The translations under genes were made by a program, and so were the position numbers. From Desulfoscipio sp. XC116 (GTDB lineage Bacteria > Bacillota > Desulfotomaculia > Desulfotomaculales > Desulfallaceae), in NCBI RefSeq assembly GCF_039851975.1, contig NZ_CP156660.1, positions 2,733,035 through 2,797,034 of the forward strand: a DNA stretch of 64,000 nt. The letters are read 5' to 3'. This document shows, piece after piece, positions 1-64,000 of this stretch. The notes below the pieces were generated by a model, which saw only the letters and a list, made by a program, of their open reading frames with translations, was not told the origin of the DNA and made no database searches. The stretch's first letter is position 1. Each line of letters begins with the position of its first letter.

Positions 1-60
1 ATGAAAAAAGGCGGCGGTTCACAAGTATCCACCGCAATGCATTCATCGGTGAAATTATGA
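1..60 (+). CDS. C-terminal fragment of an unidentified gene (possibly feoB)
   Basis: The window opens inside a reading frame of 19 codons that ends in TGA at 58-60. The TGA overlaps the ATG of the next gene (ATGA), so the two are translationally coupled. The next gene encodes a FeoB-associated type protein, so this fragment may be the end of the ferrous iron permease FeoB, but the visible residues (many Gly, Ser and Lys) are not diagnostic. Identity is inference from context only. Confidence 0.4.
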   Translation: MKKGGGSQVSTAMHSSVKL

Positions 61-215
61 GCATAGTTGATTATCTGGTTCTTGCTGTAGTAGCTTTAAT
101 GGTGGCACTTGCTGTTTTTAAAATGGCAAGGGATAAAAAAAGAGGTGTAAAGTGTTCCGGATGCAGTGGCTGCAGCGAATGCAGCGAATGCCACGGGCGT
201 TCCGATAAGTCATAA
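57..215 (+). CDS. FeoB-associated Cys-rich membrane protein
   Basis: This 52-residue protein has one N-terminal membrane helix (about residues 5-21, rich in Leu, Val and Ala), a basic stretch (RDKKRG) and a short cytoplasmic tail with repeated CSGC/CSEC motifs. That layout is typical of the small FeoB-associated family encoded directly after feoB, thought to help ferrous iron uptake, perhaps by binding metal. The ATG overlaps the stop of the upstream gene by 4 bases. It is below the usual ORF length cut-off but its composition and coupling make it convincing. Confidence 0.75.
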   Translation: MSIVDYLVLAVVALMVALAVFKMARDKKRGVKCSGCSGCSECSECHGRSDKS

Positions 216-228
216 CACAAGTAACAGC

Positions 229-434
229 AAAGGGGGTGTCGCAAAACTACTTTATTAAGCAGTGAGCGATGCTCCCTTTCTGTTATATAAAAATAATATA
301 AAAATAAAATCAGCCAATCCGATAATTACCTGAACTTATTATCGGATTGGCTGATTTTAGGCACAACTTAACTAGCTTTTGCTTCAAAGCCTTCTTTTAC
401 AAGGAGTTTAGGCAATTGTTGCAACAGCCCCTTT
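229..434 (+). repeat. MITE-like element, copy M1
   Basis: The segment is bounded by terminal inverted repeats: left AAAGGGGGTGTCGCAA at 229, and right (read on the minus strand) AAAGGGGCTGTTGCAAC from 434. The left part can fold into a stem (232-242 with 270-280). Related left ends occur at 38931 and 56247 and, inverted, at 60987; related right ends at 56363 and 60845. No ORF of its own is convincing, so it would be a non-autonomous mobile element. Confidence 0.6.
307..357. terminator. 20-bp perfect hairpin, likely bidirectional terminator
   Basis: Arms 307-326 and 338-357 are perfectly complementary over 20 bp with an 11-base loop, and are flanked by A-rich sequence on the left and TTTT on the right. 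It lies inside element M1, between the convergent iron gene and galE, and could stop transcription from both sides. Confidence 0.65.
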
Positions 435-455
435 ATCGACAACGCCCAATAACCG

Positions 456-1448
456 TTATTGGGAACCATAACCGTCCGGGTGACTGCTGTGCCATTTCCA
501 GGCCGTGCGTACAATGTCCTCCAATTCACCATAGCGCGGCTGCCAATTTAAACACTTTTTTATCTTGTGCGGACTGGCTACCAGCACCGCCGGGTCACCC
601 TCCCGGGGCGGACCTTCTTCAACAATAAAATTTCGGCCCGTTACCCGACGCACGGCATCCACCACCTCGCGCACCGAATAGCCCTGCCCATTGCCCAAAT
701 TGTATACTGCGGACGGTTCGCCCGCCTGCAGCGCCTCCAGCGCCAGAATGTGCGCCACAGCCAGATCGGAAACATGGATATAATCTCTCAGACAGGTGCC
801 GTCAGGGGTAGGGTAATCCGTACCGTAAATTGCAACCTTGTCGCGTTTACCCATGGCAGCCTGTATAACCAGGGGAATCAAATGTGTCTCCGGGTTATGG
901 TCTTCGCCGATATTTCCGTTCAGATCAGCGCCGGCAGCGTTAAAATAACGCAGGGAAACATATCGCAACCCATAGGCTCGCTCATACCAGCTTAAAATTT
1001 GCTCCAACATCAGTTTAGTACCGCCATAGACATTAACCGGGCAAGCAGGGTGCGCCTCATCAATAGGGGTATACTCCGGTTCGCCATAAACCGCCGCGGT
1101 GGATGAGAGTATAAACTGCCGCACCCCCGCCTCCACCAGCGCCGTCAAAAATTCCACACCGTTACCCAGATTATTTCGACAGTATTTATCCGGCCTGGTC
1201 ATCGATTCTCCCACCAAACTGTCCGCAGCTAAATGCACCACAGCGTTAATCTGATTCTTCTTTACCAGTTCGCTCACCAGCGCCCTGTTGCCGCAATCTC
1301 CCTGCACGAACATCCCACCGGCCACAGCGTCCCGGTGACCTTTGCTCAAATTATCCAGCGTCACTACTTTGTAATCCCGCTGCAACAATTCCTTTACCAC
1401 GTGGCTGCCGATGTACCCGGCACCACCGGTTACTAATATATTCAACAT
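456..1448 (-). CDS. galE: UDP-glucose 4-epimerase
   Basis: This 330-residue short-chain dehydrogenase-type epimerase interconverts UDP-glucose and UDP-galactose in the cytoplasm, supplying galactose for surface polysaccharides. The NAD-binding motif GGAGYIGS is at residues 8-15, the catalytic Ser lies in ILSSTAAVYG (about 115-117), and the YxxxK pair is Y141/K145 (YGGTK). Length is normal for GalE. The ATG is preceded by a modest AGG at 8-base spacing. No other sugar-nucleotide gene is adjacent; the gene stands alone behind a leader that can fold (1455-1518). Confidence 0.93.
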   Translation of the reverse strand: MLNILVTGGAGYIGSHVVKELLQRDYKVVTLDNLSKGHRDAVAGGMFVQGDCGNRALVSELVKKNQINAVVHLAADSLVGESMTRPDKYCRNNLGNGVEFLTALVEAGVRQFILSSTAAVYGEPEYTPIDEAHPACPVNVYGGTKLMLEQILSWYERAYGLRYVSLRYFNAAGADLNGNIGEDHNPETHLIPLVIQAAMGKRDKVAIYGTDYPTPDGTCLRDYIHVSDLAVAHILALEALQAGEPSAVYNLGNGQGYSVREVVDAVRRVTGRNFIVEEGPPREGDPAVLVASPHKIKKCLNWQPRYGELEDIVRTAWKWHSSHPDGYGSQ

Positions 1449-1454
1449 ATAGAG

Positions 1455-1518
1455 CCTGGTTCTTTAAACATGCTCGTCTTACCCGTCCGAGTCCACGGGT
1501 AATTATATAAAGACCAGG
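1455..1518 (-). promoter_or_regulatory. Structured leader in front of galE
   Basis: In the galE leader, 1508-1518 pairs with 1455-1466 (11-12 bp, one bulge), and an inner stem pairs 1479-1485 with 1496-1502 (7 bp perfect, TTACCCG/CGGGTAA). The ribosome-proximal arm includes the AGG that would act as the galE Shine-Dalgarno, so folding could limit translation. It matches no riboswitch class I recognise. The pairing is seen; regulation is inferred. Confidence 0.35.
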
Positions 1519-1638
1519 TTTCACCTCCCCCATTTCTTCTATCGGATGAGCTTAGTCAGTAATCGCCGCCATACCTATTATTAATACAATTAATGACGTT
1601 TGATACAAACACATCTTGTTATATGAATACTTTTAAGA

Positions 1639-1965
1639 TCATCTTGGCATCCATATTATAATTGCCGCACCTGTCAGTGCAATCACTGCACCAACCCAGT
1701 CATAACGGTCAGGTTTCTTTTTATCTATTCCCCAGCCCCAAAATAGCGATAAGACGATAAATATGCCGCCATAAGCAGCATAAACTCTACCAAAATTCGG
1801 GTAATCCTGAAGCGTAGGAATAACCCCGTATAAAACAAGGATAATAGCTCCGACAATACCAACAATAAGATGCTTCTTCTCCCGCAGCCATAACCAAACC
1901 AAATATCCTCCGCCAATTTCAGCTAAACCCGCCAAGACAAATAGTATTGCCGACTTTATTATCAT
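1639..1965 (-). CDS. YnfA/UPF0060 family membrane protein (second of tandem pair)
   Basis: This is a small hydrophobic protein of 108 residues with four predicted membrane helices and the family signatures GLAEIGGGYLVWLWLR, VYAAYGG and DWVGA. YnfA proteins resemble small multidrug resistance exporters; the substrate is unknown. The start chosen is the ATG at 1965, which overlaps the stop of the upstream paralogue in an ATGA; longer readings through 2052 would invade that gene. It is clearly paralogous to 1962-2318. Part of its 3' end is duplicated at 4626-4692. Confidence 0.85.
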   Translation of the reverse strand: MIIKSAILFVLAGLAEIGGGYLVWLWLREKKHLIVGIVGAIILVLYGVIPTLQDYPNFGRVYAAYGGIFIVLSLFWGWGIDKKKPDRYDWVGAVIALTGAAIIIWMPR

Positions 1966-2318
1966 TGTCTTTCGACTTCCCTTCCCTCCTCTTTTCTGGG
2001 GGCCCAGAGAATAACCGCCGTGCCGATTAACGCAATAACGGTTCCAAGCCAATCATATAAATCAGGTGTTATATTATCAATCCACCATCCCCACAAAATC
2101 GACATGACGATAAAAACACCCCCATATGCCGCATAAATGCGCCCAAAGTCCGGAAATCGCTGAAAGGTTGGAATAACCCCGTATAAAATCAAAACAAGTC
2201 CACCCAATACGCCCCACATAATACTCGCGTCATATCTCAGCCAAATCCATACAAAATATCCCCCGGCTATTTCCGCTAATCCGGCAAGAAAGAATAGTAC
2301 CGCTGATCTGAATACCAT
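1962..2318 (-). CDS. YnfA/UPF0060 family membrane protein (first of tandem pair)
   Basis: This 118-residue integral membrane protein has four hydrophobic helices and the same landmarks as its downstream neighbour (LAEIAGGYFVWIWLR, RIYAAYGGVF, DLYDWLGT). It has a polar C-terminal tail (RKEEGREVERQ) that the neighbour lacks. The two form an overlapping tandem pair, and SMR-like proteins often act as heterodimers, so a paired exporter is plausible. Upstream sequence carries GGGAGG at suitable spacing from the ATG. Confidence 0.87.
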   Translation of the reverse strand: MVFRSAVLFFLAGLAEIAGGYFVWIWLRYDASIMWGVLGGLVLILYGVIPTFQRFPDFGRIYAAYGGVFIVMSILWGWWIDNITPDLYDWLGTVIALIGTAVILWAPRKEEGREVERQ

Positions 2319-2414
2319 TTTTTGCCTCCCTGCTCAACTGTATATTTTTGCAGTTGCAGTTATTGAATGATAGATTAGCTGCATATTAAAACATCACCAC
2401 TATTTTGTACATAT

Positions 2415-2624
2415 TCATATTTTATCATAAAATGAAGCTTTGTTGTAATAACTGAAAGGTTTAAGCGTAGGTCGGCAAAATAGCGGGCCGAAAGCGAAGG
2501 CCGGCCGCACTACACAAATTGGTATCACTCCTACAGGTGTTTCTTTAATTGTTTCTTCGATTAATTTTATAAATCTATCGTTCAGGTATTGACACTCACC
2601 CAATTCTCTCAAGAAATGTTCCAC
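2415..2624 (-). pseudogene. Short open frame in a degenerate block
   Basis: A frame of 69 codons follows the pylB-like remnant on the same strand. Its first 35 residues look protein-like (charged amphipathic helix, ELGECQYLNDRFIKLIEE), whereas the rest (VVRPAFAFGPLF...) looks random. It may be the decayed end of the same or a neighbouring gene. I recognise no family. Confidence 0.2.
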
Positions 2625-2632
2625 ATTGATCT

Positions 2633-3031
2633 CTAAGAAATTGTATATGTTTTTTGTTTATTTTTTAAGTTTTTTTCTGTAAAACTTTTCCCTTCATAGA
2701 AAAACTCAACAATCATATCCCGTTTTAGCAGATCGTCTATCACTGCTTTATCTACATTCCTTTTTTCGAGAATTTCGTTAACTACAGTTATAGCTATTTC
2801 AAAAAATGCAGCATCAAAATTTTTACATTGGAGTCCATTGCAAAAGGAGCAATTATTATTACGACACCAAGTTGAAAAATATATAAACCCATATAAAAAT
2901 ATTTGGTTAGAGAAATGTTTTTCTCTAACCAACCGGGCAACCCGGAAAAGTTCCTTTAAGTCTTGCTTCCTAGATAACTTAAGTAAAAAAATAAAGAAGG
3001 CTTTCAGAGATAGGCCCCCAAAGGCATAAAT
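2633..3031 (-). pseudogene. Degenerate methylornithine synthase-like (PylB) remnant
   Basis: Read on the minus strand from about 3031, the frame gives LKELFRVARLVREKHF, then FLYGFIYFSTWCRNNN and CSFC, followed by CKN. This strongly resembles the start of PylB, the radical SAM enzyme that makes methylornithine for pyrrolysine (family pattern: VARKVR..yFGN..FL..FIYFSTYC, then CxxC and CKN). The radical SAM cysteines are broken: an extra Asn (AATAATAAT run) gives Cx4Cx2C instead of Cx3Cx2C. After CKN the similarity stops and the frame ends about 200 residues early. No good start codon is present. Similarity is from memory of the family, not from a search. Confidence 0.55.
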
Positions 3032-3330
3032 GTATAATTTTTTTTAATAAGACCCTTCTTTTTAGGAAAATTGGAGGTAATTTACTAATTTATCTACTTT
3101 TTATATTACCAGAGCCCGCATCTCAAAAAGATTATGTGGTCGACGACCAGCCACCTTTTTTTGGTCTCCGAATTTTTATCACGTATGACCTCTGAAATTG
3201 CTTTGCGACTGGCATAGTTTGTGAAATTGGTTACATTTTGAGTTATCTAAAACAGTGGTTGACTTATAAAAAAATGTTTGGTTAACTAAAGAAAGCATAT
3301 ATATTTTTAGTTTTGATAGAAGGTATTAAA
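3032..3330. other. Gene-free AT-rich stretch
   Basis: AT-rich intergenic DNA between the pylB-like remnant and the UroD-like gene. I see no strong ORF, terminator or repeat; an AGAAGG ribosome-binding site at 3318-3323 belongs to the following gene. Confidence 0.5.
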
Positions 3331-4197
3331 GTGAAAAATCTACTGTGCTTGTTAAAAGAAAAAAAGATATCCAGAGTTCTCCGTGGTGAACTCTGGATAT
3401 CAGGTACCGTATTAGATGAATTGGGTCTTGAAAGAAAGCAGGATTCTATAGTTACTATCAGCCGCGAGATTGATGCCAACCTATGCTTTTTAAGCTACAC
3501 CAATCCAATTCAACAGCTTTCGGTTGGGTCAAAGGAAATGGAAATTAACATTAAAAAAGCCCACGCTTTAGAATTGTTTTGCGGAGTCACTGTAGATGGT
3601 CCCTTTGAACGTACGGTTAAAGAACATGGTTTTGAAGAAACTATGAAAATGTTTTTTAATGAAAAACACCTGAATAGTCAGCTTGAAAAACACACAGCAG
3701 TAACTGCTTTTGAACTGGCCGCAGCTGAAAAAGCGGGTGCCGACCTGTTGATTCTATGTGATGATATAGCTTATACCCAGGGGCTATATTTTTCGCCTCA
3801 AAAGTTTAAAAGCAATATATTGCCGCTTTACAAAAAACTGAGGAATTTAGTAAAAGAAACAGCTATGGGTTTTCATTCTGATGGCAACGTTGAATCAATA
3901 TTAAATTTACTGCTAGACCATGAGTATACTATGTTTTCCCTGGAGCCGGAAGCTATGGATTTAGTCACTTTAAGCCGAGTTCTTCCATCAAACATCGCTC
4001 TGATGTCCGGTATAAAATCAGATTGGTTAATGAATTCAGGCTTTAATCTTCACCAAAATAAAAAAGAAATATTGTTTTATATCGAAGAACTGTCTAAAGG
4101 TTGCGGTTTGATTCTGTCTTCTTTATGCGGTCTTAGCAATACTGCAAGTCTAAATCAATTAAAGCTTTTATATCGCTTGTTAAACGAAAGCCGCTGA
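3331..4197 (+). CDS. UroD-like (MtaA/MtbA-type) methyltransferase family protein
   Basis: This 288-residue protein resembles the uroporphyrinogen decarboxylase/corrinoid methyltransferase superfamily: AGADLLILCDDIAY in the middle, the GFHSDGNVESIL strand, a late GIKSDWL and the C-terminal GLILSSLCGLSN. True UroD is longer and has an N-terminal arginine-rich substrate motif that is not seen here, so a corrinoid or other one-carbon methyl-transfer role is more likely than haem synthesis. GTG 3331 is preferred over TTG 3313 because AGAAGG lies 7 bases upstream. The adjacent pylB-like remnant fits a former methylamine locus; no corrinoid protein is nearby. Confidence 0.6.
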   Translation: MKNLLCLLKEKKISRVLRGELWISGTVLDELGLERKQDSIVTISREIDANLCFLSYTNPIQQLSVGSKEMEINIKKAHALELFCGVTVDGPFERTVKEHGFEETMKMFFNEKHLNSQLEKHTAVTAFELAAAEKAGADLLILCDDIAYTQGLYFSPQKFKSNILPLYKKLRNLVKETAMGFHSDGNVESILNLLLDHEYTMFSLEPEAMDLVTLSRVLPSNIALMSGIKSDWLMNSGFNLHQNKKEILFYIEELSKGCGLILSSLCGLSNTASLNQLKLLYRLLNESR

Positions 4198-4625
4198 CTT
4201 GGAAAGTTAAAAAGTGAAAACTATTAGATGATGGCGGCCAAGGGCTTCTTTTATAGAACAGGCACCCAGAAAAGCAAGTAACCACCATTAAAAAGCCTAA
4301 TATATAAGGGTTAACGGGATGTGGGCAATATTTAAATTTAAGATGCGGTATCAGGGGTAAGAATTTCAGACGTGAACTTTTTATAGTAGCCTGGAATTTT
4401 AGTTTTTTATAAAAAAAATAAAGTCATGAAATATCAAAAGAGACAAAAAATAATGAGGTTTGCTCAGGTATAACCCGGCAAACCATGTCTACCAGCAACA
4501 ACTTGATCCATACCGTGCATTAAATCTCTCATTTAACGGCTGAGACATACCATGCATTAGTTTCCTTACTTAAAATATATGCCCCCGATATAACATTGTT
4601 AAGATTTTTTTACTTTCTCTTTCTT
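4198..4625. other. Gene-free stretch
   Basis: Low-complexity, AT-rich intergenic DNA with no convincing ORF or hairpin. It joins the UroD-like gene to the duplicated ynfA fragment. Confidence 0.4.
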
Positions 4626-4692
4626 TATTATAATTGCCGCACCTGTCAGTGCAATCACTGCACCAATCCAGTCATAACGGTCAGGTTTCTTT
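4626..4692 (-). repeat. Duplicate of the 3' part of the ynfA-like gene
   Basis: Positions 4626-4692 match 1654-1720 over 67 bases with one mismatch (T at 4667 for C at 1695). The source lies inside the YnfA-family gene at 1639-1965. The copy encodes the reverse of its C-terminal residues and lacks the gene's end and start. It leaves two direct repeats about 3 kb apart bracketing the degenerate block. Confidence 0.85.
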
Positions 4693-4718
4693 CTTGGCAA
4701 TGTGCAGCCGGTTAAACA

Positions 4719-6137
4719 CTACAAGCCGCGCAGCGAACGCTCCAGTTGAGCCAGTGTGTTGCTTTCAAGCATGCGCGTCTTTAGACTGAACAAGGCTACG
4801 GTAGGCACATACCGCCATTGGTTGCGAGGCAAAGTATTCAGCCAAAGCACGTCCCGGACATGCCTTTCAGCTTCCACCAGCAGCCTGGCGGTTCTGTCGG
4901 AATGCTGGGTTTTGGTGTCGCTGATAATGATCAAATAGGTATCCGAGGTCAAGAGGTAACTATAGTGATCCATAAATGTACGCATAGCTTGAGCCAAGTC
5001 AGTGGTTTTGCCCCACTGCCCGCTCCGGGCCATAATAGCGGACATGGTTTCCGCAAAGCCCAGGTTGCGGCGCATTTGAGGAGTGATTCGCTCCAAGTCC
5101 TCGGAAAATATAAATACTTCAATATCCCGCACCACATCGGCCAGCCCATATAAAAATTGAACAATAAGCCGGGCATACATGGTCATGGAGGCGGAAACAT
5201 CACAAAGTAAAAGCAGCCTGGGCTTTTGCACTCGCTTACTGCGATAGCGCAGATACAGTGGGATACCGCCGTACTGTACACTACCCCGCACAGTGCGCCT
5301 AATATCAATGGCGTGTTTCTTGCGGCTGCTTCGGTAGCGGCGGGAAAGACCAGTGGCTAAACGAGCGGCCATTTTACGCAGCAGTACGATTACCCGGGGC
5401 ATATCCTGTTCACCAATGGTACGCATATCTCTTTCCAGCAAGGACTCTTCGGGCTCTTCCGCCAACCCCCGGGATACCGCGCGCACCACCTCGTCGACAG
5501 CTTCATCCCCGGTATATTGAACTTGCCGCTGTATTCTGGCCATACCCTTTTCTTCATCCTGCCGGTTCAAATGATAGCGCCAATAATCCAGGGATGCTTC
5601 CACTACCTGGGCGATTAGCTTGGACGGGTCGTTCACCGGGTTACCCCGGTAATTTTCCAATAATTCGTTTATTTTTTGGCGGTCTTTTTCAGACAAGCGA
5701 GCATAGGTTTGAAGCTGCTCACCGGTTAAATTTAGCTGTTCCGCGGCCCCGCCCGCCCAATCGCCTCCGCTGCGGGATACTCCCCCTTTTAGCTCATTGG
5801 CGGACTCCTCTATTAATTGCTCCTGTCGGGCCGTTTCCTCCGCTTCCTCCTGGCGGCGCTGCTGTTTTACCTGGTCAGGAGTAAAAAATAATCCAAAGGC
5901 CATGTCGAACACCCGGGCATCCCGCTGTCTTTTAGCTAAAGTAGCCCGCAGGGCCAGACGAAATTGCTCCCGGTCCAGCACATCCACCGCAGCCAGAGCA
6001 CGGACCGCGTCGTTTACCTCCGCAGTACCCGTATTCAGCCCCAAACTGCGCAGCACGGCTACAAAACGGGCCAATTGGTTAAAAAATTCATTCGGCGATA
6101 ATTCCCTGCCGGTATACATTAGTCCTGCTTCACACAT
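4719..6137 (-). CDS. VWA domain-containing protein, CoxE-like
   Basis: This 472-residue cytoplasmic protein has an N-terminal helical domain, a charged Gln/Glu-rich linker (about residues 115-145) and a C-terminal von Willebrand A domain whose MIDAS begins LLCDVSASM (DxSxS) and continues with the conserved Thr and IIISDT. It belongs to the CoxE-like group, which usually works with a MoxR-type AAA+ ATPase to remodel or load metal into enzymes. No MoxR gene is adjacent, which is unusual. The start is uncertain: GTG 6146, ATG 6137 (GGGTGG at 5 bases) and ATG 6119 are all possible. The gene is convergent with the UroD-like gene. Confidence 0.8.
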   Translation of the reverse strand: MCEAGLMYTGRELSPNEFFNQLARFVAVLRSLGLNTGTAEVNDAVRALAAVDVLDREQFRLALRATLAKRQRDARVFDMAFGLFFTPDQVKQQRRQEEAEETARQEQLIEESANELKGGVSRSGGDWAGGAAEQLNLTGEQLQTYARLSEKDRQKINELLENYRGNPVNDPSKLIAQVVEASLDYWRYHLNRQDEEKGMARIQRQVQYTGDEAVDEVVRAVSRGLAEEPEESLLERDMRTIGEQDMPRVIVLLRKMAARLATGLSRRYRSSRKKHAIDIRRTVRGSVQYGGIPLYLRYRSKRVQKPRLLLLCDVSASMTMYARLIVQFLYGLADVVRDIEVFIFSEDLERITPQMRRNLGFAETMSAIMARSGQWGKTTDLAQAMRTFMDHYSYLLTSDTYLIIISDTKTQHSDRTARLLVEAERHVRDVLWLNTLPRNQWRYVPTVALFSLKTRMLESNTLAQLERSLRGL

Positions 6138-6167
6138 ATGTACCACCCATTCAATTATAGATGCAGT

Positions 6168-6204
6168 AAATAAAGCCTGTTATATGAAATATATCATAAT
6201 CGCA
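6168..6204. repeat. 37-bp direct repeat, unit 1
   Basis: Matches 6329-6365 at 32 of 37 positions (begins AAATAAAGC, ends TAATCGCA). Both units lie upstream of the VWA gene on its coding strand, so they may be duplicated promoter or regulator-binding sequence. Confidence 0.5.
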
Positions 6205-6328
6205 CGGCATTTTAAATATCCCTAGAGACAGAAGTTATCCGACTCGTTTTGTTAAAGAACTTTGTCAGCTTGACACAGCAGCCTTCATACGGCTTCATTG
6301 TTGCTTTAAATATCGCCGCCCGGGCAGG

Positions 6329-6365
6329 AAATAAAGCATGTTATCTGGAATATACCTTAATCGCA
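6329..6365. repeat. 37-bp direct repeat, unit 2
   Basis: Second unit of the pair described at 6168, 161 bases away. It sits in the 397-base divergent region between the VWA gene and the lipase, where nothing else stands out. Confidence 0.5.
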
Positions 6366-6534
6366 TTGGTATTGAACAATTTAAAAAGGCCGTAGTTTAA
6401 GTAGAATATCAAAGCAAGGCATTACGGAAAACGCTTCCCCATATGTTCCCAACCAATAAGTTAATTAACAACTTAATAAACTTTCCACCGCTCTTATATC
6501 CTAATGGAAATACTGATTGGAATAGGTGATCCTT

Positions 6535-7266
6535 ATGTTAACAAACCAATATTGGGATTTAGATAAAAATAAGCTGATTTCCATGGCCGGAGCATGTATT
6601 CAAACTTATAAACAGTTTAAGTATAACGGCAGCTTCAGTATCCCTAACGGATATAAATTGGTGCAGACGTTTAAGGCGAAGGTTTTTCGAGTTTTTGAAT
6701 GGTTTGGGTATGTTATGGAGTCGGAAGACAATGCAATAATTGCTTTCAGAGGTTCCCTGTCCAAGAGGGACTGGATCACTGACCTTGGCGTCTCTCAAAC
6801 GAATTATCAATTTGCGCCTCACGCCGGCAAAGTGCACACAGGTTTTAATTATTTATACAAATCTTGCCGGGAAGACGTTCTCAATACATTGGAAAGCATG
6901 TCGCCGCATTTAAAAATATACATCACCGGACATAGTTTAGGGGGTGCGTTAGCTGTTTTAAACGCCTTGGATATTGCCGTTAACACGAAACACAAAAATC
7001 CCGTAATGATAAGTTTCGGCGCACCCCGGACCGGTAATCCGGATTTTGCTTCGGTATATAATCATTTTGTAAAAAACAGCATACGTGTAGTCAGCGACAG
7101 GGATCTGACCCCCAAGAGCCCCAACAGGGTAATTTTATCGCCTATCTTTAATAAATTTTGGATATATAAGCACGTAAATCATCCATACATAATATCTTTT
7201 GAAGCCGGTGGCGCTATGGCCAATCACGATATCAGAAACTATATAAAACAACTTCGGGGTAAATAA
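6535..7266 (+). CDS. Lipase family (class 3) protein
   Basis: This 243-residue alpha/beta hydrolase carries the class 3 lipase signature: FRGS-type strand (IAFRGSLSKRDW), nucleophile elbow ITGHSLGGALAVL with the catalytic Ser, then ISFGAPRTGNPDF and VSDRDLTPKSP containing the acid, and a late His in YKHVNHPY or ANHD. No signal peptide is evident, so an intracellular or non-classically exported acyl hydrolase is likely. ATG 6535 is chosen over GTG 6526 because AGGTGAT lies 6 bases upstream. The gene is convergent with treT; a hairpin at 7419-7466 separates them. Confidence 0.88.
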   Translation: MLTNQYWDLDKNKLISMAGACIQTYKQFKYNGSFSIPNGYKLVQTFKAKVFRVFEWFGYVMESEDNAIIAFRGSLSKRDWITDLGVSQTNYQFAPHAGKVHTGFNYLYKSCREDVLNTLESMSPHLKIYITGHSLGGALAVLNALDIAVNTKHKNPVMISFGAPRTGNPDFASVYNHFVKNSIRVVSDRDLTPKSPNRVILSPIFNKFWIYKHVNHPYIISFEAGGAMANHDIRNYIKQLRGK

Positions 7267-7418
7267 CTGCAATAATGATTTACCGGCTTTATGAGCAGGA
7301 AAGTATTACACCTGGCTGGTAAATTCCATTATCGCCTTATCACCACTCTAATTTGCGGGTGGCGCAGTTGTCCTCCTTGCACCCGGTGTTATATCCACCA
7401 CGGCGAGGTCATGACTTG

Positions 7419-7466
7419 CTTGGCGCAGGTTTCCCACTTATATAGAAATGGGAGACTTGCGCCAAG
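7419..7466. terminator. Long hairpin between convergent genes
   Basis: CTTGGCGCA (7419-7427) pairs with TGCGCCAAG (7458-7466), and the inner part (TTCCCACTT with AAATGGGAG) extends the stem around a loop TATAG. The inner hairpin resembles hairpin 3 of the three-hairpin repeat family (for example 35034-35056), so it may be a fragment of that repeat reused as a terminator. No long T tract follows. Confidence 0.5.
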
Positions 7467-7470
7467 TTAA

Positions 7471-8688
7471 TCAGGTCAAACGATAGGTAACCTCGAAGGA
7501 ATTAAGCATATCCAAATATTGTTCCAGCAGCCGAACGATCAGGAAGCTGCCGCGCACAGTTTTCCGGGCCGACTCCCCCATACGCCTGCGCAAATCCTCA
7601 TCTTTGAGCAGCTGCACAATACGCTCGGCCGCCTCTTCAATAGTGGAAACCAGGTAACCGTTGACTCCATCCCTAATTTGGGATGGAATACCGCCCACGT
7701 TGCCACCAATGACCGGTGTTCCCTTCCACATAGCCTCGGTTACCGTCAGCCCGAACCCTTCCCGCAGCGACTTTTGCAGCACTACCGCCGCCCGCTTTTG
7801 CAAAGCATTTACCAACACGGCATCTTCTACGGAGCGGATAATAATGCGCTCATCCCGGTATTCCAGCAGGGACTCAAACACTTCCTGCCCCTCTGGGTCG
7901 TCGGTGGCGATATTGCCCAGCATAACCAGCGTACAATCCACTTCTTTACGCGCTATTTGAAAAGCTTTAATCACACCCTCGGGGTCCTTCCACCGGTCAA
8001 AGCGGGATACCTGCACCACCAACGGCAGATCGGTGGGAATATCATACTGCCGCAGCCTGGCGTCAATAGTTTCATCACTTATTTCACGGTTTTTCATGGT
8101 AAATGGATCAATGGCCGGCATAAAGAACAACTGCGGTATACTAATCTCCCGGCCATATTCTTTTATGCTTACTATGGCCGCATCATACTTCTCTATGAAG
8201 GTTTTCAAGTAATTCCAAAGTTCCCTGTGCGGATTGGATAAGTCTATATGACAGCGCCACACCCAGGGACCTTTCTTACGGTAGTGTTCAATGAGCGGCA
8301 AAGGCTGGGGATCGTGAATAATCACAAAATCATGGTCCAAATTAATACGCACCGAATTCTCGTATACAATACTTTCGTAAACTTCTTTGGTCCGGCCGGT
8401 TAAATTAATATCTCCCCCCTGGAGGGCATTATGCATGCCCTTGGTAATCCGAAAGAAATCCGGGGGGCCGAAAATAATCCGCCAGCCCGTCTTGATACCC
8501 AAGTCATTAAGCAAAAACGTCAGCGACGATAACAGCTCCGCCACCCCACCGCCGTAATAAGTGGAATTAACATGCACTATATGCATATCTTTGAGTGGTC
8601 TGGCCTTTTGCATCAAACGTTCAATGGTATCGGCTCCCACATACTGCTCGTAATCTTCTACACCGGTTACTTTGAACTTCTTGGTCAT
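7471..8688 (-). CDS. treT: Trehalose synthase (NDP-glucose:glucose), GT4 family TreT
   Basis: This 405-residue GT-B fold glycosyltransferase begins FKVTGVEDYEQYVG, followed by HIVHVNSTYYGGGVAELL, a signature of the TreT branch that joins NDP-glucose and glucose to give trehalose, reversibly. The second Rossmann domain contains VVQVSRFDRWKDPEGVI and LREGFGLTVTEAMWKGTPVIG, the GT4 donor-binding E-x7-E region. ATG 8688 is chosen because AAGGA precedes it at suitable spacing; the upstream extension to 8823 is AT-rich and non-homologous. It lies next to the glucan-to-trehalose genes, which supports the substrate. Confidence 0.85.
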   Translation of the reverse strand: MTKKFKVTGVEDYEQYVGADTIERLMQKARPLKDMHIVHVNSTYYGGGVAELLSSLTFLLNDLGIKTGWRIIFGPPDFFRITKGMHNALQGGDINLTGRTKEVYESIVYENSVRINLDHDFVIIHDPQPLPLIEHYRKKGPWVWRCHIDLSNPHRELWNYLKTFIEKYDAAIVSIKEYGREISIPQLFFMPAIDPFTMKNREISDETIDARLRQYDIPTDLPLVVQVSRFDRWKDPEGVIKAFQIARKEVDCTLVMLGNIATDDPEGQEVFESLLEYRDERIIIRSVEDAVLVNALQKRAAVVLQKSLREGFGLTVTEAMWKGTPVIGGNVGGIPSQIRDGVNGYLVSTIEEAAERIVQLLKDEDLRRRMGESARKTVRGSFLIVRLLEQYLDMLNSFEVTYRLT

Positions 8689-9268
8689 AGCGATCATCCT
8701 TTCCGGCTCTGTAAGCATGGCTGAAAAAAAATCGTGACTCCGAATATGTCTTTGGGATATGTATGTGCCTGATTTAAAAACCAACTTTACAATCCACACG
8801 AGTATATATTGTGCATTATGCATGCAAAAATATTATCAAAAATTATATTTCACGTTTACAAAGCACGGACAAAGAGTAAACTTGTTCAGCTGAGACTGAA
8901 CATCGGCGCTTCAGATGGGGATTACACCCCACCTGAAGTAAAAATAGAAACTCCCATTTATAGAAATGAAGGTTTTGGAATTTGACAAAATTTATGTACC
9001 GACTGCCAACGGCCTTTTTTACTTAACCATAGAAAAAGGTTAATATTATACTTAACTGCCATGACTTTGTTTAAAGATAATATAACTGCATAGAATAACC
9101 GGACCGATAGCTTGGGCGACCTATACAACCGCATAAAAAGTCTCACCTTATTGCGGTTGCCAACCATAATTATTGTAATACGCAGAGATTCTGTTATTTG
9201 ACACTACTATCCGAGTCACCAAACATTGTCAATATTATGGACTTTGTTATGAGCAAGGGGGAAGATAA
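8689..9268. other. 580-base divergent intergenic region
   Basis: Separates treT (minus) and malQ (plus) and should hold both promoters. It contains one copy of the three-hairpin repeat (8881-8991). TTGACA at 9198-9203 is a possible -35, but no good -10 is placed correctly. No ORF is convincing. Confidence 0.4.
8881..8991 (+). repeat. Three-hairpin repeat, copy A
   Basis: Contains the stems GTTCAGC/CTGAAC, then CTTCAG..TGGGG/CCCCA..CTGAAG, then CTCCCATTT/AAATGAAG, and ends TTGGAATTTGACAAAA. The third stem is the most degraded of the full copies. Family members at 13784, 34963, 40754, 50636, 52215 and 60783 have the same orientation. Confidence 0.85.
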
Positions 9269-11332
9269 TTGGATAGTCAGTATGAGGCGCTGCGCCGGCT
9301 ATCCCAAATGTACGGGCTGCAAACAACCTACCACGATGCCGGTGGACAGCACCGCCAGGCATCGGAACAATCATTGCTGGCCACGCTGCAGGCACTGGGT
9401 GCGCCACTGGACGGACTGTCCGATGTGCCCGGTGCCCTGCGACAAAAACGCATGAAAAAGTGGCAAAGCTGCTGTGAGCCGGTAACAGTGGCCTGGGAGG
9501 GCCGGCCGGTACATATCGATCTGCGCCTGCCGGGCAACCTCTGCAATAGCCGGGCCAGCTGCCGGCTGGATATGGAAAACAGCGATATTAAGGAATGGGT
9601 GTGCAATCTGGCTCTGTTACCCCCGGTAGAAAGAGCCACGGTGGAAGGTGTTGATTATCAGGTCAAGCAACTCCCCCTGCCCGGCGGCTTGTCTCCGGGC
9701 TATCACCATTGCACCGTAACCATGCCCGGTTTAACCCGCCGCACACTATTGATAGCCGCGCCCCTAAAAGCTTACCTTCCGCCGGGGGAGGCCGCCAAAC
9801 GCCTGTGGGGAGTTTTTATGCCCCTTTATGCGCTGCGCTCCGAGCATAGTTGGGCAGCCGGGGACGTTGCAGACCTAAAACAATTATTGCAATGGACGCA
9901 GAGACTGGGTGGCGATACGGTGGGCACACTGCCGCTGCTGGCCGCTTTTTTGGACGAACCTTGCGCCGCCAGCCCCTATTCGCCTGCCAGCCGCCTGTTT
10001 TGGAACGAATTTTACTTGGATATAACCGCCGCCCCTGAGCTTGAACAATGCCAAGCGGCCCGGGATTCGCTCAATTCACCGACTTTACAAGAAGAAACCG
10101 CCGCACTGCGCCGGGCTCCCCTGGTAGATTACCGCCGGGGCATGGCAATAAAACGTCATATTATGGAACTGTTGGCTCAGTGCTGCGTCAAAATGCCGGC
10201 CAGGGAAGCCGCGCTGCAGAATTGGGCAACCGCTCACCCGGCGGCCCGGGATTACGCCCGTTTTCGGGCCGCCATGGAAAAGCAGCGCACAGTTTGGCCG
10301 CAATGGCCGGAACGGTTGCAAAGCGGCACACTGCAGGCAGGGGATTACGAACCATCCGCCGAGCATTACCATTTATATGTACAGTGGCTGGCCCACGCAC
10401 AATTTCACGCGCTGGCGGAACAGGCCAGGCGGCGGAAAGCGGGATTGTACCTGGATTTGCCGCTGGGGGTACACCGCGCCGGATACGACGTGTGGCGCGA
10501 GCAACAGTCTTTTGCCCGGGGAGCGGACTGCGGCGCGCCGCCGGATCAGCTAAATACATCGGGGCAAAACTGGGCCTTCCCGCCTCTGCATCCCGAAAGT
10601 ATCAGGCAGCAGGGTTACCGGTATTACATCGCAGTCCTGCGTCATCATATGCGGTGCGCCGGTATACTGCGTCTGGATCATGTTATGGGTTTGCACCGCC
10701 TGTTTTGGATTCCCAAGGGCTTGACAGCCTGTGACGGCGTATACGTCAGATACCGGGCCGAGGAATTTTATGCTATATTAGCCTTGGAATCTCACCGCCA
10801 TCAGACGCTGCTGGTAGGTGAAGACCTGGGCACCGTGCCATCAACCGTCCGGGCGTCCATGGACCGCCACAAGATTTACCGGATGCATATTCTGCCCTTT
10901 GAAATGAGCCGGATACCCCGCCAGGGCCCGCATCGCCCGCCGTCCCGGTCCCTGGCCGCGCTGAACACCCATGATATGCCACCCTTCGCAGCTTACTGGA
11001 GGCAAGAAAAGCAGCGCAATCGCCTGGGCCTGTCCCATTTTTTATTTCGCAGAGGTTGGCTGTCGCCACCTAGCGGCAATTCCGGTAAAGTTTTAAAGGG
11101 ATGTTTAAACCACCTGGCCGCAAGCCGGTCTCGGATACTGATGATAAATTTGGAGGATCTGTGGCTGGAGACGGCGCCTCAGAACATCCCCGGAACCACT
11201 AAAGAATATCCCAACTGGCGGCGCAAGTCCCGCCGGGATATTGAGGAATTTACCCGGCTGCCCGAAGTATTGAAGACGTTACGGAAAATCAACTTGCTAA
11301 GAAGGCGGAGAATATGGAGAATATTACGATGA
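9269..11332 (+). CDS. malQ: 4-alpha-glucanotransferase (amylomaltase, GH77)
   Basis: This 687-residue GH77 enzyme transfers alpha-1,4-glucan segments between maltodextrins and releases glucose. The catalytic residues are visible: nucleophile Asp at about 470 in LRLDHVMG, acid/base Glu at about 518 in VGEDLGTVP, and stabilising Asp at about 569 in NTHDMP. The family motifs PYSPASRLFWNEFY and FPPLHPES are also present. It has an N-terminal extension of about 150 residues, as in many bacterial MalQ proteins. TTG 9269 is used, with GGGGGAAG upstream. It starts the plus-strand glucan cluster and would trim or elongate chains for TreY. Confidence 0.92.
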   Translation: MDSQYEALRRLSQMYGLQTTYHDAGGQHRQASEQSLLATLQALGAPLDGLSDVPGALRQKRMKKWQSCCEPVTVAWEGRPVHIDLRLPGNLCNSRASCRLDMENSDIKEWVCNLALLPPVERATVEGVDYQVKQLPLPGGLSPGYHHCTVTMPGLTRRTLLIAAPLKAYLPPGEAAKRLWGVFMPLYALRSEHSWAAGDVADLKQLLQWTQRLGGDTVGTLPLLAAFLDEPCAASPYSPASRLFWNEFYLDITAAPELEQCQAARDSLNSPTLQEETAALRRAPLVDYRRGMAIKRHIMELLAQCCVKMPAREAALQNWATAHPAARDYARFRAAMEKQRTVWPQWPERLQSGTLQAGDYEPSAEHYHLYVQWLAHAQFHALAEQARRRKAGLYLDLPLGVHRAGYDVWREQQSFARGADCGAPPDQLNTSGQNWAFPPLHPESIRQQGYRYYIAVLRHHMRCAGILRLDHVMGLHRLFWIPKGLTACDGVYVRYRAEEFYAILALESHRHQTLLVGEDLGTVPSTVRASMDRHKIYRMHILPFEMSRIPRQGPHRPPSRSLAALNTHDMPPFAAYWRQEKQRNRLGLSHFLFRRGWLSPPSGNSGKVLKGCLNHLAASRSRILMINLEDLWLETAPQNIPGTTKEYPNWRRKSRRDIEEFTRLPEVLKTLRKINLLRRRRIWRILR

Positions 11333-11649
11333 GTTAACTTAATAACAAGAAATGGCTCATGCTAAACGCCGGTAATAGCACAAAAGATAAAGATTAAAAA
11401 GCATTCTTCATCATCTATTGTGATTTAACAGTTATATTTGTTGGTTGGATTAGCATAACACAGATCGCACCAGAGTAGACTACCAGCATATGCAGCGCTG
11501 ATATGACGGCTTTCTACCGACAAACGCATAATGATCATACTTTTAAACGTTAATCAAAGCAAAAGTACCGGTATCTATATCCCGGATAAATATCCCGGAC
11601 AGAAAAGTTAGTTTAATAAAGTTTAAGCCTGACCCCAAGGGGGAGAAAC
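11333..11649. other. Gene-free stretch between malQ and treZ
   Basis: 317 bases with no ORF of note and no strong terminator. A short direct repeat of TATCCCGGA occurs near 11577-11600. GGGGGAG at 11639-11645 is the ribosome-binding site of treZ. Confidence 0.4.
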
Positions 11650-13509
11650 ATGAACGATACATTAGGTGCCGCTTACCTCGGGAATGAGTATTGCCGGTTT
11701 GTGGTCTGGGCACCCCGGGCCGAACAGATCAATGTGCGCGTTATCGCTCCCCAAGAACAGCTACTGCCGCTGATTCGGGATGAGCGCGGCTACCATCGGG
11801 GAACAGCCGCGGGAGTGACACCGGGCAGCTTATATCTTTACCAATTGGACGGGCAAAAGGAATATCCCGACCCCGCTTCCCGCTGCCAGCCTGAAGGAGT
11901 GCACGGCCCCTCCTCGGTAATCGATAACAGCGGCTTTAACTGGACCGACCACTGCTGGCGCGGTATTGCCGGACAGGATTTAATTATTTATGAGCTGCAC
12001 GTGGGTACCTTTACACCCCAAGGCACTTTTGACGCTATCATACCACGCCTGGAATACCTGCAAAAGCTGGGTGTCAACGCCATTGAAATAATGCCCATAG
12101 CCCAGTTCCCGGGCGAACGCAACTGGGGGTATGACGGAGTTTATCCTTATGCCGCACAGCAATCTTACGGCGGGCCGCAAGGGTTTCAGCGACTGGTGAA
12201 CGCCTGCCACAACAGCGGCCTGTCCGTAATACTGGATGTGGTATACAATCACCTGGGGCCCGAGGGCAACTGCCTGGCGGATTTTGGGCCATATTTTACC
12301 GAACACTACACCGGCCCCTGGGGCAATGCTCTTAATTTTGATGGTCCCGATAGCGATGCAGTGCGCCGTTTTTTTATCGAAAATGCATTATATTGGCTTA
12401 CGGAATTTCACGTGGACGGCTTTCGCCTGGACGCTGTGCACGCTATTAAAGATTTTTCCGCCCAACCCTTTTTGGCCGCATTAACTAATGCCGTGCACCA
12501 AAAGGCCGACCGGCTGGGACGGCGGGCGCATGTAATCGCTGAAAGCGATCTAAACGACGCCCGGGTCATCCAGCCGCCGGTTATCGGGGGCTATGGCATG
12601 GATGCCCAGTGGAGTGATGATTTTCACCATTCTCTGCATACATTGATAACAGGTGAGCAGCGCGGATATTACCGGGACTTCGGCGAACTGCGCCATCTGG
12701 CCCGGGCCTTCACCGAAGGATATGTCTATACCGGCCAGTACTCCCCCTTTCGCCGGCGCCGGCACGGCAATGCGCCGCGGCTCAATACCGGTCGGCAGTT
12801 TGTGGTATACGCCCAGAATCACGACCAGGTGGGCAACCGTGCTTGCGGCGAGCGGCTGACCGCTCTGACTTCCTTTGCCGGGCTTAAGCTGGCCGCTTGC
12901 GCGGTGTTTTTGTCTCCTTATGTGCCCATGCTGTTCATGGGCGAAGAATACGGAGAAACGGCACCCTTCCAGTATTTTACCAGCCATACCGACCCGGAAC
13001 TGGCCGAGGCGGTACGGCAAGGACGGCAAAAGGAATTCTCCTCCTTTGCCTGGGAGGGCGAAGTGCCCGACCCGCAAGATGAAGCTACTTTTATACGTTC
13101 CCGGCTTAATCTGGATTTACATGACCGGGGGCGGCACAAGGCGCTGTACCTGCTGCACCGGGAACTAATACGGCTGCGTCGCGAACTGCCGGCCCTGGCC
13201 GGCTTAAACCGGGAGAACACGGAAGTGATACCCCTAATACCGGAAAAGGTGCTGTATATCCGCCGCTGGCATGAATCAGACCAGGCGGCGATGGTTTTTT
13301 CCTTTAACGAAAGCCGGGTGGTAACCGCCAGCATACCTTTACCGGCGGGACAATGGCGCAAGCTGTTTGACACCGAGCAAGAACAATGGTTGGGCGGCGG
13401 CAGCGCCGTTCCCACCACCCTGGAATCCGCCGCAAAGAACACAGTGACTTTGCGACCCCGTCACTGTGTTTTATTTCAGCTGCAAGTAGAGGAATACAAG
13501 CCAACATGA
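11650..13509 (+). CDS. treZ: Malto-oligosyltrehalose trehalohydrolase
   Basis: This 619-residue GH13 enzyme cleaves the linkage next to the terminal trehalose of maltooligosyl-trehalose, freeing trehalose. It has an N-terminal E-set/CBM48-like domain (FVVWAPRAEQINVRV), a linker that enters the barrel at YELHVGTFTPQGTF, and the catalytic triad D261 (DGFRLDAVH), E298 (VIAESDLND) and D392 (QNHDQVGNR). QNHDQ.GNR and MGEEYGE are typical of TreZ. Length fits the family (about 580-620). ATG 11650 follows AAGGGGGAG. It works with TreY encoded at 16401. Confidence 0.93.
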   Translation: MNDTLGAAYLGNEYCRFVVWAPRAEQINVRVIAPQEQLLPLIRDERGYHRGTAAGVTPGSLYLYQLDGQKEYPDPASRCQPEGVHGPSSVIDNSGFNWTDHCWRGIAGQDLIIYELHVGTFTPQGTFDAIIPRLEYLQKLGVNAIEIMPIAQFPGERNWGYDGVYPYAAQQSYGGPQGFQRLVNACHNSGLSVILDVVYNHLGPEGNCLADFGPYFTEHYTGPWGNALNFDGPDSDAVRRFFIENALYWLTEFHVDGFRLDAVHAIKDFSAQPFLAALTNAVHQKADRLGRRAHVIAESDLNDARVIQPPVIGGYGMDAQWSDDFHHSLHTLITGEQRGYYRDFGELRHLARAFTEGYVYTGQYSPFRRRRHGNAPRLNTGRQFVVYAQNHDQVGNRACGERLTALTSFAGLKLAACAVFLSPYVPMLFMGEEYGETAPFQYFTSHTDPELAEAVRQGRQKEFSSFAWEGEVPDPQDEATFIRSRLNLDLHDRGRHKALYLLHRELIRLRRELPALAGLNRENTEVIPLIPEKVLYIRRWHESDQAAMVFSFNESRVVTASIPLPAGQWRKLFDTEQEQWLGGGSAVPTTLESAAKNTVTLRPRHCVLFQLQVEEYKPT

Positions 13510-13582
13510 TCAAAGAGGTAAAATATTGTGCACACAACATTATCATTGCTATGAATATAATCTGTGTGCGACGCTTAAAGTC

Positions 13583-13690
13583 TGTCATTGCGGGCTGCAA
13601 AGCAACAAAGCAATCTCCGCTTTGCTGCCCGCATTTCTTTAGTGGACCCGCTTCGAAGTCGGAGATTGCTTCGCTTACGCTCGCAATGAC
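13583..13690. repeat. Palindromic intergenic repeat of the widespread CATTGCGAGCG type
   Basis: GTCATTGCGGGCTGCAAAG with AGCAATCTCCG (13584-13619) faces its complement CGGAGATTGCTTCGC...CGCTCGCAATGAC (13660-13690), giving a long imperfect hairpin. This motif is common between genes in many unrelated bacteria. The internal segment also forms a small stem. Confidence 0.75.
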
Positions 13691-13783
13691 ATTAGCCGGC
13701 AATGACATATATTCGTTTATCGTGGTACGTGCAACGCGTGATAATTGCGAACACAGCCAAGAATCTCAATGTATATATAAGTG

Positions 13784-13895
13784 AACTCGTTCAGCTAAAG
13801 CTGAACATCGGGGCTTCAAATGGGGATTCTACCCCACCTGAAGTAAAAATAGGCACTCCCACTTATAAAAGTTGGAGTCTTGGAATTTGATAAAA
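13784..13895 (+). repeat. Three-hairpin repeat, copy B
   Basis: Complete copy: GTTCAGCT/AGCTGAAC, CTTCAAATGGGG/CCCCACCTGAAG and CTCCCACTT/AAGTTGGAG, ending CTTGGAATTTGATAAAA. It lies between treZ and the GH57 gene, 90 bases after the palindromic repeat at 13583. Confidence 0.9.
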
Positions 13896-13966
13896 TAATT
13901 CGGTTGTACAAAATGTTCAGAGTCTGAATTAATTACTTGCAGCCAAGGCAAGAAGGAGGATATTAA

Positions 13967-16399
13967 ATGGAGCGTTTTCTGTGTATTCACGGCCACTTTT
14001 ACCAGCCGCCCAGGGAAAACCCGTGGCTGGAAGCTATTGAGCTCCAGGATTCGGCTTATCCCTACCACGACTGGAACGAGCGGATCAACGCCGAATGTTA
14101 CGCCCCTAATACCGCGGCCCGTATCTTAAATGGAAAAGGTCTAATCAGAAAAATATTCAACAACTACTCCCGTATAAGCTTCAATTTCGGACCAACGCTG
14201 TTAGACTGGCTGGAATCCAGCGATCCCGAAGTCTACCGGTCCATCATCGAAGCGGACCGGGCCAGCCGCCAAATTTTCTCCGGACACGGTTCAGCGATTG
14301 CCCAGGCTTACAACCATATGATCATGCCCCTGGCCAACCGCCGCGATAAATATACCCAGGTGCGCTGGGGTATTGAGGATTTTAAATATCGCTTCGGCCG
14401 GGAACCCGAGGGCATGTGGCTTCCCGAAACCGCGGTAGACATGGAAACTCTGGATATACTGGCCCAGCAGGGTATTAGCTTTACTATTTTATCTCCCTAC
14501 CAGGCCCGGCGGGTGCGGGCTATCGGAGGCGACTGGCGGGAGGTGAACCCGGAGGGTATTGATCCCACCATGCCCTATCTGTTACGCCTGCCTGAAACAG
14601 GCCGCCAGATAAACATTTACTTTTATGACGGCCCCATATCTCAGGCTGTGGCATTCGAGAAACTGCTTTCCAACGGTGAACATTTTGCCCACCGGCTGCT
14701 GAGTGGTTTTTCCGATGAACATGACCGACCGCAGCTGGTACACATAGCCACCGACGGTGAAACTTACGGTCACCACCACCGGCATGGTGAAATGGCGCTG
14801 GCCTACGCCCTGGAATACATAGAATCCAAACACCTGGCCCGTATTACCAACTACGGTGAGTTTCTGGCCCTGTATCCCCCCACTCATGAGGTGGAAATCA
14901 AAGAGCATACCGCCTGGAGCTGCGCTCACGGGGTGGATCGGTGGCAGGACGACTGCGGCTGCCATTCCGGCATGCACCCGGGCTGGAACCAAGCCTGGCG
15001 GGCCCCGCTGCGCCGGGCGCTGAACTGGCTTCGGGACACTATGACCCCTCACTATGAAAAACACGCCTCTAAGCTGTTCAAGGACCCCTGGGCAGCCCGC
15101 AATGATTACATTCGCGTGGTATTGGACCGTTCCCCGGAGTACGTGGACCGGTTCCTGGCGGACCAGGCCAGCCACACGCTAGACAGCGCGGAACAAGTGA
15201 CAGGGTTAAAGCTGCTGGAAATGCAGCGGCATGCTATGCTGATGTTCACCAGCTGCGGCTGGTTTTTTGACGATATATCCGGTATTGAAACAATCCAAGT
15301 GCTGCAATACGCCCGGCGGGTGATCCAGCTGGCTGGAGAAGTTTTTGACACTCCGCTGGAGCCCCTGTTCCTGGAAATACTATCCCGGGCCAAGAGCAAC
15401 GATCCCCAATACCGGGACGGCGCCTATATATACAACAACGAAATAACCCCGGCCATGGTCGATTTACCGAAGGTGGGCGCCCACTATGCCATCTGCTCGC
15501 TGTTTGAAAACTACGAACGTCATACCCGTATTTTTTGCTACGACGTAGAACAGTTGGATAACCACCCCCTGGAGGCGGGCACTACTAAGCTAAACGTGGG
15601 GAAACTGAAAGTAACCTCAATGGTGACCCGGGAATCGGCAACTTTATGCTGCGGCACAATTTATTTTGCCTATCATAACGTCAGCACCAATGTGCGGTTA
15701 TTTTCCAGCGAACGGCATTACGCGGAATTAGTAAAAAAAGTGACCAATGCTTTTAAACAGGTTGATTTCCCCGAGGTTATCCAGCTGTTCAACAGGTATC
15801 TTGAAAACGGCCTGGTTTTTTCGCTTAAACAGCTTTTCAGAGATCGGCAGCGTAAAATATTAAGCAAAATACTGGACGCCACACTGGGCGAACTGGAAGC
15901 GGATTACCGGCTAGTTTACCAACGCCATGCTACTTTAATGCGATTTTTAAAGGATCTAGCCATTCCCCTGCCTCATGCCATGCTATGCGCCGCGGATTTT
16001 TATCTGAATACCGGGCTGCGCCGCTCCTTTGCCGAGGCGGAGCTGGATATTAAGCATATTAATGCTTTGTTTGACGAAGCAGAATCCCTGGATATCAAAC
16101 TGGATGATATCAGCCTGGGCTATGTACTAAGAATGACTATGGAAAAAACAGCCGAGCGTCTGCATGACGACCCGCCAAACCTGGCCTTACTGAGCAGACT
16201 CGACACAATGACCGGCCTGGCCCGCACTTTGCCGTTTGAAGTGGATTTGCGGAAGGTACAAAACATTTATTACCGGCTGCTGCATGACGTGTATCCTTAC
16301 TTGCATCGCAAGGCCGAACAGGGAGACGAGGATACCTGGGCCTGGATAGGCCGGTTTGCCGCCCTGGGGGAAAAGCTGAACATACAAAGGGATGGTTGA
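13967..16399 (+). CDS. Glycoside hydrolase family 57 protein with DUF3536
   Basis: This 810-residue protein has an N-terminal GH57 (alpha/beta)7-barrel: LCIHGHFYQPPRENPW is the opening motif with the metal/substrate His residues, MWLPETAVDMETLDIL carries the likely catalytic Glu, and IATDGETYGHHHRHGE the likely catalytic Asp. The C-terminal half is the DUF3536 domain. GH57 enzymes act on alpha-glucans (amylase, branching, pullulanase); this subgroup has no firmly known activity. Position between treZ and treY suggests glycogen or maltodextrin processing. GGAGG precedes the ATG, and the stop overlaps the treY start region. Confidence 0.85.
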   Translation: MERFLCIHGHFYQPPRENPWLEAIELQDSAYPYHDWNERINAECYAPNTAARILNGKGLIRKIFNNYSRISFNFGPTLLDWLESSDPEVYRSIIEADRASRQIFSGHGSAIAQAYNHMIMPLANRRDKYTQVRWGIEDFKYRFGREPEGMWLPETAVDMETLDILAQQGISFTILSPYQARRVRAIGGDWREVNPEGIDPTMPYLLRLPETGRQINIYFYDGPISQAVAFEKLLSNGEHFAHRLLSGFSDEHDRPQLVHIATDGETYGHHHRHGEMALAYALEYIESKHLARITNYGEFLALYPPTHEVEIKEHTAWSCAHGVDRWQDDCGCHSGMHPGWNQAWRAPLRRALNWLRDTMTPHYEKHASKLFKDPWAARNDYIRVVLDRSPEYVDRFLADQASHTLDSAEQVTGLKLLEMQRHAMLMFTSCGWFFDDISGIETIQVLQYARRVIQLAGEVFDTPLEPLFLEILSRAKSNDPQYRDGAYIYNNEITPAMVDLPKVGAHYAICSLFENYERHTRIFCYDVEQLDNHPLEAGTTKLNVGKLKVTSMVTRESATLCCGTIYFAYHNVSTNVRLFSSERHYAELVKKVTNAFKQVDFPEVIQLFNRYLENGLVFSLKQLFRDRQRKILSKILDATLGELEADYRLVYQRHATLMRFLKDLAIPLPHAMLCAADFYLNTGLRRSFAEAELDIKHINALFDEAESLDIKLDDISLGYVLRMTMEKTAERLHDDPPNLALLSRLDTMTGLARTLPFEVDLRKVQNIYYRLLHDVYPYLHRKAEQGDEDTWAWIGRFAALGEKLNIQRDG

Positions 16400-16400
16400 T

Positions 16401-19400
16401 ATGGCTGAACAACATATACCGACAGCCGCTTACCGGCTGCAATTCAACAAGCAATACGGTTTCCCCCGGGCTGAAGAACTGGTGCCTTACCTGCACGCGC
16501 TGGGCGTAACGGACCTTTATGCGTCGCCGCTGCTCAAAGCGAAAGAGAACAGCCCCCACGGTTACGACGTGGCGGACCCCACCCAACTAAACCCCGAACT
16601 GGGCGGCGCCAATAGTTTTAACGATTTGGTGGACGCCCTGCGGCGTTTCGGCATGGGCTTATTGCTGGATATTGTGCCCAACCACATGGCCGCCGGCAGT
16701 GACAACCCGTGGTGGCAGGACGTTCTCCAATACGGTCCTGATTCACCTTACTCAGCATATTTCGATATTGACTGGCAGCCCGACAGACCGGGGCTGATCA
16801 ACAAGGTATTGCTACCCATACTGGACTCATTTTATAGTGAAGTACTGGAAAAAGGCGAGCTGGCGGTGGGCATAGCGGAAGACGGCTTTGGAGTGCATTA
16901 CCGCGAACGTCGTCTGCCCCTGAGCCCGCAGTCCTATTTCACTATACTGAACCACGAAGCTGGGGAGCCGGCCTCAGGTATAAATCCAACGGCGTATACC
17001 CCGGCTGCGGGTGAACGAAACCGGATTACGGAGCCGGATACTCAGGCGGCGGATGCGCTCATCCCAAGTATGGGGCCGAAACATCCGGCCGGCAAGCAAT
17101 GGCCGGAGCTATTGGCGGCACTGCGCAGCTTGTCTCAGCGAGGGGAACAATCTTTTACGAGCGCCTTCAAACAAATCAAAGAAAAGCTCTGGCAATTATA
17201 TAACAACGAACCGGCAGTGCGCTCCTATATCGACGATAAGCTGCGTATTTTAAACGGACAGCGAGGTGACCCGGCAAGCTTTAACCTGCTGGACAAGCTG
17301 TTAAGCAAGCAATTCTACCGGCTGGCCTTCTGGCAAATCGCCAACCGGGAAATTAATTACCGGCGTTTTTTTAATGTCAGCGATCTGATATCTCTGCGTG
17401 CCGAAGACGAGCGCGTGTTTGCCGCCACCCACGCTTTAATATTGCAGCTGGCCAAGGCCGGGCAAGTCACCGGTCTGCGCATCGACCATATCGATGGGCT
17501 GCGGGACCCGCTGGCTTATTTACAACGTTTGCAGCGGTACCTGACAGGTACGGCGGACCGCCCCGGCTTCTATATTGTAGCGGAAAAAATACTCAGCGGC
17601 GAAGAAGAGCTGCCCGGCGACTGGCCGGTATCCGGCACCACGGGTTATGACTTTTTAAAATACCTGAATCAATTGTTCGTTAACAGTCACGGCATTAAAA
17701 TTTTGGACGATATTTACAACCGCCTGCACGGTGCCGAAGCCAAATTTACTAAAATCGTTTACGCCCGCAAACGCCGGGTAATGACGGAACTTTTCGGCAG
17801 TGAAGTGCGTTCCCTGACGCGGCATCTGGGCAGGCTGGCAGAGCACGACCGGTACGGCCGCGACATTACCCTGCACCGGCTGGAGCAGGCTCTAATAGAG
17901 GTAACCGCCTGTTTTCCGGTATACCGTACCTATACCCGGGACTACACGGTCCACCCCCGCGACAAAGCTTATATTGAACAAGCCGTGACAACTGCCATGC
18001 GGCTGCACCGCACCGTGGGGCCGGCCTGTGTTTTTTTGCGCCGGGTACTGCTGCTTGATTTTCAGAGCCACCCGCCCGAGGAGCAACACCCGGCCTGGCT
18101 GGAGTTTGTAATGCGCTGGCAGCAGTTTTCAGGCCCCATCATGGCTAAAGGCCTGGAAGACACCGCCATGTATATTTATAACCGGCTGGTATCCCAAAAC
18201 GAGGTAGGGGGCGAGCCCCATACCTCGGGTATTACGGTGGACCAATTCCACCGCTTTAACCGGAATCGGCGGATGCACCGGCCTCATACCATGAACACTA
18301 CCTCCACGCATGATACCAAGCGCAGTGAAGATGTCCGGGCACGCATCAACATCCTTTCGGAAATACCCGCCATCTGGGCGAAACACCTGGAGCGCTGGCG
18401 CCGCTGGAACCGGGATCGTAAGCCGGCGCTAAACGGCCAGCTTCTGCCGGATGCCAACATGGAATTGCTGATTTACCAAACACTGGTGGGCGCCTGGCCC
18501 CTGCAGGAACAGTATATAGCCGGGTTTAAAAAACGCATCCAGGATTATATTGTCAAATCCGCCCGGGAAGCCAAGATATACACCCGTTGGCTGGAGCCGG
18601 ACACCGAATACGAAAAGGCCCTGCTGGACTTTGTGACAGCTATTTTGGAGCCCACGACGGAGAACCGGTTCCTGCCTGATTTTCTCAGGCTGCAGAACGT
18701 GGTCGCCTGCTATGGGGCCATGGCCGGACTGGCCCAGGTGCTGCTCAAAATAACCTGCCCGGGAGTACCCGATATATACCAGGGTATGGAAGTGTGGAAT
18801 TTCAGCCTGGTTGATCCGGATAACCGCCGCCCGGTGAACTATCAAGAGCAAACCGAGATGCTGATAGAACTCCAGCAGCGGGAAGCCTTCGATCTGCCGG
18901 GTCTGACCCGGGAATTACTGAACACCTGGCCGGACGGCCGGGTCAAGCTCTTCGTTACTTACCGTGCTTTGCATTTCCGCAGAAACAGCCGGCAGGTGTT
19001 CGCCGCCGGGGAATATATACCGGTAACGGCTGTCGCCGACCCGCAGTTCGAGCACTTATGCGCCTTTGCCCGGCGATACAAGGATACCTGGGTGCTGGTG
19101 GCAGTGCCCCGCCTGCCGGCCGGATTCCACCTGAAAAACGACCGGTCCAAGACCCGGGATTCGCTGTTGAGCGGATTGTCCAAAGCCACACTCCTGCCGG
19201 ACAAAGAATTATGGGAGGATCGGGCCCTGGCACTGCCGGAACAGGCCCCCCGGAAATGGCGAAATATATTTACCGGAGAGATATTGTTAACCGGCCGTGA
19301 GACTCCTTCAACCACCGATAATCAGCCATCCATGGGACAGGCTCTGCCACTGGCCGATGTGTTCCAAAACTTCCCCGTGGCACTGCTGGAGGGAATACGG

Positions 19401-19403
19401 TAA
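16401..19403 (+). CDS. treY: Malto-oligosyltrehalose synthase
   Basis: This 1000-residue GH13 enzyme converts the reducing-end alpha-1,4 bond of a maltodextrin to alpha,alpha-1,1, making maltooligosyl-trehalose for TreZ. The start TAAYRLQFNKQYGF and HGYDVADPTQLNPELGG are TreY hallmarks; the nucleophile is D362 in GLRIDHIDGL and the acid/base E395 in VAEKIL. A late TMNTTSTHDTKRSEDVR supplies the third acid. ATG 16401 is favoured over ATG 16392 because AAAGGG lies 9 bases before it; both nearly overlap the GH57 stop, so translation is coupled. Length is at the upper end of the family. Confidence 0.93.
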   Translation: MAEQHIPTAAYRLQFNKQYGFPRAEELVPYLHALGVTDLYASPLLKAKENSPHGYDVADPTQLNPELGGANSFNDLVDALRRFGMGLLLDIVPNHMAAGSDNPWWQDVLQYGPDSPYSAYFDIDWQPDRPGLINKVLLPILDSFYSEVLEKGELAVGIAEDGFGVHYRERRLPLSPQSYFTILNHEAGEPASGINPTAYTPAAGERNRITEPDTQAADALIPSMGPKHPAGKQWPELLAALRSLSQRGEQSFTSAFKQIKEKLWQLYNNEPAVRSYIDDKLRILNGQRGDPASFNLLDKLLSKQFYRLAFWQIANREINYRRFFNVSDLISLRAEDERVFAATHALILQLAKAGQVTGLRIDHIDGLRDPLAYLQRLQRYLTGTADRPGFYIVAEKILSGEEELPGDWPVSGTTGYDFLKYLNQLFVNSHGIKILDDIYNRLHGAEAKFTKIVYARKRRVMTELFGSEVRSLTRHLGRLAEHDRYGRDITLHRLEQALIEVTACFPVYRTYTRDYTVHPRDKAYIEQAVTTAMRLHRTVGPACVFLRRVLLLDFQSHPPEEQHPAWLEFVMRWQQFSGPIMAKGLEDTAMYIYNRLVSQNEVGGEPHTSGITVDQFHRFNRNRRMHRPHTMNTTSTHDTKRSEDVRARINILSEIPAIWAKHLERWRRWNRDRKPALNGQLLPDANMELLIYQTLVGAWPLQEQYIAGFKKRIQDYIVKSAREAKIYTRWLEPDTEYEKALLDFVTAILEPTTENRFLPDFLRLQNVVACYGAMAGLAQVLLKITCPGVPDIYQGMEVWNFSLVDPDNRRPVNYQEQTEMLIELQQREAFDLPGLTRELLNTWPDGRVKLFVTYRALHFRRNSRQVFAAGEYIPVTAVADPQFEHLCAFARRYKDTWVLVAVPRLPAGFHLKNDRSKTRDSLLSGLSKATLLPDKELWEDRALALPEQAPRKWRNIFTGEILLTGRETPSTTDNQPSMGQALPLADVFQNFPVALLEGIR

Positions 19404-19463
19404 CACGCATAAATAAAGCTATAACCCGTCAAAATAATATCAAAACATTACGGGGGATGTGCC

Positions 19464-21704
19464 ATGCAGCATAAAATAAGAATCCACTATGATAACCAAA
19501 ACGGTTTTTTAGAACCGATTATGTGGGTATGGGTAAGTGACGGAGCCACCTTGGAAAGAGAAATCCGCCCGACCGGACGGGACGACTTCGGGGTCTGCTT
19601 TGATCTGGCTTATAACCGCAGCAGCTTTAACTTTAAATTTAAAGACGGCCAGGGGGAAAAAGCCCGCTGGGAAGATGACCGCTGCAACAGGTATTTTCAT
19701 GGCCACCTGGGCAAAGAAGTCTGGGCCATGGCCGACAGGCATCATGTTTATAATGTCCTCCCGGCTAAAGCCCGGGGAGATGTTAAAGACTATTACCGCA
19801 GCATAAAAAACCTGGTCCCACAGAACAACTTTTATTTTCCTGCCACTGATGTTTCCGGACTGGGCATGCCCTCCATGCTGGGGGCCAACCTGTTGACCGA
19901 CGGTTCCGTTTTATTTGGCTTTTTCCACCCCTATGCCGCCCGGGTATACCTGACCGGCAGTTTCAACGACTGGCAGTGTCCCGGTCATCCCGCTCCCCAA
20001 AAAGAGCAATTTATCGAGATGGAACTATATCGCGGTTTTTACTACCAGCCTAATATCTGGCTGGCCAGAATCACTCCGCCGGCCGGTCGGGACGCCGTGG
20101 AATATAAATTTTACCTCCAGGGCGGCTCCGCCGAAACCGAACGTTACGTCACCGACCCGTATACCAGGTTATTCAGTGATGATTATAAATACCGCAACTC
20201 CATAGTAGTAGACCCAACCGGCTTTAACTGGACGGACCAGGGCTGGCAAACCCCCGGTGTTAAGGATCTAATACTTTACGAACTAAATATATACGGCTTC
20301 ACAGACAACGATCCCCGGATACCGGAACCCCTGCAGGGCACCTTCAAAGGAGTGACGCACCGCATCAAAAGCGGCTATTTCAATACACTGGGCGTAACAG
20401 CCATCGCACTGATGCCCACCGCCGAGGTGCCCATGAAACAAGGTTTGGGCTATGAACCATGCACCTTTATGTCGGTGGAAAAAGATTTCGGCACCCCGGA
20501 TGATTTCAGGGAGATGGTCAATGAGGCCCACCGGCACGGTCTGGCTGTAATTATGGATCAAGTATTCAACCATACCTCCAATGATTTCAACCCACTGTGG
20601 AACTTGATTGATGATGGTTCCGGCGAAGGCGGCTTTTATTTCGCGGGTAAAACTATGTGGGGGAATAAGGTGGCCACGGGAAAAGATGAAGTGGATAATA
20701 TGCTCATCGACGCCTGTAAAATGTTTATCAGGGAATACCATGTCGACGGTTTTCGATTTGACGCCACCCACAGTTATTTTCTCAACCACAGGCTGCTGCA
20801 CCGCCTGGCTCATGAGATCAAAGACTTGGGTTTTAAACCCGATGTCGTTATGATTGCCGAAAACCTGCCCAACGAGCAGGATTTAAATCTGGAAGGTTAT
20901 AACGGGTATGCCCAGTGGTCCAATATATTCCATGACAAGGTTAAAGCATTATTGCGTGAAGGAACCTATGAAGGTGTGGCCAACGACACTGAAGACCTGG
21001 CCGCGGCTTTTTATTTCAGCAAAGATAGTTTTGCGGCCCACACCAATAACGTGGTCAATTATTGTGAAAGCCACGATGAAAACAGTGTGCAGTTTGAAGT
21101 AGCTACAGGAGACGAGCATTTACGGCACCCGGCCATCAAAGAGAAAAAAGCCCGGCTCGGTTTAATGGCTGCCATGGTGGCGCTGGGACAACCCATGATT
21201 TACATGGGGCAGGAATTCGGCATTGAGCGGGAAAGAAATCGCATTAAGGTACCCTGGGCCGGTTACACGGAGGAAAATAACCGGTATTATCAATGGAGCA
21301 AGGGCTTAATCAACCTGAGAAAAAGATACGAAGCATTAAAGCTGAGCGGCTACGACCCCATCAAAGAAGGCCAATTCACCTGGCTAATCGGACCGTGGCT
21401 GGAAGAAAACAAGGGGGGCCGGCAAAGAGTCATCGGCTGGCGAGTAAACAAGAATAGCGTCCCCGGAGAGCAGATGCTGATTATGCTTAATTTCGAAGGG
21501 CACGATGTGCCGGTAGACGTTGATTTTACCCCGGGACAATGGGTCAAGCTGGCCGATATCAATCACGTTAACGACCTTGCCCCCTCGGGCAGCAAAAATC
21601 CCCGGGACCCGGACAGCATCACCATCAACCACGGACCCTTTAAAAACTTCATATTGCCCCCTTACAGCGGCTTTATTTATCGAAACTTACCGGCGCAACT
21701 GTAA
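19464..21704 (+). CDS. GH13 alpha-amylase family enzyme with N-terminal carbohydrate-binding domains
   Basis: This 746-residue enzyme has an N-terminal starch-binding-like segment (MWVWVSDGATLEREIRPTG), a second E-set/CBM48 domain (FFHPYAARVYLTGSFNDW) and a GH13 barrel entered at LILYELNIYGF. Catalytic residues: D433 (DGFRFDATH), E466 (VMIAENLPN) and the HD pair in YCESHDEN. It resembles branching-enzyme and TreZ-type GH13 proteins but does not carry a clear GlgB signature, so I leave activity open: alpha-glucan hydrolysis or transfer. It is separated from treY by 60 bases and probably co-transcribed; GGGGGATG is its ribosome-binding site. Confidence 0.85.
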   Translation: MQHKIRIHYDNQNGFLEPIMWVWVSDGATLEREIRPTGRDDFGVCFDLAYNRSSFNFKFKDGQGEKARWEDDRCNRYFHGHLGKEVWAMADRHHVYNVLPAKARGDVKDYYRSIKNLVPQNNFYFPATDVSGLGMPSMLGANLLTDGSVLFGFFHPYAARVYLTGSFNDWQCPGHPAPQKEQFIEMELYRGFYYQPNIWLARITPPAGRDAVEYKFYLQGGSAETERYVTDPYTRLFSDDYKYRNSIVVDPTGFNWTDQGWQTPGVKDLILYELNIYGFTDNDPRIPEPLQGTFKGVTHRIKSGYFNTLGVTAIALMPTAEVPMKQGLGYEPCTFMSVEKDFGTPDDFREMVNEAHRHGLAVIMDQVFNHTSNDFNPLWNLIDDGSGEGGFYFAGKTMWGNKVATGKDEVDNMLIDACKMFIREYHVDGFRFDATHSYFLNHRLLHRLAHEIKDLGFKPDVVMIAENLPNEQDLNLEGYNGYAQWSNIFHDKVKALLREGTYEGVANDTEDLAAAFYFSKDSFAAHTNNVVNYCESHDENSVQFEVATGDEHLRHPAIKEKKARLGLMAAMVALGQPMIYMGQEFGIERERNRIKVPWAGYTEENNRYYQWSKGLINLRKRYEALKLSGYDPIKEGQFTWLIGPWLEENKGGRQRVIGWRVNKNSVPGEQMLIMLNFEGHDVPVDVDFTPGQWVKLADINHVNDLAPSGSKNPRDPDSITINHGPFKNFILPPYSGFIYRNLPAQL

Positions 21705-21720
21705 CACCCATACAATCTTA

Positions 21721-22014
21721 TTTCAATACTTCAGCGTAAATTATTTTTTGAGCAAAGCCTTCGCCGTCCTAATAGACGCCAAGTATTGAAAATTAAGAAC
21801 CGGTATCATACCGGCCGCCTCCCACCCGGTTAAAGCCGGAGATGTAAAGACAGGTATGATGCCGGTTGCCTATCTTATACAAGCACCGGTGCGAAACGTG
21901 GGCGATAAGACCGGTGCTAGTCACCCTGACAGACAGTAAGCCTCGGCAAGCCAAATGTGATTTATCTTATATTAATATAACCGTCAAATTCGACATTTAA
22001 GTTCGGATTTGACG
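21721..22014 (+). ncRNA. Highly structured intergenic segment (possible RNA or palindromic element)
   Basis: After the GH13 stop, several stems occur in order: TTTCAATACTT (21721) with AAGTATTGAAA (21781), 11 bp perfect; CCGGTATCATACCGG (21801-21815), a 7-1-7 palindrome whose left half also pairs with TATGATGCCGG (21855-21865); AGCACCGGT with ACCGGTGCT (9 bp, about 21883 and 21910); and a 12-13 bp hairpin at 21982-22014. I could not match it to a known riboswitch. Strand is uncertain, although a plus-strand terminator follows at 22087-22110. Confidence 0.35.
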
Positions 22015-22086
22015 TTGTTTCGCTGCTAACGCCAACGCCAATGGTACAGCAGCGCAAGAAACATCCACAGGGTTAAAGAGGCGTTC

Positions 22087-22110
22087 AAGCCGCACCTTTG
22101 ATGCGGTTTT
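22087..22110 (+). terminator. Short rho-independent terminator
   Basis: CCGCA (22090-22094) and TGCGG (22102-22106) form a small stem followed by TTTT. It lies at the end of the 405-base structured gap after the GH13 gene and abuts the stop of the convergent metallophosphoesterase gene. Confidence 0.45.
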
Positions 22111-23315
22111 CACCCGGGGGCGCCAAGGTCAATATCCACAGCTTCCCGGTAAGCGTGGTTAAGACGGTGACAAAAATCATAGACATCCCGGTCGATGGCC
22201 ACCGGCTGAACCGTAAATTGCCGCCCGGGGACCGCTACAAATACACCCGTGTGCAATTTATCCGCCCCCGGCCAGCGTTCATCCACAGTCCACCCGCCTG
22301 TATTGTAAACCGGATGCTTTCCCACTGCCGCCCCGGCCAGCGGGCGATGGGTATGCCCGAAAATCAAGCTGAAATCCAACGGGTATGTAAAAGGCGCCGT
22401 TTTCTCTTCCTGCTCAATATATTGCAAGTACCGCCCAATACGTTCGGCCATTTTCGGTCCCAATTCATTACCCCGGTCGTTTTCCCGCCCCCGCAGTCCC
22501 AATAGCCACTTAAAAAACCTTTTCATAGTAATAATATCTAAAACCATGCCAAATTTCTCTGTAACCCAACGAATTTCCTCGTAAATATTTTCTATCTGCC
22601 CGGATAGACGGCCGGATTGCCCACAGCCATACGAGATATAATCAAGGTAAGCCGAGTTTAATATCTCCAGTTCGGACAGGCTTTGCGCTTCTATTAGCGA
22701 TGTACCGATCCATGATTGAGCCCGGTCAAAAAAATGTCCGTGGTGAAAAAGCAGGTTCTCGCGGCCACAGGTAGTTACATAATTAGGATAAGCCAGCCAA
22801 AACCTTTCCCATACATGGGCAGGCAGCAGCCCCAATAAAAACCGCGCTCCCCTGTTGCAGCGATTAAGCGCGCCGGTATCCCGGCCCGGCCCGGAGATAC
22901 CCGGAAATTCTTCAGGCAAATTACCTTCCCTAAGCGGTGCCGCGATATATTCTTCTTCACAAACCTGCACCCAAATATGATGATCATGATTGCCGGGCAC
23001 CCAGACTAAAGCACCGGGAAGCACGCCGGCCAACAACTGCCGGAAGAATTCCCTCGCCTGTATTACACAGCTCGTATAGGAAGCCAGGGAAAGATCAATA
23101 ACATCCCCCACCAGTACCAGATCGGATATGCCGCCGTGCTCCCTGGCTATTTTATGGAGCAATGTATTTAATCTTACCGGAGTAGTATTCAACGGCGGTT
23201 TCTGAAATTCCGGACGGTCTTTTAAAATAGCGGGAACCACCTCACGCAGCAGTGGATTAACGGACGATGATTCCTCGCCCAGGTGTAAATCACTGATGGC
23301 CACAACCGCGGGCAT
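22110..23315 (-). CDS. Metallophosphoesterase
   Basis: This 401-residue calcineurin-like phosphoesterase shows the two-metal site motifs in order: D-x-H (ISDLHLGE, residues 7-14), GDVID (about 67), GNHDHH (about 105), a central HHGHFFD and the C-terminal GHTHRP. The substrate is not apparent; a lipid headgroup, nucleotide or protein phosphate is possible. The start at 23315 is preferred over 23357 because the coding strand has AGGGGGT about 7 bases before it. No hydrophobic anchor is seen, so it is likely cytoplasmic. Confidence 0.85.
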   Translation of the reverse strand: MPAVVAISDLHLGEESSSVNPLLREVVPAILKDRPEFQKPPLNTTPVRLNTLLHKIAREHGGISDLVLVGDVIDLSLASYTSCVIQAREFFRQLLAGVLPGALVWVPGNHDHHIWVQVCEEEYIAAPLREGNLPEEFPGISGPGRDTGALNRCNRGARFLLGLLPAHVWERFWLAYPNYVTTCGRENLLFHHGHFFDRAQSWIGTSLIEAQSLSELEILNSAYLDYISYGCGQSGRLSGQIENIYEEIRWVTEKFGMVLDIITMKRFFKWLLGLRGRENDRGNELGPKMAERIGRYLQYIEQEEKTAPFTYPLDFSLIFGHTHRPLAGAAVGKHPVYNTGGWTVDERWPGADKLHTGVFVAVPGRQFTVQPVAIDRDVYDFCHRLNHAYREAVDIDLGAPG

Positions 23316-23485
23316 CTGTTTTACCCCCTCTTGTCGATTTATTAATAAGTTATGCAATTAATTGCGTTTTGGGTTCAATTTAGCTGACTTATGCGGCAAC
23401 CGGCAGGAAAAAGGGATATGGCGGTGAACTAAATTTAAGAAAAGAAACACGAACTTCCCGGATAACAATGCGCGAGGTGATCGAC

Positions 23486-23851
23486 ATGGAACAACCGGCA
23501 CGAAAGAAGAAAACCGAACGACAACCACCGGGCATCATACTGCTCGTACTATTATGGGTGGGCCTGACAGCGGGAGGGTTCTGGTACGCCGGGTATTACA
23601 TTGACCGGGCGGCCAGGGAAATCCAAGAGACCAATGCCTTGAATGTGCAGGCCATGGAGGAACAAATTAAGACGCTGCACAATGAAATGAATGCCATAAA
23701 GGAGGCCCTGGATAAAACTGATGCCACCATTTCCAGCACCGGCACAGCCAGTGAGGAAGTCAATAAACGAATAGCCGAGATGGATGAACATTTGAAGCGG
23801 CTGGAGAAAAGTCTTGATATATTGAGGGAGTCCGGTAATGCGGATTATTAA
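23486..23851 (+). CDS. Membrane-anchored coiled-coil protein of unknown function
   Basis: This 121-residue protein has a basic N-terminus, one membrane helix (about residues 18-40, IILLVLLWVGLTAGGFWYA) and then a coiled coil to the end (EEQIKTLHNEMNAIKEAL, AEMDEHLKRLEKSL). The family is not recognised. ATG 23486 has GAGGTG 6 bases upstream and is preferred over ATG 23468. It overlaps the next gene by 14 bases, and the neighbour also carries a membrane anchor plus coiled coil, so the two products may form a complex at the membrane. Confidence 0.7.
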   Translation: MEQPARKKKTERQPPGIILLVLLWVGLTAGGFWYAGYYIDRAAREIQETNALNVQAMEEQIKTLHNEMNAIKEALDKTDATISSTGTASEEVNKRIAEMDEHLKRLEKSLDILRESGNADY

Positions 23852-24887
23852 TATCTTTTTTATCAGTCTGCTGGTTCCCTTCCTGGGCTTATTAGGCGGC
23901 TTGCACCTGGCACTGCATCATAATGCCGATGCGCTTGGCGTACCTGTTGAAAAATTACAGCCGGTTATGAAAGATTTAAACGAGTATACCCTTTCCCTGG
24001 AGGAAAACATCGGTTTCATTAAACAAAGCGCCGAGGAGCAAAGACTGCAGCATCTGGAGAACCAACGCATTCTAAAGGAATTGACTCAGAAAACAGGGGC
24101 GCAAAAAAAGCTGTCCGACAAAATATACGAACAGCGCATCATAAAGAGACTGGGGCCACCGATTGCTGAACACAGTTCAGAGCGGGTGGAGATTAAGATT
24201 TTCGAATTACGTGAACTGGGATACCGCGGCTACATCGCTAAAATGAAGCTATATGATCCAAGCGTTTTTAAAGTGATGCTGGGACATGACAAGCTGGGTA
24301 AAAGCGAAACCACCAGTACGGCTGTTAAGCGCACCGGCGCAATACTGGGCATCAACGCCGGAGGTTTTTTCCGCATGCTGCAGGACGGCAAGGAATATAC
24401 CCTGCCCATCGGCAGCACTATGATTGACGGCAAGTTTATTGACGGCTTTAAGCCATCTCACGACGACCTTTTTTTTACCGGTATCGACGGTGACGGTGAG
24501 CTACTGGGCGGTGTATTTTTCGAAAAGGACAAGCTGATGCAGCTTGAGCCTTTATCCGGGGTCAGTTTTGTACCGGCGCTGATCAAGAACCGCCAACCGC
24601 TGTCTATCCCCCGCAAATGGCAAAACCAAAGACAACCCCGCACCATTATCGGCGAATATGGCAATGACGACCTGGTTATGATCGTGGTAGACGGCCGCCA
24701 ATCCGACTGGAGCAGCGGAGTAACCCTGGAACATCTGCAGATTAAGCTGCTTGAACTGGGAGTAATTGAGGCCTATAACTTAGATGGCGGTGGCTCCAGC
24801 GCCTTTGTTTTTAACAACCGGGTACTCAATCGTCCTTCGGACGGCAAAGAACGCCCGGTAGCCACCAATATAGTAATTATGCCGTAA
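23838..24887 (+). CDS. Phosphodiester glycosidase family protein (NAGPA domain)
   Basis: This 349-residue protein has an N-terminal signal-anchor (residues 4-24), a coiled-coil stretch (about 45-110) and a C-terminal NAGPA-type phosphodiester glycosidase domain, recognised by GAILGINAGGFF, the turn around IGSTMIDGKFI, and VIEAYNLDGGGSSAFVFNN followed by RPVATNIVI. Family members hydrolyse sugar-1-phosphodiesters in cell-wall or capsule polymers outside the membrane. The N-terminal coiled coil is unusual and may contact the coiled-coil protein of the overlapping upstream gene. No terminator is evident before the convergent asp23 gene. Confidence 0.85.
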   Translation: MRIINIFFISLLVPFLGLLGGLHLALHHNADALGVPVEKLQPVMKDLNEYTLSLEENIGFIKQSAEEQRLQHLENQRILKELTQKTGAQKKLSDKIYEQRIIKRLGPPIAEHSSERVEIKIFELRELGYRGYIAKMKLYDPSVFKVMLGHDKLGKSETTSTAVKRTGAILGINAGGFFRMLQDGKEYTLPIGSTMIDGKFIDGFKPSHDDLFFTGIDGDGELLGGVFFEKDKLMQLEPLSGVSFVPALIKNRQPLSIPRKWQNQRQPRTIIGEYGNDDLVMIVVDGRQSDWSSGVTLEHLQIKLLELGVIEAYNLDGGGSSAFVFNNRVLNRPSDGKERPVATNIVIMP

Positions 24888-24898
24888 CCGCAGCGGGG

Positions 24899-25249
24899 CT
24901 AATCTTTAATATCAAGCCCCGCCACGGTTACATTAACGGCATCGACATTTAAATCCGTCATCGTTTCAATTACTTCTATGACTTTGTTCTGAACGTTTTT
25001 TGCCACATCACGAAGCAGCAGCCCATACGCCACCACAATAGACAAGTCAATGGTAGCGTTTTTACCCTCTATTGATATTTTATTAATATGGGAAATACTT
25101 TTTCGGCTCAGTATATTGCCTGAACTGCGGCTCTCCATTCCATAAACGCCCTCCACCTCGGAAAGAGCCATGCTAATCATGGTCTTGAGCACATCTTCAT
25201 TGTACCTGATATCACCTAAATTGTTTTGTCCCAAAGGATCAGTTTTCAT
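24899..25249 (-). CDS. Asp23/Gls24 family protein
   Basis: This 116-residue protein shows the Asp23 pattern: an N-terminal amphipathic helix (NEDVLKTMISMALSEVEGVYGM), a central conserved strand pair (ATIDLSIVVAYGLLLRDVAKNVQNKV) and the closing VDAVNVTVAGLDI. Such proteins are abundant, often tied to the membrane or envelope stress, and in clostridial relatives are commonly linked to fatty-acid or stress operons. AAGGAGG precedes the ATG at ideal spacing. It is monocistronic and convergent with the phosphodiester glycosidase gene. Confidence 0.9.
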   Translation of the reverse strand: MKTDPLGQNNLGDIRYNEDVLKTMISMALSEVEGVYGMESRSSGNILSRKSISHINKISIEGKNATIDLSIVVAYGLLLRDVAKNVQNKVIEVIETMTDLNVDAVNVTVAGLDIKD

Positions 25250-25419
25250 AGAAACCTCCTTAAAATAAACTACAATAAGTTATAATGCAGCGCATCCAAT
25301 TACTTTATTTTACCATAATTATACTGTATGTAAAGCAATAACAAATTTATCATATTGCTCCGCATAATCATCAACCGTATCCGGCCCTATTGACACCCGC
25401 CACATAATATATGAGATAA

Positions 25420-25697
25420 ACTTTTTTTAACCGTTATAAACAAGGATTTCAAGGTAAGCTGATCCGGGAAGCAGCCAAAATGGATATCCGAACTAAAACC
25501 AACAAAAAGCCTGCCACAAACCAGATGGTTTACTTGGCAGGACCCGAGAATGAACAATCCCGGCCCGGGTTTTGGTAAATATTTTGTGTTGCCCGCCTTT
25601 ATTAACAATGTTATCATCTTATTGTTAAATTACCGCAGTTGTTGTATGCCTCCTCATAGAACAAAGCCCTGAAACTCATTTCAGGGCCTTTTTTTGG
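25420..25697 (+). ncRNA. Possible small RNA ending in a strong terminator
   Basis: There is no convincing protein between 25250 and 25815, yet a strong rho-independent terminator (25666-25695) is present with no gene in front of it. TTGACA at 25390-25395 could be a -35 element. The segment contains a clear hairpin (25510-25541: CCTGCCA with TGGCAGG, inner AAACC with GGTTT) and a GC-rich palindrome CCCGGCCCGGG near 25559. A transcript of about 270 bases is inferred; no known RNA family was recognised. Confidence 0.35.
25666..25695 (+). terminator. Rho-independent terminator
   Basis: GCCCTGAAA (25666-25674) pairs with TTTCAGGGC (25679-25687), followed by seven T residues. No protein gene lies upstream on this strand, which points to a non-coding transcript. 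Confidence 0.8.
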
Positions 25698-25815
25698 AAT
25701 TGATACCAAGTGTTGAAAGTTGCAGATAACTTTCTCTGGCTTTTACAACTATTATTGCTTATAATGTATTTGTGTCTCTTTGTTATTCCTGGAGTTGGGA
25801 ACAGAGGTGGGAAGT

Positions 25816-25995
25816 ATGTTGTGTAAAGACTGCCTGTATTTTAAGCAGTGGAAAAAGATTGAAGCATCAATGTGTGAAAAAACCAAACAGCCGGTGGAGG
25901 CCAACAACCGGCCATGTGACCATTTTGTCAGTAAGCTGCATATGACCGACGAGTGGGGAGTATCAGCCGCTAACGGGGCTAAATGCTGCGACTAA
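25816..25995 (+). CDS. Small Cys-rich, probable metal-binding protein
   Basis: A 59-residue protein with the pattern LCKDCLYFKQW, then C at about residue 20 (ASMCEKTKQP), CDHF at about 35 and a CC near the end. The CxxC..C..C spacing with YF/HF aromatic residues suggests a zinc or Fe-S site, as in small conserved clostridial proteins of unknown role. ATG 25816 is preferred over TTG 25780 because AGAGGTGG precedes it. TATAAT at about 25759 is a possible -10. A terminator follows at 26012. The gene is alone. Confidence 0.6.
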   Translation: MLCKDCLYFKQWKKIEASMCEKTKQPVEANNRPCDHFVSKLHMTDEWGVSAANGAKCCD

Positions 25996-26011
25996 AAATC
26001 TTGATTTTTAT

Positions 26012-26036
26012 AATCCGGGATTACCCGGATTTTTTT
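26012..26036 (+). terminator. Rho-independent terminator
   Basis: AATCCGGG (26012-26019) pairs with CCCGGATT (26024-26031) and runs into seven T residues. It ends the transcript of the small Cys-rich gene. Confidence 0.85.
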
Positions 26037-26133
26037 ATTTTTACAAAAACCTGCTTTAGTAGCAGGCATCCTGAAACCGATCACCTATAAGGGGGTGCTA
26101 TGCACTCTCTGTTCGCAGCGGTCTGTTTCAGTT

Positions 26134-27147
26134 TTAATTTAGAAACTTTAAAATATCATCAGGCGACTGCAAATCGAAAATTTCCTCCCCAATCGCATCC
26201 AAAACCGCATCGTCGGCATTCATGACCAGTACCTGTAAATCCTTCGGCAGGCTGCCGAACCGTTTGGAAATTTGCTTAATTAACAATTCAGCCTTTCCTT
26301 CAATTCTCCCTTCAATTTTACCTTCAATTCTCCCTTTCCCTATACCTTTTTCAATGCCCTTCAGTTCGGCATATTTGATTCTGGAGATAGCGTCCAGTCT
26401 GGCTTTTTCCTGTGCATAGGCTTTTTGCCGTAATCTTTCATCGGCGCTTATCTCTGCCAATATATCCATGGCCATAGCTAATTCCTCCTTTTCTTCCGCT
26501 AGTTTTTGGAGCAATTCTTTGCCATCGGGCTTACCGGCATTTTTCATAAAGGTCAGCCAATATTCCACCGCGTCCATTTCCCCCGGGGGTGTCTGGTCAA
26601 TGAATTTTTTCAGTTCAAAGTAATGTATCTCCAAATCCTCCACCAATAAAAAGCCGTCGTCCTTCTCTAAAATCCTGTATTGGGTGTGGTATCTATCGGT
26701 TTCATGGATGATATCAAAGTCCAGGATGTTGATTACGATGGATTTTTTCAACGTGGTGTACGCTTCGGATTCGGCAATGGTTTCCGAATACATCCGGGCC
26801 CAGTAGTATAAACTCCTCTTGCGGAAGTTGTCGACGTCGTTGACTTGAACCTCAATGTTAATCCTCTCTTTGGCGTGGGTCATCACTTTTATATCTAAGA
26901 TAGAACTTTTATCGCCCGGATATTCTTTGTAGTTAAAAGGGTTCAGGTGGGTTATTGAGGTAATTTTATTGTCGCCTTGTAAACCCAGCAATGAATTGAG
27001 TAAATCAATGAGAATAATCCTGCTCCTTGGTTCTTCCCGTGCAAAAAGCGCTTTAAATACCAGATCGATTAAGGGGCTTAGAAGGTCTTTCGGTTGTTCC
27101 GCGGTCATAGTTGCCAACCACCGGCTCTCTATTTGTTTCTTGTTCAT
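26134..27147 (-). CDS. Rpn family recombination-promoting nuclease / PD-(D/E)XK transposase-like
   Basis: This 337-residue protein has the Rpn/YhgA-like N-terminus (LLSPLIDLVFKALFA) and a PD-(D/E)XK core: the Asp in SSILDIKVMT and EVQV (E-x-Q replacing E-x-K) about 15 residues later, followed by YYWARMYSE. The C-terminus has a repetitive GKGRIEGKIEGRIEGKAELL segment typical of the group. Such proteins promote RecA-independent recombination through DNA cleavage and are often counted as mobile elements. ATG 27147 begins MNKKQIESRW; the upstream extension belongs to other debris. A truncated HigA gene lies just upstream on the other strand. Confidence 0.8.
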   Translation of the reverse strand: MNKKQIESRWLATMTAEQPKDLLSPLIDLVFKALFAREEPRSRIILIDLLNSLLGLQGDNKITSITHLNPFNYKEYPGDKSSILDIKVMTHAKERINIEVQVNDVDNFRKRSLYYWARMYSETIAESEAYTTLKKSIVINILDFDIIHETDRYHTQYRILEKDDGFLLVEDLEIHYFELKKFIDQTPPGEMDAVEYWLTFMKNAGKPDGKELLQKLAEEKEELAMAMDILAEISADERLRQKAYAQEKARLDAISRIKYAELKGIEKGIGKGRIEGKIEGRIEGKAELLIKQISKRFGSLPKDLQVLVMNADDAVLDAIGEEIFDLQSPDDILKFLN

Positions 27148-27234
27148 ATTATATCCATTGCCGCGGTTTTTTGAAAGAGGCGCCGAGGTATTTGGCTGCT
27201 TAAAGTTGCGCCCAAAGGGCTGTTTTACAATGCT

Positions 27235-27519
27235 CGGGTATGGCCGGATGCCGACCAAGAGGAATTTCTTCTTCCACTTGGCGTCACAAAATACAGGCTG
27301 GCAAAGGATATCGGTGTTCCGGCGCAGCGCATCGGTGAGATTGTATCAGGACGCCGTTCCATAACCGCCGATACGGATCTGCGTCTGTGTAAATACTTCG
27401 GTCTTACATCGGGGTACTGGCTGCGTGCCCAGAATAAATGCGACATGGCATTGACACAGTCTAAGATCCAGAGACAGTTGGATAATATCGTTCCGCTGAA
27501 ACGTAATCCGGCGCTATAA
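27235..27519 (+). pseudogene. N-terminally truncated HigA-type antitoxin
   Basis: The plus-strand frame ending in TAA at 27517-27519 reads EEFLLPLGVTKYRLAKDIG, VPAQRIGEIVSGRRSITAD and LCKYFGLTSGYWLRAQ, the XRE helix-turn-helix of HigA-family addiction-module antitoxins. The usual N-terminus (HPGE.L.EEFL) is missing and no in-frame ATG, GTG or TTG with a ribosome-binding site precedes it. No HigB toxin is present. It looks like the remains of a toxin-antitoxin module, interrupted near 27235. Confidence 0.75.
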
Positions 27520-27635
27520 GAGCGTTGCTAAAATACCCCCCCCTGTCCGTAACCCGGATGAGCGGCCCGGCCAACGTCCTGGCGGAGCAATTAAAGATCC
27601 CGTATATCCTGACTGGTATAACGCTCCCTTTAAAG

Positions 27636-27679
27636 AAAGCAGGCTGGAACTTTGGAAAAAGTTCCAGCCTGCTTTTCTT
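27636..27679. terminator. Strong hairpin terminator
   Basis: AAAGCAGGCTGGAACTTT (27636-27653) pairs perfectly with 27658-27675 around a short loop, with T-rich sequence on both outer sides. It serves the truncated S-layer gene on the minus strand and could also stop plus-strand read-through. Confidence 0.8.
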
Positions 27680-27719
27680 TTCGGACATTCCCTTTGTCCG
27701 GCGGAATACCGGAATTTAC

Positions 27720-28334
27720 TTAGCTTGCCAAACCTTCCACAAACCGCATTAAGATAGCGGCTACCTCGGCGCGGGTGGCACTGCCCCCCGGTGCCAGGGT
27801 GGTTGCCGTGCGGCCGGTGATGAAGCCTTCGGCGTTGGCCCAGCTTAAGGCGCTCTGCGCCCAGGGGCTGATAGCGGCCCCGTCGGTATAGAGGCTCAAG
27901 TCGGCCATAGCCGTTACGTCGCAGCCCTTGCAGCTTGCGTAGCTATGCAGGATGGCGGCCATCTGCTCCCGGGTGACGTGGTCGTTGGGCCCGAACCGGC
28001 CGTTTCCGTAGCCGCTCACGATGTCGTTGGCCAGTGCCCAGGCCAGAGGCTCGGCGTACCAGGCTTCGCCGCTGCCCTTGGCATTTCCTATGGCTTCTTT
28101 CATGTTGTCCAGTGTGACTGATGCCTTGGCCGCTCCGCTACTGACCTTGGCGGCCGGCTTGACGGTGGTGTCGCCCGCATTGCCGCCTGTTCCGGAATCC
28201 CAGCCGCCGCCGACGTCCTTGCCCAGGTCGCGGGTGTAGAGCCATTCAACTTCATCGCCGTTTTCCAGCGTGTACAGCGACGCTGAATAGCTGGGGAACT
28301 CGCCGTTGACTTTGTACATCCAGCCGGACAGGGA
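27720..28334 (-). pseudogene. Truncated S-layer homology protein with DUF4430-like remnant
   Basis: The frame encodes the tail of a larger secreted protein: WMYKVNGEFPSYSASLYTL and GDEVEWLYTRDLG form the end of a DUF4430/transcobalamin-like domain, followed by a Gly/Thr linker and two SLH modules (WYAEPLAWALANDIVSGYGN and WAQSALSWANAEGFITGR, each with TREQ or TRAEV). SLH modules bind cell-wall pyruvylated polymers. In-frame TAG at 28335-28337 and absence of a signal peptide show the N-terminal part is lost. ATG 28319 lies inside the domain, so it is probably not a real start. Confidence 0.75.
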
Positions 28335-28545
28335 CTATTCTACCATTTAATTAAAGGAAAAAGCAACCATTAATTGAACTATTTTCCATATATTTTGTCC
28401 ATTATTGTTACTGTTCACTCCCCTGCAAAAAGTAGCAGTTCCGTGAGCAACAACACGTTTCGCGATGCACACAAAACCGCTCCCCCATTTTTTAGCGGCG
28501 TTTACGACGCGAAAAAAATTGAGTAAAAATGAGTTTCGCGTTTAC

Positions 28546-31143
28546 TTATTTTGCTTTACTAATACGCAGCTCGCCCTTTTCCACATGCAGATTGACAGTT
28601 TGCCGAGGTCCCGCTTCCCCCTTGATGATCATCCGGGAAAGAGCGGTTTCCACCAGCTGTTGAATAACCCGCTTCAGGGGACGGGCTCCGTATGCCGGTT
28701 CGTATCCTTTAGTCGCCAGGTGATTCAAGGCACTTTCCTCCCAGACCAGCTTGATACCTGCACCGTCGTAAATGCGCCGGGCCAGTCTTGCCAAAAGCAG
28801 TTCCGCTATTTGACGCACTTGGGCCTGACTCAAAGCGTGGAACACCACGGTTTCATCCACCCGGTTCAGAAACTCGGGGCGGAAATGCTGACGCAGTATG
28901 CTCAGCACGGCATCCTTCATTTTATCAAAATCACCGCCCCGCTCCTGCTGGGCCAGTATTTCGTGGCTGCCCAGGTTAGAGGTCATAATGACCACCGTAT
29001 TTTGAAAATTAACGGTCCGCCCCTGCCCGTCGGTAAGCCGGCCGTCTTCCAACAGCTGCAGCAGCACGTTGAATACATCGGGGTGGGCCTTTTCGATCTC
29101 GTCCAGCAGTATCACCGAGTAGGGCTTGCGCCGCACCGCTTCGGTGAGCTGGCCGCCCTCTTCATACCCCACGTAGCCCGGAGGGGCGCCGATAAGCCGG
29201 GCCACGGTGTGTTTCTCCATGTATTCGGACATGTCCAGCCGGGTCATATTGCGCTCGTCGTCAAACAGAGACTGAGCCAGTGCCCGGGCCAGTTCGGTTT
29301 TACCTACCCCGGTAGGCCCCAGGAAAATAAAGCTGCCGATGGGCCGCTGAGGGTCTTTGATACCGGCCCGGGCACGCAGCACGGCATCGGCCACGGCCTG
29401 AACCGCCTCATCCTGGCCGACCACCCGCTTATGCAGCTCATCATCCAAGTGGATTAGTTTTTCTCTTTCACCTTCCATTAATTTAGTCACCGGTATACCC
29501 GTCCAGCGACTCACCACCCGGGCGATATCTTCCTCATCCACCTCTTCCTTCAGCAGCATGCCGTGTTTTTGCTTGCCGGCCAGATGCTCCTCTTCGCTTT
29601 TCAAACGACGCTCCAGCTCATTCAGTCGGCCGTACTTAAGCTCGGCCAGTCGATTTAAGTCGTAATCCCGCTCGGCCCGCTCAATTTCCTGGCGGGTTTC
29701 CTCAATTTCCTTCTTCAACTGCCGCACCCGGGAAATAGCTTGCTTTTCCACCTGCCACTGGGCCTGCATAGCCCCGGATTCTTCCCGCAGTTCAGCCAGC
29801 TGAGCCTTGATCTTATTCAGCCGCTCCGCTGAAGCCGGGTCGGTTTCCTTGCTCAAAGCAGCCTCTTCAATTTCCAGCTGCATGATGCGGCGGGTGATTT
29901 CATCCAGCTCCGCCGGCATACTATCAATCTCGGTACGCAGCCGGGCCGCCGCTTCATCCATCAGGTCGATGGCCTTATCCGGTAGAAAACGGTCGGCAAT
30001 ATAGCGATCGGACAAAGTGGCTGCCGCCACCAAAGCAATGTCCTGAATGCGCACTCCGTGGTGCACCTCGTAGCGTTCCTTAAGGCCACGCAATATGGAA
30101 ACGGTATCTTCCACCGAAGGCGGCTGCACCTGCACGGGCTGAAAACGCCTTTCCAGTGCGGCATCCTTCTCCACATGCTTGCGGTATTCGTCCAGGGTGG
30201 TAGCGCCAATGGTACGCAATTCTCCGCGGGCCAGCATGGGTTTTAATATATTGCCCGCGTCCATGGCCCCTTCCGCTTTACCGGCTCCCACCACGGTATG
30301 CAGCTCGTCAATAAACAGTATGATACGACCCTGGGATTGCTGCACCTCCTTGAGCACGGCCTTCAGCCGCTCCTCAAACTCGCCCCGGTACTTGGCCCCG
30401 GCTAAGAGCGATCCCATATCCAGCCCGATAATGCGCTTTTCTTTCAGTCCCTCGGGCACGTCACCGGCCACAATACGCCGGGCCAGCCCTTCCACAATGG
30501 CGGTTTTACCCACGCCGGGCTCGCCAATCAGCACAGGATTGTTTTTAGTACGCCGGGAGAGAATTTCTATGGCCCGCCGGATTTCGTTATCCCGGCCGAT
30601 CACCGGGTCCAGCTTGCCCTCGGCAGCCAGTTTGGTCAGGTCACGGCCATAACGCTCCAATGCCTCGTAGGTCTCCTCCGGGTTTTCACCGGTTACCCGC
30701 TGGTTACCCCGCACCGCCCGCAGTGAATTAAGCAGCGCATTCCGGGTCAGACCGCTTTGACGCAGCGCGTCACGAGTTTCAGGCTCCCCCTCTTCCAGCA
30801 AGGCCAGCAGTAAATGCTCCACACTGATATAATCATCCTTCATATCCCGGGCTTCCTTTTCCGCCCGGGCCAGCACCCGGGCCAATCCGCCGCCCAGATG
30901 CAAAGATCCCTCATAACCCGTCACCACGGGTATTTTTTTTAAAAGCGCTTCCACCTGACCGGTCAGGCTAGCCGAACTGATTCCGGCATGCTCCATAAAC
31001 CGGGGGACCATACCCCCTTCCTGAGCCAGCAACGCCGCCAGCAGGTGCTTGCCCGTCACCTCCTGGTGATATCTGGCTGCAGCCAGCTGCTGGGCCGCAC
31101 CCAGGGCCTCACGCGATTTTTGTGTGTAATGGTTAATATCCAT
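28546..31143 (-). CDS. clpB: ATP-dependent disaggregase ClpB
   Basis: This 865-residue Hsp100 chaperone rescues aggregated proteins together with DnaK. Domains in order: Clp-N (residues 1-145), NBD1 with Walker A GEPGVGKT (about 205) and [22 protein letters not shown], a long coiled-coil middle domain (about 405-525) that defines ClpB, NBD2 with GPTGVGKT (about 605) and [11 protein letters not shown], and a C-terminal D2-small domain. There is no ClpP-binding loop. GAGGGGGTG precedes the ATG. Only 16 bases separate it from the DnaJ-like gene, so it is the last gene of a dnaK-dnaJ-clpB operon. Confidence 0.96.
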
Positions 31144-31159
31144 GGATATTTCACCCCCT

Positions 31160-32152
31160 CTATTTTTTCCTTAACTCAGCCAGCTGCCGGTAAAGCTGTT
31201 CCTCTTCCCCCGACAGCTGCCCGGGAATATCGATAACTATGCGCACATATTGATCCCCCCGGCCCTGCCGGTCCGGCAGCCCCTTGTCCCGCAGGCGCAA
31301 ACGCTTGCCGGCCCGGGTGCCGGGAGGCACCTTCAGCATCACGGACCCATCCAAGGTGGGCACCGCAACCTTATCGCCCAGTACAGCCTGATCAGGCCGC
31401 AAGGTTATCTCCGTCTCCAGATCAACGTCCCGCACTTTAAAAACGGGGTGCGGCAATAACCGTACTTTCAGGTATAGGTCGCCCCGCCCGCCCCCGGCCG
31501 GGCCGTCGCCACCTTGTCCTTTTAGCCTGATGCGGCTGTCCCGGCGCACCCCCGGAGGGATTTTTACCGTAAGTTTCTTGTGGCCGGCAATTTCACCGGT
31601 ACCTCCACAGCGGTAACAAACGGCACTGCCGTCGTGCCCCGTGCCACCACAGGCCGGACACAACTCCCGGTGGGCCAGCTGCAGAACCTTGTCACCACCC
31701 CGGTAGACTTCTTCCAAAGTCAGCTCCAGGTTGGCTTCAACATCCCGCCCGCGCACCGGTCCGCGGCGTACCCCGCACCCGGCTCTGCCGAAACCGCCGG
31801 GCGCGGCACCGCCAAACATCATTTCAAAAAAATCGCTGAATCCCCCGGCCCCACCGGCAAAATCGGTGTAAAAATGAAATCCGTCCATATCCGGCGGCGG
31901 TCTGAAATCCTGCCCCGCCTGCCAATTGGCCCCCAGCCGGTCATATTTGGCCCTTTTTTCAGCATCCTTTAATACCTCATAAGCTTCATTAATAAGTTTA
32001 AATTTTTCTTCAGCTTCTTCCTTGGCTTTGCCCGTGTGCAAATCCGGGTGCCACTGCCGGGCCAGCTTGCGATAAGCCGTTTTGATTTCTTTTTCCGTGG
32101 CCTCCCGGCCGACACCGAGGGTTTTATAATAATCCTGATATGTTACGCCCAT
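31160..32152 (-). CDS. DnaJ-like co-chaperone with half zinc-binding region
   Basis: This 330-residue J-protein has an N-terminal J domain with the HPD motif (ARQWHPDLH), a G/F-rich region (about 90-135) and two C-terminal substrate-binding domains ([31 protein letters not shown]). Canonical DnaJ has four CxxCxGxG repeats; here only two remain (CPACGGTG and CYRCGGTG), enough for one zinc. It thus lies between DnaJ and CbpA in form. ATG 32152 is favoured over GTG 32164 because AGGTGAT precedes it. It is 54 bases after dnaK and should stimulate that DnaK. Confidence 0.9.
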
Positions 32153-32206
32153 TTTTCCAATCACCTGCCTTGCCGGGTAGTTCCTGTTTTAGGGTTTGCT
32201 TTATTA

Positions 32207-34108
32207 TTAAGCGTCGGGTCTTTCTTCATAATCGGCATCCACCACGTCATCACTCCCGCCGGCAGCGTTCCCGTAATTTTCAGGACCGGGAGCCGCGTCA
32301 GAACCGGCTTGCTGATAGGCTGCCTGAGCAAGACTATCAACCGCCTGTTTCAACTCATCTGTCAGAGCACGGATGCGCTCCGCAGGCACGTTTTCTTTTA
32401 GTGCGGACCTTAAATCATCTTGCATCCGCTCAATGCGCGACTTATCGCCAACCGGCACCTTGTCGCCCAATTCCCTAAGCCGACGCTCCGCCTGATAAAT
32501 TAAAGAATCCGCCTCGTTGCGCGCCTCTGCTTCCTCACGACGTTTTTTATCCTCCGCGGCATGCATTTCGCCTTCCTTAATCATACGGTCTATTTCCGTC
32601 TGTTCCAGGCTGGTTGAACCCGTAATGGTAATAGTTTGCTCCTTGCCGGTTTCCTTGTCTCCGGCGCTCACCTTTAAAATACCGTTGGCATCTATATCAA
32701 AGGTAACCTCTATTTGAAGCGCCCCCCTCGGCGCCCGGCGAATACCCTCCAGTTTAAACTGCCCCAGGGAACGGTTATCCCGGGCCATCTCCCGCTCGCC
32801 CTGCAGTACATGAATGTCCACCGCGGGCTGGTTATCCTCGGCGGTAGTGAATACCTGCCCCCGCCGCACCGGTATAGTGGTATTGCGCTCGATAACTCTA
32901 GCCATTACACCGCCCAGAGTCTCTACCCCCAGGGAAAGCGGGGTAACGTCCAGCAATAATACGTCCTTTACTTCTCCGGCCAGTACGCCGCCTTGCACAG
33001 CCGCGCCCACAGCCACCACTTCATCCGGGTTGACACCCTGATTGGGCTGTTTGCCGCCGGTCAAATCCCGCACCAGGTTTTGCACCGCCGGGATCCGGGT
33101 GGAACCACCCACCAGTATGACATCGTCAATATCCCGGGCTGTGAGCTTGGCATCCGCCAAGGCCGCCTGCACCGGGCCCCGGCAGCGTTCCACCAAATGA
33201 TGGGTCAGGTCCTCAAATTTAGCCCGCGTCAGTTTGTTTTCCAGGTGTTTGGGACCGGCAGCGTCGGCAGTGATAAAAGGCAGGCTTATCTGAGTTTCCA
33301 TAGTTGCGGACAGCTCCATTTTAGCCTTTTCCGCCGCTTCCGTCAGCCTCTGTAAAGACTGCTTGTCACTGCGCAGATCAATACCGTAATTCTTTTTAAA
33401 TTCACCGGCCAGCCAATCCACAACGGCTTTATCAAAATCGTCACCGCCCAGGTGCGTGTCCCCGTTGGTGGACTTCACCTCAAACACCCCGTCGCCCACT
33501 TCCAATATGGATACATCGAAAGTACCGCCGCCCAGGTCGAATACCAGTATGGTCTGGTTCGTCTTTTTATCCAGCCCGTAAGACAGCGCCGCTGCCGTAG
33601 GCTCGTTGATAATGCGCAGCACATTCAGCCCCGCTATTTTACCCGCGTTTTTAGTAGCCTGCCGCTGGGCGTCGTTAAAATACGCCGGTACGGTAATTAT
33701 TGCATCGGTGACGGTTTCCCCCAGATACTTGGAAGCGTCATCCACCAGCTTGCGCAGTATCAGGGCGGAAACTTCCTCAGGCGCATACTGCTTGCCGCGA
33801 ATATCAAACCGCACGGCATCGTTGGGGCCGGCCACCACCTTGTAGGGAACCAGCTCACGTTCCTCAACCGCTTCAGAATAACGCCGGCCGATAAACCGCT
33901 TCACGGAATACAGCGTATTTTGGGGATTTAACACTGATTGGCGCCGGGCTACCTGGCCCACCAATCTTTCCCCGTCTTCCTTGAAAGCCAGCACCGATGG
34001 AGTAGTGCGCGAACCTTCCGCATTTACGATGACTGTGGGCTTACCGCCCTCCATCACCGCAACCACCGAGTTAGTGGTACCAAGATCGATACCCACAGTT
34101 TTTCCCAT
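32207..34108 (-). CDS. dnaK: Hsp70 chaperone DnaK
   Basis: This 633-residue Hsp70 begins [13 protein letters not shown] and contains the ATPase signatures [14 protein letters not shown] and [14 protein letters not shown], the linker [16 protein letters not shown], the beta-sandwich substrate domain and a helical lid with a short acidic tail ([14 protein letters not shown]). The start at 34108 follows AAGGAGG and matches the universal N-terminus; the upstream reading to 34237 is non-coding. It leads an operon with dnaJ-like and clpB genes and lacks grpE and hrcA neighbours, so it may be an additional DnaK rather than the housekeeping copy. Confidence 0.96.
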
Positions 34109-34569
34109 TTCTAAAACCTCCTTAGAATAATTGACACCGAGTGTTGAAATTAAGTTTAACTCATCACTTATCCGGTTATGACTGTTGCTATAATGCTCAA
34201 TGTTATTATGAAACAGTACAGTAATGGTTATAACCATATTTTTTACCAGGCATGATTACACCGCGCACTAACCTTGACTTTGACCTTCCTTGACCTTATC
34301 TTAATCCAAAGCCACTTGCCCGTCAATACCCGGATTGGATATTACTTAAAAACTTTACTCAATACTCTTGTGAAATTTATCTCAATTAACTATAATAATT
34401 AGTAGTACAAATTATTTTTAAAACCCCATGGCACCCCAACCTAATGCAAGTGAGGCTTGTTATCCAATTGGCGCCCAACACTAATGCCAACGACCGGTTA
34501 CAACATATCTTCTTTACCTTATCTATTGCTCTTACTGATAAGTCCAACATCAAAAAGGGGGTTTTAGGA
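34109..34569. other. Divergent regulatory region of dnaK and usp
   Basis: A 461-base AT-rich gap with no ORF of its own. I looked for a CIRCE element (TTAGCACTC, nine bases, GAGTGCTAA) and found none. TTGACACCGAGTGTTGAAA at 34131-34149 is a near-dyad in the dnaK leader and recurs as TTGATACCAAGTGTTGAAA at 25700. Promoters were not assigned. Confidence 0.4.
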
Positions 34570-34941
34570 ATGAATATTTTGGTGCCCGTGGACGGTTCGG
34601 ACAATGCCATGCGGGCCGTCAATTATGCTGTTAATTTAGCCAGGGAGAACCCTAAAAACCAAGTTACCGTCATTAGCGTGATTCAACCTTTTACGGAAAC
34701 ACACGCCGGTATTGCTCTGGAAAAGGCAAGAAACGCTTTTTCCGAAGCGGGGTTGATAGCTGAAACCGTGCTCATGGAAGGGGAGCCGGCCGATACCATC
34801 ATCAGATACGCCCACGAACATAACATGGATAACATTATTATCGGCAACCGTGGCATGGGTGCCTTAAGAAGCATGGTACTGGGCAGTGTAAGCTACAAAG
34901 TACTGGGTAAATCAAATAAACCTGTAACCATTATTAAATAA
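34570..34941 (+). CDS. Universal stress protein (UspA family)
   Basis: A 123-residue single-domain Usp: ILVPVDGSDNAMRAVNYAV at the N-terminus holds the first ATP-contacting Asp, and the C-terminal nucleotide loop is GNRGMGALRSMVLGSVSYKV (G2xG9xGS pattern), so it is of the ATP-binding type. Role: stress survival, mechanism undefined. ATG 34570 follows AAGGGGG; the longer reading from 34444 has no family similarity. It is transcribed divergently from dnaK. A three-hairpin repeat and then a terminator follow. Confidence 0.92.
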   Translation: MNILVPVDGSDNAMRAVNYAVNLARENPKNQVTVISVIQPFTETHAGIALEKARNAFSEAGLIAETVLMEGEPADTIIRYAHEHNMDNIIIGNRGMGALRSMVLGSVSYKVLGKSNKPVTIIK

Positions 34942-34962
34942 CTGTATAGCCCATAAACTAAA

Positions 34963-35075
34963 ATGAACTCGTTCAGCTAGAACTGAACATCGGAACTTCA
35001 GATGGAGATTCCCCCACCTGAAATAAAAATAGGAACTTCCACTTATAGAAGTGGAAGGCTTAAAATTTGATAAAC
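34963..35075 (+). repeat. Three-hairpin repeat, copy C
   Basis: Starts AAATGAACTCGTTCAG and ends AAAATTTGATAAA. The third hairpin reads CTTCCACTT/AAGTGGAAG where other copies read CTCCCACTT/AAGTGGGAG: both sides changed and the pair is kept (C-G to T-A), evidence that the fold is under selection or recently templated. Confidence 0.9.
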
Positions 35076-35082
35076 CTTGGAG

Positions 35083-35113
35083 CCCCCGGCATACTGCCGA
35101 GGGTTTTATTTAT
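35083..35113 (+). terminator. Rho-independent terminator after usp
   Basis: CCCCCGGCA and TGCCGAGGG (35083-35103) form a GC-rich stem with a TAC loop, followed by TTTTATTTAT. It lies directly after repeat copy C and ends the usp transcript, which would therefore include the repeat. Confidence 0.8.
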
Positions 35114-35356
35114 AAAAAACATTGGTTAGAATACCTACAACGCAAATATGCCCATACAATTAAATTGGATATGTAAAGAATTTTTAATAAATGCTTAACC
35201 TGGATGTAATTACTATAGTTTATATTGAAAACACCCAAGGATACCCTAACATGGCTCATTGCATTCGTTGGCTAACCTTAACTATTACAAACCTAAGTTA
35301 TTTGAGGAAGTCATCATATTTAACGCAAATTTTTTAAGAAAAATTTTAATCTCTAT

Positions 35357-35385
35357 TGACACATATTAGATATTTAATTATAATA
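35357..35385 (+). promoter_or_regulatory. Near-perfect sigma-A promoter for the oxygen-defence genes
   Basis: TTGACA (35357-35362) and TATAAT (35380-35385) are separated by exactly 17 bases. The start point would fall near 35392, giving a leader of about 45 bases before fprA. This is the clearest vegetative promoter in the window. Confidence 0.85.
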
Positions 35386-35389
35386 TCTC
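35369..35389. promoter_or_regulatory. Palindrome overlapping the fprA promoter (candidate operator)
   Basis: AGATATT (35369-35375) and AATATCT (35383-35389) form a 7-7-7 dyad covering the -10 box. Its AT-rich form and position suit a PerR/Fur-like or other redox repressor, but it is not a clear PerR box. The palindrome is seen; the function is inferred from the peroxide- and oxygen-detoxifying genes it would control. Confidence 0.4.
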
Positions 35390-35436
35390 TAATATAATAA
35401 TTAGTATAACAATGGAGGAGGCTTAATAAGGTTATT

Positions 35437-36621
35437 ATGAGACCAATACAAGTTAAGCCCGGCATTTACTGGGTGGGGGGAATTGATTGGAACCTGCGCT
35501 ATTTTCATGGTTACGTAACACCCCGGGGCACCACCTACAACGCTTACCTGATCATAGATGATAAAATTACCCTGGTAGATACCGTTAAACACTATCTGTT
35601 TGACGAAATGCTAAACAGGATTAAAGAGATTATCGATCCCGCCCGCATTGACTACGTGGTTTCCAACCATGTGGAAATGGACCACTCCGGCGGTCTGCCT
35701 CAAATAATGGAGGTTGCGCCCCACGCCAGAATAGTTACATCACCTCAAGGCAAAAAGGGATTGCAGCGGCATTACAAAAAAGATGACTGGGACTTCATGG
35801 TGGTTAAGTCCGGCGAGGAATTAAACATCGGTGCCCGCACATTAAAATTTGTGCATGTGCCCATGGTGCACTGGCCCGACTCCATGGTTACCTATGTCCC
35901 TGAAGAAAAGCTGCTGCTACCCAACGACGCTTTCGGTCAGCACATCGCCAGCGCAGGCCGTTTCGATGACGAAGTAGGCTGGGACATCGTCCGCGAAGAG
36001 GCATCTACGTATTACGCCAACATAGTGCTGCCCTATGGCGACAATGTACTAAAAGCCTTGGATGTGCTTGCCCAACTGGAGATTGACACTATTGCCCCCA
36101 GTCATGGAGTCATCTGGCGCTCATATATAGACAAGATATTGCCTGTTTACCGCCGCTGGGCCAGCAACGAAACCGAACCCAGGGCACTGATCGTCTATGA
36201 CACCATGTGGGATTCCACCAAGAGAATCGCCCTGGCCTTGCAGGCCGGACTTGAGGACGCAGGTGTGCCGGTTACGGTAAGATTTCTTCAAACCAGCCAT
36301 ATATCTGAGATCATGACCGATTTACTGGTATCCAAGGCTGTATTAATTGGCTCACCTACTTTAAACAACGGCATGCTGCCCACAGTCAGTGCATTTCTCA
36401 CCTATATCAAAGGACTGAGGCCCAAAAAAAGATTTGGTTTTGCCTTCGGTTCTTACGGTTGGGGCGGCCAAGGTGCCCGGGAAGTGGCAGCGGCCATGCA
36501 GGCAATGGGTTTGGAGATGCCCCTGGAGGTTATCAATATTCAATACCTGCCCGACGGCCGGGAACTGGAATCGGTTAGTGATGCAGGCAGAAAGCTGGGC
36601 GAATTAATAACGTTAAAGTAA
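35437..36621 (+). CDS. fprA: Flavodiiron protein (FprA), O2/NO reductase
   Basis: This 394-residue A-type flavoprotein reduces O2 to water or NO to N2O. The N-terminal metallo-beta-lactamase-like domain has the diiron ligands HVEMDH (about residues 83-88), the His in VPMVHWPDS, Asp in LPNDAFGQH and His in APSHGVIW. The C-terminal flavodoxin domain (from about residue 255, ALIVYDTMWDST) binds FMN, with GSPTLNNGMLP and FGSYGWGGQG loops. AAGG lies about 6 bases before the ATG. Electrons should come from the Hrb protein encoded at 38102. First gene of a five-gene cluster. Confidence 0.95.
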   Translation: MRPIQVKPGIYWVGGIDWNLRYFHGYVTPRGTTYNAYLIIDDKITLVDTVKHYLFDEMLNRIKEIIDPARIDYVVSNHVEMDHSGGLPQIMEVAPHARIVTSPQGKKGLQRHYKKDDWDFMVVKSGEELNIGARTLKFVHVPMVHWPDSMVTYVPEEKLLLPNDAFGQHIASAGRFDDEVGWDIVREEASTYYANIVLPYGDNVLKALDVLAQLEIDTIAPSHGVIWRSYIDKILPVYRRWASNETEPRALIVYDTMWDSTKRIALALQAGLEDAGVPVTVRFLQTSHISEIMTDLLVSKAVLIGSPTLNNGMLPTVSAFLTYIKGLRPKKRFGFAFGSYGWGGQGAREVAAAMQAMGLEMPLEVINIQYLPDGRELESVSDAGRKLGELITLK

Positions 36622-36716
36622 TCTCCCGTATACATTAAGCTACTGCCCCGGCCCATGTGCCGGTGAGAAAACAATTTCAACTAATCAAAAAAATAATTAT
36701 CTATGAGGAGGTTTTC

Positions 36717-37094
36717 ATGATGACTGAATTAAGACAAATTTACAAATGTAATGTTTGCGGCAATATCGTGGAAATTTTGCATGCGGGTAAGGGACAACTC
36801 GTCTGCTGCAACAAACCCATGATACTGCTGGCGGAAAACACTGTGGATGCTGCCAGGGAAAAACACGTACCGGTGATCGAAAAAGCCGACGGCAAGGTAA
36901 CGGTCAAAGTAGGCGACGTGGCGCACCCCATGGAAGAAAAACATTTCATCGAGTGGATTGAGATTATTGCGGATGGCCAAACCTACAGGCAGTTTTTAAA
37001 CCCCGGCGACAAACCCGAGGCGATATTTAATGTAAGCGCCGACAACATTACAGCCAGGGCATACTGCAACCTACACGGCAACTGGAAGGCATAA
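36717..37094 (+). CDS. dfx: Desulfoferrodoxin (superoxide reductase)
   Basis: This 125-residue two-iron protein reduces superoxide to hydrogen peroxide. The N-terminal desulforedoxin-like centre I is CNVCG, then CC after about 16 residues (QLVCCNKPM), and centre II uses [13 protein letters not shown] and C-terminal CNLHGNW (4 His, 1 Cys). ATG 36717 follows GAGGAGG; ATG 36720 is an alternative. It lies 95 bases after fprA and before a rubredoxin, its usual electron donor, in the same orientation. Length is normal for 2Fe-SOR. Confidence 0.95.
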
Positions 37095-37192
37095 ACCGCC
37101 TTCGTGCGCAAGCTCGGGGACAGGTAATTCCCGATACCCGATAAAGTTTCCCTTAAACACGATTAGCAATTGATAAAGGAGATGTACTCAAC

Positions 37193-37384
37193 GTGGATAA
37201 ATGGGTGTGCGAGCTGTGCGGTTATATATATGACCCGGCCCAAGGCACCGATGAAACAGCACCAGGCATTCCGTTCGAAGAGCTGCCCGATGACTGGGTG
37301 TGTCCGGAATGCCTGGCGGAAAAGGACCGCTTTGTTATCGAATACCAGGCCCACCAAGCAATGAGAAACAATCCCAGAGGTTAA
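37193..37384 (+). CDS. Rubredoxin
   Basis: A 63-residue one-iron electron carrier: [13 protein letters not shown] near the start and [11 protein letters not shown] at about residue 41 supply the four cysteines, with the conserved [16 protein letters not shown] block. It has a C-terminal extension ([12 protein letters not shown]) of about 10 residues beyond the standard fold. Start is GTG 37193 after AAAGGAGATG. It should carry electrons to desulfoferrodoxin, rubrerythrin or FprA encoded on either side. Confidence 0.94.
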
Positions 37385-37449
37385 TCAGCAACCTGACCGG
37401 TCCCATGGCCGGCAGCCTATATAATAACAATTGTAAAGGAGAGACTATT

Positions 37450-38022
37450 TTGCAAATCAAAGGAACCCGTACTGAAAAAAACCTTCTCACCGCCTTTGCG
37501 GGAGAATCCCAAGCCAGAAATCGCTATAATTATTTTGCCGGCGCAGCTAAAAAAGAAGGTTACGAGCAAATCGCGGCTGTATTCGCGGAAACAGCGGATC
37601 ATGAAAAGGAACATGCCAAGCGCCTGTTTAAATTTTTACAAGGCGGGGATGTGGAAATTACCGCTGCCTTTCCCGCGGGGATTATCGGCACTACAATAGA
37701 AAACCTACAAGCTTCCGCAGCCGGAGAAAACCACGAGCATGCCGAAATGTACCCCGAATTTGCTAAAATCGCGGAAGAAGAAGGCTTCCCGCAAATTGCC
37801 GCTGTATTCAGAGCCATTGCGATAGCTGAAGACGGTCATGAAAAACGGTTCCGCGCTCTTTTGGAAAACATTCAACAGGACAAAGTTTTTCAGCGGTCTG
37901 AAAAGGTAACCTGGAAATGCCGCAATTGCGGTTACCTGCATGAAGGTACCCAGGCTCCCGAAAGCTGCCCGGCCTGTGCTCACCCCAAAAGCTATTATGA
38001 GCTATGGCGCCCCAATTACTAA
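37450..38022 (+). CDS. rbr: Rubrerythrin (peroxidase)
   Basis: This 190-residue non-haem diiron protein reduces hydrogen peroxide to water. The four-helix domain carries ExxR/ExxH ligand motifs ([44 protein letters not shown]) and the C-terminal rubredoxin-like domain has CRNCG and CPACAHPK. The start is TTG 37450 ([13 protein letters not shown], the typical rubrerythrin opening), with AAAGGAGAG 7 bases upstream; the 50 residues further upstream are out of family. It sits 65 bases after rubredoxin. Confidence 0.95.
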
Positions 38023-38101
38023 TTAACACATGACCATCATGCTATTAAGGTAACCTTATATACCAGCATTTAAATACTTTTTATTCGAGGAGGTATAGCC
38101 A

Positions 38102-38788
38102 TTGGATTTAAAAGCTTTGCACAAAATCAGCTACGGCCTTTATATTATAACATCGAGAAAAGACGGGCAGATTAATGGTCAGATAGCCAACACGGTTTTT
38201 CAAATTTCCAGTGATCCCCCTACCGTAGCGGTAAGTATTAATAAGCAAAATTTGACCAACGAATTTATCAGGAAGAGTAAAGTTTTCGGAGTATCCATAC
38301 TGGCTCAGGAAGCCCCCCTGTCACTGATCGGACAATTTGGCTTTAAATCCGGCAGAGATATTGATAAATTCAAGGATATTAACTACAAATCAGGTACCAC
38401 TGGGGTGCCCTGTATATCAGATCATGTGTTGGCCTGTTTGGAAGCCGAGGTTATCAATGAGGTGGATGCCGGAACACACCATATATTCATCGGCCGGATA
38501 ACCAACGCCGAAGTACTTTTAGAAGGCGTTCCCATGACCTATGCCCATTACCACCAGGTGAAGAGGGGATCAGTACCCCAAACCGCCCCGGTTTACGTGC
38601 CAAAACAAACTGGAAGGGAAGAAAAAATGGATAAATACGTATGTGATGTTTGCGGCTATGTTTACGATCCGGATCAAGGCGACCCCGAAAATGGCATCGC
38701 CCCCGGTACTCCATTCGATAAGCTGCCGGAAGACTGGACTTGTCCGGTATGCGGTGCGGGTAAAAATGAATTCTCACCGGAAAGTTAA
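38102..38788 (+). CDS. hrb: Flavin reductase-rubredoxin fusion (high-molecular-weight rubredoxin, Hrb)
   Basis: This 228-residue fusion has an FMN-binding flavin reductase-like domain (residues 1-160; [38 protein letters not shown]) joined by a linker to a rubredoxin domain (about 177-228; [20 protein letters not shown]). In Moorella thermoacetica the equivalent Hrb passes electrons from NADH to FprA. The start is TTG 38102 after GAGGAGGT. It closes the oxygen-defence cluster; no hairpin terminator follows directly, but element M2 with its hairpin lies about 140 bases on. Confidence 0.93.
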
Positions 38789-38930
38789 TAACCATGACCG
38801 TTAATTGTCCGATATTACTCCGATAGCCCTCACCAGGGTGACAGCAATACCGCTGCTCCAGCCGATACGCTACTGATATGCGTCCGATCACTGAGCGCGA
38901 ACTATGAAGTTTACCATTTAACCCTTTCCC

Positions 38931-39035
38931 AAAGAGAGTGTCGCAAAACTACTTTCTCAGAGTAGTGAGCAACGCTCTCTTTCCCTATGTAAAATTAGAG
39001 ATAGCGGATTATTCCGGTAATAATCCGCTATCTCT
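38931..39035 (+). repeat. MITE-like element, copy M2 (right end not seen), with terminator hairpin
   Basis: Left end AAAGAGAGTGTCGCAAAAC at 38931 matches M1 and M3. The basal stem pairs GAGAG with CTCTC where M1 has GGGGG with CTCCC, so both arms changed together. A 17-bp perfect hairpin (38997-39013 with 39019-39035) follows and could terminate transcription. The rest of the 477-base gap up to 39265 shows nothing clear. Confidence 0.6.
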
Positions 39036-39265
39036 CTCTTGATACCTGCATCTGCAATATCGGCCATGCTAGCGGGCAGACACAATTCCGCCAAGGACTT
39101 ATTTTACAATAAATGGCTGTTACTGTTATTATTTTCCCGGCAGTTTTAGCGGCGAGTACAACCCGGGGCTAAAAAAGATTGGTTTATTTACTTGCCCTAT
39201 GGTTACCTTGTTTGTTATAGTGCAGATAAATGACTCTTAACTCACAAAAGAAGGAATTAATAACT

Positions 39266-40000
39266 ATGGAACAGCCTATTAACCGGCGATTACGGGAAAT
39301 TGACATACTCAGAGGTATAGCTCTGGCATTGATGATTGTCTATCATCTTCTTTACGACCTAAATGTGTTTTTCAACTTTAGCATAGCTTACGATAAAGGT
39401 TTATTTTACTTGACGGGTAAATCAGCTGCCGTATTGTTTATTCTGGTAGCCGGAATTAGCAGTTCTTTTAGCAGAAATAATATCTATAGAGGTCTAAAAT
39501 TAATTACCTGGGGCTGCGTTATTTTTCTAATAACCTATATAGTTGTGCCGGGCTCTAATATTGTGTTTGGAATATTACAGTTTTTAGGCGTTTGCCTGCT
39601 ACTTTACCCAATGTTTAAAAATATTTCTTCTTCTGTACTGGCTGCGGCAGGTACGGCTATTATTCTAATTGATGAATTTATTGCGCAATTATCAGTCAGT
39701 CAAAACTGGCTTGTGCCACTGGGATTTAGGGAGCCAAGTTTTTCTTCCGTAGATTACTTTCCATTAATCCCCTGGCTCGGCGTGTTTCTATGGGGATTAT
39801 CAATAAGCAAGATAATCTACAAACAGAAAAATAGCCTAATCAAAGCAGAAAATAAGCTTTTCAAGCCCTTTTCCGCTATCGGAAAACATACGCTTGTTAT
39901 TTATCTTGTCCACCAACCCATTATTATGGCTGCTTTGTATTTAATAATCGACCCCATAGATTTTTTTAATATGTTTGAAAATATTTGGGCAACAAGTTAA
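39266..40000 (+). CDS. Heparan-alpha-glucosaminide N-acetyltransferase-like membrane protein (DUF1624)
   Basis: This 244-residue polytopic protein has about seven membrane helices and the DUF1624 opening RLREIDILRGIALALMIVYHLLYDL, where the His in VYHLL is the presumed acyl-acceptor site, plus the C-terminal GKHTLVIYLVHQPII motif. Related proteins transfer acyl groups to sugars across the membrane; the substrate here is unknown. ATG 39266 is chosen (AAGAAGGA about 11 bases upstream); an ATG at 39230 has no ribosome-binding site. It shows no functional tie to its neighbours. Confidence 0.75.
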   Translation: MEQPINRRLREIDILRGIALALMIVYHLLYDLNVFFNFSIAYDKGLFYLTGKSAAVLFILVAGISSSFSRNNIYRGLKLITWGCVIFLITYIVVPGSNIVFGILQFLGVCLLLYPMFKNISSSVLAAAGTAIILIDEFIAQLSVSQNWLVPLGFREPSFSSVDYFPLIPWLGVFLWGLSISKIIYKQKNSLIKAENKLFKPFSAIGKHTLVIYLVHQPIIMAALYLIIDPIDFFNMFENIWATS

Positions 40001-40088
40001 TTACCCCACAGAAAACATTATTGTCTTTTTAAAATGCAAAGCCTAAATTTAAACGGACTTGTTCAATAAAACGGATGTGAGGGATACT

Positions 40089-40757
40089 ATGAAAACCTTT
40101 GGACTTTTTTTGATTATCTCCATGCTTACCCGCAACCCACTGCTGGCATTACTAATTATCATTTTAATTTATGTGTTCATTGACCGTAGTTTTATAGGTA
40201 TTTTACCCGATTTCGCGGCCCCCCTGCGCCGGAAGAAAAGGCAGGGCGAGCTGCAACGCGAAGTTGAAGTTAACCCCCACAATGCCAACGCCCGTATGGA
40301 ACTGGGTGAGCTGTACTTTGAGCGAGGCGACTATAACCGGGCAGTGGAACAGCTGCAAAAGGCGCTGTTAAAAATGGAAGACTCGGCACTGGCCCATTTT
40401 TACCTGGGGGCTTCCATGCTACGCTTGGGCCGGGCGGAGGGGCTAAAAGAGGTTGCCAGGGCCATACAAATTAACCCCAAAGTGGCCCAAGGCTATCCCT
40501 ATTTTTACTTGATAAAATATGGGAGTAAGGATAACAGTGCACAAACAGCAGAGCTGCAAGGAAACTTATTGCGCTATGGCTCGGTGAGAACATTTTACGA
40601 GGCCGGTAAATATTTTAGGAGCGCGGGGCAGCCGGATATGGCCGGCAGGTTTTTTAAAGAAGTGCTGGATATTTACCGCATTTCCTCCCCCACCATGCGC
40701 CGCAAATTCCGCCGCATGGCCCTGTACGCCAAGTTATTCGGCGGCGGGAAAAAATGA
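40089..40757 (+). CDS. Membrane-anchored TPR protein
   Basis: This 222-residue protein has an N-terminal hydrophobic region (residues 3-40, one or two helices) and a cytoplasmic tetratricopeptide domain: NANARMELGELYFERGDYNRAVEQLQKAL and SALAHFYLGASMLRLGRAEGLKEVARAI are clear TPR units, followed by less regular helices. It probably scaffolds a membrane complex; partner unknown. ATG 40089 has GAGGG 6 bases upstream. Its TGA stop lies inside the left end of a three-hairpin repeat (AAAATGAACC), as also seen for the response regulator at 50773. Confidence 0.75.
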   Translation: MKTFGLFLIISMLTRNPLLALLIIILIYVFIDRSFIGILPDFAAPLRRKKRQGELQREVEVNPHNANARMELGELYFERGDYNRAVEQLQKALLKMEDSALAHFYLGASMLRLGRAEGLKEVARAIQINPKVAQGYPYFYLIKYGSKDNSAQTAELQGNLLRYGSVRTFYEAGKYFRSAGQPDMAGRFFKEVLDIYRISSPTMRRKFRRMALYAKLFGGGKK

Positions 40758-40894
40758 ACCCGTTCAGCTAAAACTGAACATCGGGACTTCAGATGGGGGA
40801 TTCTACCCCACCTGAAGTAAATTTACAAAAAGCCGCCGCACTATGAACTATTTAGCCCGTTGTGCAGCAGCCCCTCTTGAAATTTAATAAAAAG
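40754..40894 (+). repeat. Three-hairpin repeat, copy D, interrupted by MITE sequence
   Basis: Hairpins 1 and 2 are intact (40759-40818). In place of hairpin 3 there is a block (about 40821-40876) matching the right half of MITE copy M4 in opposite orientation (GCACTATGAACTATTTAGCC core), and then the normal repeat end resumes as CTTGAAATTTAATAAAA (40875-40892). Confidence 0.75.
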
Positions 40895-40929
40895 CAGTGC
40901 CCGGCAGTCATTATAACAATGCCAGGCAC
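40885..40929 (-). terminator. Rho-independent terminator of the histidine kinase operon
   Basis: On the minus strand GTGCCTGGCA (40929-40920) pairs with TGCCGGGCAC (40907-40898), one mismatch, followed by a T-rich run (CTTTTTATTAAA). It begins 7 bases after the kinase stop codon. Confidence 0.75.
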
Positions 40930-40935
40930 AACACG

Positions 40936-42900
40936 TTACTCTCTCAACCACAAAGGTATTTCCACCATCACTTTAAATAAATCACCATCAATTTCTATCT
41001 TAAACCTACCGCCCTGTATATTTGTTAAGCTCTGAGCAATAGAAAGCCCCAATCCCGATCCTTCCGTCGTCCTTGATGCATCACCTCGGACAAAACGTTC
41101 CGTTAATTGTTCGGGCGGGATATCCAGGGGATTGGCGGATATGTTTTTTATAGTTAACAAGCCATATAGTTCACTTTCACCAATATTGATATATACTCTT
41201 GAATGCGGCATTGAATACTTTACTACATTTGACAACAAATTCTCAACAATACGCCACATATGCTTTCCATCAGCAGATACGAATGTTTTTTTATCGTCGT
41301 CATTGACGTGTATGTCCAGTTCCGCTTTTTTTATTCTTTCCTCATACTCACCACACGCTTGTATAACAAGTTCATGCAAATCAACTTTTTCCGCATGCAC
41401 ATTAACATTACCGCTGGAAGCCTTGCTCGCTTCAATCAAATCTTCAATTAATTGCTTTAACCTGGCTGATTTTTCTTCTAAGATATAAACGTATTTATCC
41501 GCCTCCCCATTATTTAAATCTTCTTTCTTAAGTAAGTCCACGTAATTAATAATTGAAGTCAGCGGTGTTTTTAGATCGTGGGATACATTGGCTATAAGGT
41601 CGGTTTTCATACGTTCACCTTTTATAGCCTCGGCGACGGCCTTTTTCATTCCCCCCTGGATACTCCGGATATTTTTGGCGAAACCCGAGAAAGCCACCGA
41701 CATTTGAGAGTTATCTAATGCATAGTCTAAATTTCCAGTTGATATTTCTTGTGTAGCTTCCATAATATGCGTCAGGGACAAGAGGGATTTGGCTGCAAAG
41801 TAAATGGCGGCAGTATTAAAGGGGATTAATAGAAAGACAGCGACTATAAATCCCTCATCCGAGTTGGCGTCGGCAGCTGCAACAAATAAAATGCCGTTAA
41901 TCACTCCATATCCTATAAGCAATAACAGCGTCCATACTTTAAAAGTTTTTCCGTTAAAGCACAAATCAAAAATTTTGTAGCATAATGTATTACTAAATAT
42001 TTGCCCGCTTTTGATCTGCCTGATCATTGATAATACATAGCTCAAACCAATCAAAATATCTATTCCAAAGACTAAAGCCACTATAAACATTATCACTTGA
42101 TTGTGCAATGAATATGACATTGAGGTTACGATAGCTACCGAAATCACCGCGGCGATAAATACCAGTACGGAGTATACATCTGTGTAAATCCGGTCTGTAA
42201 ACGATAAGGCTATTTTCCCTCCCTTTTCCCGACGTCCGGTAACAACTACCAGGTAGATGAATGATAAAAACATCAGGATGGTTGATGAAACCAACAAAAT
42301 AGCAACATAGGTTGATACTGTTTTAGCCTTGGTGAAGTTAATGTAGCTATCATAAAATTCGTCTCCCGGTTTTAACGGTTCGATAACGGCCGCATAAACC
42401 TCATACGGTGCCTCCGTCAACATTTGCCCAATGTTATGATCAAATCGATAATCCGGTTCATATGTCCACTGGTTATAATATACAACGGTAGGCTGTTTTT
42501 TTATTAAAGCAATGGCATCACCGGTCTTTATATTGGTAAAAACTTCTCCTGTCTGGGTATTTTTAAAATAGTAAGCAAAATTCACCATATCGGAAAGACT
42601 CTTCTTTAGAAGGTAATAACGCTGCAAGTTACTCTTGACAACATCCTTCGCATCGCCGGATGATCTAATATTTGCTTCACTCTTAAGTTTAACGTTAAAT
42701 TCCAGCACATTACTGACCAATGTACTAAATTCATTCTTATACTGGTAAGTATCGTAATAGCCTTTATTATTTATTGTGTCATGATAATACAATAGAAACA
42801 CGGCACTTCCGGCAGCACACATAATACAAAGCCATACAACAACGAAAGCAGCAACTTCTGCGCCAATCGAATATTTAATACTTTTCAATTTTATATCCAA
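40936..42900 (-). CDS. Membrane sensor histidine kinase
   Basis: This 654-residue kinase has a first membrane helix (about 12-36), an extracytoplasmic sensor region (about 37-200), then about five more helices to residue 370, a HAMP-like linker, HisKA with phospho-acceptor His in NVSHDLKTPLTSI (about 440) and a HATPase domain ending GSGLGLSIAQSLTNIQGG. The signal is unknown. It overlaps the response regulator gene by 26 bases, so the two form one transcript with the regulator first. The multi-helix sensor plus soluble loop resembles kinases that sense envelope or peptide stress, but this is not firm. Confidence 0.88.
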   Translation of the reverse strand: MDIKLKSIKYSIGAEVAAFVVVWLCIMCAAGSAVFLLYYHDTINNKGYYDTYQYKNEFSTLVSNVLEFNVKLKSEANIRSSGDAKDVVKSNLQRYYLLKKSLSDMVNFAYYFKNTQTGEVFTNIKTGDAIALIKKQPTVVYYNQWTYEPDYRFDHNIGQMLTEAPYEVYAAVIEPLKPGDEFYDSYINFTKAKTVSTYVAILLVSSTILMFLSFIYLVVVTGRREKGGKIALSFTDRIYTDVYSVLVFIAAVISVAIVTSMSYSLHNQVIMFIVALVFGIDILIGLSYVLSMIRQIKSGQIFSNTLCYKIFDLCFNGKTFKVWTLLLLIGYGVINGILFVAAADANSDEGFIVAVFLLIPFNTAAIYFAAKSLLSLTHIMEATQEISTGNLDYALDNSQMSVAFSGFAKNIRSIQGGMKKAVAEAIKGERMKTDLIANVSHDLKTPLTSIINYVDLLKKEDLNNGEADKYVYILEEKSARLKQLIEDLIEASKASSGNVNVHAEKVDLHELVIQACGEYEERIKKAELDIHVNDDDKKTFVSADGKHMWRIVENLLSNVVKYSMPHSRVYINIGESELYGLLTIKNISANPLDIPPEQLTERFVRGDASRTTEGSGLGLSIAQSLTNIQGGRFKIEIDGDLFKVMVEIPLWLRE

Positions 42901-43570
42901 TACCCCATACCACCTTCAAATATTTTGGTTCCTTAGGATTAATTTCTATTTTTTCTCTAATGCGCCTTATATGTACCGGAACGGTATTTTCCGCGGAATA
43001 TGACGGTTCATTCCAGACATGTTCATAAATTTGTCCGGTTGAAAATACATGGCCCATGTTTCTCATAAGAAACAACATAATACCATATTCAGTGGCGGTC
43101 AGCTTAACAACGTCCCCATCTACCCTTAATTCCTTTGCTTCCGGGTCAATCTCCAAACTGCCCGTTTTCAGAATATTACTTTGGGGAGCCAAACTGCCCA
43201 GCGCGGTGTAACGGCGCATTTGTGATTTTACTCTGGCCATTAGCTCTAACGGATTAAACGGTTTTGTTACATAATCATCCGCGCCAAAGTTCAGACCGGT
43301 GATTTTATCCGTATCCTCCGATTTGGCTGATAATATGATGATAGGTATATTTAGCTCCTCACGAATTTTTATGGTTGTCGCAAGACCATCCAGTTCGGGC
43401 ATCATAATGTCCAATAAAACCAAGTGAATATTATGCTCGGATAAAGCTTTTAAAGCCTGGGTTCCTGTATAAGCTTTTATTACTCCATAATTTTCGTGTT
43501 TTAAGTATATTTCCAAAGCATCAACTATGGCGGTATCGTCATCGCACACCAAGATATTCAGTCTGTCCAC
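42875..43570 (-). CDS. OmpR/PhoB-type response regulator
   Basis: This 231-residue regulator has an N-terminal receiver (ILVCDDDTAIVDAL, phospho-acceptor Asp in LVLLDIMMPELDG, Lys in YVTKPFNP) and a C-terminal winged helix (LTATEYGIMLFLMRNMGHVFS, VPVHIRRIREKIE). It should be phosphorylated by the overlapping kinase. GTG 43570 is chosen because GAGGTG lies 6 bases upstream; the GTG at 43579 is part of that ribosome-binding site. Target genes are not apparent; the 310-base gap upstream holds its promoter and the terminator at 43784. Confidence 0.93.
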   Translation of the reverse strand: MDRLNILVCDDDTAIVDALEIYLKHENYGVIKAYTGTQALKALSEHNIHLVLLDIMMPELDGLATTIKIREELNIPIIILSAKSEDTDKITGLNFGADDYVTKPFNPLELMARVKSQMRRYTALGSLAPQSNILKTGSLEIDPEAKELRVDGDVVKLTATEYGIMLFLMRNMGHVFSTGQIYEHVWNEPSYSAENTVPVHIRRIREKIEINPKEPKYLKVVWGIGYKIEKY

Positions 43571-43783
43571 TAAAATCACCTCATTATCCTGTTTTTAATA
43601 GTACACCCAAATCACCTGCCTTTAAAATAATTCTGACAGGTCAAATTTACGAAACACTGGATAAAAATCTTAAGATTTTCTTAAGATTAAGTGTTTATTT
43701 AACAAAACTAAAAGCAGGCGAAAACCATTGTCCATATTGGCATATAGAAAATATGGCTTAACTGCGAAAAACGCGCCTAAAAT

Positions 43784-43824
43784 AAAAAAACCGTCTTATG
43801 CTGAAAAAATGCAGCGTAAGACGG
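43784..43824 (-). terminator. Rho-independent terminator
   Basis: 43791-43803 (CCGTCTTATGCTG) pairs with 43812-43824 with one G-T pair; the seven A residues at 43784-43790 make a T run on the minus strand. It ends the small winged-helix gene. Confidence 0.8.
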
Positions 43825-43880
43825 CAAGCCGCCATGGATAAGGGTTTATAATATTGTATTTTCTTGACACCACATAAATT

Positions 43881-44060
43881 TTATTCACCTAAAGCATAGT
43901 AGCACCTTTTGGGCGTCGCTATTTTGCCTTCTTTTTTTAAAGCCTTGATAGCCTTATCAACTTCCTTTTTATCAATGCCCGCAACTTCCGCAATATCCCC
44001 CGCTTTTAACGGCTCTTTAGCGCCTGCCAAGGCTTTCAGCACCATCTCGTTTGTACTCAT
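43881..44060 (-). CDS. Small winged-helix DNA-binding protein
   Basis: A 59-residue protein that is almost wholly one helix-turn-helix: MVLKALAGAKEPLKAGDIAEVAGIDKKEVDKAIKALKKEGKI followed by the wing PKRCYYALGE. Similar single-domain ArsR/MarR-like proteins occur in anaerobic bacteria and archaea; their role is unclear. ATG 44060 is used, with GGGAG about 9 bases upstream; upstream in-frame ATGs lack family similarity. It has its own terminator, so it is monocistronic. Confidence 0.75.
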   Translation of the reverse strand: MSTNEMVLKALAGAKEPLKAGDIAEVAGIDKKEVDKAIKALKKEGKIATPKRCYYALGE

Positions 44061-44210
44061 TTTGCCACACTCCCTATAACTTTTAGTAGATCGCTGTAGA
44101 GTTATTATATAACATTTTCTCATTTTATAGCCCATAACATACGGGTAAAAACCTAGTAAGAAAACAGCACAGCGCCATAAGCACTTGCCATAAAATAACC
44201 ATCCGCCTTG

Positions 44211-44951
44211 CTAGGCCAAATATAAGTCCACCTGATTCTCAAGTGATTTGATCTCCTCCTCATTTAGTTGGCGACCGAGGAAACTCTGCAAAGCCTTTAT
44301 CGAGGCCCCCAATGCCACTCGCCGCACATCCACACCGGTGGTCTTTGTGGGTGCCGGACGAGCGCCGGTTTCGTACTTGGACGATGGGAGACCCGGTCCC
44401 CGGTTCGCTGATTCAATATCAAAATGCATGTTATATTCCAAAGAACGGTCATCTTCCCGCGTCATCAAATCCTTAGCACGTTTCCCGCCCGAAGCCGGTT
44501 TATCGGCATAATCATTGTCCGTGGCTGGCCCCGGTTCATTTTCAATGTCAAATGGTACCGCCGTACTTCCCTCAAAACGGGCAGGCCGACCTTCAGCCGG
44601 CTCTTCCACGGAATGTTTATCATCCCCCTCGCTACTGCCCGGTATCTTTTCACCCTCCGTTAATTGCTTTTTTATCAACCGCTGTGCCCTGGACTTTTCC
44701 CTTTTCTGCACATAAATTGAAAAAGCACTGGCTATCTCCTCTTCCACCTGCAATACTTCCACCCTGTGCTGCTCAATAAGAACAGCGTTTTTAGCCGCCT
44801 TGCCCTCCAACATCTCCAGCAAATCAATTTGGTTGGCAATTAATGCCTGCAGAGACGGCGAAACTTTTACCGGCACTTTCATTAAATCCTTGTCCACCTG
44901 GTGACCGGATGGTGTGAAAATATTTTCCTGCTGTTTATTTTTCTTGGTCAA
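44211..44951 (-). CDS. Hypothetical protein, mostly disordered
   Basis: This 246-residue protein is not recognised. It has a helical N-terminal half (LQALIANQIDLLEMLEGKAAKNAVLIEQ, probably coiled coil), a long charged, Gly/Pro/Glu-rich middle that looks disordered (about 105-200) and a short C-terminal helical domain (VALGASIKALQSFLGRQLNEEEIKSLENQVDLYL). Codon use is like the neighbours. It has no signal peptide or membrane helix. It may be an adaptor or spore-associated protein, but nothing in the context supports a choice. Confidence 0.55.
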   Translation of the reverse strand: MTKKNKQQENIFTPSGHQVDKDLMKVPVKVSPSLQALIANQIDLLEMLEGKAAKNAVLIEQHRVEVLQVEEEIASAFSIYVQKREKSRAQRLIKKQLTEGEKIPGSSEGDDKHSVEEPAEGRPARFEGSTAVPFDIENEPGPATDNDYADKPASGGKRAKDLMTREDDRSLEYNMHFDIESANRGPGLPSSKYETGARPAPTKTTGVDVRRVALGASIKALQSFLGRQLNEEEIKSLENQVDLYLA

Positions 44952-45048
44952 CGTTTACACTCCTATCAACGAGATTTGCCTTTCAGCTGTGGGCTTTATG
45001 GTGATTTAGCTTTAGAGGTCCTTGATAAATTTAAAAGGTATCAAGGCA

Positions 45049-45768
45049 TTACAAATCAGCTAAATATTTGTCTTTATTATTTAGGAAATCCTTATAAATT
45101 TGATAGTAATCCGTCTCTTCATATTTAACCTGCTTAACGGGAATATGGTCAAAGCTATAAATAGTAGTTCCCGTTAATGCAAGCAAAATGGGAGAATGGG
45201 AAGCTATAATAAATTGTGCATGTCCTGCCTTACTCATCTCTTTAAGCAGCTTAAGCAGCTGCAATTGACTTTTGGGTGATAAAGCATTTTCCGGTTCATC
45301 CAAAAGGTATAGGCCTTTTATCCGATATCTGCCGCTAAAATACGCCATGTGACACTGACCATGTGATTTCGTTACCAAGGATTCCCCACCAAAGTATTTC
45401 AGCATAGCGGAGTCTGTTTTAGCCCATTCATCCAATATGTGTGCAAAGTCACTGAATATCTCTGATGAAAAATAAGAACCGGGCACGTAATCCTTAAACC
45501 ATTCAACATCTATGTGTTTGTAGAGATCATCGCAATATTCGTTTCTTATATACCCCGGGCTTTCATATGATTTCCATATGTGAATGTTGCACTTATTAGC
45601 AATGGCCTTAAGTAAGCTTGATTTACCCGTACCGTTTTCACCGATAAAAAAGGTAACCGGAGTAGTAAAAACTATGCTGCGGGTTTCGTTGAAAATCTTT
45701 AAATTAAACGGGTAATATTCCCTGGTCGGATATTCTTCCGGTTGAAAGGTTATTTTTTTTAAATGCAT
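45049..45768 (-). CDS. AAA/ABC-type ATPase (SbcC/RecF-like)
   Basis: This 239-residue soluble ATPase has Walker A GENGTGKSS (about residue 42), the His-rich signature-like region SHGQCHMAYFSG, Walker B LYLLDEPENALSP and the H-loop IIASHSPILLALTG. This form matches stand-alone predicted ATPases related to RecF/SMC and to OLD-type systems, not to transporters. The C-terminus is short. No nuclease or partner gene is adjacent, so it is not clearly a defence module. GAGGTAAT precedes the ATG. Confidence 0.8.
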   Translation of the reverse strand: MHLKKITFQPEEYPTREYYPFNLKIFNETRSIVFTTPVTFFIGENGTGKSSLLKAIANKCNIHIWKSYESPGYIRNEYCDDLYKHIDVEWFKDYVPGSYFSSEIFSDFAHILDEWAKTDSAMLKYFGGESLVTKSHGQCHMAYFSGRYRIKGLYLLDEPENALSPKSQLQLLKLLKEMSKAGHAQFIIASHSPILLALTGTTIYSFDHIPVKQVKYEETDYYQIYKDFLNNKDKYLADL

Positions 45769-46088
45769 AATATTACCTCTTTATCTATATTTTTTCCACC
45801 CATCATTGATTTAATGGCGCTATATACTATTTTACGACATAATAAATCAAAGTCCTCCAACTCGCATGCAGCGGCGTGTCCAGAGGCATATAGGTATATA
45901 AGCGCATAACGATGACCTAAAAAAATTCCATCAAACTTGGTAATATGATAAAATTAATAACAGGAAAAAAGACTTTAAGCCAACAAGCATTATTATTTAA
46001 GAAAATACTCTCCCAATATAATCAATTGTTATCACAGTATTTCTCTAATTTTAATGCGTAAAAAATCGTAAGAAAGGTTGTCACTTAA
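45769..46088. other. Gene-free stretch
   Basis: 320 bases between the divergent ATPase and signal peptidase genes. AT-rich, with no strong repeat, hairpin or ORF seen. AGAAAGG near 46071 is the signal peptidase ribosome-binding site. Confidence 0.4.
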
Positions 46089-46637
46089 ATGAAAATATTA
46101 ACAAAAATATGGGATTGGATTGGCACTTGCGGCATAGCATTTGCCGTCACTTTATTCATTAGTATCTTTATATTCCAACCATATAAAGTTGAAGGGCATT
46201 CTATGGACCCAACTTTGCACGATCAGGAGCGGATATACGTTTCAAAACTTCAGCACACATTTTTATCCATACCCGATTATAAAGATATAGTAATTATCGA
46301 CAGCCGGATTAACCGGGACCGCACTTTAAAAGATGATGTTTTGGAGTTTCCCGTCTTTCAACTTTTATTAGGGAAAACAGATCATATTTACTATGTAAAG
46401 AGAGTCATCGGAAAACCCGGAGACGTTATCGAGTTTAAGGACAATAAGTTTTATCGCAACGGTGTGGAGTTAAACGAGCCTTATATCAAAGAGGCTATGA
46501 ATTATGCTTCTGAAGAAAAGTGGGTTGTTCCGGAAAATCATATTTTTGTAATGGGGGATAACCGCAATTTCAGCCATGACAGCAGAGCAATTGGTTTTAT
46601 ACCACTTGATCACAACATGGGTAAGATGGTCTTCTAA
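46089..46637 (+). CDS. lepB: Signal peptidase I
   Basis: This 182-residue type I signal peptidase has one N-terminal membrane helix (about 14-32), the catalytic Ser in GHSMDPTLHD (box B), the catalytic Lys in YYVKRVIGKPGD (box D) and box E GDNRNFSHDSRAIGFI. It removes signal peptides outside the membrane. It is a small Gram-positive type and the genome probably has other copies. The stop is only 10 bases from the stop of the convergent DUF362 gene. Confidence 0.93.
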   Translation: MKILTKIWDWIGTCGIAFAVTLFISIFIFQPYKVEGHSMDPTLHDQERIYVSKLQHTFLSIPDYKDIVIIDSRINRDRTLKDDVLEFPVFQLLLGKTDHIYYVKRVIGKPGDVIEFKDNKFYRNGVELNEPYIKEAMNYASEEKWVVPENHIFVMGDNRNFSHDSRAIGFIPLDHNMGKMVF

Positions 46638-46647
46638 CAGGGTCTCC

Positions 46648-47844
46648 TTAGAGCTTGCCCAAAAGGCCAAAGCGTCTGATTATCCTGCCCAAAAGACCGA
46701 ATTTCAACTCAATAGCCGCCTCGGGGCACATTTCATGGCAACAATAGCAGCGTATGCAAGCACTATCGTTAATAAAGGCCCGGCCCTTACTGATAGTAAC
46801 AGCTCCCTGAGGACAGGCGGTGTAACAGGTGGCGCAGCCGGAACATTTCTCTTTGCCGGGCACCGGACGGGGTGTTAAGGCTTGCTTTACAACAGGAGCC
46901 CATATGCGCTGATAACCGGCCAGACGGTCCAAACCCCTGGCATCCCGCGCCACCCTGGAGGGTTTTTTAAAATCTTTAACCGCCACTTCCCCGGTTGGCG
47001 CACCAACAACCGGCAGATTATCCAAGTTACCGTCCCACATGCCTCTGTCCACGGCAACACTCAACATGGGCACATCCAGTGGATTAATGTCGATAATATC
47101 GCAGGCAACGGCATCCATAGCTATGGGGTTCCGACTCGCCATCACGATACCCAGGGAACGGGGGATACCATGTAACCCCGGCCCGTCTCCCTCAAGGGCT
47201 AAGACTCCGTCCATTACAAACAATGCCGGTTTGACGGCATTAACAATGTCCAGCAACATACCGGCAAATTGTTCACTGGTCTGCAGCTTAGCGTGATAAC
47301 CTGCCTTGGTGAGGCCGGGGATGACCCCGAAGAGAATTTTAGCGGCACCTGTGAAGGTGGTAAACATATGTGTTTTTAATTTCGGCACCGCTATGATAAC
47401 ATCGCATTTGATTACGGGACTAATAACTTCAATGCGCTTAATCGTTTGACCACCGGCAAAAGACAACCATTGAACGGATGTATCCCAATTCAAATCAAAC
47501 ACACCGGCCTCGGCCATATCTAATAAACCGGCGGCCTTGTATGCTCTCTTTAATCCGGCCGAAGTATAAGGGATGGGACCTGGGCTGTCGGCCACCAGGG
47601 GTCGTCCGCCTGCATTTCGCACCAGTTCAGCCAGCGCCGAAACCACGGCGGGGTGAGTGGTGACGGCCTTCTCAGGCGGCGCCGCGGTCAGCAAATTTAT
47701 CTTGAGCAGCACCCGCTGGCCAGGCTTAACAAATTGCTCCATTCCGCCCAGCAAGTCAATACTCTCCTTAACGGCACCCCTTACCCGTTCATATGCATAA
47801 TTGCTGCATTTTACTATACTTACTGCATCGCTCAACTTGTCCAC
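46648..47844 (-). CDS. DUF362 protein with two 4Fe-4S clusters
   Basis: This 398-residue protein has an N-terminal DUF362 domain (VLLKINLLTAAPPEKAVTTHP, PKLKTHMFTTFTGAAK, MDGVLALEGDGPG) and a C-terminal bacterial ferredoxin domain with CSGCATCYTACPQ and CIRCYCCHEMCPE. DUF362 proteins are common in anaerobes; the enzymatic role is not established. The start is GTG 47844, with GGGG overlapping just upstream, so it may be weakly translated. It lies 36 bases after the flavodoxin-ferredoxin gene on the same strand. Confidence 0.85.
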   Translation of the reverse strand: MDKLSDAVSIVKCSNYAYERVRGAVKESIDLLGGMEQFVKPGQRVLLKINLLTAAPPEKAVTTHPAVVSALAELVRNAGGRPLVADSPGPIPYTSAGLKRAYKAAGLLDMAEAGVFDLNWDTSVQWLSFAGGQTIKRIEVISPVIKCDVIIAVPKLKTHMFTTFTGAAKILFGVIPGLTKAGYHAKLQTSEQFAGMLLDIVNAVKPALFVMDGVLALEGDGPGLHGIPRSLGIVMASRNPIAMDAVACDIIDINPLDVPMLSVAVDRGMWDGNLDNLPVVGAPTGEVAVKDFKKPSRVARDARGLDRLAGYQRIWAPVVKQALTPRPVPGKEKCSGCATCYTACPQGAVTISKGRAFINDSACIRCYCCHEMCPEAAIELKFGLLGRIIRRFGLLGKL

Positions 47845-47879
47845 CCCGGTTTTTGATTAACCCAGCTTTATTTATAGTC

Positions 47880-48698
47880 TTATAAAAACAATTCCGGCTC
47901 TTTTCGGTCGGCAAAACCAACCTCCAACTCAAGTTTATGTCTTAAATAATCTTCATCATCATAAAACTTGGCCTGAGTGGGACATTTTTTAATACAGGCG
48001 CCACATTTAATACAAATACCATTTAATTTAGATACATTTTCGTAATCAATGGAACCCATGGGGCAAACGTTTACACAAAGCTTACAGTCAATGCAATTGC
48101 TATTGGTTTTTGGAGTAACCTTTCTAATATCTACAGAGATTCCAGCTGTATTTTTAGGCATATAATATTTTCTATAAGGTTTATTTCCTTTTACAATAAT
48201 ATTTTCAATCTGTTCCTGAGTTATTATTTTAATATAAATTTTTTTGGCAAAATCACTCACTATAGCCATGTCTTTTTCATCCGGCCTGTTTTGGGCAAGA
48301 ACTTTTGAAAATGAATGTTCTCCTATAAAAGCTCCCCCCGCAATAACTTTAAAACCATTTAACTCAAGAATATCCTTTAATTCTATTGCAGCATCGTCAT
48401 AATTTCTATTCCCATATACAACTACAGAAACTGCCAGCGCACCATTACCTTTAATAGAATTTAAGTAATTCAGCAATACATTGGGGACTCTTCCCGCGTA
48501 GACCGGAACCCCAATAACAACAACATCTTCCGCTGTAAATGGTACCGCTTCTTTTCTGACCCCCGGCAGAGTAAAATCAATATTCTTTACAGCTATTTGC
48601 CCATTCATATTCTCTAAAATTTGATCGGCTATTCCGGATACTATTTTTTTAGTTGTACCTGTCGGGCTAAAATACATTGCATTTATCTTTCTATTCAT
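47880..48698 (-). CDS. EFR1-type flavodoxin-ferredoxin fusion
   Basis: This 272-residue fusion has an N-terminal flavodoxin domain (AMYFSPTGTTKKIVSGI phosphate loop, VVVIGVPVYAGRVPN) and a C-terminal 2[4Fe-4S] ferredoxin (CIDCKLCVNVCPMGSID and CIKCGACIKKCP). Such proteins are carriers in anaerobic electron transfer. It is followed 36 bases later by the DUF362 iron-sulfur gene and probably shares a transcript with it. A 14-bp perfect palindrome at 48775 lies in its upstream region. Confidence 0.9.
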   Translation of the reverse strand: MNRKINAMYFSPTGTTKKIVSGIADQILENMNGQIAVKNIDFTLPGVRKEAVPFTAEDVVVIGVPVYAGRVPNVLLNYLNSIKGNGALAVSVVVYGNRNYDDAAIELKDILELNGFKVIAGGAFIGEHSFSKVLAQNRPDEKDMAIVSDFAKKIYIKIITQEQIENIIVKGNKPYRKYYMPKNTAGISVDIRKVTPKTNSNCIDCKLCVNVCPMGSIDYENVSKLNGICIKCGACIKKCPTQAKFYDDEDYLRHKLELEVGFADRKEPELFL

Positions 48699-48774
48699 TT
48701 TAAGACCTCCAGACAGAAGTTTAAATAATTGATTTTTATAGATTTATAAATGTACGATAACGAAAATAATTAGT

Positions 48775-48788
48775 AATTGATATCAATT
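48775..48788. promoter_or_regulatory. 14-bp perfect palindrome, candidate operator
   Basis: AATTGATATCAATT is fully self-complementary and lies in the 339-base region between the divergent flavodoxin-ferredoxin and sensor kinase genes. It could bind a Fur-like or redox regulator of the ferredoxin gene. Position and symmetry are seen; the regulator is guesswork. Confidence 0.3.
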
Positions 48789-49037
48789 TAAGAATTCGCT
48801 AAAATATTCCCTTCTCCTTTACGGTTCGAGTAATTTTTACCAAATTAAAGGAGATGCGGATTTACCCAATGATGTGCATTCCCCGCAAACTTAATACTCA
48901 CCAGCGTTAATTGACTATCCACACCAAGCTTAAATTATACCGGCAATTATAAAATAAACTTAATTTTAATCCTTTCAACTGTTTTTTATATTAAATGTGT
49001 TAAAATTATATTTATAACTTCACAGGGGGAGATATTA

Positions 49038-50636
49038 ATGAGTTATACACGCCAACCGGCTGAAAACAGCTGTGTTTTAGAATTGACCAAGCAAAACACC
49101 CGGCTGGCTATAATCAATCAAATAGCAAAAAGTATTAATGTGCAGATGAGCTATGAAGATATTATTGATCACATGTCAATTCCTCTTCGCAGCGTTATAT
49201 CCTATGACCTGTTAAGCTTTTGCTTACTGGATAACGGTAAACTGATTATTAAGTCAAGCGCGCCTAAAAACCAAAAATTATTGGGTGTGGGGACTGTTTT
49301 GCACAATTATAATTCAGCCCCCTGGCAGGCTATTATTTCTAAACAGTGTTTTTTAAGGCAGGACATATGGAATGATGCACACAAATACCAGGAAGACGAC
49401 GATTTGGTTGCTACCGGTATAAAATCGGCCATAATGTCGCCGCTGCTCGTTAACAATGAAGTCATCGGCGCGGTTAATCTGGGCAGTAAAAGATCTTACG
49501 CCTTTTCAAAGGATGATTCTTTATTTGTTCAACAACTGGCGGATCAAATGGCAGTATGTATTCAAAATATGCTCCTTTATAATGAGGTATTCAAGGCCAA
49601 GAGGGAATGGGAACAAACATTTAAAGCCGTGCTGGGACAGATTTACCTTATTGACTCAAAATACAACATTTTACGTGTAAATAATGAGATAGACGGAGTC
49701 CCCCCCGGCGATATTGTAGGGAAAAAATGTCATGAAGTGTTTCCTTTTTGCAACCGTGCCTGTCATGAATGTCCCGTTGAAACAGCGTTTCGCATGAAAC
49801 AAAGTATTTTAAAAGAAATAAACATTCCCCATTTAAACCAAATTTTAAATATTAACGTTTACCCTGTTTTTAACGAAAATAATGAACCGTACAGCATAGT
49901 AGTTTATATCAGGGACGTTACCGCCAAGAGACAGATACAAGCGCAATTGTTCCATTCCGCCAAACTGGCGGCCATAGGAGAAATGGCCGCGGGAGTTGCT
50001 CACGAATTAAACAATCCCCTTACGGCGATTATAGGCAACGCCAGTGTTCTATTAAGGATAACCAAGCACGGGGAAAAAGCATTTAAGCTGCTGGAGGATG
50101 TCAAGCATTGCGGACAGAGATGCAAAAGAATAATACAGAACTTACTAACCTTTGCCCGGCAGGACAACTATTCCCTTGAACCATTAGATATCAACCAGGT
50201 AGTAACTAACAGCCTTTCCCTGGTAGCCTACCAAATTCAGAAAAGCAACATTTATATAAAAGTAAACCCCGGCAAAAATTTGCCTCCTATTCTGGGTAAT
50301 AAACAACAGCTTGAACAGGTAATTATTAACTTTTTGTTGAATGCCAGAGATGCTCTGGATAATACAAAAAACCGTAAAATTATAATTACTACCCGCATAA
50401 TAGAATACGAAAATAAAGCAGCCATTGAAGTAGCTGTTTTTGATAACGGTGAGGGAATTGAAGCTAAAAACCTGGAACACATTTTTAATCCTTTTTTTAC
50501 TACTAAGAACAGTACCAAAGGCACCGGTCTGGGCCTTTCAGTCAGCCTTGGCATAGCGGAAACCCATAGGGGAACAATTAAGGTTAGAAGCAAGCCGGGA
50601 AATGGCAGCACATTTTCACTAATCCTGCCTTTGTAG
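49038..50636 (+). CDS. Soluble GAF/PAS sensor histidine kinase (NtrB-like)
   Basis: This 532-residue cytoplasmic kinase has a GAF domain (about residues 20-180), a PAS domain (about 195-300) and the NtrB-type kinase core: HisKA with His in GVAHELNNPLTAIIGNASVL (about 325) and HATPase ending GTGLGLSVSLGIAETHRGTI. The PAS region contains CHEVFPFCNRACHECP, a Cys cluster that could bind metal or sense redox state. It lies directly before the sigma-54 activator, the expected partner. No membrane helix, so the signal is intracellular. GGGGGAG precedes the ATG. Confidence 0.9.
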   Translation: MSYTRQPAENSCVLELTKQNTRLAIINQIAKSINVQMSYEDIIDHMSIPLRSVISYDLLSFCLLDNGKLIIKSSAPKNQKLLGVGTVLHNYNSAPWQAIISKQCFLRQDIWNDAHKYQEDDDLVATGIKSAIMSPLLVNNEVIGAVNLGSKRSYAFSKDDSLFVQQLADQMAVCIQNMLLYNEVFKAKREWEQTFKAVLGQIYLIDSKYNILRVNNEIDGVPPGDIVGKKCHEVFPFCNRACHECPVETAFRMKQSILKEINIPHLNQILNINVYPVFNENNEPYSIVVYIRDVTAKRQIQAQLFHSAKLAAIGEMAAGVAHELNNPLTAIIGNASVLLRITKHGEKAFKLLEDVKHCGQRCKRIIQNLLTFARQDNYSLEPLDINQVVTNSLSLVAYQIQKSNIYIKVNPGKNLPPILGNKQQLEQVIINFLLNARDALDNTKNRKIIITTRIIEYENKAAIEVAVFDNGEGIEAKNLEHIFNPFFTTKNSTKGTGLGLSVSLGIAETHRGTIKVRSKPGNGSTFSLILPL

Positions 50637-50748
50637 TAGACTCGTTCAGCTAAAGCTAAACATCGGGACTTCAGACGGGGATGCTGCCTCACCTGAAGTA
50701 GGCATAGGAACTACCACTTATAAAAGTGGCAGTCTTGGAATCTGATAA
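50636..50748 (+). repeat. Three-hairpin repeat, copy E
   Basis: Starts at the stop codon of the sensor kinase (TAGACTCGTTCAG) and ends CTTGGAATCTGATAA. Stems: GTTCAGCT/AGCTAAAC (one mismatch), CTTCAG/CTGAAG and CCACTT/AAGTGG. It sits between the kinase and its response regulator, so the two-component transcript includes it. Confidence 0.88.
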
Positions 50749-50772
50749 TTCTAATGTATTAGGGGCGAAAAA

Positions 50773-52218
50773 ATGAAACCGCATATTTTAGTTATAGACG
50801 ATGAAGTTGAAGTCGGTACTTTCTTTGCTTTTTTTTTGGAAGAACAAAAAAATTGTCAAGTAACCGTGGCTAATTCAGGCAGTGAGGCGATGAAAGCAAT
50901 CAGCGGTTCATCATTTAACCTGGCACTGGTGGATCTAAAGCTGCCTGACAATGACGGTATAAGTTTACTAAAAGAGATAAAGAATCGGCAGCCTTTTTGC
51001 CCGGTTATCATCATGACCGGCTATAGTACCGTAAAATCCGCTGTCCAAGCGGTTAAGCTGGGAGCTTTCGATTATATTGAAAAACCTTTTGACGAACTGG
51101 ATCAGCTGGAGGCAAGTATCGACAGGGCTTTGGGAAAGTACCAGATCCACAGGGATGTTATTGATTCCGAGCTGCTTCAAGAGGCCCGAAGCCTGGGAAT
51201 TGTTACAAGCCCGGATAGCCCCTTGTTTCATGTACTGTCACTGGCCCAAAAGATAGCTCCTAAAAACATTACCGTACTGCTAAGCGGGGAAACAGGTACC
51301 GGCAAGGAAGTCTTAGCCAGATTTACACATTTTAACAGCCCACGGGCAAACAAACCTTTTTTAGGCGTTAACTGCGGTGCTTTTACCGAAACCCTTTTAG
51401 AAAGCGAGCTTTTTGGCCACGAAAAGGGGTCTTTTACCGGTGCGCATGGAGCTCGCAAGGGCATATTCGAGATAGCCGACGGAGGAACTCTCTTTTTAGA
51501 TGAGATAGGTGAAGCAAGTCCCACTATCCAGGTAAAGCTGCTGCGCGTATTGGAAACCGGGGAATTTATTCGTGTCGGCGGCGAAACAACCCGTAAAACA
51601 AATACCCGCATAGTTGCGGCAACCAATATCAATTTAAAGGATGCCGTTAACAAAGGAAAATTTCGCCAGGACCTTTTTTATCGTCTGGATGTGGTAAGTT
51701 TTAACTTGCCTCCTTTACGGGAGCGCGTCTGTGATATACCCCCTTTAGTTGAACATTTCATAGCTAAAAACACTGAAGAAAAAATCAAATGCACTCCGGA
51801 AGTACTTGAGCTTCTAAAAGCCTATGCCTGGCCGGGTAATGTAAGAGAGCTGTCAAACGTGATAACCAGAGCAATCGCGTTTAAAAGTTCCGATTATATA
51901 GGAGTTGAGTCGCTGCCGGAAAAGATTACCGGCATAAAATTTGGTTCCTACCCTCCTCCTGTCAACAACAAAGCGATGATCGATTTGGAATGTTTGATAA
52001 ACTGGTGGGGCGGTTTACTGCCTCCCTTGCTGGTTCAGATGCCAAGCCTCGACCTGGAAAGAGTACGAAACTCCATTAAAGATGTAGAGGCGGGAATTAC
52101 CAGGAAGGTTATAGAACATTTTTTGCAAGAACCCGGCAGTACATACGCCGGGATAGCGCAAAAGCTGGGAATTACACCAAGAGTGCTGCGCTATTTAATA
52201 AAGGAAAAAGGTAAGTGA
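50773..52218 (+). CDS. NtrC-type sigma-54-dependent response regulator
   Basis: This 481-residue activator has a receiver domain (HILVIDDEVEVG, acceptor Asp in LALVDLKLPDNDG, Lys in YIEKPFDE), an AAA+ domain with Walker A GETGTGKE and ESELFGHEKGSFTGA, which gives GSFTGA instead of the usual GAFTGA sigma-54 contact loop, Walker B GGTLFLDEIGE, and a Fis-type helix-turn-helix (TYAGIAQKLGITPRVLRYLIK). A segment of about 60 residues before the HTH is longer than usual. It should activate the sigma-54 promoter found 255 bases downstream. The TGA stop lies inside repeat copy F. Confidence 0.93.
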   Translation: MKPHILVIDDEVEVGTFFAFFLEEQKNCQVTVANSGSEAMKAISGSSFNLALVDLKLPDNDGISLLKEIKNRQPFCPVIIMTGYSTVKSAVQAVKLGAFDYIEKPFDELDQLEASIDRALGKYQIHRDVIDSELLQEARSLGIVTSPDSPLFHVLSLAQKIAPKNITVLLSGETGTGKEVLARFTHFNSPRANKPFLGVNCGAFTETLLESELFGHEKGSFTGAHGARKGIFEIADGGTLFLDEIGEASPTIQVKLLRVLETGEFIRVGGETTRKTNTRIVAATNINLKDAVNKGKFRQDLFYRLDVVSFNLPPLRERVCDIPPLVEHFIAKNTEEKIKCTPEVLELLKAYAWPGNVRELSNVITRAIAFKSSDYIGVESLPEKITGIKFGSYPPPVNNKAMIDLECLINWWGGLLPPLLVQMPSLDLERVRNSIKDVEAGITRKVIEHFLQEPGSTYAGIAQKLGITPRVLRYLIKEKGK

Positions 52219-52330
52219 GCTTGTTCAGCTAAAGCCAAACATCAGTACTTCAAATGGAGATTCTACCCCACCTGAAGTAAAAACAGGAGCTCCCACTGAT
52301 AAAAGCGGGAATCTTGGCATTTGATAAAAA
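52215..52330 (+). repeat. Three-hairpin repeat, copy F
   Basis: Left end AAGTGAGCTTGTTCAG contains the stop codon of the response regulator. Stems 2 (CTTCAAATGG...CCCCACCTGAAG) and 3 (CTCCCACT/AGCGGGAA, weakened) follow. The right end TTTGATAAAA merges with the terminator at 52321. Confidence 0.88.
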
Positions 52331-52361
52331 CCGGCACTTAAACAGTGCCGGTTTTTATCAA
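52321..52361 (+). terminator. 17-bp perfect terminator hairpin after the response regulator
   Basis: 52321-52337 (TTGATAAAAACCGGCAC) pairs perfectly with 52345-52361, loop TTAAACA. The left arm uses the last bases of repeat copy F, so the terminator seems built on the repeat end. T-rich sequence is within and after the stem. Confidence 0.85.
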
Positions 52362-52472
52362 ATGCCGTTTTTTTGTTTATTCATCGCGGGGATGTGACAA
52401 AAAATCGGCACAAATAACATTATAATTACCGTGATTTGCCTTTAAAACCGCTATTGTTTGAATTATTTCAAA

Positions 52473-52488
52473 TGGCATGCTATTTGCT
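52473..52488 (+). promoter_or_regulatory. Sigma-54 (-24/-12) promoter of the molybdenum hydroxylase operon
   Basis: TGGCATGCTATTTGCT matches the sigma-54 consensus TGGCACnnnnnTTGCW with the GG and GC at the required 10-base spacing. It lies 39 bases before the xdhB-like start and after the terminator of a sigma-54 activator gene. TTTGAA/TTCAAA (52457-52472) abuts it but is too close to be a typical enhancer site. Confidence 0.85.
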
Positions 52489-52526
52489 CTAATTAAATAA
52501 TGATTTTTCATAAAGGAGGTTAGAGC

Positions 52527-53393
52527 ATGTATCTAGACTACTTAACACCGGAATCGATAAATGATGCGCTGCAGATTTTGCAGCAGCAAAAAGGAAAAGC
52601 TCGTATTATTGCCGGTGGAACCGACCTGTTACTGGATATAGAATCAAAGAAGCATAACCCCGAAGTACTGGTGGATATCACCCGGATACCGGAAATCAGG
52701 GGAATCCGAACCGAAGGAAACTTTTTAATTATCGGGGCGGGGGTTACGCATAATGAAGCAGCCAAATCAGCGTTGGTAAACGAAAAAGCACAGGTACTGG
52801 CTGAGGCCAGCAGAAGCGTAGGCTCATTGCAAATCAGGAATACCGCCACTATTGCAGGTAACGTGGTGAATGCACAGCCGGCCGCCGATGCCGCCGTTGC
52901 CCTGGTGGCCCTCGGGGCTACTGCTGTAATAACATCATCCGATTTCACAAGGGAGGTACCGGTAGAAGAACTGTATGCCGGGGTAGGCAAATCCAAGGTA
53001 AACAGCAATAATGAAATAGTAACCAAAATAATAATACCGGCCCTGCAGCCCGGTGAAGGTTCCGCCTTTACCCGGTTGGCCCAGCGCAAAGCACTGGCGC
53101 TTCCCATGTTAAATGTAGCGGTAATGGTATCTATTGCTGAAGATAAATTTCAACGAGTCAGTATAGTCATGGCTCCGGTAGGTCCGCAACCTGTACGGGC
53201 AAGCGACAGTGAAAATTTACTTAAAGGCGCGGCAGTAAATGAAGAAACAATTCAAAAGGCGGCGGAGGCCGCCCTGAATCACGCTAATCCCCGAAGCAGC
53301 GCTCTGCGCGGGTCTGCGGAATACCGCTGCGCAACATTAAAAGTTTTGGTTAGACGTGCCCTCGAAACGGCTGTGGCCCGTGCTCGAAATTAA
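52527..53393 (+). CDS. Molybdenum hydroxylase FAD-binding subunit (CoxM/XdhB type)
   Basis: This 288-residue medium subunit binds FAD and hands electrons from the iron-sulfur subunit to NAD or another acceptor. The FAD motifs are IIAGGTDLLLDIE (residues 29-41) and RNTATIAGNVVNAQPAADAA (about 105-125), followed by the CO-dehydrogenase flavoprotein C-terminal domain. AAAGGAGG precedes the ATG. It starts a three-gene operon (medium, small, large) behind a sigma-54 promoter. The order medium-small-large is common in clostridial xanthine dehydrogenase-like enzymes. Confidence 0.93.
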   Translation: MYLDYLTPESINDALQILQQQKGKARIIAGGTDLLLDIESKKHNPEVLVDITRIPEIRGIRTEGNFLIIGAGVTHNEAAKSALVNEKAQVLAEASRSVGSLQIRNTATIAGNVVNAQPAADAAVALVALGATAVITSSDFTREVPVEELYAGVGKSKVNSNNEIVTKIIIPALQPGEGSAFTRLAQRKALALPMLNVAVMVSIAEDKFQRVSIVMAPVGPQPVRASDSENLLKGAAVNEETIQKAAEAALNHANPRSSALRGSAEYRCATLKVLVRRALETAVARARN

Positions 53394-53421
53394 TGAAATA
53401 TTTTTGTAAGGAGGGATTGGT

Positions 53422-53907
53422 ATGAATGAAAAAAATGTTAAATTCACACTTAACGGTAAACCCGTAACATTAACAGTTTCACCTTCAGCTACGTTACTGG
53501 ATATCATTCGTGACGAATTAAAACTTACGGGAACCAAAAGAGGCTGCGGCAAAGGAGAATGCGGTGCATGTACAGTAATTATGGACGGTATTGCAGTTAA
53601 TTCCTGCCTGATCCCGATAATGAAAGTTGCCGGATGCCATGTTGAAACCATTGAAGGTATCGGTAACCAGGAAAAGCCGCACCCGGTACAGGAAGCATTT
53701 ATGGACCTGGGGGCTATTCAATGCGGTTTTTGTACTCCAGGGATGATTATGTCTTCCAAGGCCCTGTTGGACAAGACGCCGAACCCCGACCGCGGACAAA
53801 TCAGGGAAGCCATATCAGGCAATATCTGCCGTTGTACGGGGTATGTCAAAATTGAAGCAGCTGTTCAAGCTGCAGCCGAAAAAGTCAAAGAGGAAATTTC
53901 CAAGTAA
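53422..53907 (+). CDS. Molybdenum hydroxylase 2[2Fe-2S] subunit (CoxS/XdhC-like small subunit)
   Basis: This 161-residue subunit has an N-terminal plant-type [2Fe-2S] domain (GCGKGECGACTV, then C in NSCLIP) and a C-terminal [2Fe-2S] domain (CGFCTPGM and CRCTGY). It transfers electrons between the molybdopterin and FAD subunits. Start is ATG 53422 with AAGGAGGG upstream. It lies 28 bases after the FAD subunit gene and 16 bases before the large subunit gene. Confidence 0.95.
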   Translation: MNEKNVKFTLNGKPVTLTVSPSATLLDIIRDELKLTGTKRGCGKGECGACTVIMDGIAVNSCLIPIMKVAGCHVETIEGIGNQEKPHPVQEAFMDLGAIQCGFCTPGMIMSSKALLDKTPNPDRGQIREAISGNICRCTGYVKIEAAVQAAAEKVKEEISK

Positions 53908-53923
53908 AGGAGGGGATAAAAGC

Positions 53924-56194
53924 ATGAAGGAATACAAAATTGTAGGGAAAAGCATTCGTCGGCTTGATGCCTGGGAAAAATCAACCGGAACGGGAACTTT
54001 TACGACTGACATTTACTTGCCCGGCATGCTGTTCGGCAAAGTGCTGCGCAGTCCGTACCCCCATGCCAGAATTAAAAAAATTGACACTGCCAAAGCCGAA
54101 CAGTTGCCGGGGGTAGAAGCCGTTGTATGTTACAAAAATTCCACCAGAGTAAAATTCAACACTTCGGCCACCATGACAACAACTGTTCCGCCCATGAAAC
54201 CGGTTTTAGACCAGTACATTTTTGACAACGTAGTACGGTACGTCGGGGACGAAGTGGCCGCGGTCGCTGCTGTTGATGAAAGAATAGCTCTCCAAGCCCT
54301 TGAACTAATTGAAGTGGAATACGAACAACTGCCTGCAGTGTACGATGCCAAACAAGCCATGACCCCGGATGCTCTTGAGATCCACAGCGACTGTCCGGCC
54401 GGTAAGAATATACCGGGAGAAATGATTCACATGGAAATGGGCGATCTGGAGCAGGGTTTTAATGAAAGTGATCTGATTTTTGAAGAAGAATTTAAGCTGC
54501 CCATTGTTAAACAGGTTCAAATGGAAACTCAAGCAGCCGTGGCGCAAGCGTCTATTGACGGCAGTATTACCGTTTATTCCACTACCCAAACTCCGCACCC
54601 ATCCGCCCAAATACTGGCACATATTTTCCAACTGCCGGTAAGCAAAGTGCGCGTACTAAATCCTCCATACCTGGGGGGCGGTTTCGGAGTTCGCATCGGC
54701 CTTAGCGCTAAGGCTGAAGCTATTGCGACAGAACTGGCCATGAAAACGGGAAAACCCGTAAAGGTAGTCTATGACCGTAAAGAAGACTTTACTGCCTCTG
54801 ATACCAGACATGGCGGCTACGTTACCGTAAAACTGGGAGTAAAAAATGACGGCGTTTTCCACGCTTTAGAATTAAAATCAAATCTGAACACCGGAGCGTA
54901 TTGCAGCTTTGGCGTAGAGACTGTCGGCGTACTCGGGGCAATGGGACTCTCAGTTTACAGAATACCTCACCAGGTCTACAACGGCCACAGTACCTACACA
55001 AACTGCACTCCGGCCGGAGCCATGCGCGGTTTCGGCAACCCCCAGGCAATGTTCGCCATAGAATCCGTGGTTGATATGGCCGCCGAACGTCTGGGTCTGG
55101 ATGCAAAAGAATTACGGCTTAAAAATATAATCAAGCCCGGAGATAAATGGGTATTGCCTTACCCATGCAAAAGCAGCGGATTACCCGAATGCATTGAAAA
55201 GGGTGCCCGGGAAATCGGCTGGAATAACAGAGGAAAACTAAACAAGCCCGGAGATAAAATCCGCAGGGGAATAGGTATGGGTGTGGGTACACACGTAAGC
55301 AACTCCTGGCCCTTCTGTGTTGATTTCTCCAACGCCCTGGTAACCGTAAAAAGCGATGGAACTATTAAGGTTGCATCAGGTGTGGTGGATATGGGAACCG
55401 GTACCCATACAAGTCTTGCTCAGATTGCGGCGGAAACGGTCGGTATGTATGATATGAGCAAAGTATCGGTAGCTTTTGCGGATACCGAGTCAACACCCTT
55501 TGAAATCGGCAGCCACGCCAGTCGTTCATGTTATACCGCCGGACAGGCTGTTTATCTTGCCGCACAGGATGCTCGCACCCAGGTACTGGAATATGCCGCG
55601 GATTATTTAAAAGAGCGCATAGAATATCTTGATATTAAAGACGGAATAATCTATAGCAACGATGAGGCAAGAATGCCTTTGGCCGAACTGACGGAATACG
55701 CTCATCTGCACAATAAACAGTTTTTGGGAGTGGGCAAAGTCGTTCCATCCAACGCCCCCCCGTGGGAAGCACACTTTGCTGAAGTAGAGGTCGATACTGA
55801 AACAGGTCAGGTCCGGGTAATTAAACTGGTAGCGGCACACGACGTTGGGAAGGCCATACATCCTGCGATCGTAGAAGGGCAGCTTGAGGGAGGTCTGGTC
55901 CAGGGTATGGGGTACGCCCTGAGCGAAGAAATCCGTTATAACGACAAGGGTAAACAATTACATGACGGTATCCATAAGTATATGCTTCCCACCGCTGAAG
56001 ATATTCCGGAAATTAAGGTAATTCTTGTGGAGCCGTATGACCCCAGCGGCCCTTACGGCGCAAAAGGAGTGGGTGAAACCAGTCTGGTGCCCACCGCGCC
56101 CGCCATTACCAATGCCATATATGACGCCATCGGTATCCGCTTCAAGGAAATACCGGTAACTGAAGAAAAAATTTTTAAAGCTTTATATAAGTAA
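53924..56194 (+). CDS. Molybdenum hydroxylase large (molybdopterin-binding) subunit, xanthine dehydrogenase-like
   Basis: This 756-residue catalytic subunit hydroxylates an N-heterocycle or aldehyde at a Mo centre. Landmarks: GGGFGVR (about residue 250; many XDHs have GGGFGGK), TPAGAMRGFGNPQ binding the cofactor, and GAKGVGETSLVPTAPAI with the catalytic Glu near the C-terminus. The substrate is not clear from sequence: xanthine dehydrogenase, nicotinate- or aromatic-type hydroxylase are all possible. The maturation genes opposite include a YqeB/EF2563 homologue, which is linked to selenium-dependent Mo hydroxylases. ATG 53924 follows AAAGGAGGGG; the longer reading overlaps the small subunit. 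Confidence 0.92.
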   Translation: MKEYKIVGKSIRRLDAWEKSTGTGTFTTDIYLPGMLFGKVLRSPYPHARIKKIDTAKAEQLPGVEAVVCYKNSTRVKFNTSATMTTTVPPMKPVLDQYIFDNVVRYVGDEVAAVAAVDERIALQALELIEVEYEQLPAVYDAKQAMTPDALEIHSDCPAGKNIPGEMIHMEMGDLEQGFNESDLIFEEEFKLPIVKQVQMETQAAVAQASIDGSITVYSTTQTPHPSAQILAHIFQLPVSKVRVLNPPYLGGGFGVRIGLSAKAEAIATELAMKTGKPVKVVYDRKEDFTASDTRHGGYVTVKLGVKNDGVFHALELKSNLNTGAYCSFGVETVGVLGAMGLSVYRIPHQVYNGHSTYTNCTPAGAMRGFGNPQAMFAIESVVDMAAERLGLDAKELRLKNIIKPGDKWVLPYPCKSSGLPECIEKGAREIGWNNRGKLNKPGDKIRRGIGMGVGTHVSNSWPFCVDFSNALVTVKSDGTIKVASGVVDMGTGTHTSLAQIAAETVGMYDMSKVSVAFADTESTPFEIGSHASRSCYTAGQAVYLAAQDARTQVLEYAADYLKERIEYLDIKDGIIYSNDEARMPLAELTEYAHLHNKQFLGVGKVVPSNAPPWEAHFAEVEVDTETGQVRVIKLVAAHDVGKAIHPAIVEGQLEGGLVQGMGYALSEEIRYNDKGKQLHDGIHKYMLPTAEDIPEIKVILVEPYDPSGPYGAKGVGETSLVPTAPAITNAIYDAIGIRFKEIPVTEEKIFKALYK

Positions 56195-56246
56195 CTTCAT
56201 TCCCCATATTTAGTACTGTAAAACTGCGCTGACTCCCACTTAAATA

Positions 56247-56363
56247 AAAGGAAGTATCGCAAAACTACTTTCTTAGCATAATGAGCAACGCTCCTTGGTG
56301 TATCTTATAACAAAAAAAATGTTGCACAACGAATTATTCAGTTCGTTGTGCAACAAACCCTTT
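56247..56363 (+). repeat. MITE-like element, copy M3
   Basis: 117 bp with terminal inverted repeats: left AAAGGAAGTATCGCAAAAC at 56247, right (minus strand from 56363) AAAGGGTTTGTTGCACAAC. The left flank ACTCCCACTTAAATAAAAG resembles the left half of hairpin 3 of the three-hairpin repeat, so it may have inserted there. It lies between the convergent xdh and maturation operons. Confidence 0.6.
56312..56354. terminator. 13-bp perfect hairpin between convergent operons
   Basis: GTTGCACAACGAA (56321-56333) pairs with 56342-56354. The eight A residues at 56312-56319 form a T tract on the minus strand, so it terminates the maturation operon that ends at 56370. It is part of element M3. Confidence 0.75.
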
Positions 56364-56369
56364 CTATGT

Positions 56370-57392
56370 TTAATTTTTTCCAAAACCACAAACAGGATAA
56401 CGACATTCTTCGCAAACCTGACAAAGGCCACCTACACCCAAACTAGTGACATCCTCCCTGGAAACTTTTTCTCCCGCCAGAACGCGAGGCAATATTATAT
56501 CAAAAATCGTTGCTTTAGAAAAAATAACGCAAGCGGGTAACCCCATAATAACCGTTCCCTCCAGTTCCGCCAGCATAAACATAGCTCCCGGCAACACGGG
56601 AGAACCATAGGTAATTACCTTTGCTCCGGTGTCTTTGATAGCCCCGGAAGTATTATCGTCCGGGTCAACCGACATGCCTCCGGCAACCAGGATAAGGTTC
56701 CGGCCCCTCTTGTGCATATCTAAGACGGTTTGAGTAATCTTTTCAGTATCATCCGGCAAATATGTTTGTTCTTTGATCGAGTAGCCAAAGAAATCCAGTT
56801 TGTTTTTTAATGTAGAGCCAAAAGCGTCTTCTATGCGCTTGTAGTACACTTCATTTCCGGTAATAATTACGCCAATATCAAATGGTTTATAGTCCGATAT
56901 TTTTATAATCCAACCATATTTTTCGGCCACCTCATCTACTTCCGACAAGGCACTTGCATGGATTGTAAGGGGTATCACCCTGGTAGCGGCAACTGTTTTT
57001 CCCTTTTCAACCGGCTGGTTATCATGCAACGTGCTGAGGCACATATTCCAAATAGAATTAATGTGATTTACTCCGCTTTTGTTTATTCTTAACAAACCTC
57101 TGCTATTTGCCTTAAAAGCAATTTTCCCCTCATGAGGATCACTATAAACAATATCCGCTCCGGTAATAGCCCTGGCGATTCGTTCCGCCGCCTCATTTTC
57201 ATGAATATGTCCCTCCGGAGGCTCCCAAACATAAATATGCTCCTTTCCCATACTTAACAATATGGGAATGTCTTCAGCTGAAATCACATGACCCCTTTTA
57301 AAAGCCGGGCCTTTGAATTCACCGGGAACTATCCTGGTTAGATCATGACTCAGCACCATGCCTATACTTTCTGCAACAGCTATTTTTTTCAT
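56370..57392 (-). CDS. Molybdopterin-binding protein (MoeA/MogA-related) with C-terminal Cys cluster
   Basis: This 340-residue protein has an N-terminal domain of unknown type (KKIAVAESIGMVLSHDLTRIVPG is typical of Mo-hydroxylase-linked MoeA-like proteins) and a C-terminal MoCF-biosynthesis fold (DIGVIITGNEVYYKRIED, LILVAGGMSVDPDDNTSGAI, LPGAMFMLAEL, GLPACVIFSKATIFD). It ends with a CQVCEECRYPVC cluster that may bind metal. It probably handles or inserts the molybdenum cofactor for the hydroxylase encoded opposite. It is the last gene of the maturation operon and is 57 bases after the short XdhC gene. Confidence 0.8.
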   Translation of the reverse strand: MKKIAVAESIGMVLSHDLTRIVPGEFKGPAFKRGHVISAEDIPILLSMGKEHIYVWEPPEGHIHENEAAERIARAITGADIVYSDPHEGKIAFKANSRGLLRINKSGVNHINSIWNMCLSTLHDNQPVEKGKTVAATRVIPLTIHASALSEVDEVAEKYGWIIKISDYKPFDIGVIITGNEVYYKRIEDAFGSTLKNKLDFFGYSIKEQTYLPDDTEKITQTVLDMHKRGRNLILVAGGMSVDPDDNTSGAIKDTGAKVITYGSPVLPGAMFMLAELEGTVIMGLPACVIFSKATIFDIILPRVLAGEKVSREDVTSLGVGGLCQVCEECRYPVCGFGKN

Positions 57393-57449
57393 ATTTTCAT
57401 CTCCATTGATATTAATATCAGACTGTAAAAAAACTTATTCATTAGCTTA

Positions 57450-57767
57450 TTAATCCGTGGCCGTACCATCAATAATTTCAATGTATACCGTGCCGGAACC
57501 ACCGCATATCATGCCTTCACCGGCCACTTCGCACTCCCAGAGAAACGGTGAACCTTTTGTTTTCAGCAGTTCCAAAGCTTTTTGTATGGCCTTGAGTTCA
57601 AGGATGCCCCCGCCAACGGTTCCTAAAATCTGGGTATTGGAATATACAAGCATTTTGGCACCCGCCTTCCGGGGAGTGGAACCGCTGGTTTGGCAAAGCG
57701 TAACAAGTACCGCCTCACTTCTGTCTCTATAAACATCTATAATAGCTTTTAAAATTTCCCGGTTCAT
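57450..57767 (-). CDS. XdhC/CoxI family protein, short form
   Basis: This 105-residue protein is the N-terminal XdhC_CoxI domain only: VLVTLCQTSGSTPRKAGAKMLV and ILGTVGGGILELKAIQKALEL are its signatures. XdhC proteins bind the molybdenum cofactor and help insert the terminal sulfur or selenium ligand. Standard XdhC also has a Rossmann domain, absent here. It overlaps the full-length paralogue by 4 bases (57764-57767), so the two form a coupled pair that may act as a split chaperone. Confidence 0.85.
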   Translation of the reverse strand: MNREILKAIIDVYRDRSEAVLVTLCQTSGSTPRKAGAKMLVYSNTQILGTVGGGILELKAIQKALELLKTKGSPFLWECEVAGEGMICGGSGTVYIEIIDGTATD

Positions 57768-58567
57768 TCCAACAGCCCCCCTTTCACCTCTCTCATGGTC
57801 CTGCCGTTTCCGTTATTTTCCCGCGCCACAATTTCGGCTAAAATACTTAAAGCAATTTCAGGGGGCTTTTGACCTCCAAGAGCGAGGCCAATTGGCGCCG
57901 CTATCTTGCGCAGATCCTCTCTACTAATCCCCTCGTTTTCAAGTGCTTTAAAAATTGATTTTACCTTGCTCTTGCTCCCAATCATACCGATGTAACGGGC
58001 CTGCGAACTAACGACAGATGCAAGACAGGTCTTATCGTACTCGTGCCCGCGAGTAACGATGATAACACTGGTAAAGGGATTTATTTTTTCTTTAATGAAT
58101 TCTTCCGACCAAACATCATTAAAATCCGCATATATCACTTCATGAGCCCAAGGAAATCGCTGCCTGCTGGCGAAATCCGGTCTATCGTCAATTACTAAAA
58201 CCTGATATCCCAAGATGGATGCCATCTGGGCCAGCGGCAGGGCTACATGCCCGCCACCGTAAATAATAATCCTTTTTTCCGGGAAATAAGCATCCTCCAA
58301 AATGATTGCTTTCGCTTCCTCCGAAAGCCGGTATTCTACTATATCGGTTTGAGAGACCGAGTCTTTAAATATAACCTTGGCCCGTTCTTCCGCCAATTGA
58401 TTTAAACAGTCTGCCCCCAGTGTTCCGTATTTTATCCCGTTATTACATACCAAAAAGCGGGACCCTTCCGGCAAACCCGATTCTCCTCCGCCATGTATGA
58501 GTGTATACATTACAGCCGGCACTCCGCTTTCAATGTTCTCCATTAACTTCTCAAAAATATTCCGCAT
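57764..58567 (-). CDS. XdhC family protein, full-length
   Basis: This 267-residue maturation factor has an N-terminal XdhC-type segment (VPAVMYTLIHGGGESGLPEGS, GIKYGTLGADCLN; more diverged than the short paralogue) and the C-terminal XdhC_C Rossmann domain (RIIIYGGGHVALPLAQMASILGYQVLVIDDRPDFAS, VIIVTRGHEYDKTCL, ARYIGMIGSKSKVK). It probably binds and modifies Moco before insertion into the hydroxylase. It starts 21 bases after the YqeB gene and overlaps the short XdhC gene. Confidence 0.92.
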   Translation of the reverse strand: MRNIFEKLMENIESGVPAVMYTLIHGGGESGLPEGSRFLVCNNGIKYGTLGADCLNQLAEERAKVIFKDSVSQTDIVEYRLSEEAKAIILEDAYFPEKRIIIYGGGHVALPLAQMASILGYQVLVIDDRPDFASRQRFPWAHEVIYADFNDVWSEEFIKEKINPFTSVIIVTRGHEYDKTCLASVVSSQARYIGMIGSKSKVKSIFKALENEGISREDLRKIAAPIGLALGGQKPPEIALSILAEIVARENNGNGRTMREVKGGLLE

Positions 58568-58588
58568 TAGCTATCACCCCGCGTAAAA

Positions 58589-59398
58589 TCAATTGTACGC
58601 TTGCGTCCCGCTTAAAACCCGGACTGCCTCAAGTGCTCCCCGCCCAATAGTCCAGGCCTTATCGGTAACGGAAAAACAAACCTGAGGTTTTTCTTCCGGA
58701 TGAATATCACCGGCTTTGATACCCTGGTTAACCATAAGCCCGTCCTTTAACAGTCCTCGGATGACTCCCGCAATCTGTGCTCTTACAGGATGACTGCCAA
58801 CCATAGCCACCACTTGCCCTTTTTTAACTATATCCCCGATCTTTAATTTGGTATCAAATCTGCCATCGGCGGGGGCACGGAGCAGCCTTTCCCGGGTATA
58901 ACCCAATTTATTACCGGGAATGCCGGTATCAGGTGTTGCCATGCCTTTATAAATGGGCTGCCCAAGCGCAGGCCCTCTTTTAGTTTCAATAACGGCATGT
59001 ACATCTGAACCCGCTTCAAAACCGGGACCCAGGGCAATCACCACATCCGAGTCGTTTAAGCTTGTTCCCATATTTTTTTTAATCATAGCAGCATCTATGA
59101 AAACTGACGGGCGATATTTTTGGAGCGTTTTTTCCCCGCGGGGGTCGACTATAACGGCAATTTCCCCCCGGTCAACAATTTGCATCGCTTTATCAAAGCT
59201 ATCCGCCAGGCGGCCCCATACACCTTCGATACAAATTTCCCCCTCATAAACCGCCTCTGCAAAAGAAACCATTCTGCGCACACAAGTAGGCTGTTCTATC
59301 TCGCTCATTACCACCCGGTACCCGGCTTCTCTGAAAACACAGGCAACACCGCTGGCAAGATCCCCCGCCCCCTTGATTAAAACGTAGTCAAAATTCAT
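58589..59398 (-). CDS. yqeB: EF2563/YqeB family selenium-dependent molybdenum hydroxylase maturation protein
   Basis: This 269-residue protein begins YVLIKGAGDLASGVACVFREAGYRVVMSEI, with a Rossmann-like N-terminus, and ends with a biotinyl/lipoyl-like barrel (GRFDTKLKIGDIVKKGQVVAMVG). EF2563 homologues are found with selenium-dependent molybdenum hydroxylases and are thought to deliver the labile selenium. The start at 59398 is chosen because AAGGAGTG precedes it. Two ModE-type palindromes lie in its upstream 149-base region, so it probably heads the operon yqeB-xdhC-xdhC short-moeA-like. Confidence 0.88.
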   Translation of the reverse strand: MNFDYVLIKGAGDLASGVACVFREAGYRVVMSEIEQPTCVRRMVSFAEAVYEGEICIEGVWGRLADSFDKAMQIVDRGEIAVIVDPRGEKTLQKYRPSVFIDAAMIKKNMGTSLNDSDVVIALGPGFEAGSDVHAVIETKRGPALGQPIYKGMATPDTGIPGNKLGYTRERLLRAPADGRFDTKLKIGDIVKKGQVVAMVGSHPVRAQIAGVIRGLLKDGLMVNQGIKAGDIHPEEKPQVCFSVTDKAWTIGRGALEAVRVLSGTQAYN

Positions 59399-59438
59399 TC
59401 TGCCGCACTCCTTTCGGATCAAGAAATCATTCCACCAT

Positions 59439-59462
59439 CGTTATTCTCGGCCCTAAATAACG
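59439..59462. promoter_or_regulatory. ModE-type operator, site 1
   Basis: CGTTAT (59439-59444) and ATAACG (59457-59462) with 12 bases between, total 24 bp. This is the half-site sequence and spacing of the Escherichia coli ModE operator (CGTTAT..ATAACG, 24 bp). It is 41 bases upstream of yqeB. Confidence 0.75.
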
Positions 59463-59504
59463 CGGCCAACAATTACCACCATTAGAAGAAAAGTAATCCA
59501 TCAG

Positions 59505-59528
59505 CGTTATTGGCACGCACATATAACG
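59505..59528. promoter_or_regulatory. ModE-type operator, site 2
   Basis: CGTTAT (59505-59510) and ATAACG (59523-59528), again exactly 24 bp, 66 bp from site 1. It lies between the modE-like gene and yqeB. Confidence 0.75.
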
Positions 59529-59547
59529 GCCTTAAAAAAATATTTTA

Positions 59548-59880
59548 TTATGACTCTTTAAAATGTTTTTCAAACAAAATATCGAGTGTTTCAGCCGCTT
59601 CCCGGTTAAAATTCAAGTATTTTTGCATTAATACCCGAGCTTCTTCAGTAAGGGATGAACCACCGCCGGAATTACCACCGATTTCACGCTGCAAAAGCTT
59701 AAAACCTAAATTACTCTCAAGCAAATTTATAAGCTTCCATGCTTTGCTGTAAGACATATTTAACTCCTGGGCCGCCATGCTCAAAGAGCCCAGTTTGTCC
59801 ACCTGACGGAGAAGTTGTAAAGGTCCTTCACCAAAAGCCTTTCCTTCGGTTTCCAGCCAAATCTTATACCGCAGGCGCAC
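59548..59880 (-). CDS. ModE-like molybdate-responsive regulator (DNA-binding domain only)
   Basis: This 110-residue winged-helix protein is the ModE/LysR-type DNA-binding domain: KAFGEGPLQLLRQVDKLGSLSMAAQELNMSYSKAWKLINLLES and LLQREIGGNSGGGSSLTEEAR are ModE signatures. It lacks the C-terminal MOP domains that bind molybdate, so effector binding needs another protein or a different mechanism. It lies between mocA and yqeB on the same strand, with two ModE-type palindromes directly downstream, suggesting it controls the next operon. Confidence 0.9.
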   Translation of the reverse strand: MRLRYKIWLETEGKAFGEGPLQLLRQVDKLGSLSMAAQELNMSYSKAWKLINLLESNLGFKLLQREIGGNSGGGSSLTEEARVLMQKYLNFNREAAETLDILFEKHFKES

Positions 59881-59957
59881 CCCATTTCCCCCCAGAAAGC
59901 ATATTCCCCACAGACTAACTATCTGATTATATTCTACATTATACCCGATTATCCTAC

Positions 59958-60563
59958 CTAAGAAGAAAATTTACCGCCTACCGCAAGGAAATCCTCCGGC
60001 CGATCCACGTCCAATAAAATACCGGGGTCATCCACATTAACCCGGCAAACATCCTGATAATGCGCTTTAAGTATAGAGCCGGCCCCCACATCTCCGGAAA
60101 GTTTTAGCATTTCGGGGAAAAGCACCTTATCAAACAACACCGGATGCCCGCGTTTACCGCGATAAACGGGGGCCGCAATCAGACATGAGTTTTTCAGATA
60201 TTGACACAAAATCTCGTTAATGGTTTGCGGACGAATTAGCGGCATGTCCCCGAGAAATACCATTACCGCACTGGTGAAATGCGGTAAGCTGGCTGCAGCC
60301 TGCTTAATTGAAGAGCTAATGCCCTCGGAAAAGTTAGTATTTTCAACTATCTTAATTGGATATTTCTGCAATATAGGCATTAGCTTTTCCTTATGATTGC
60401 CCACAATCACCGCTACCGTTTTTATATTTGAATTCAAAACGTTTTTAATAACATGCTCTATAACAGGCCGCCCCGATATTTCAAGCATAAGCTTGTTTTT
60501 TCCTTTCATTCTGCTTGAATAACCTGCCGCGAGAACTACTGCTTCAACGTGCACCAAAGACAT
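59958..60563 (-). CDS. mocA: Molybdenum cofactor nucleotidyltransferase (MocA-like)
   Basis: This 201-residue nucleotidyltransferase has the MobA/MocA N-terminus AVVLAAGYSSRMKGKNKLML (NTP-binding), then VVIVGNHKEKL-like and VMVFLGDMPLI (metal-binding Asp) and GKRGHPVLFD. The GYSSRM and SxxPxxR patterns suit the MocA group that adds CMP to molybdopterin, the dinucleotide form used by xanthine dehydrogenase-family enzymes in many bacteria. It starts the minus-strand maturation genes, 77 bases before modE. Confidence 0.85.
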   Translation of the reverse strand: MSLVHVEAVVLAAGYSSRMKGKNKLMLEISGRPVIEHVIKNVLNSNIKTVAVIVGNHKEKLMPILQKYPIKIVENTNFSEGISSSIKQAAASLPHFTSAVMVFLGDMPLIRPQTINEILCQYLKNSCLIAAPVYRGKRGHPVLFDKVLFPEMLKLSGDVGAGSILKAHYQDVCRVNVDDPGILLDVDRPEDFLAVGGKFSS

Positions 60564-60713
60564 ACAACTCCTCTGTTTTTCATTAGTATCAATTACCTTA
60601 AAAAATAGCGTCGTTAGTATCGTAAATAACCCTAACCCATTTTCCGAATTTACATGCGCTCTTGAGATTTGACATGTTAATATATATTTCTACTCAAAAA
60701 ATGTGACCCCTGC

Positions 60714-60756
60714 AAAAAAAGACATATCCCTCAAACAATGATATGAGGGATATGTC
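60714..60756 (-). terminator. Minus-strand rho-independent terminator
   Basis: GACATATCCCTCA (60721-60733) pairs perfectly with 60744-60756; seven A residues at 60714-60720 make a T run on the minus strand. It would end the FAD oxidoreductase transcript about 300 bases after its stop, beyond the repeats. Confidence 0.7.
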
Positions 60757-60782
60757 AGGCAACATTGGACAGTCGGAACAGC

Positions 60783-61005
60783 GAACCTGTTCAGCTAAAG
60801 CTGAACAGCGGGGCTTTAGATGGAATTCTACCCCGCCTGATAGGAAGGGCTGTTGCACAACGGGCTAAATAGTTCATAGTGCGGCAGCCTTTTGTAAAGA
60901 TACCGGATTATTATCGGAATAATTAGCTGCACCCGGGAAAGGGGGGGCGCTCACTACTCTAAGAAAGTAGTTTTACGACACTCCCTTCTGGAATTCGATA
61001 AAAAT
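60783..61005 (+). repeat. Three-hairpin repeat, copy G, interrupted by MITE M4
   Basis: Left part 60783-60844 holds hairpin 1 (GTTCAGCT/AGCTGAAC) and a shortened hairpin 2. MITE M4 (60845-60987) replaces hairpin 3, and the normal end resumes as CTGGAATTCGATAAAAA (60988-61004). Confidence 0.75.
60845..60987 (-). repeat. MITE-like element, copy M4 (143 bp)
   Basis: Left end AAGGGCTGTTGCACAAC and right end (minus strand) AAGGGAGTGTCGTAAAAC form imperfect terminal inverted repeats. Orientation is opposite to M1-M3. Its left half contains the GCACTATGAACTATTTAGCC core (reverse strand), also found in repeat copy D at 40838. Confidence 0.65.
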
Positions 61006-61065
61006 GCTATGGCATTAAAATATTCATAAATGCAGGTTGGTTTGCTATTTGATTGTAATTAATAA

Positions 61066-62259
61066 TCAATATACTTCACTTTCCAATAATAATTTGTTTT
61101 CCGCAAACCGTCTAATGGAAAACGGAGTTAAATCTATCGTTTCGTATTTCCCTAAGCGAATAAGTTCTGATACACATTTACCGGCTGCAGGTCCTTGCTG
61201 AAATCCATGACCGCTAAAACCTGTGATTAAATAATAACCATTCATATCGGGATGATCGCCAATGATCGCGTTATGGTCTATATAATTATATTCATAGAGA
61301 CCGGCCCAGCCCCGTCCCAACTTTAGTTGATCAAAATTAGGAGAGCGTTCAGCTAATAAAGGCCATACTTCTTCGTTGAAATAGGATCTGTTTAGAGTAA
61401 AATCAAAATTGAAGCTGTTCTCATCCTGCACTGTTTCATTAGACCCCTCACGCGAGCCAATAATAACTTTAAGTCCTTCGCCCTGGAAGTATGTGCCCAG
61501 ATAGTCAAAAACAAATGGGATATCAGTTTTAAACGGCATTGCTAAGTCGACACAATAAACCTGTTTACGGAAAGGCCGCACCGGTATGTCTATCCCCATT
61601 GTCCTACTTATTTCACCGGACCAGGCTCCGGCTGCATTTACCACAATTGGCGCATGATATTCTTCACCGGTTTCCAATTTCACACCCTTTACCTGATGAA
61701 GTCCATCGGTCAAAATGGCTTGCACATTCTCGTAAACGTACTCCACTCCTAATCGCTTAGCATGTCTCACATACCACTGCAGAACGCAATAAGGATCCGC
61801 ATTTCCGCCTTCCACATCAAAAACGGCACCCGTCAAATCATCAACATCCATTTCCGGGACTAAAGACTTTGTTTCTTCAGGAGTCAGTAATTGCACATTT
61901 ACGCCAAGGCTTTTCTGTACCGTCATGTTATCTTTCAAAATAGATAACGCTTGTTCATTAGCTAAATACAGATAACCATGTTGTTTAAAATCAATCACTG
62001 CCAGTTCATCATCCAGAGCCATTTCCTTTTCAAAATTTTTAAATATCTGCACACCGAGTTTGGACATTTGAATATTCCCCGGAATACTGAATGTTTGCCG
62101 AAATCCTCCGTAACAGCGTGGAGTAGAGGAATATTCATACATACGATCTTTTTCAAAAACAACTACGCTTCCCGTATATCCGTCTTTGCGTAAGTTGTAG
62201 GCTAAACTTGATGCCATGATCCCGCCACCAACAATAATCAAATCATATTTTTTAATCAT
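61066..62259 (-). CDS. FAD-dependent oxidoreductase of the DAO/sarcosine oxidase family
   Basis: This 397-residue flavoenzyme begins IIVGGGIMASSLAYNL (GxGxxA FAD loop), has the DAO signature further on (VVNAAGAWSGEI), and a C-terminal GRGWAGLYEYNYIDHNAIIGDHP and GFSGHGFQQGPAAGKCVSEL motif. The family oxidises amines such as sarcosine, glycine or N-methylated amino acids, giving an imine and reduced FAD. The exact substrate is unknown. ATG 62259 follows GGGGAGG; the reading to 62385 is leader sequence. Two palindromes of GntR type lie upstream (62307, 62352). It stands alone. Confidence 0.85.
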   Translation of the reverse strand: MIKKYDLIIVGGGIMASSLAYNLRKDGYTGSVVVFEKDRMYEYSSTPRCYGGFRQTFSIPGNIQMSKLGVQIFKNFEKEMALDDELAVIDFKQHGYLYLANEQALSILKDNMTVQKSLGVNVQLLTPEETKSLVPEMDVDDLTGAVFDVEGGNADPYCVLQWYVRHAKRLGVEYVYENVQAILTDGLHQVKGVKLETGEEYHAPIVVNAAGAWSGEISRTMGIDIPVRPFRKQVYCVDLAMPFKTDIPFVFDYLGTYFQGEGLKVIIGSREGSNETVQDENSFNFDFTLNRSYFNEEVWPLLAERSPNFDQLKLGRGWAGLYEYNYIDHNAIIGDHPDMNGYYLITGFSGHGFQQGPAAGKCVSELIRLGKYETIDLTPFSIRRFAENKLLLESEVY

Positions 62260-62306
62260 AACAACCTCCCCGCATAATTTAAAGGAACAAAGATAATAGC
62301 TTTTAA

Positions 62307-62319
62307 TTGGTCCAACCAA
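62307..62319. promoter_or_regulatory. GntR-type palindrome, site 1
   Basis: TTGGTCCAACCAA is a TGGT-N3-ACCA dyad of the form bound by FadR/FCD-type GntR repressors. It lies 48 bases upstream of the FAD oxidoreductase start. Confidence 0.5.
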
Positions 62320-62351
62320 CGTAATCCAATGTTTCGAAAAAAAATATATAT

Positions 62352-62362
62352 TGGTCAGACCA
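62352..62362. promoter_or_regulatory. GntR-type palindrome, site 2
   Basis: TGGTCAGACCA, centre about 44 bp from site 1, close to four helical turns. No GntR-family gene is in the window. Confidence 0.5.
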
Positions 62363-62484
62363 TTTAAGACAAAATTCCACCCCAAATTTAATTTCCCTGC
62401 CTAACTCAAAAATTTTTTCGTTAAAATGTATTTTTCAAGGCTATAGTTGCAGCAGCTCCACATATCACATGCCCGACATTAATA

Positions 62485-62520
62485 AGAACCCCTCGGTAAT
62501 TTAGACTTACGAGGGGTTCT
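62485..62520 (-). terminator. Hairpin after the LigD-like gene
   Basis: AGAACCCCTCG (62485-62495) and CGAGGGGTTCT (62510-62520) form an 11-bp perfect stem, extended by GTAA/TTAC. It lies 74 bases after the ligD-like stop on the minus strand. The T tract is weak. Confidence 0.55.
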
Positions 62521-62593
62521 CAATATAAAATCCTATCTATTTGAGAGCGTTTACTATTATGGTAACGGCCTCAATTCTCACCCAATATAATGT

Positions 62594-63568
62594 TCATTTA
62601 AGCTGCTGATAATTCCGGAAAAAATCCTGCCAGGGATCATCGCCGTTGATCCTCCGGAGCGCCTCCGCCATATTGACGCCGCCGGGAGCTACCATGTCCA
62701 GTTCCTTCCAAGAGATGGGCATGGATACCCCGGCCCCTTTTCTCGCCCTTAGGGAATAAGGGGCAATGCTGGTAGCGCCTCTGCCGTTGCGAATCCAGTC
62801 GATGAATATCTTGTTGCTGCGCTTGGCCTTTCGGACATTGCTTGTATAGCGGTCAGGCCATTTCCGCTCCATCACCCGGGCAATGCGCCTGGCAAAATCA
62901 TAGAACACATCCCAAGAAACGGCAGGTTTCAAAGGTACGACCACATGGTAGCCTTTACCACCGCTGGTCTTGAGATACGAGTTCAGGGAAAGTTCGTCCA
63001 GTACATTTTTCATATCCCGCACTCCCTGACGTACTCTGATCAGATCCATTCCCTCATCCGGGTCCAGATCAAATACCATCAAATCGGGCTTTTCCAGCTC
63101 GTCCACACGACTTCCCCAGGTATGAAATTCCAGGGTGCCCATTTGCGCTTCGTATATGAGCCCCAACGGGTTATCAATATAGAAGTAATCTTCCGTTTCT
63201 CCTGCACTGGAGGAAACAGAGGTGATAACGATTCCCCGGCTGCCCGGACCGGGATGCTTCTTATAGAAGCAAGCCTGTGCTATGCCCTTGGGACAGCGGA
63301 CAATGCTGAGGATTCTGTGGCTTACATAGGGCAGCATGCGCTCCGCAACCTCGGTGTAATACCGGATCACATCCCCTTTGGTGATTTCCGGGTCGGTAAA
63401 GATCACCTTGTCCGGATTGGTAATCTTAATTCCCTCGATCATGATACTGTTGGCGTTTGCTTCCACGGCACTCTCCGCTTCCCCTGCTTCAATTTCCGTC
63501 ATGGTGCGTCCGGTTCCGATACTGGTGGTAAGTGTAGAAATCCCCTCGCCGGCTTTGAGGGTACGCAT
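62594..63568 (-). CDS. LigD polymerase domain protein (NHEJ primase-polymerase)
   Basis: This frame of 324 codons encodes the polymerase (PolDom) part of bacterial NHEJ enzyme LigD: KITNPDKVIF opening, HTWGSRVDELEKPDLMVFDLDPDEG (metal-binding DxD), YLKTSGGKGYHVVVPLK, and IFIDWIRNGRGATSIAPYSLRA. These residues catalyse NTP insertion at broken ends. The ligase and phosphoesterase domains of full LigD are missing or damaged: decayed phosphoesterase coding sequence lies just upstream. The annotated ATG 63568 has no good ribosome-binding site, so the gene may be a remnant rather than a functional single-domain protein. No Ku gene is in the window. Confidence 0.75.
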   Translation of the reverse strand: MRTLKAGEGISTLTTSIGTGRTMTEIEAGEAESAVEANANSIMIEGIKITNPDKVIFTDPEITKGDVIRYYTEVAERMLPYVSHRILSIVRCPKGIAQACFYKKHPGPGSRGIVITSVSSSAGETEDYFYIDNPLGLIYEAQMGTLEFHTWGSRVDELEKPDLMVFDLDPDEGMDLIRVRQGVRDMKNVLDELSLNSYLKTSGGKGYHVVVPLKPAVSWDVFYDFARRIARVMERKWPDRYTSNVRKAKRSNKIFIDWIRNGRGATSIAPYSLRARKGAGVSMPISWKELDMVAPGGVNMAEALRRINGDDPWQDFFRNYQQLK

Positions 63569-63670
63569 CCTTTTCTTTCAATAAAAGCCGGTTGTTTTTG
63601 GTCTCCACCCGCTCTCCAAGCGCACCAGAGTCCACTTTCCCTTAAGCCAGCCTTCGTCCTTTCAATTATT
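63569..63670 (-). pseudogene. Frameshifted LigD phosphoesterase-domain remnant
   Basis: Read on the minus strand, pieces of the LigD phosphoesterase-like domain appear in three frames: GKWTLVRLESG, then KNNRLLLKEKDAYPQS, then AGEGISTLTTSIGTG entering the polymerase frame. This needs at least two frameshifts, so the upstream half of the gene is a pseudogene. Confidence 0.65.
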
Positions 63671-63839
63671 GTTTCCAATTGAATGAAAAAAATCCGCCGG
63701 CAGTCGAATACCCTTCCATGCTCATACCGGCAAGCTTAAGCCCCGGCATTTCACTGCAGAAATCGACATTGTTTTTAATATTATTTTGCAGGGAATGTCA
63801 CAACTCACCAAGAAATATGTAATCCCGAGGTGATACGCA

Positions 63840-64000
63840 ATGTCTCGGGAGGAAATAGTCTTAGAGATAGTACGTCTGCGTGCCAAGATGCATGACCTGG
63901 TAAACGTAGGCGCTGATTATGCAAAATTGCTTAAAGCCAGCCAGGAGTTGGACAACTATATAGTCATGTACCACAGGGCTACCGAAGAAATGGCCTATGG
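63840..64000 (+). CDS. Spo0E-like sporulation phosphatase (partial at window edge)
   Basis: The gene begins at ATG 63840, with GAGGTGAT upstream, and runs off the window after 53 codons. LEIVRLRAKMHDLV and KASQELDNYIVMYH are the Spo0E family signature (SQELDxxI), a small two-helix phosphatase that dephosphorylates Spo0A~P and delays sporulation. It indicates a spore-forming host. Most of the short protein (usual length 50-85) should already be visible. Confidence 0.85.
   Translation, partial: MSREEIVLEIVRLRAKMHDLVNVGADYAKLLKASQELDNYIVMYHRATEEMAY

Follow-up and report, generated by a model that had tools for sequence, protein, structure and literature searches.

The locus and its regulator

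In Desulfoscipio sp. XC116, a run of genes for the maturation of molybdenum hydroxylases lies next to a small ModE-like regulator, raising the question of how these genes are controlled and which signal the regulator would follow. An earlier note, made on the same 64,000-nucleotide stretch of DNA (hereafter the window), had proposed that two palindromes upstream of the maturation operon are ModE-type operators. The run is read leftward on the minus strand and comprises a gene encoding a MocA-like nucleotidyltransferase (59958..60563; TIGR03310, 183.4 bits for a cut-off of 186.45, and PF12804), modE-N (59548..59880), the palindromes, referred to as operators A and B, yqeB as the first gene downstream of them (58589..59398; TIGR03309, 316 bits, cut-off 220), a gene encoding an XdhC-type maturation factor (57764..58567; PF13478, PF02625), a gene encoding an XdhC_CoxI N-domain protein (xdhC_N, 57450..57767; PF02625) and, last, a gene encoding a MoCF_biosynth protein with a molybdopterin-binding fold (56370..57392; PF00994). 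The mocA-like gene lies 77 bp upstream of modE-N on the same strand, and the two are separate genes in the window. These profile matches to YqeB, XdhC, MoCF_biosynth and MocA-like proteins bear out the description of the run as an operon for molybdenum-hydroxylase maturation. A set of molybdenum-hydroxylase genes (52527-56194, plus strand), the molybdenum subunit of which was identified by family search and the other two subunits by eye, heads towards the operon from the other side.

A Moco riboswitch at the yqeB operon was considered and rejected, as there is none in positions 44000-64000 of the window; four are present elsewhere in the genome. A paralogue of the window MoCF protein is encoded behind a Moco riboswitch in the same genome (L048, C1:315541), which may mean that the two copies are controlled differently.

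The modE-N gene starts with GTG and encodes a single-domain, winged helix-turn-helix regulator of 110 amino acids, matched by TIGR00637 (66.6 bits) and PF00126 (46.7 bits). The TIGR00637 match (E 1.6e-18) extends over positions 3-91 of 100 and its score lies below the curated cut-off of 98.5 bits. Sequence searches against solved structures gave PDB 2ijl as the best match (E 7e-10), with ModE itself (1o7l/1b9m) at E 1.4e-7. From its sequence, the DNA-binding domain thus appears clearly homologous to the ModE family (TIGR00637/COG2005). Profile searches of the protein found neither a second domain nor a Mop domain, in agreement with the claim that the local ModE consists of the DNA-binding domain only. 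It is the only ModE-N gene in its genome at E 1e-3.

Two palindromes in the gap between modE-N and yqeB

A pattern search recovered both CGTTAT-N12-ATAACG palindromes as exact matches, at the claimed positions 59439-59462 and 59505-59528. The gap that holds them measures 149 bases as stated (59399-59547), given the yqeB ATG at 59398; an alternative TTG start at 59422 would reduce it to 125 bases. Operator A (59505..59528, minus strand; CGTTATATGTGCGTGCCAATAACG in the direction of yqeB) is separated by 19 bases from the modE-N stop codon, a placing found in most site-bearing relatives, and lies 106 bp upstream of the yqeB ATG. Operator B (59439..59462, minus strand; CGTTATTTAGGGCCGAGAATAACG in the direction of yqeB) lies 40 bp upstream of the same ATG, and the closest named relative (L049) has its sole nearby site at the same place as operator B (+84). 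Base composition gives a chance expectation of 9e-6 exact sites per gap, and this gap holds two. The window contains no other exact match; with up to two mismatches allowed, it holds six sites against a shuffled mean of 3.07, six being reached in 11 of 100 shuffles, so that only the exact sites stand out. An RNA hairpin in place of a DNA site was rejected by inspection, with many inner positions and the right halves of B-type sites left unpaired.

Sites elsewhere in the genome

The scan for further 24-bp sites that the earlier note had called for was carried out on the entire genome (4.26 Mb) and returned four exact sites, compared with about 0.31 expected from composition. Three of the four precede molybdenum-hydroxylase maturation genes, in keeping with the proposed link between the palindrome and molybdenum genes: besides operators A and B, a third site (C1:46641) lies before a second xdhC pair, inside a molybdenum-hydroxylase island. 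The fourth (C1:1594275) lies inside a histidine-kinase gene and is presumably due to chance. The reversed-pattern control gave two exact sites in this genome and, at up to one mismatch, 24 sites versus 13 for the pattern. Among the nine sites with one mismatch, one (L005) lies in coding sequence within the second xdhC operon, and none of the other eight precedes a gene recognised by eye as molybdenum-related. The organism's own ModA-type transporter loci (L108/L109) were rejected as targets, being without a site at up to two mismatches, and thus the regulon in this organism looks confined to maturation operons.

Two further observations were made on these loci. The XdhC gene that follows the third exact site is broken into two frames that overlap (L209:6817-7615, about C1:46.8-47.6 kb), an apparent frameshift or sequencing error. 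An excisionase-type HTH protein (named by eye) is encoded divergently from the second ModA-like transporter (L109, about C1:345 kb) and is possibly a different regulator for molybdenum or tungsten.

Conservation of the probable operator in relatives

The window ModE-N was matched in 28 of 41 near genomes (E 1e-3) and in 65 of 299 genomes of the phylum (E 1e-20), its own genome counted both times, and it also had matches in 34 named loci. At 63 ModE-N loci, 19 exact sites have a spacer of 12, against one over the 30 other spacers between 0 and 30 and none for the reversed control; the window's own locus belongs to this set and is the source of two of the 19. At up to one mismatch the counts are 29 at spacer 12 and 19 over the 30 other spacers together. 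A second set of 70 genes, in which some lineages are repeated (the site has the same sequence in L115, L129 and L054), gave 12 exact sites at spacer 12, none at other spacers and none for the reversed control, and 28 versus 9 at up to one mismatch. Position is conserved as well: near 132 ModE-N genes, 36 of the 56 sites with up to one mismatch start 4-26 bases past the modE-N stop codon. A site within 700 bp is far from universal, being exact at only 29 of the 132 genes and present at up to one mismatch at 52. Counted over all 41 near genomes, the excess of exact sites over the reversed pattern is modest (23 versus 13).

The co-directional gene that typically follows the site is yqeB (L016, L017), a MoCF gene (L049), tupB (L030, L033), moaA (L023, L024, L039) or a FecCD-type transporter gene (L052, L053, L055, L056, L058), and xdhC is also among the genes preceded by an operator. 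The binding protein of the L052 transporter matches HI_1472 at E 6.6e-19, with stronger E-values for some other iron-type binding proteins. Sites remote from modE-N were found before yqeB (L085) and before modA (L086). The eight genomes with the most closely related regulators contain 11 exact sites. Nine of these lie before genes of the kinds just named or before modE-N itself (G006, G022), the remaining two being the histidine-kinase site and one in G012 (C19). No site was found at L022, L025 and L026, where the next gene is opposite in direction.

At two loci of relatives (L088, L091), B-type sites (CGTTATGC...) are located about 0.75-1.2 kb upstream of genes named by eye as tungsten-type aldehyde oxidoreductases.

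Counts over whole genomes prove little by themselves. The two copies in a 149-base gap, the gene context and the conservation in relatives carry the case for operators. From this evidence in the sequences, the two palindromes are very probably the operators of the adjacent ModE-N.

Recognition helix and operator base

Across 79 gene-site pairs, the recognition-helix residue that follows MSY varies with base 7 of the half-site: arginine is paired with G at 67 of 68 half-sites, and any other residue with a base other than G at 83 of 90. This association is not built in, since base 7 lies outside the search pattern. The window ModE-N, with MSYSK, has A and T at base 7 of its half-sites, as its class predicts. 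On the tree the association comes down to a single change, so that the Fisher value is without independent replication.

The T tract and promoter-like sequences

Operator A is preceded by a T7 tract (59534..59540, minus strand; A7 on the plus strand) that ends 5 bp upstream of it and is kept in relatives, where most such operators have a T5-8 tract at a distance of about 5 bp on their upstream side; operator B is without one. We listed 45 sites by hand (33 A-type, 12 B-type), leaving out near-duplicates (L029, L036, L061, L063, L075), weak sites (L070, and L076 and L077 near modE) and exact sites lacking a T tract or a clear regulated gene (L081, L082, L087 twice, L088, L091, L094), the last of which would lower the following fractions if added. 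At each of positions -11 to -8 relative to the operator, T is found in 28-30 of the 33 A-type and 11-12 of the 12 B-type sites. A run of at least five T occurs within 20 bases upstream in 26/33 and 11/12, respectively, and downstream in 3/33 and 1/12; control stretches contain such a run in 23 of 376 cases after other stop codons and in 25 of the 257 that precede other genes. The second set agrees (21/30 upstream versus 4/30 downstream), and the tract travels with the operator when the latter is far from modE-N (L049 at +84, L021 and L062 at +65).

Interpretation of the tract as generally being the U-tract of a terminator was rejected, because 25 of 39 tracts are without a preceding hairpin (mean -1.6 versus -1.0 kcal/mol for shuffled sequences); clear exceptions include L079, L076, L077 and L074. 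In two Megasphaera loci (L072, L074), inverted repeats that differ in sequence are found upstream of modE-N, between a TATAAT promoter and the pre-operator T tract; only that of L074 was scored in the hairpin scan.

Promoters were scored with hand-written matrices. The mean score peaks when the -10 element falls on operator positions 15-20 and the -35 element thereby on the T tract; at A-type sites position 15 (1.36) is only narrowly ahead of position 18 (1.21), and since the half-sites themselves look like a -10, part of any high score within the operator is to be expected. Two loci without a T tract, L042 and L001, carry TTGACA and TTGCAA, respectively, in the -35 register. Putative promoters in another register, with the -10 likewise in the operator, are seen in G011 (TTGACA-N18-TATACT; 13.6, above all shuffled best scores) and in G006 (TTCACA-N17-TATACT; 10.3, within the shuffled best range of up to 11.8). 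In the window, operator A offers a poor -10 (GCCAAT), and the hexamers at operator B (TTGTTG-N18-GAGAAT and TTGGCC-N15-GAGAAT) reach 4.0 and 4.8, short of the median of 6.3 for shuffled sequences. A consensus promoter scan of the modE-N/yqeB gap gave no sigma-70 match; the same scan detected a weak terminator-like hairpin at 59479-59462.

Candidates for signal sensing

The earlier note had called it unclear how a regulator of this kind would sense molybdate; this holds and can be sharpened, with no Mop protein detected in the genome by profile search and gene fusions pointing to MocA and YqeC. The Mop profile TIGR00638 has no match in the genome, and the sole match to TOBE (PF03459; 22.4 bits, cut-off 22.3) falls in an ABC ATPase that by eye is of the sugar type. 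A census of 69 ModE-N genomes, made up of 62 of the 65 phylum genomes (G017, G025 and G074 left out) and seven near genomes, found no Mop match at E 1e-3 in 50, weak matches in eight and matches over the cut-off in 11; checked separately, G017 gave a weak match and G025 none. A separate Mop protein, found neither here nor in 50 of these 69 genomes, is therefore not the general sensor.

Fusions of MocA and ModE-N in a single reading frame were found in 5 of 398 genomes (G110, G156, G188, G297, G335). A sixth case comes from an Oscillospiraceae MAG (L066), the record of which is truncated at the 5' end. The six fusion loci (L134, L066, L210-L213) belong to several families, and their number is a lower bound, given the search threshold of E 1e-25; two of the six were examined with family profiles. 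The two MocA fusions placed on the tree represent two events. None of the six has an operator nearby, the sequence upstream of L066 being cut off. ModE-N is fused to YqeC in three genomes (L141, L145, L166; TIGR03172 well over its cut-off), which represent one event on the tree, and a site lies just upstream of two of them, with one mismatch in one case and two in the other. A further fusion joins ModE-N to a TupA-like tungstate-binding domain (L137, minus strand, 1869-3053; 154.7 bits, cut-off 400). It faces a second, unfused ModE-N gene in convergent orientation, and some 100 bp upstream of that gene lies an exact operator.

Fusion to MocA, YqeC and a TupA-like domain suggests that ModE-N may read cofactor maturation. 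Since no Mop domain was detected in the genome, we propose, speculatively, that the signal would pass through a cofactor-maturation enzyme, with MocA as the first candidate, and that the operon would be repressed or released by the supply of molybdenum cofactor and not by free molybdate. A broader picture has a low probability only, because operon neighbours can fuse without any sensing role: by analogy with BirA, anaerobic Bacillota might possess a ModE-type repressor that lost its molybdate domain and is governed by MocA, the Moco cytidylyltransferase, or, in another lineage, by YqeC, with T tract and operator forming a composite element through which the maturation genes follow cofactor supply.

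Proposed mode of control and alternative explanations

Taken together, these data make it probable that a ModE-N dimer binds both palindromes and represses yqeB-xdhC-xdhC_N-MoCF and, in trans, the second xdhC operon; passage of the signal through a cofactor-maturation enzyme is the speculative part of this reading. Repression would occur by occlusion, the bound protein covering a promoter -10 that lies inside the operator, with the -35 register marked by the T tract at operator A or located just upstream of operator B. Occlusion is favoured because the T tract stands in the -35 register with the -10 inside the operator. It is unlikely that the bound regulator acts instead as a roadblock for transcripts coming from upstream of mocA/modE-N, with the T tract assisting release through its weak rU-dA hybrid. 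The nearly fixed register of the tract before the operator, at any distance from modE-N, would suit such attenuation, as would operators located roughly 14-28 bp ahead of start codons in several loci and a Megasphaera promoter (TGGAAA-N17-TATAAT, score 9.7) 58 bp upstream of the site. That score, however, lies within the shuffled best range, most tracts follow no hairpin, and a promoter accounts better for L042 and L001, which lack the tract but have hexamers beginning with TTG in the -35 register.

Activation of a downstream promoter, as by E. coli ModE at moaA, for which activation is possible (PMC2408646), is quite improbable here: the position of operator A, 106 bp from the yqeB ATG, leaves room for a promoter, but in several relatives a mere 14-28 bp or so separate the end of the operator from the start codon, too little to hold one. 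We regard it as very unlikely that the palindromes are chance occurrences without function; the greater frequency of the reversed control at up to one mismatch in this genome and the one exact site in four that falls in the histidine-kinase gene could be read in that way, but spacing and position are fixed in relatives. Unless the profiles missed a Mop-like fold, classical sensing of molybdate through a separate Mop protein is hardly conceivable for this regulator, with no TIGR00638 match and only a marginal TOBE match in the genome and with 50 of the 69 ModE-N genomes likewise without a Mop match, even if 11 have a match over the cut-off and eight more a weak one.

Comparison with known systems

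The likeness to the E. coli operator put forward in the earlier note is confirmed: both exact sites of the window agree in half-sites and spacing with CGNTAT-N12-ATANCG, the core of the consensus reported for E. coli ModE, ATCGNTATATA-N6-TATATANCGAT (PMC545781, PMC2700814). Both systems share a ModE-type wHTH, a 24-bp operator span and molybdenum-related targets. Unlike E. coli ModE, the window ModE-N has no di-Mop sensor domain, the two window sites do not retain the inner ATA/TAT of the E. coli operator, and the targets are maturation genes of molybdenum hydroxylases; a T tract accompanies most of the operators compared here, which come from ModE-N genomes.

A single-domain ModE with unclear sensing and a ModE near such a maturation gene cluster are both already known from the literature. 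The single-domain ModE of Desulfovibrio consists of the DNA-binding domain alone, and its sensing was called not clear; its operator, CGGTCACG-N14-CGTGACCG, precedes mod genes, and Mop-integrase chimeras occur in the modABC cluster (PMC545781). The window regulator shares the isolated DNA-binding domain but not the operator, the Desulfovibrio sequence having no match in the window at up to three mismatches. The ModE-like protein of Campylobacter jejuni is also said to be without a metal-binding domain. It is described as one regulator for both molybdenum and tungsten transporters (Taveirne 2009), targets unlike the operon of the window. In Enterococcus faecalis, the ModE protein EF2572 is encoded in a selD/xdhC/HP1-HP2 cluster, some families of which are fused with HP1 or HP2 (PMC2432076). 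As in the window, a ModE stands beside genes for molybdenum-hydroxylase maturation, which is selenium-dependent in E. faecalis; in contrast to the present case, the accessible text of that paper reports neither an operator nor a regulon for E. faecalis. The best structural match, PDB 2ijl, is a molybdenum-binding transcriptional repressor of 135 amino acids, a length that suggests a single domain.

A literature search, with subscription journals and RegPrecise mostly outside its scope, found no report of the operator in these bacteria, of the T tract, of a Mop census or of a MocA-ModE fusion. The BirA-type enzyme-repressors, which offer an analogy, combine a cofactor enzyme and a wHTH in one protein, as the MocA-ModE-N fusions would; in the window MocA and ModE-N are separate genes. 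To the single-domain ModE, known since at least 2004 (PMC545781), the present analysis adds a putative phylum-wide operator, concrete sensor candidates in MocA, YqeC and TupA-like domains, a recognition-helix residue paired with an operator base, and an operator signature usable for finding regulated molybdenum, tungsten and molybdenum-hydroxylase genes in anaerobes.
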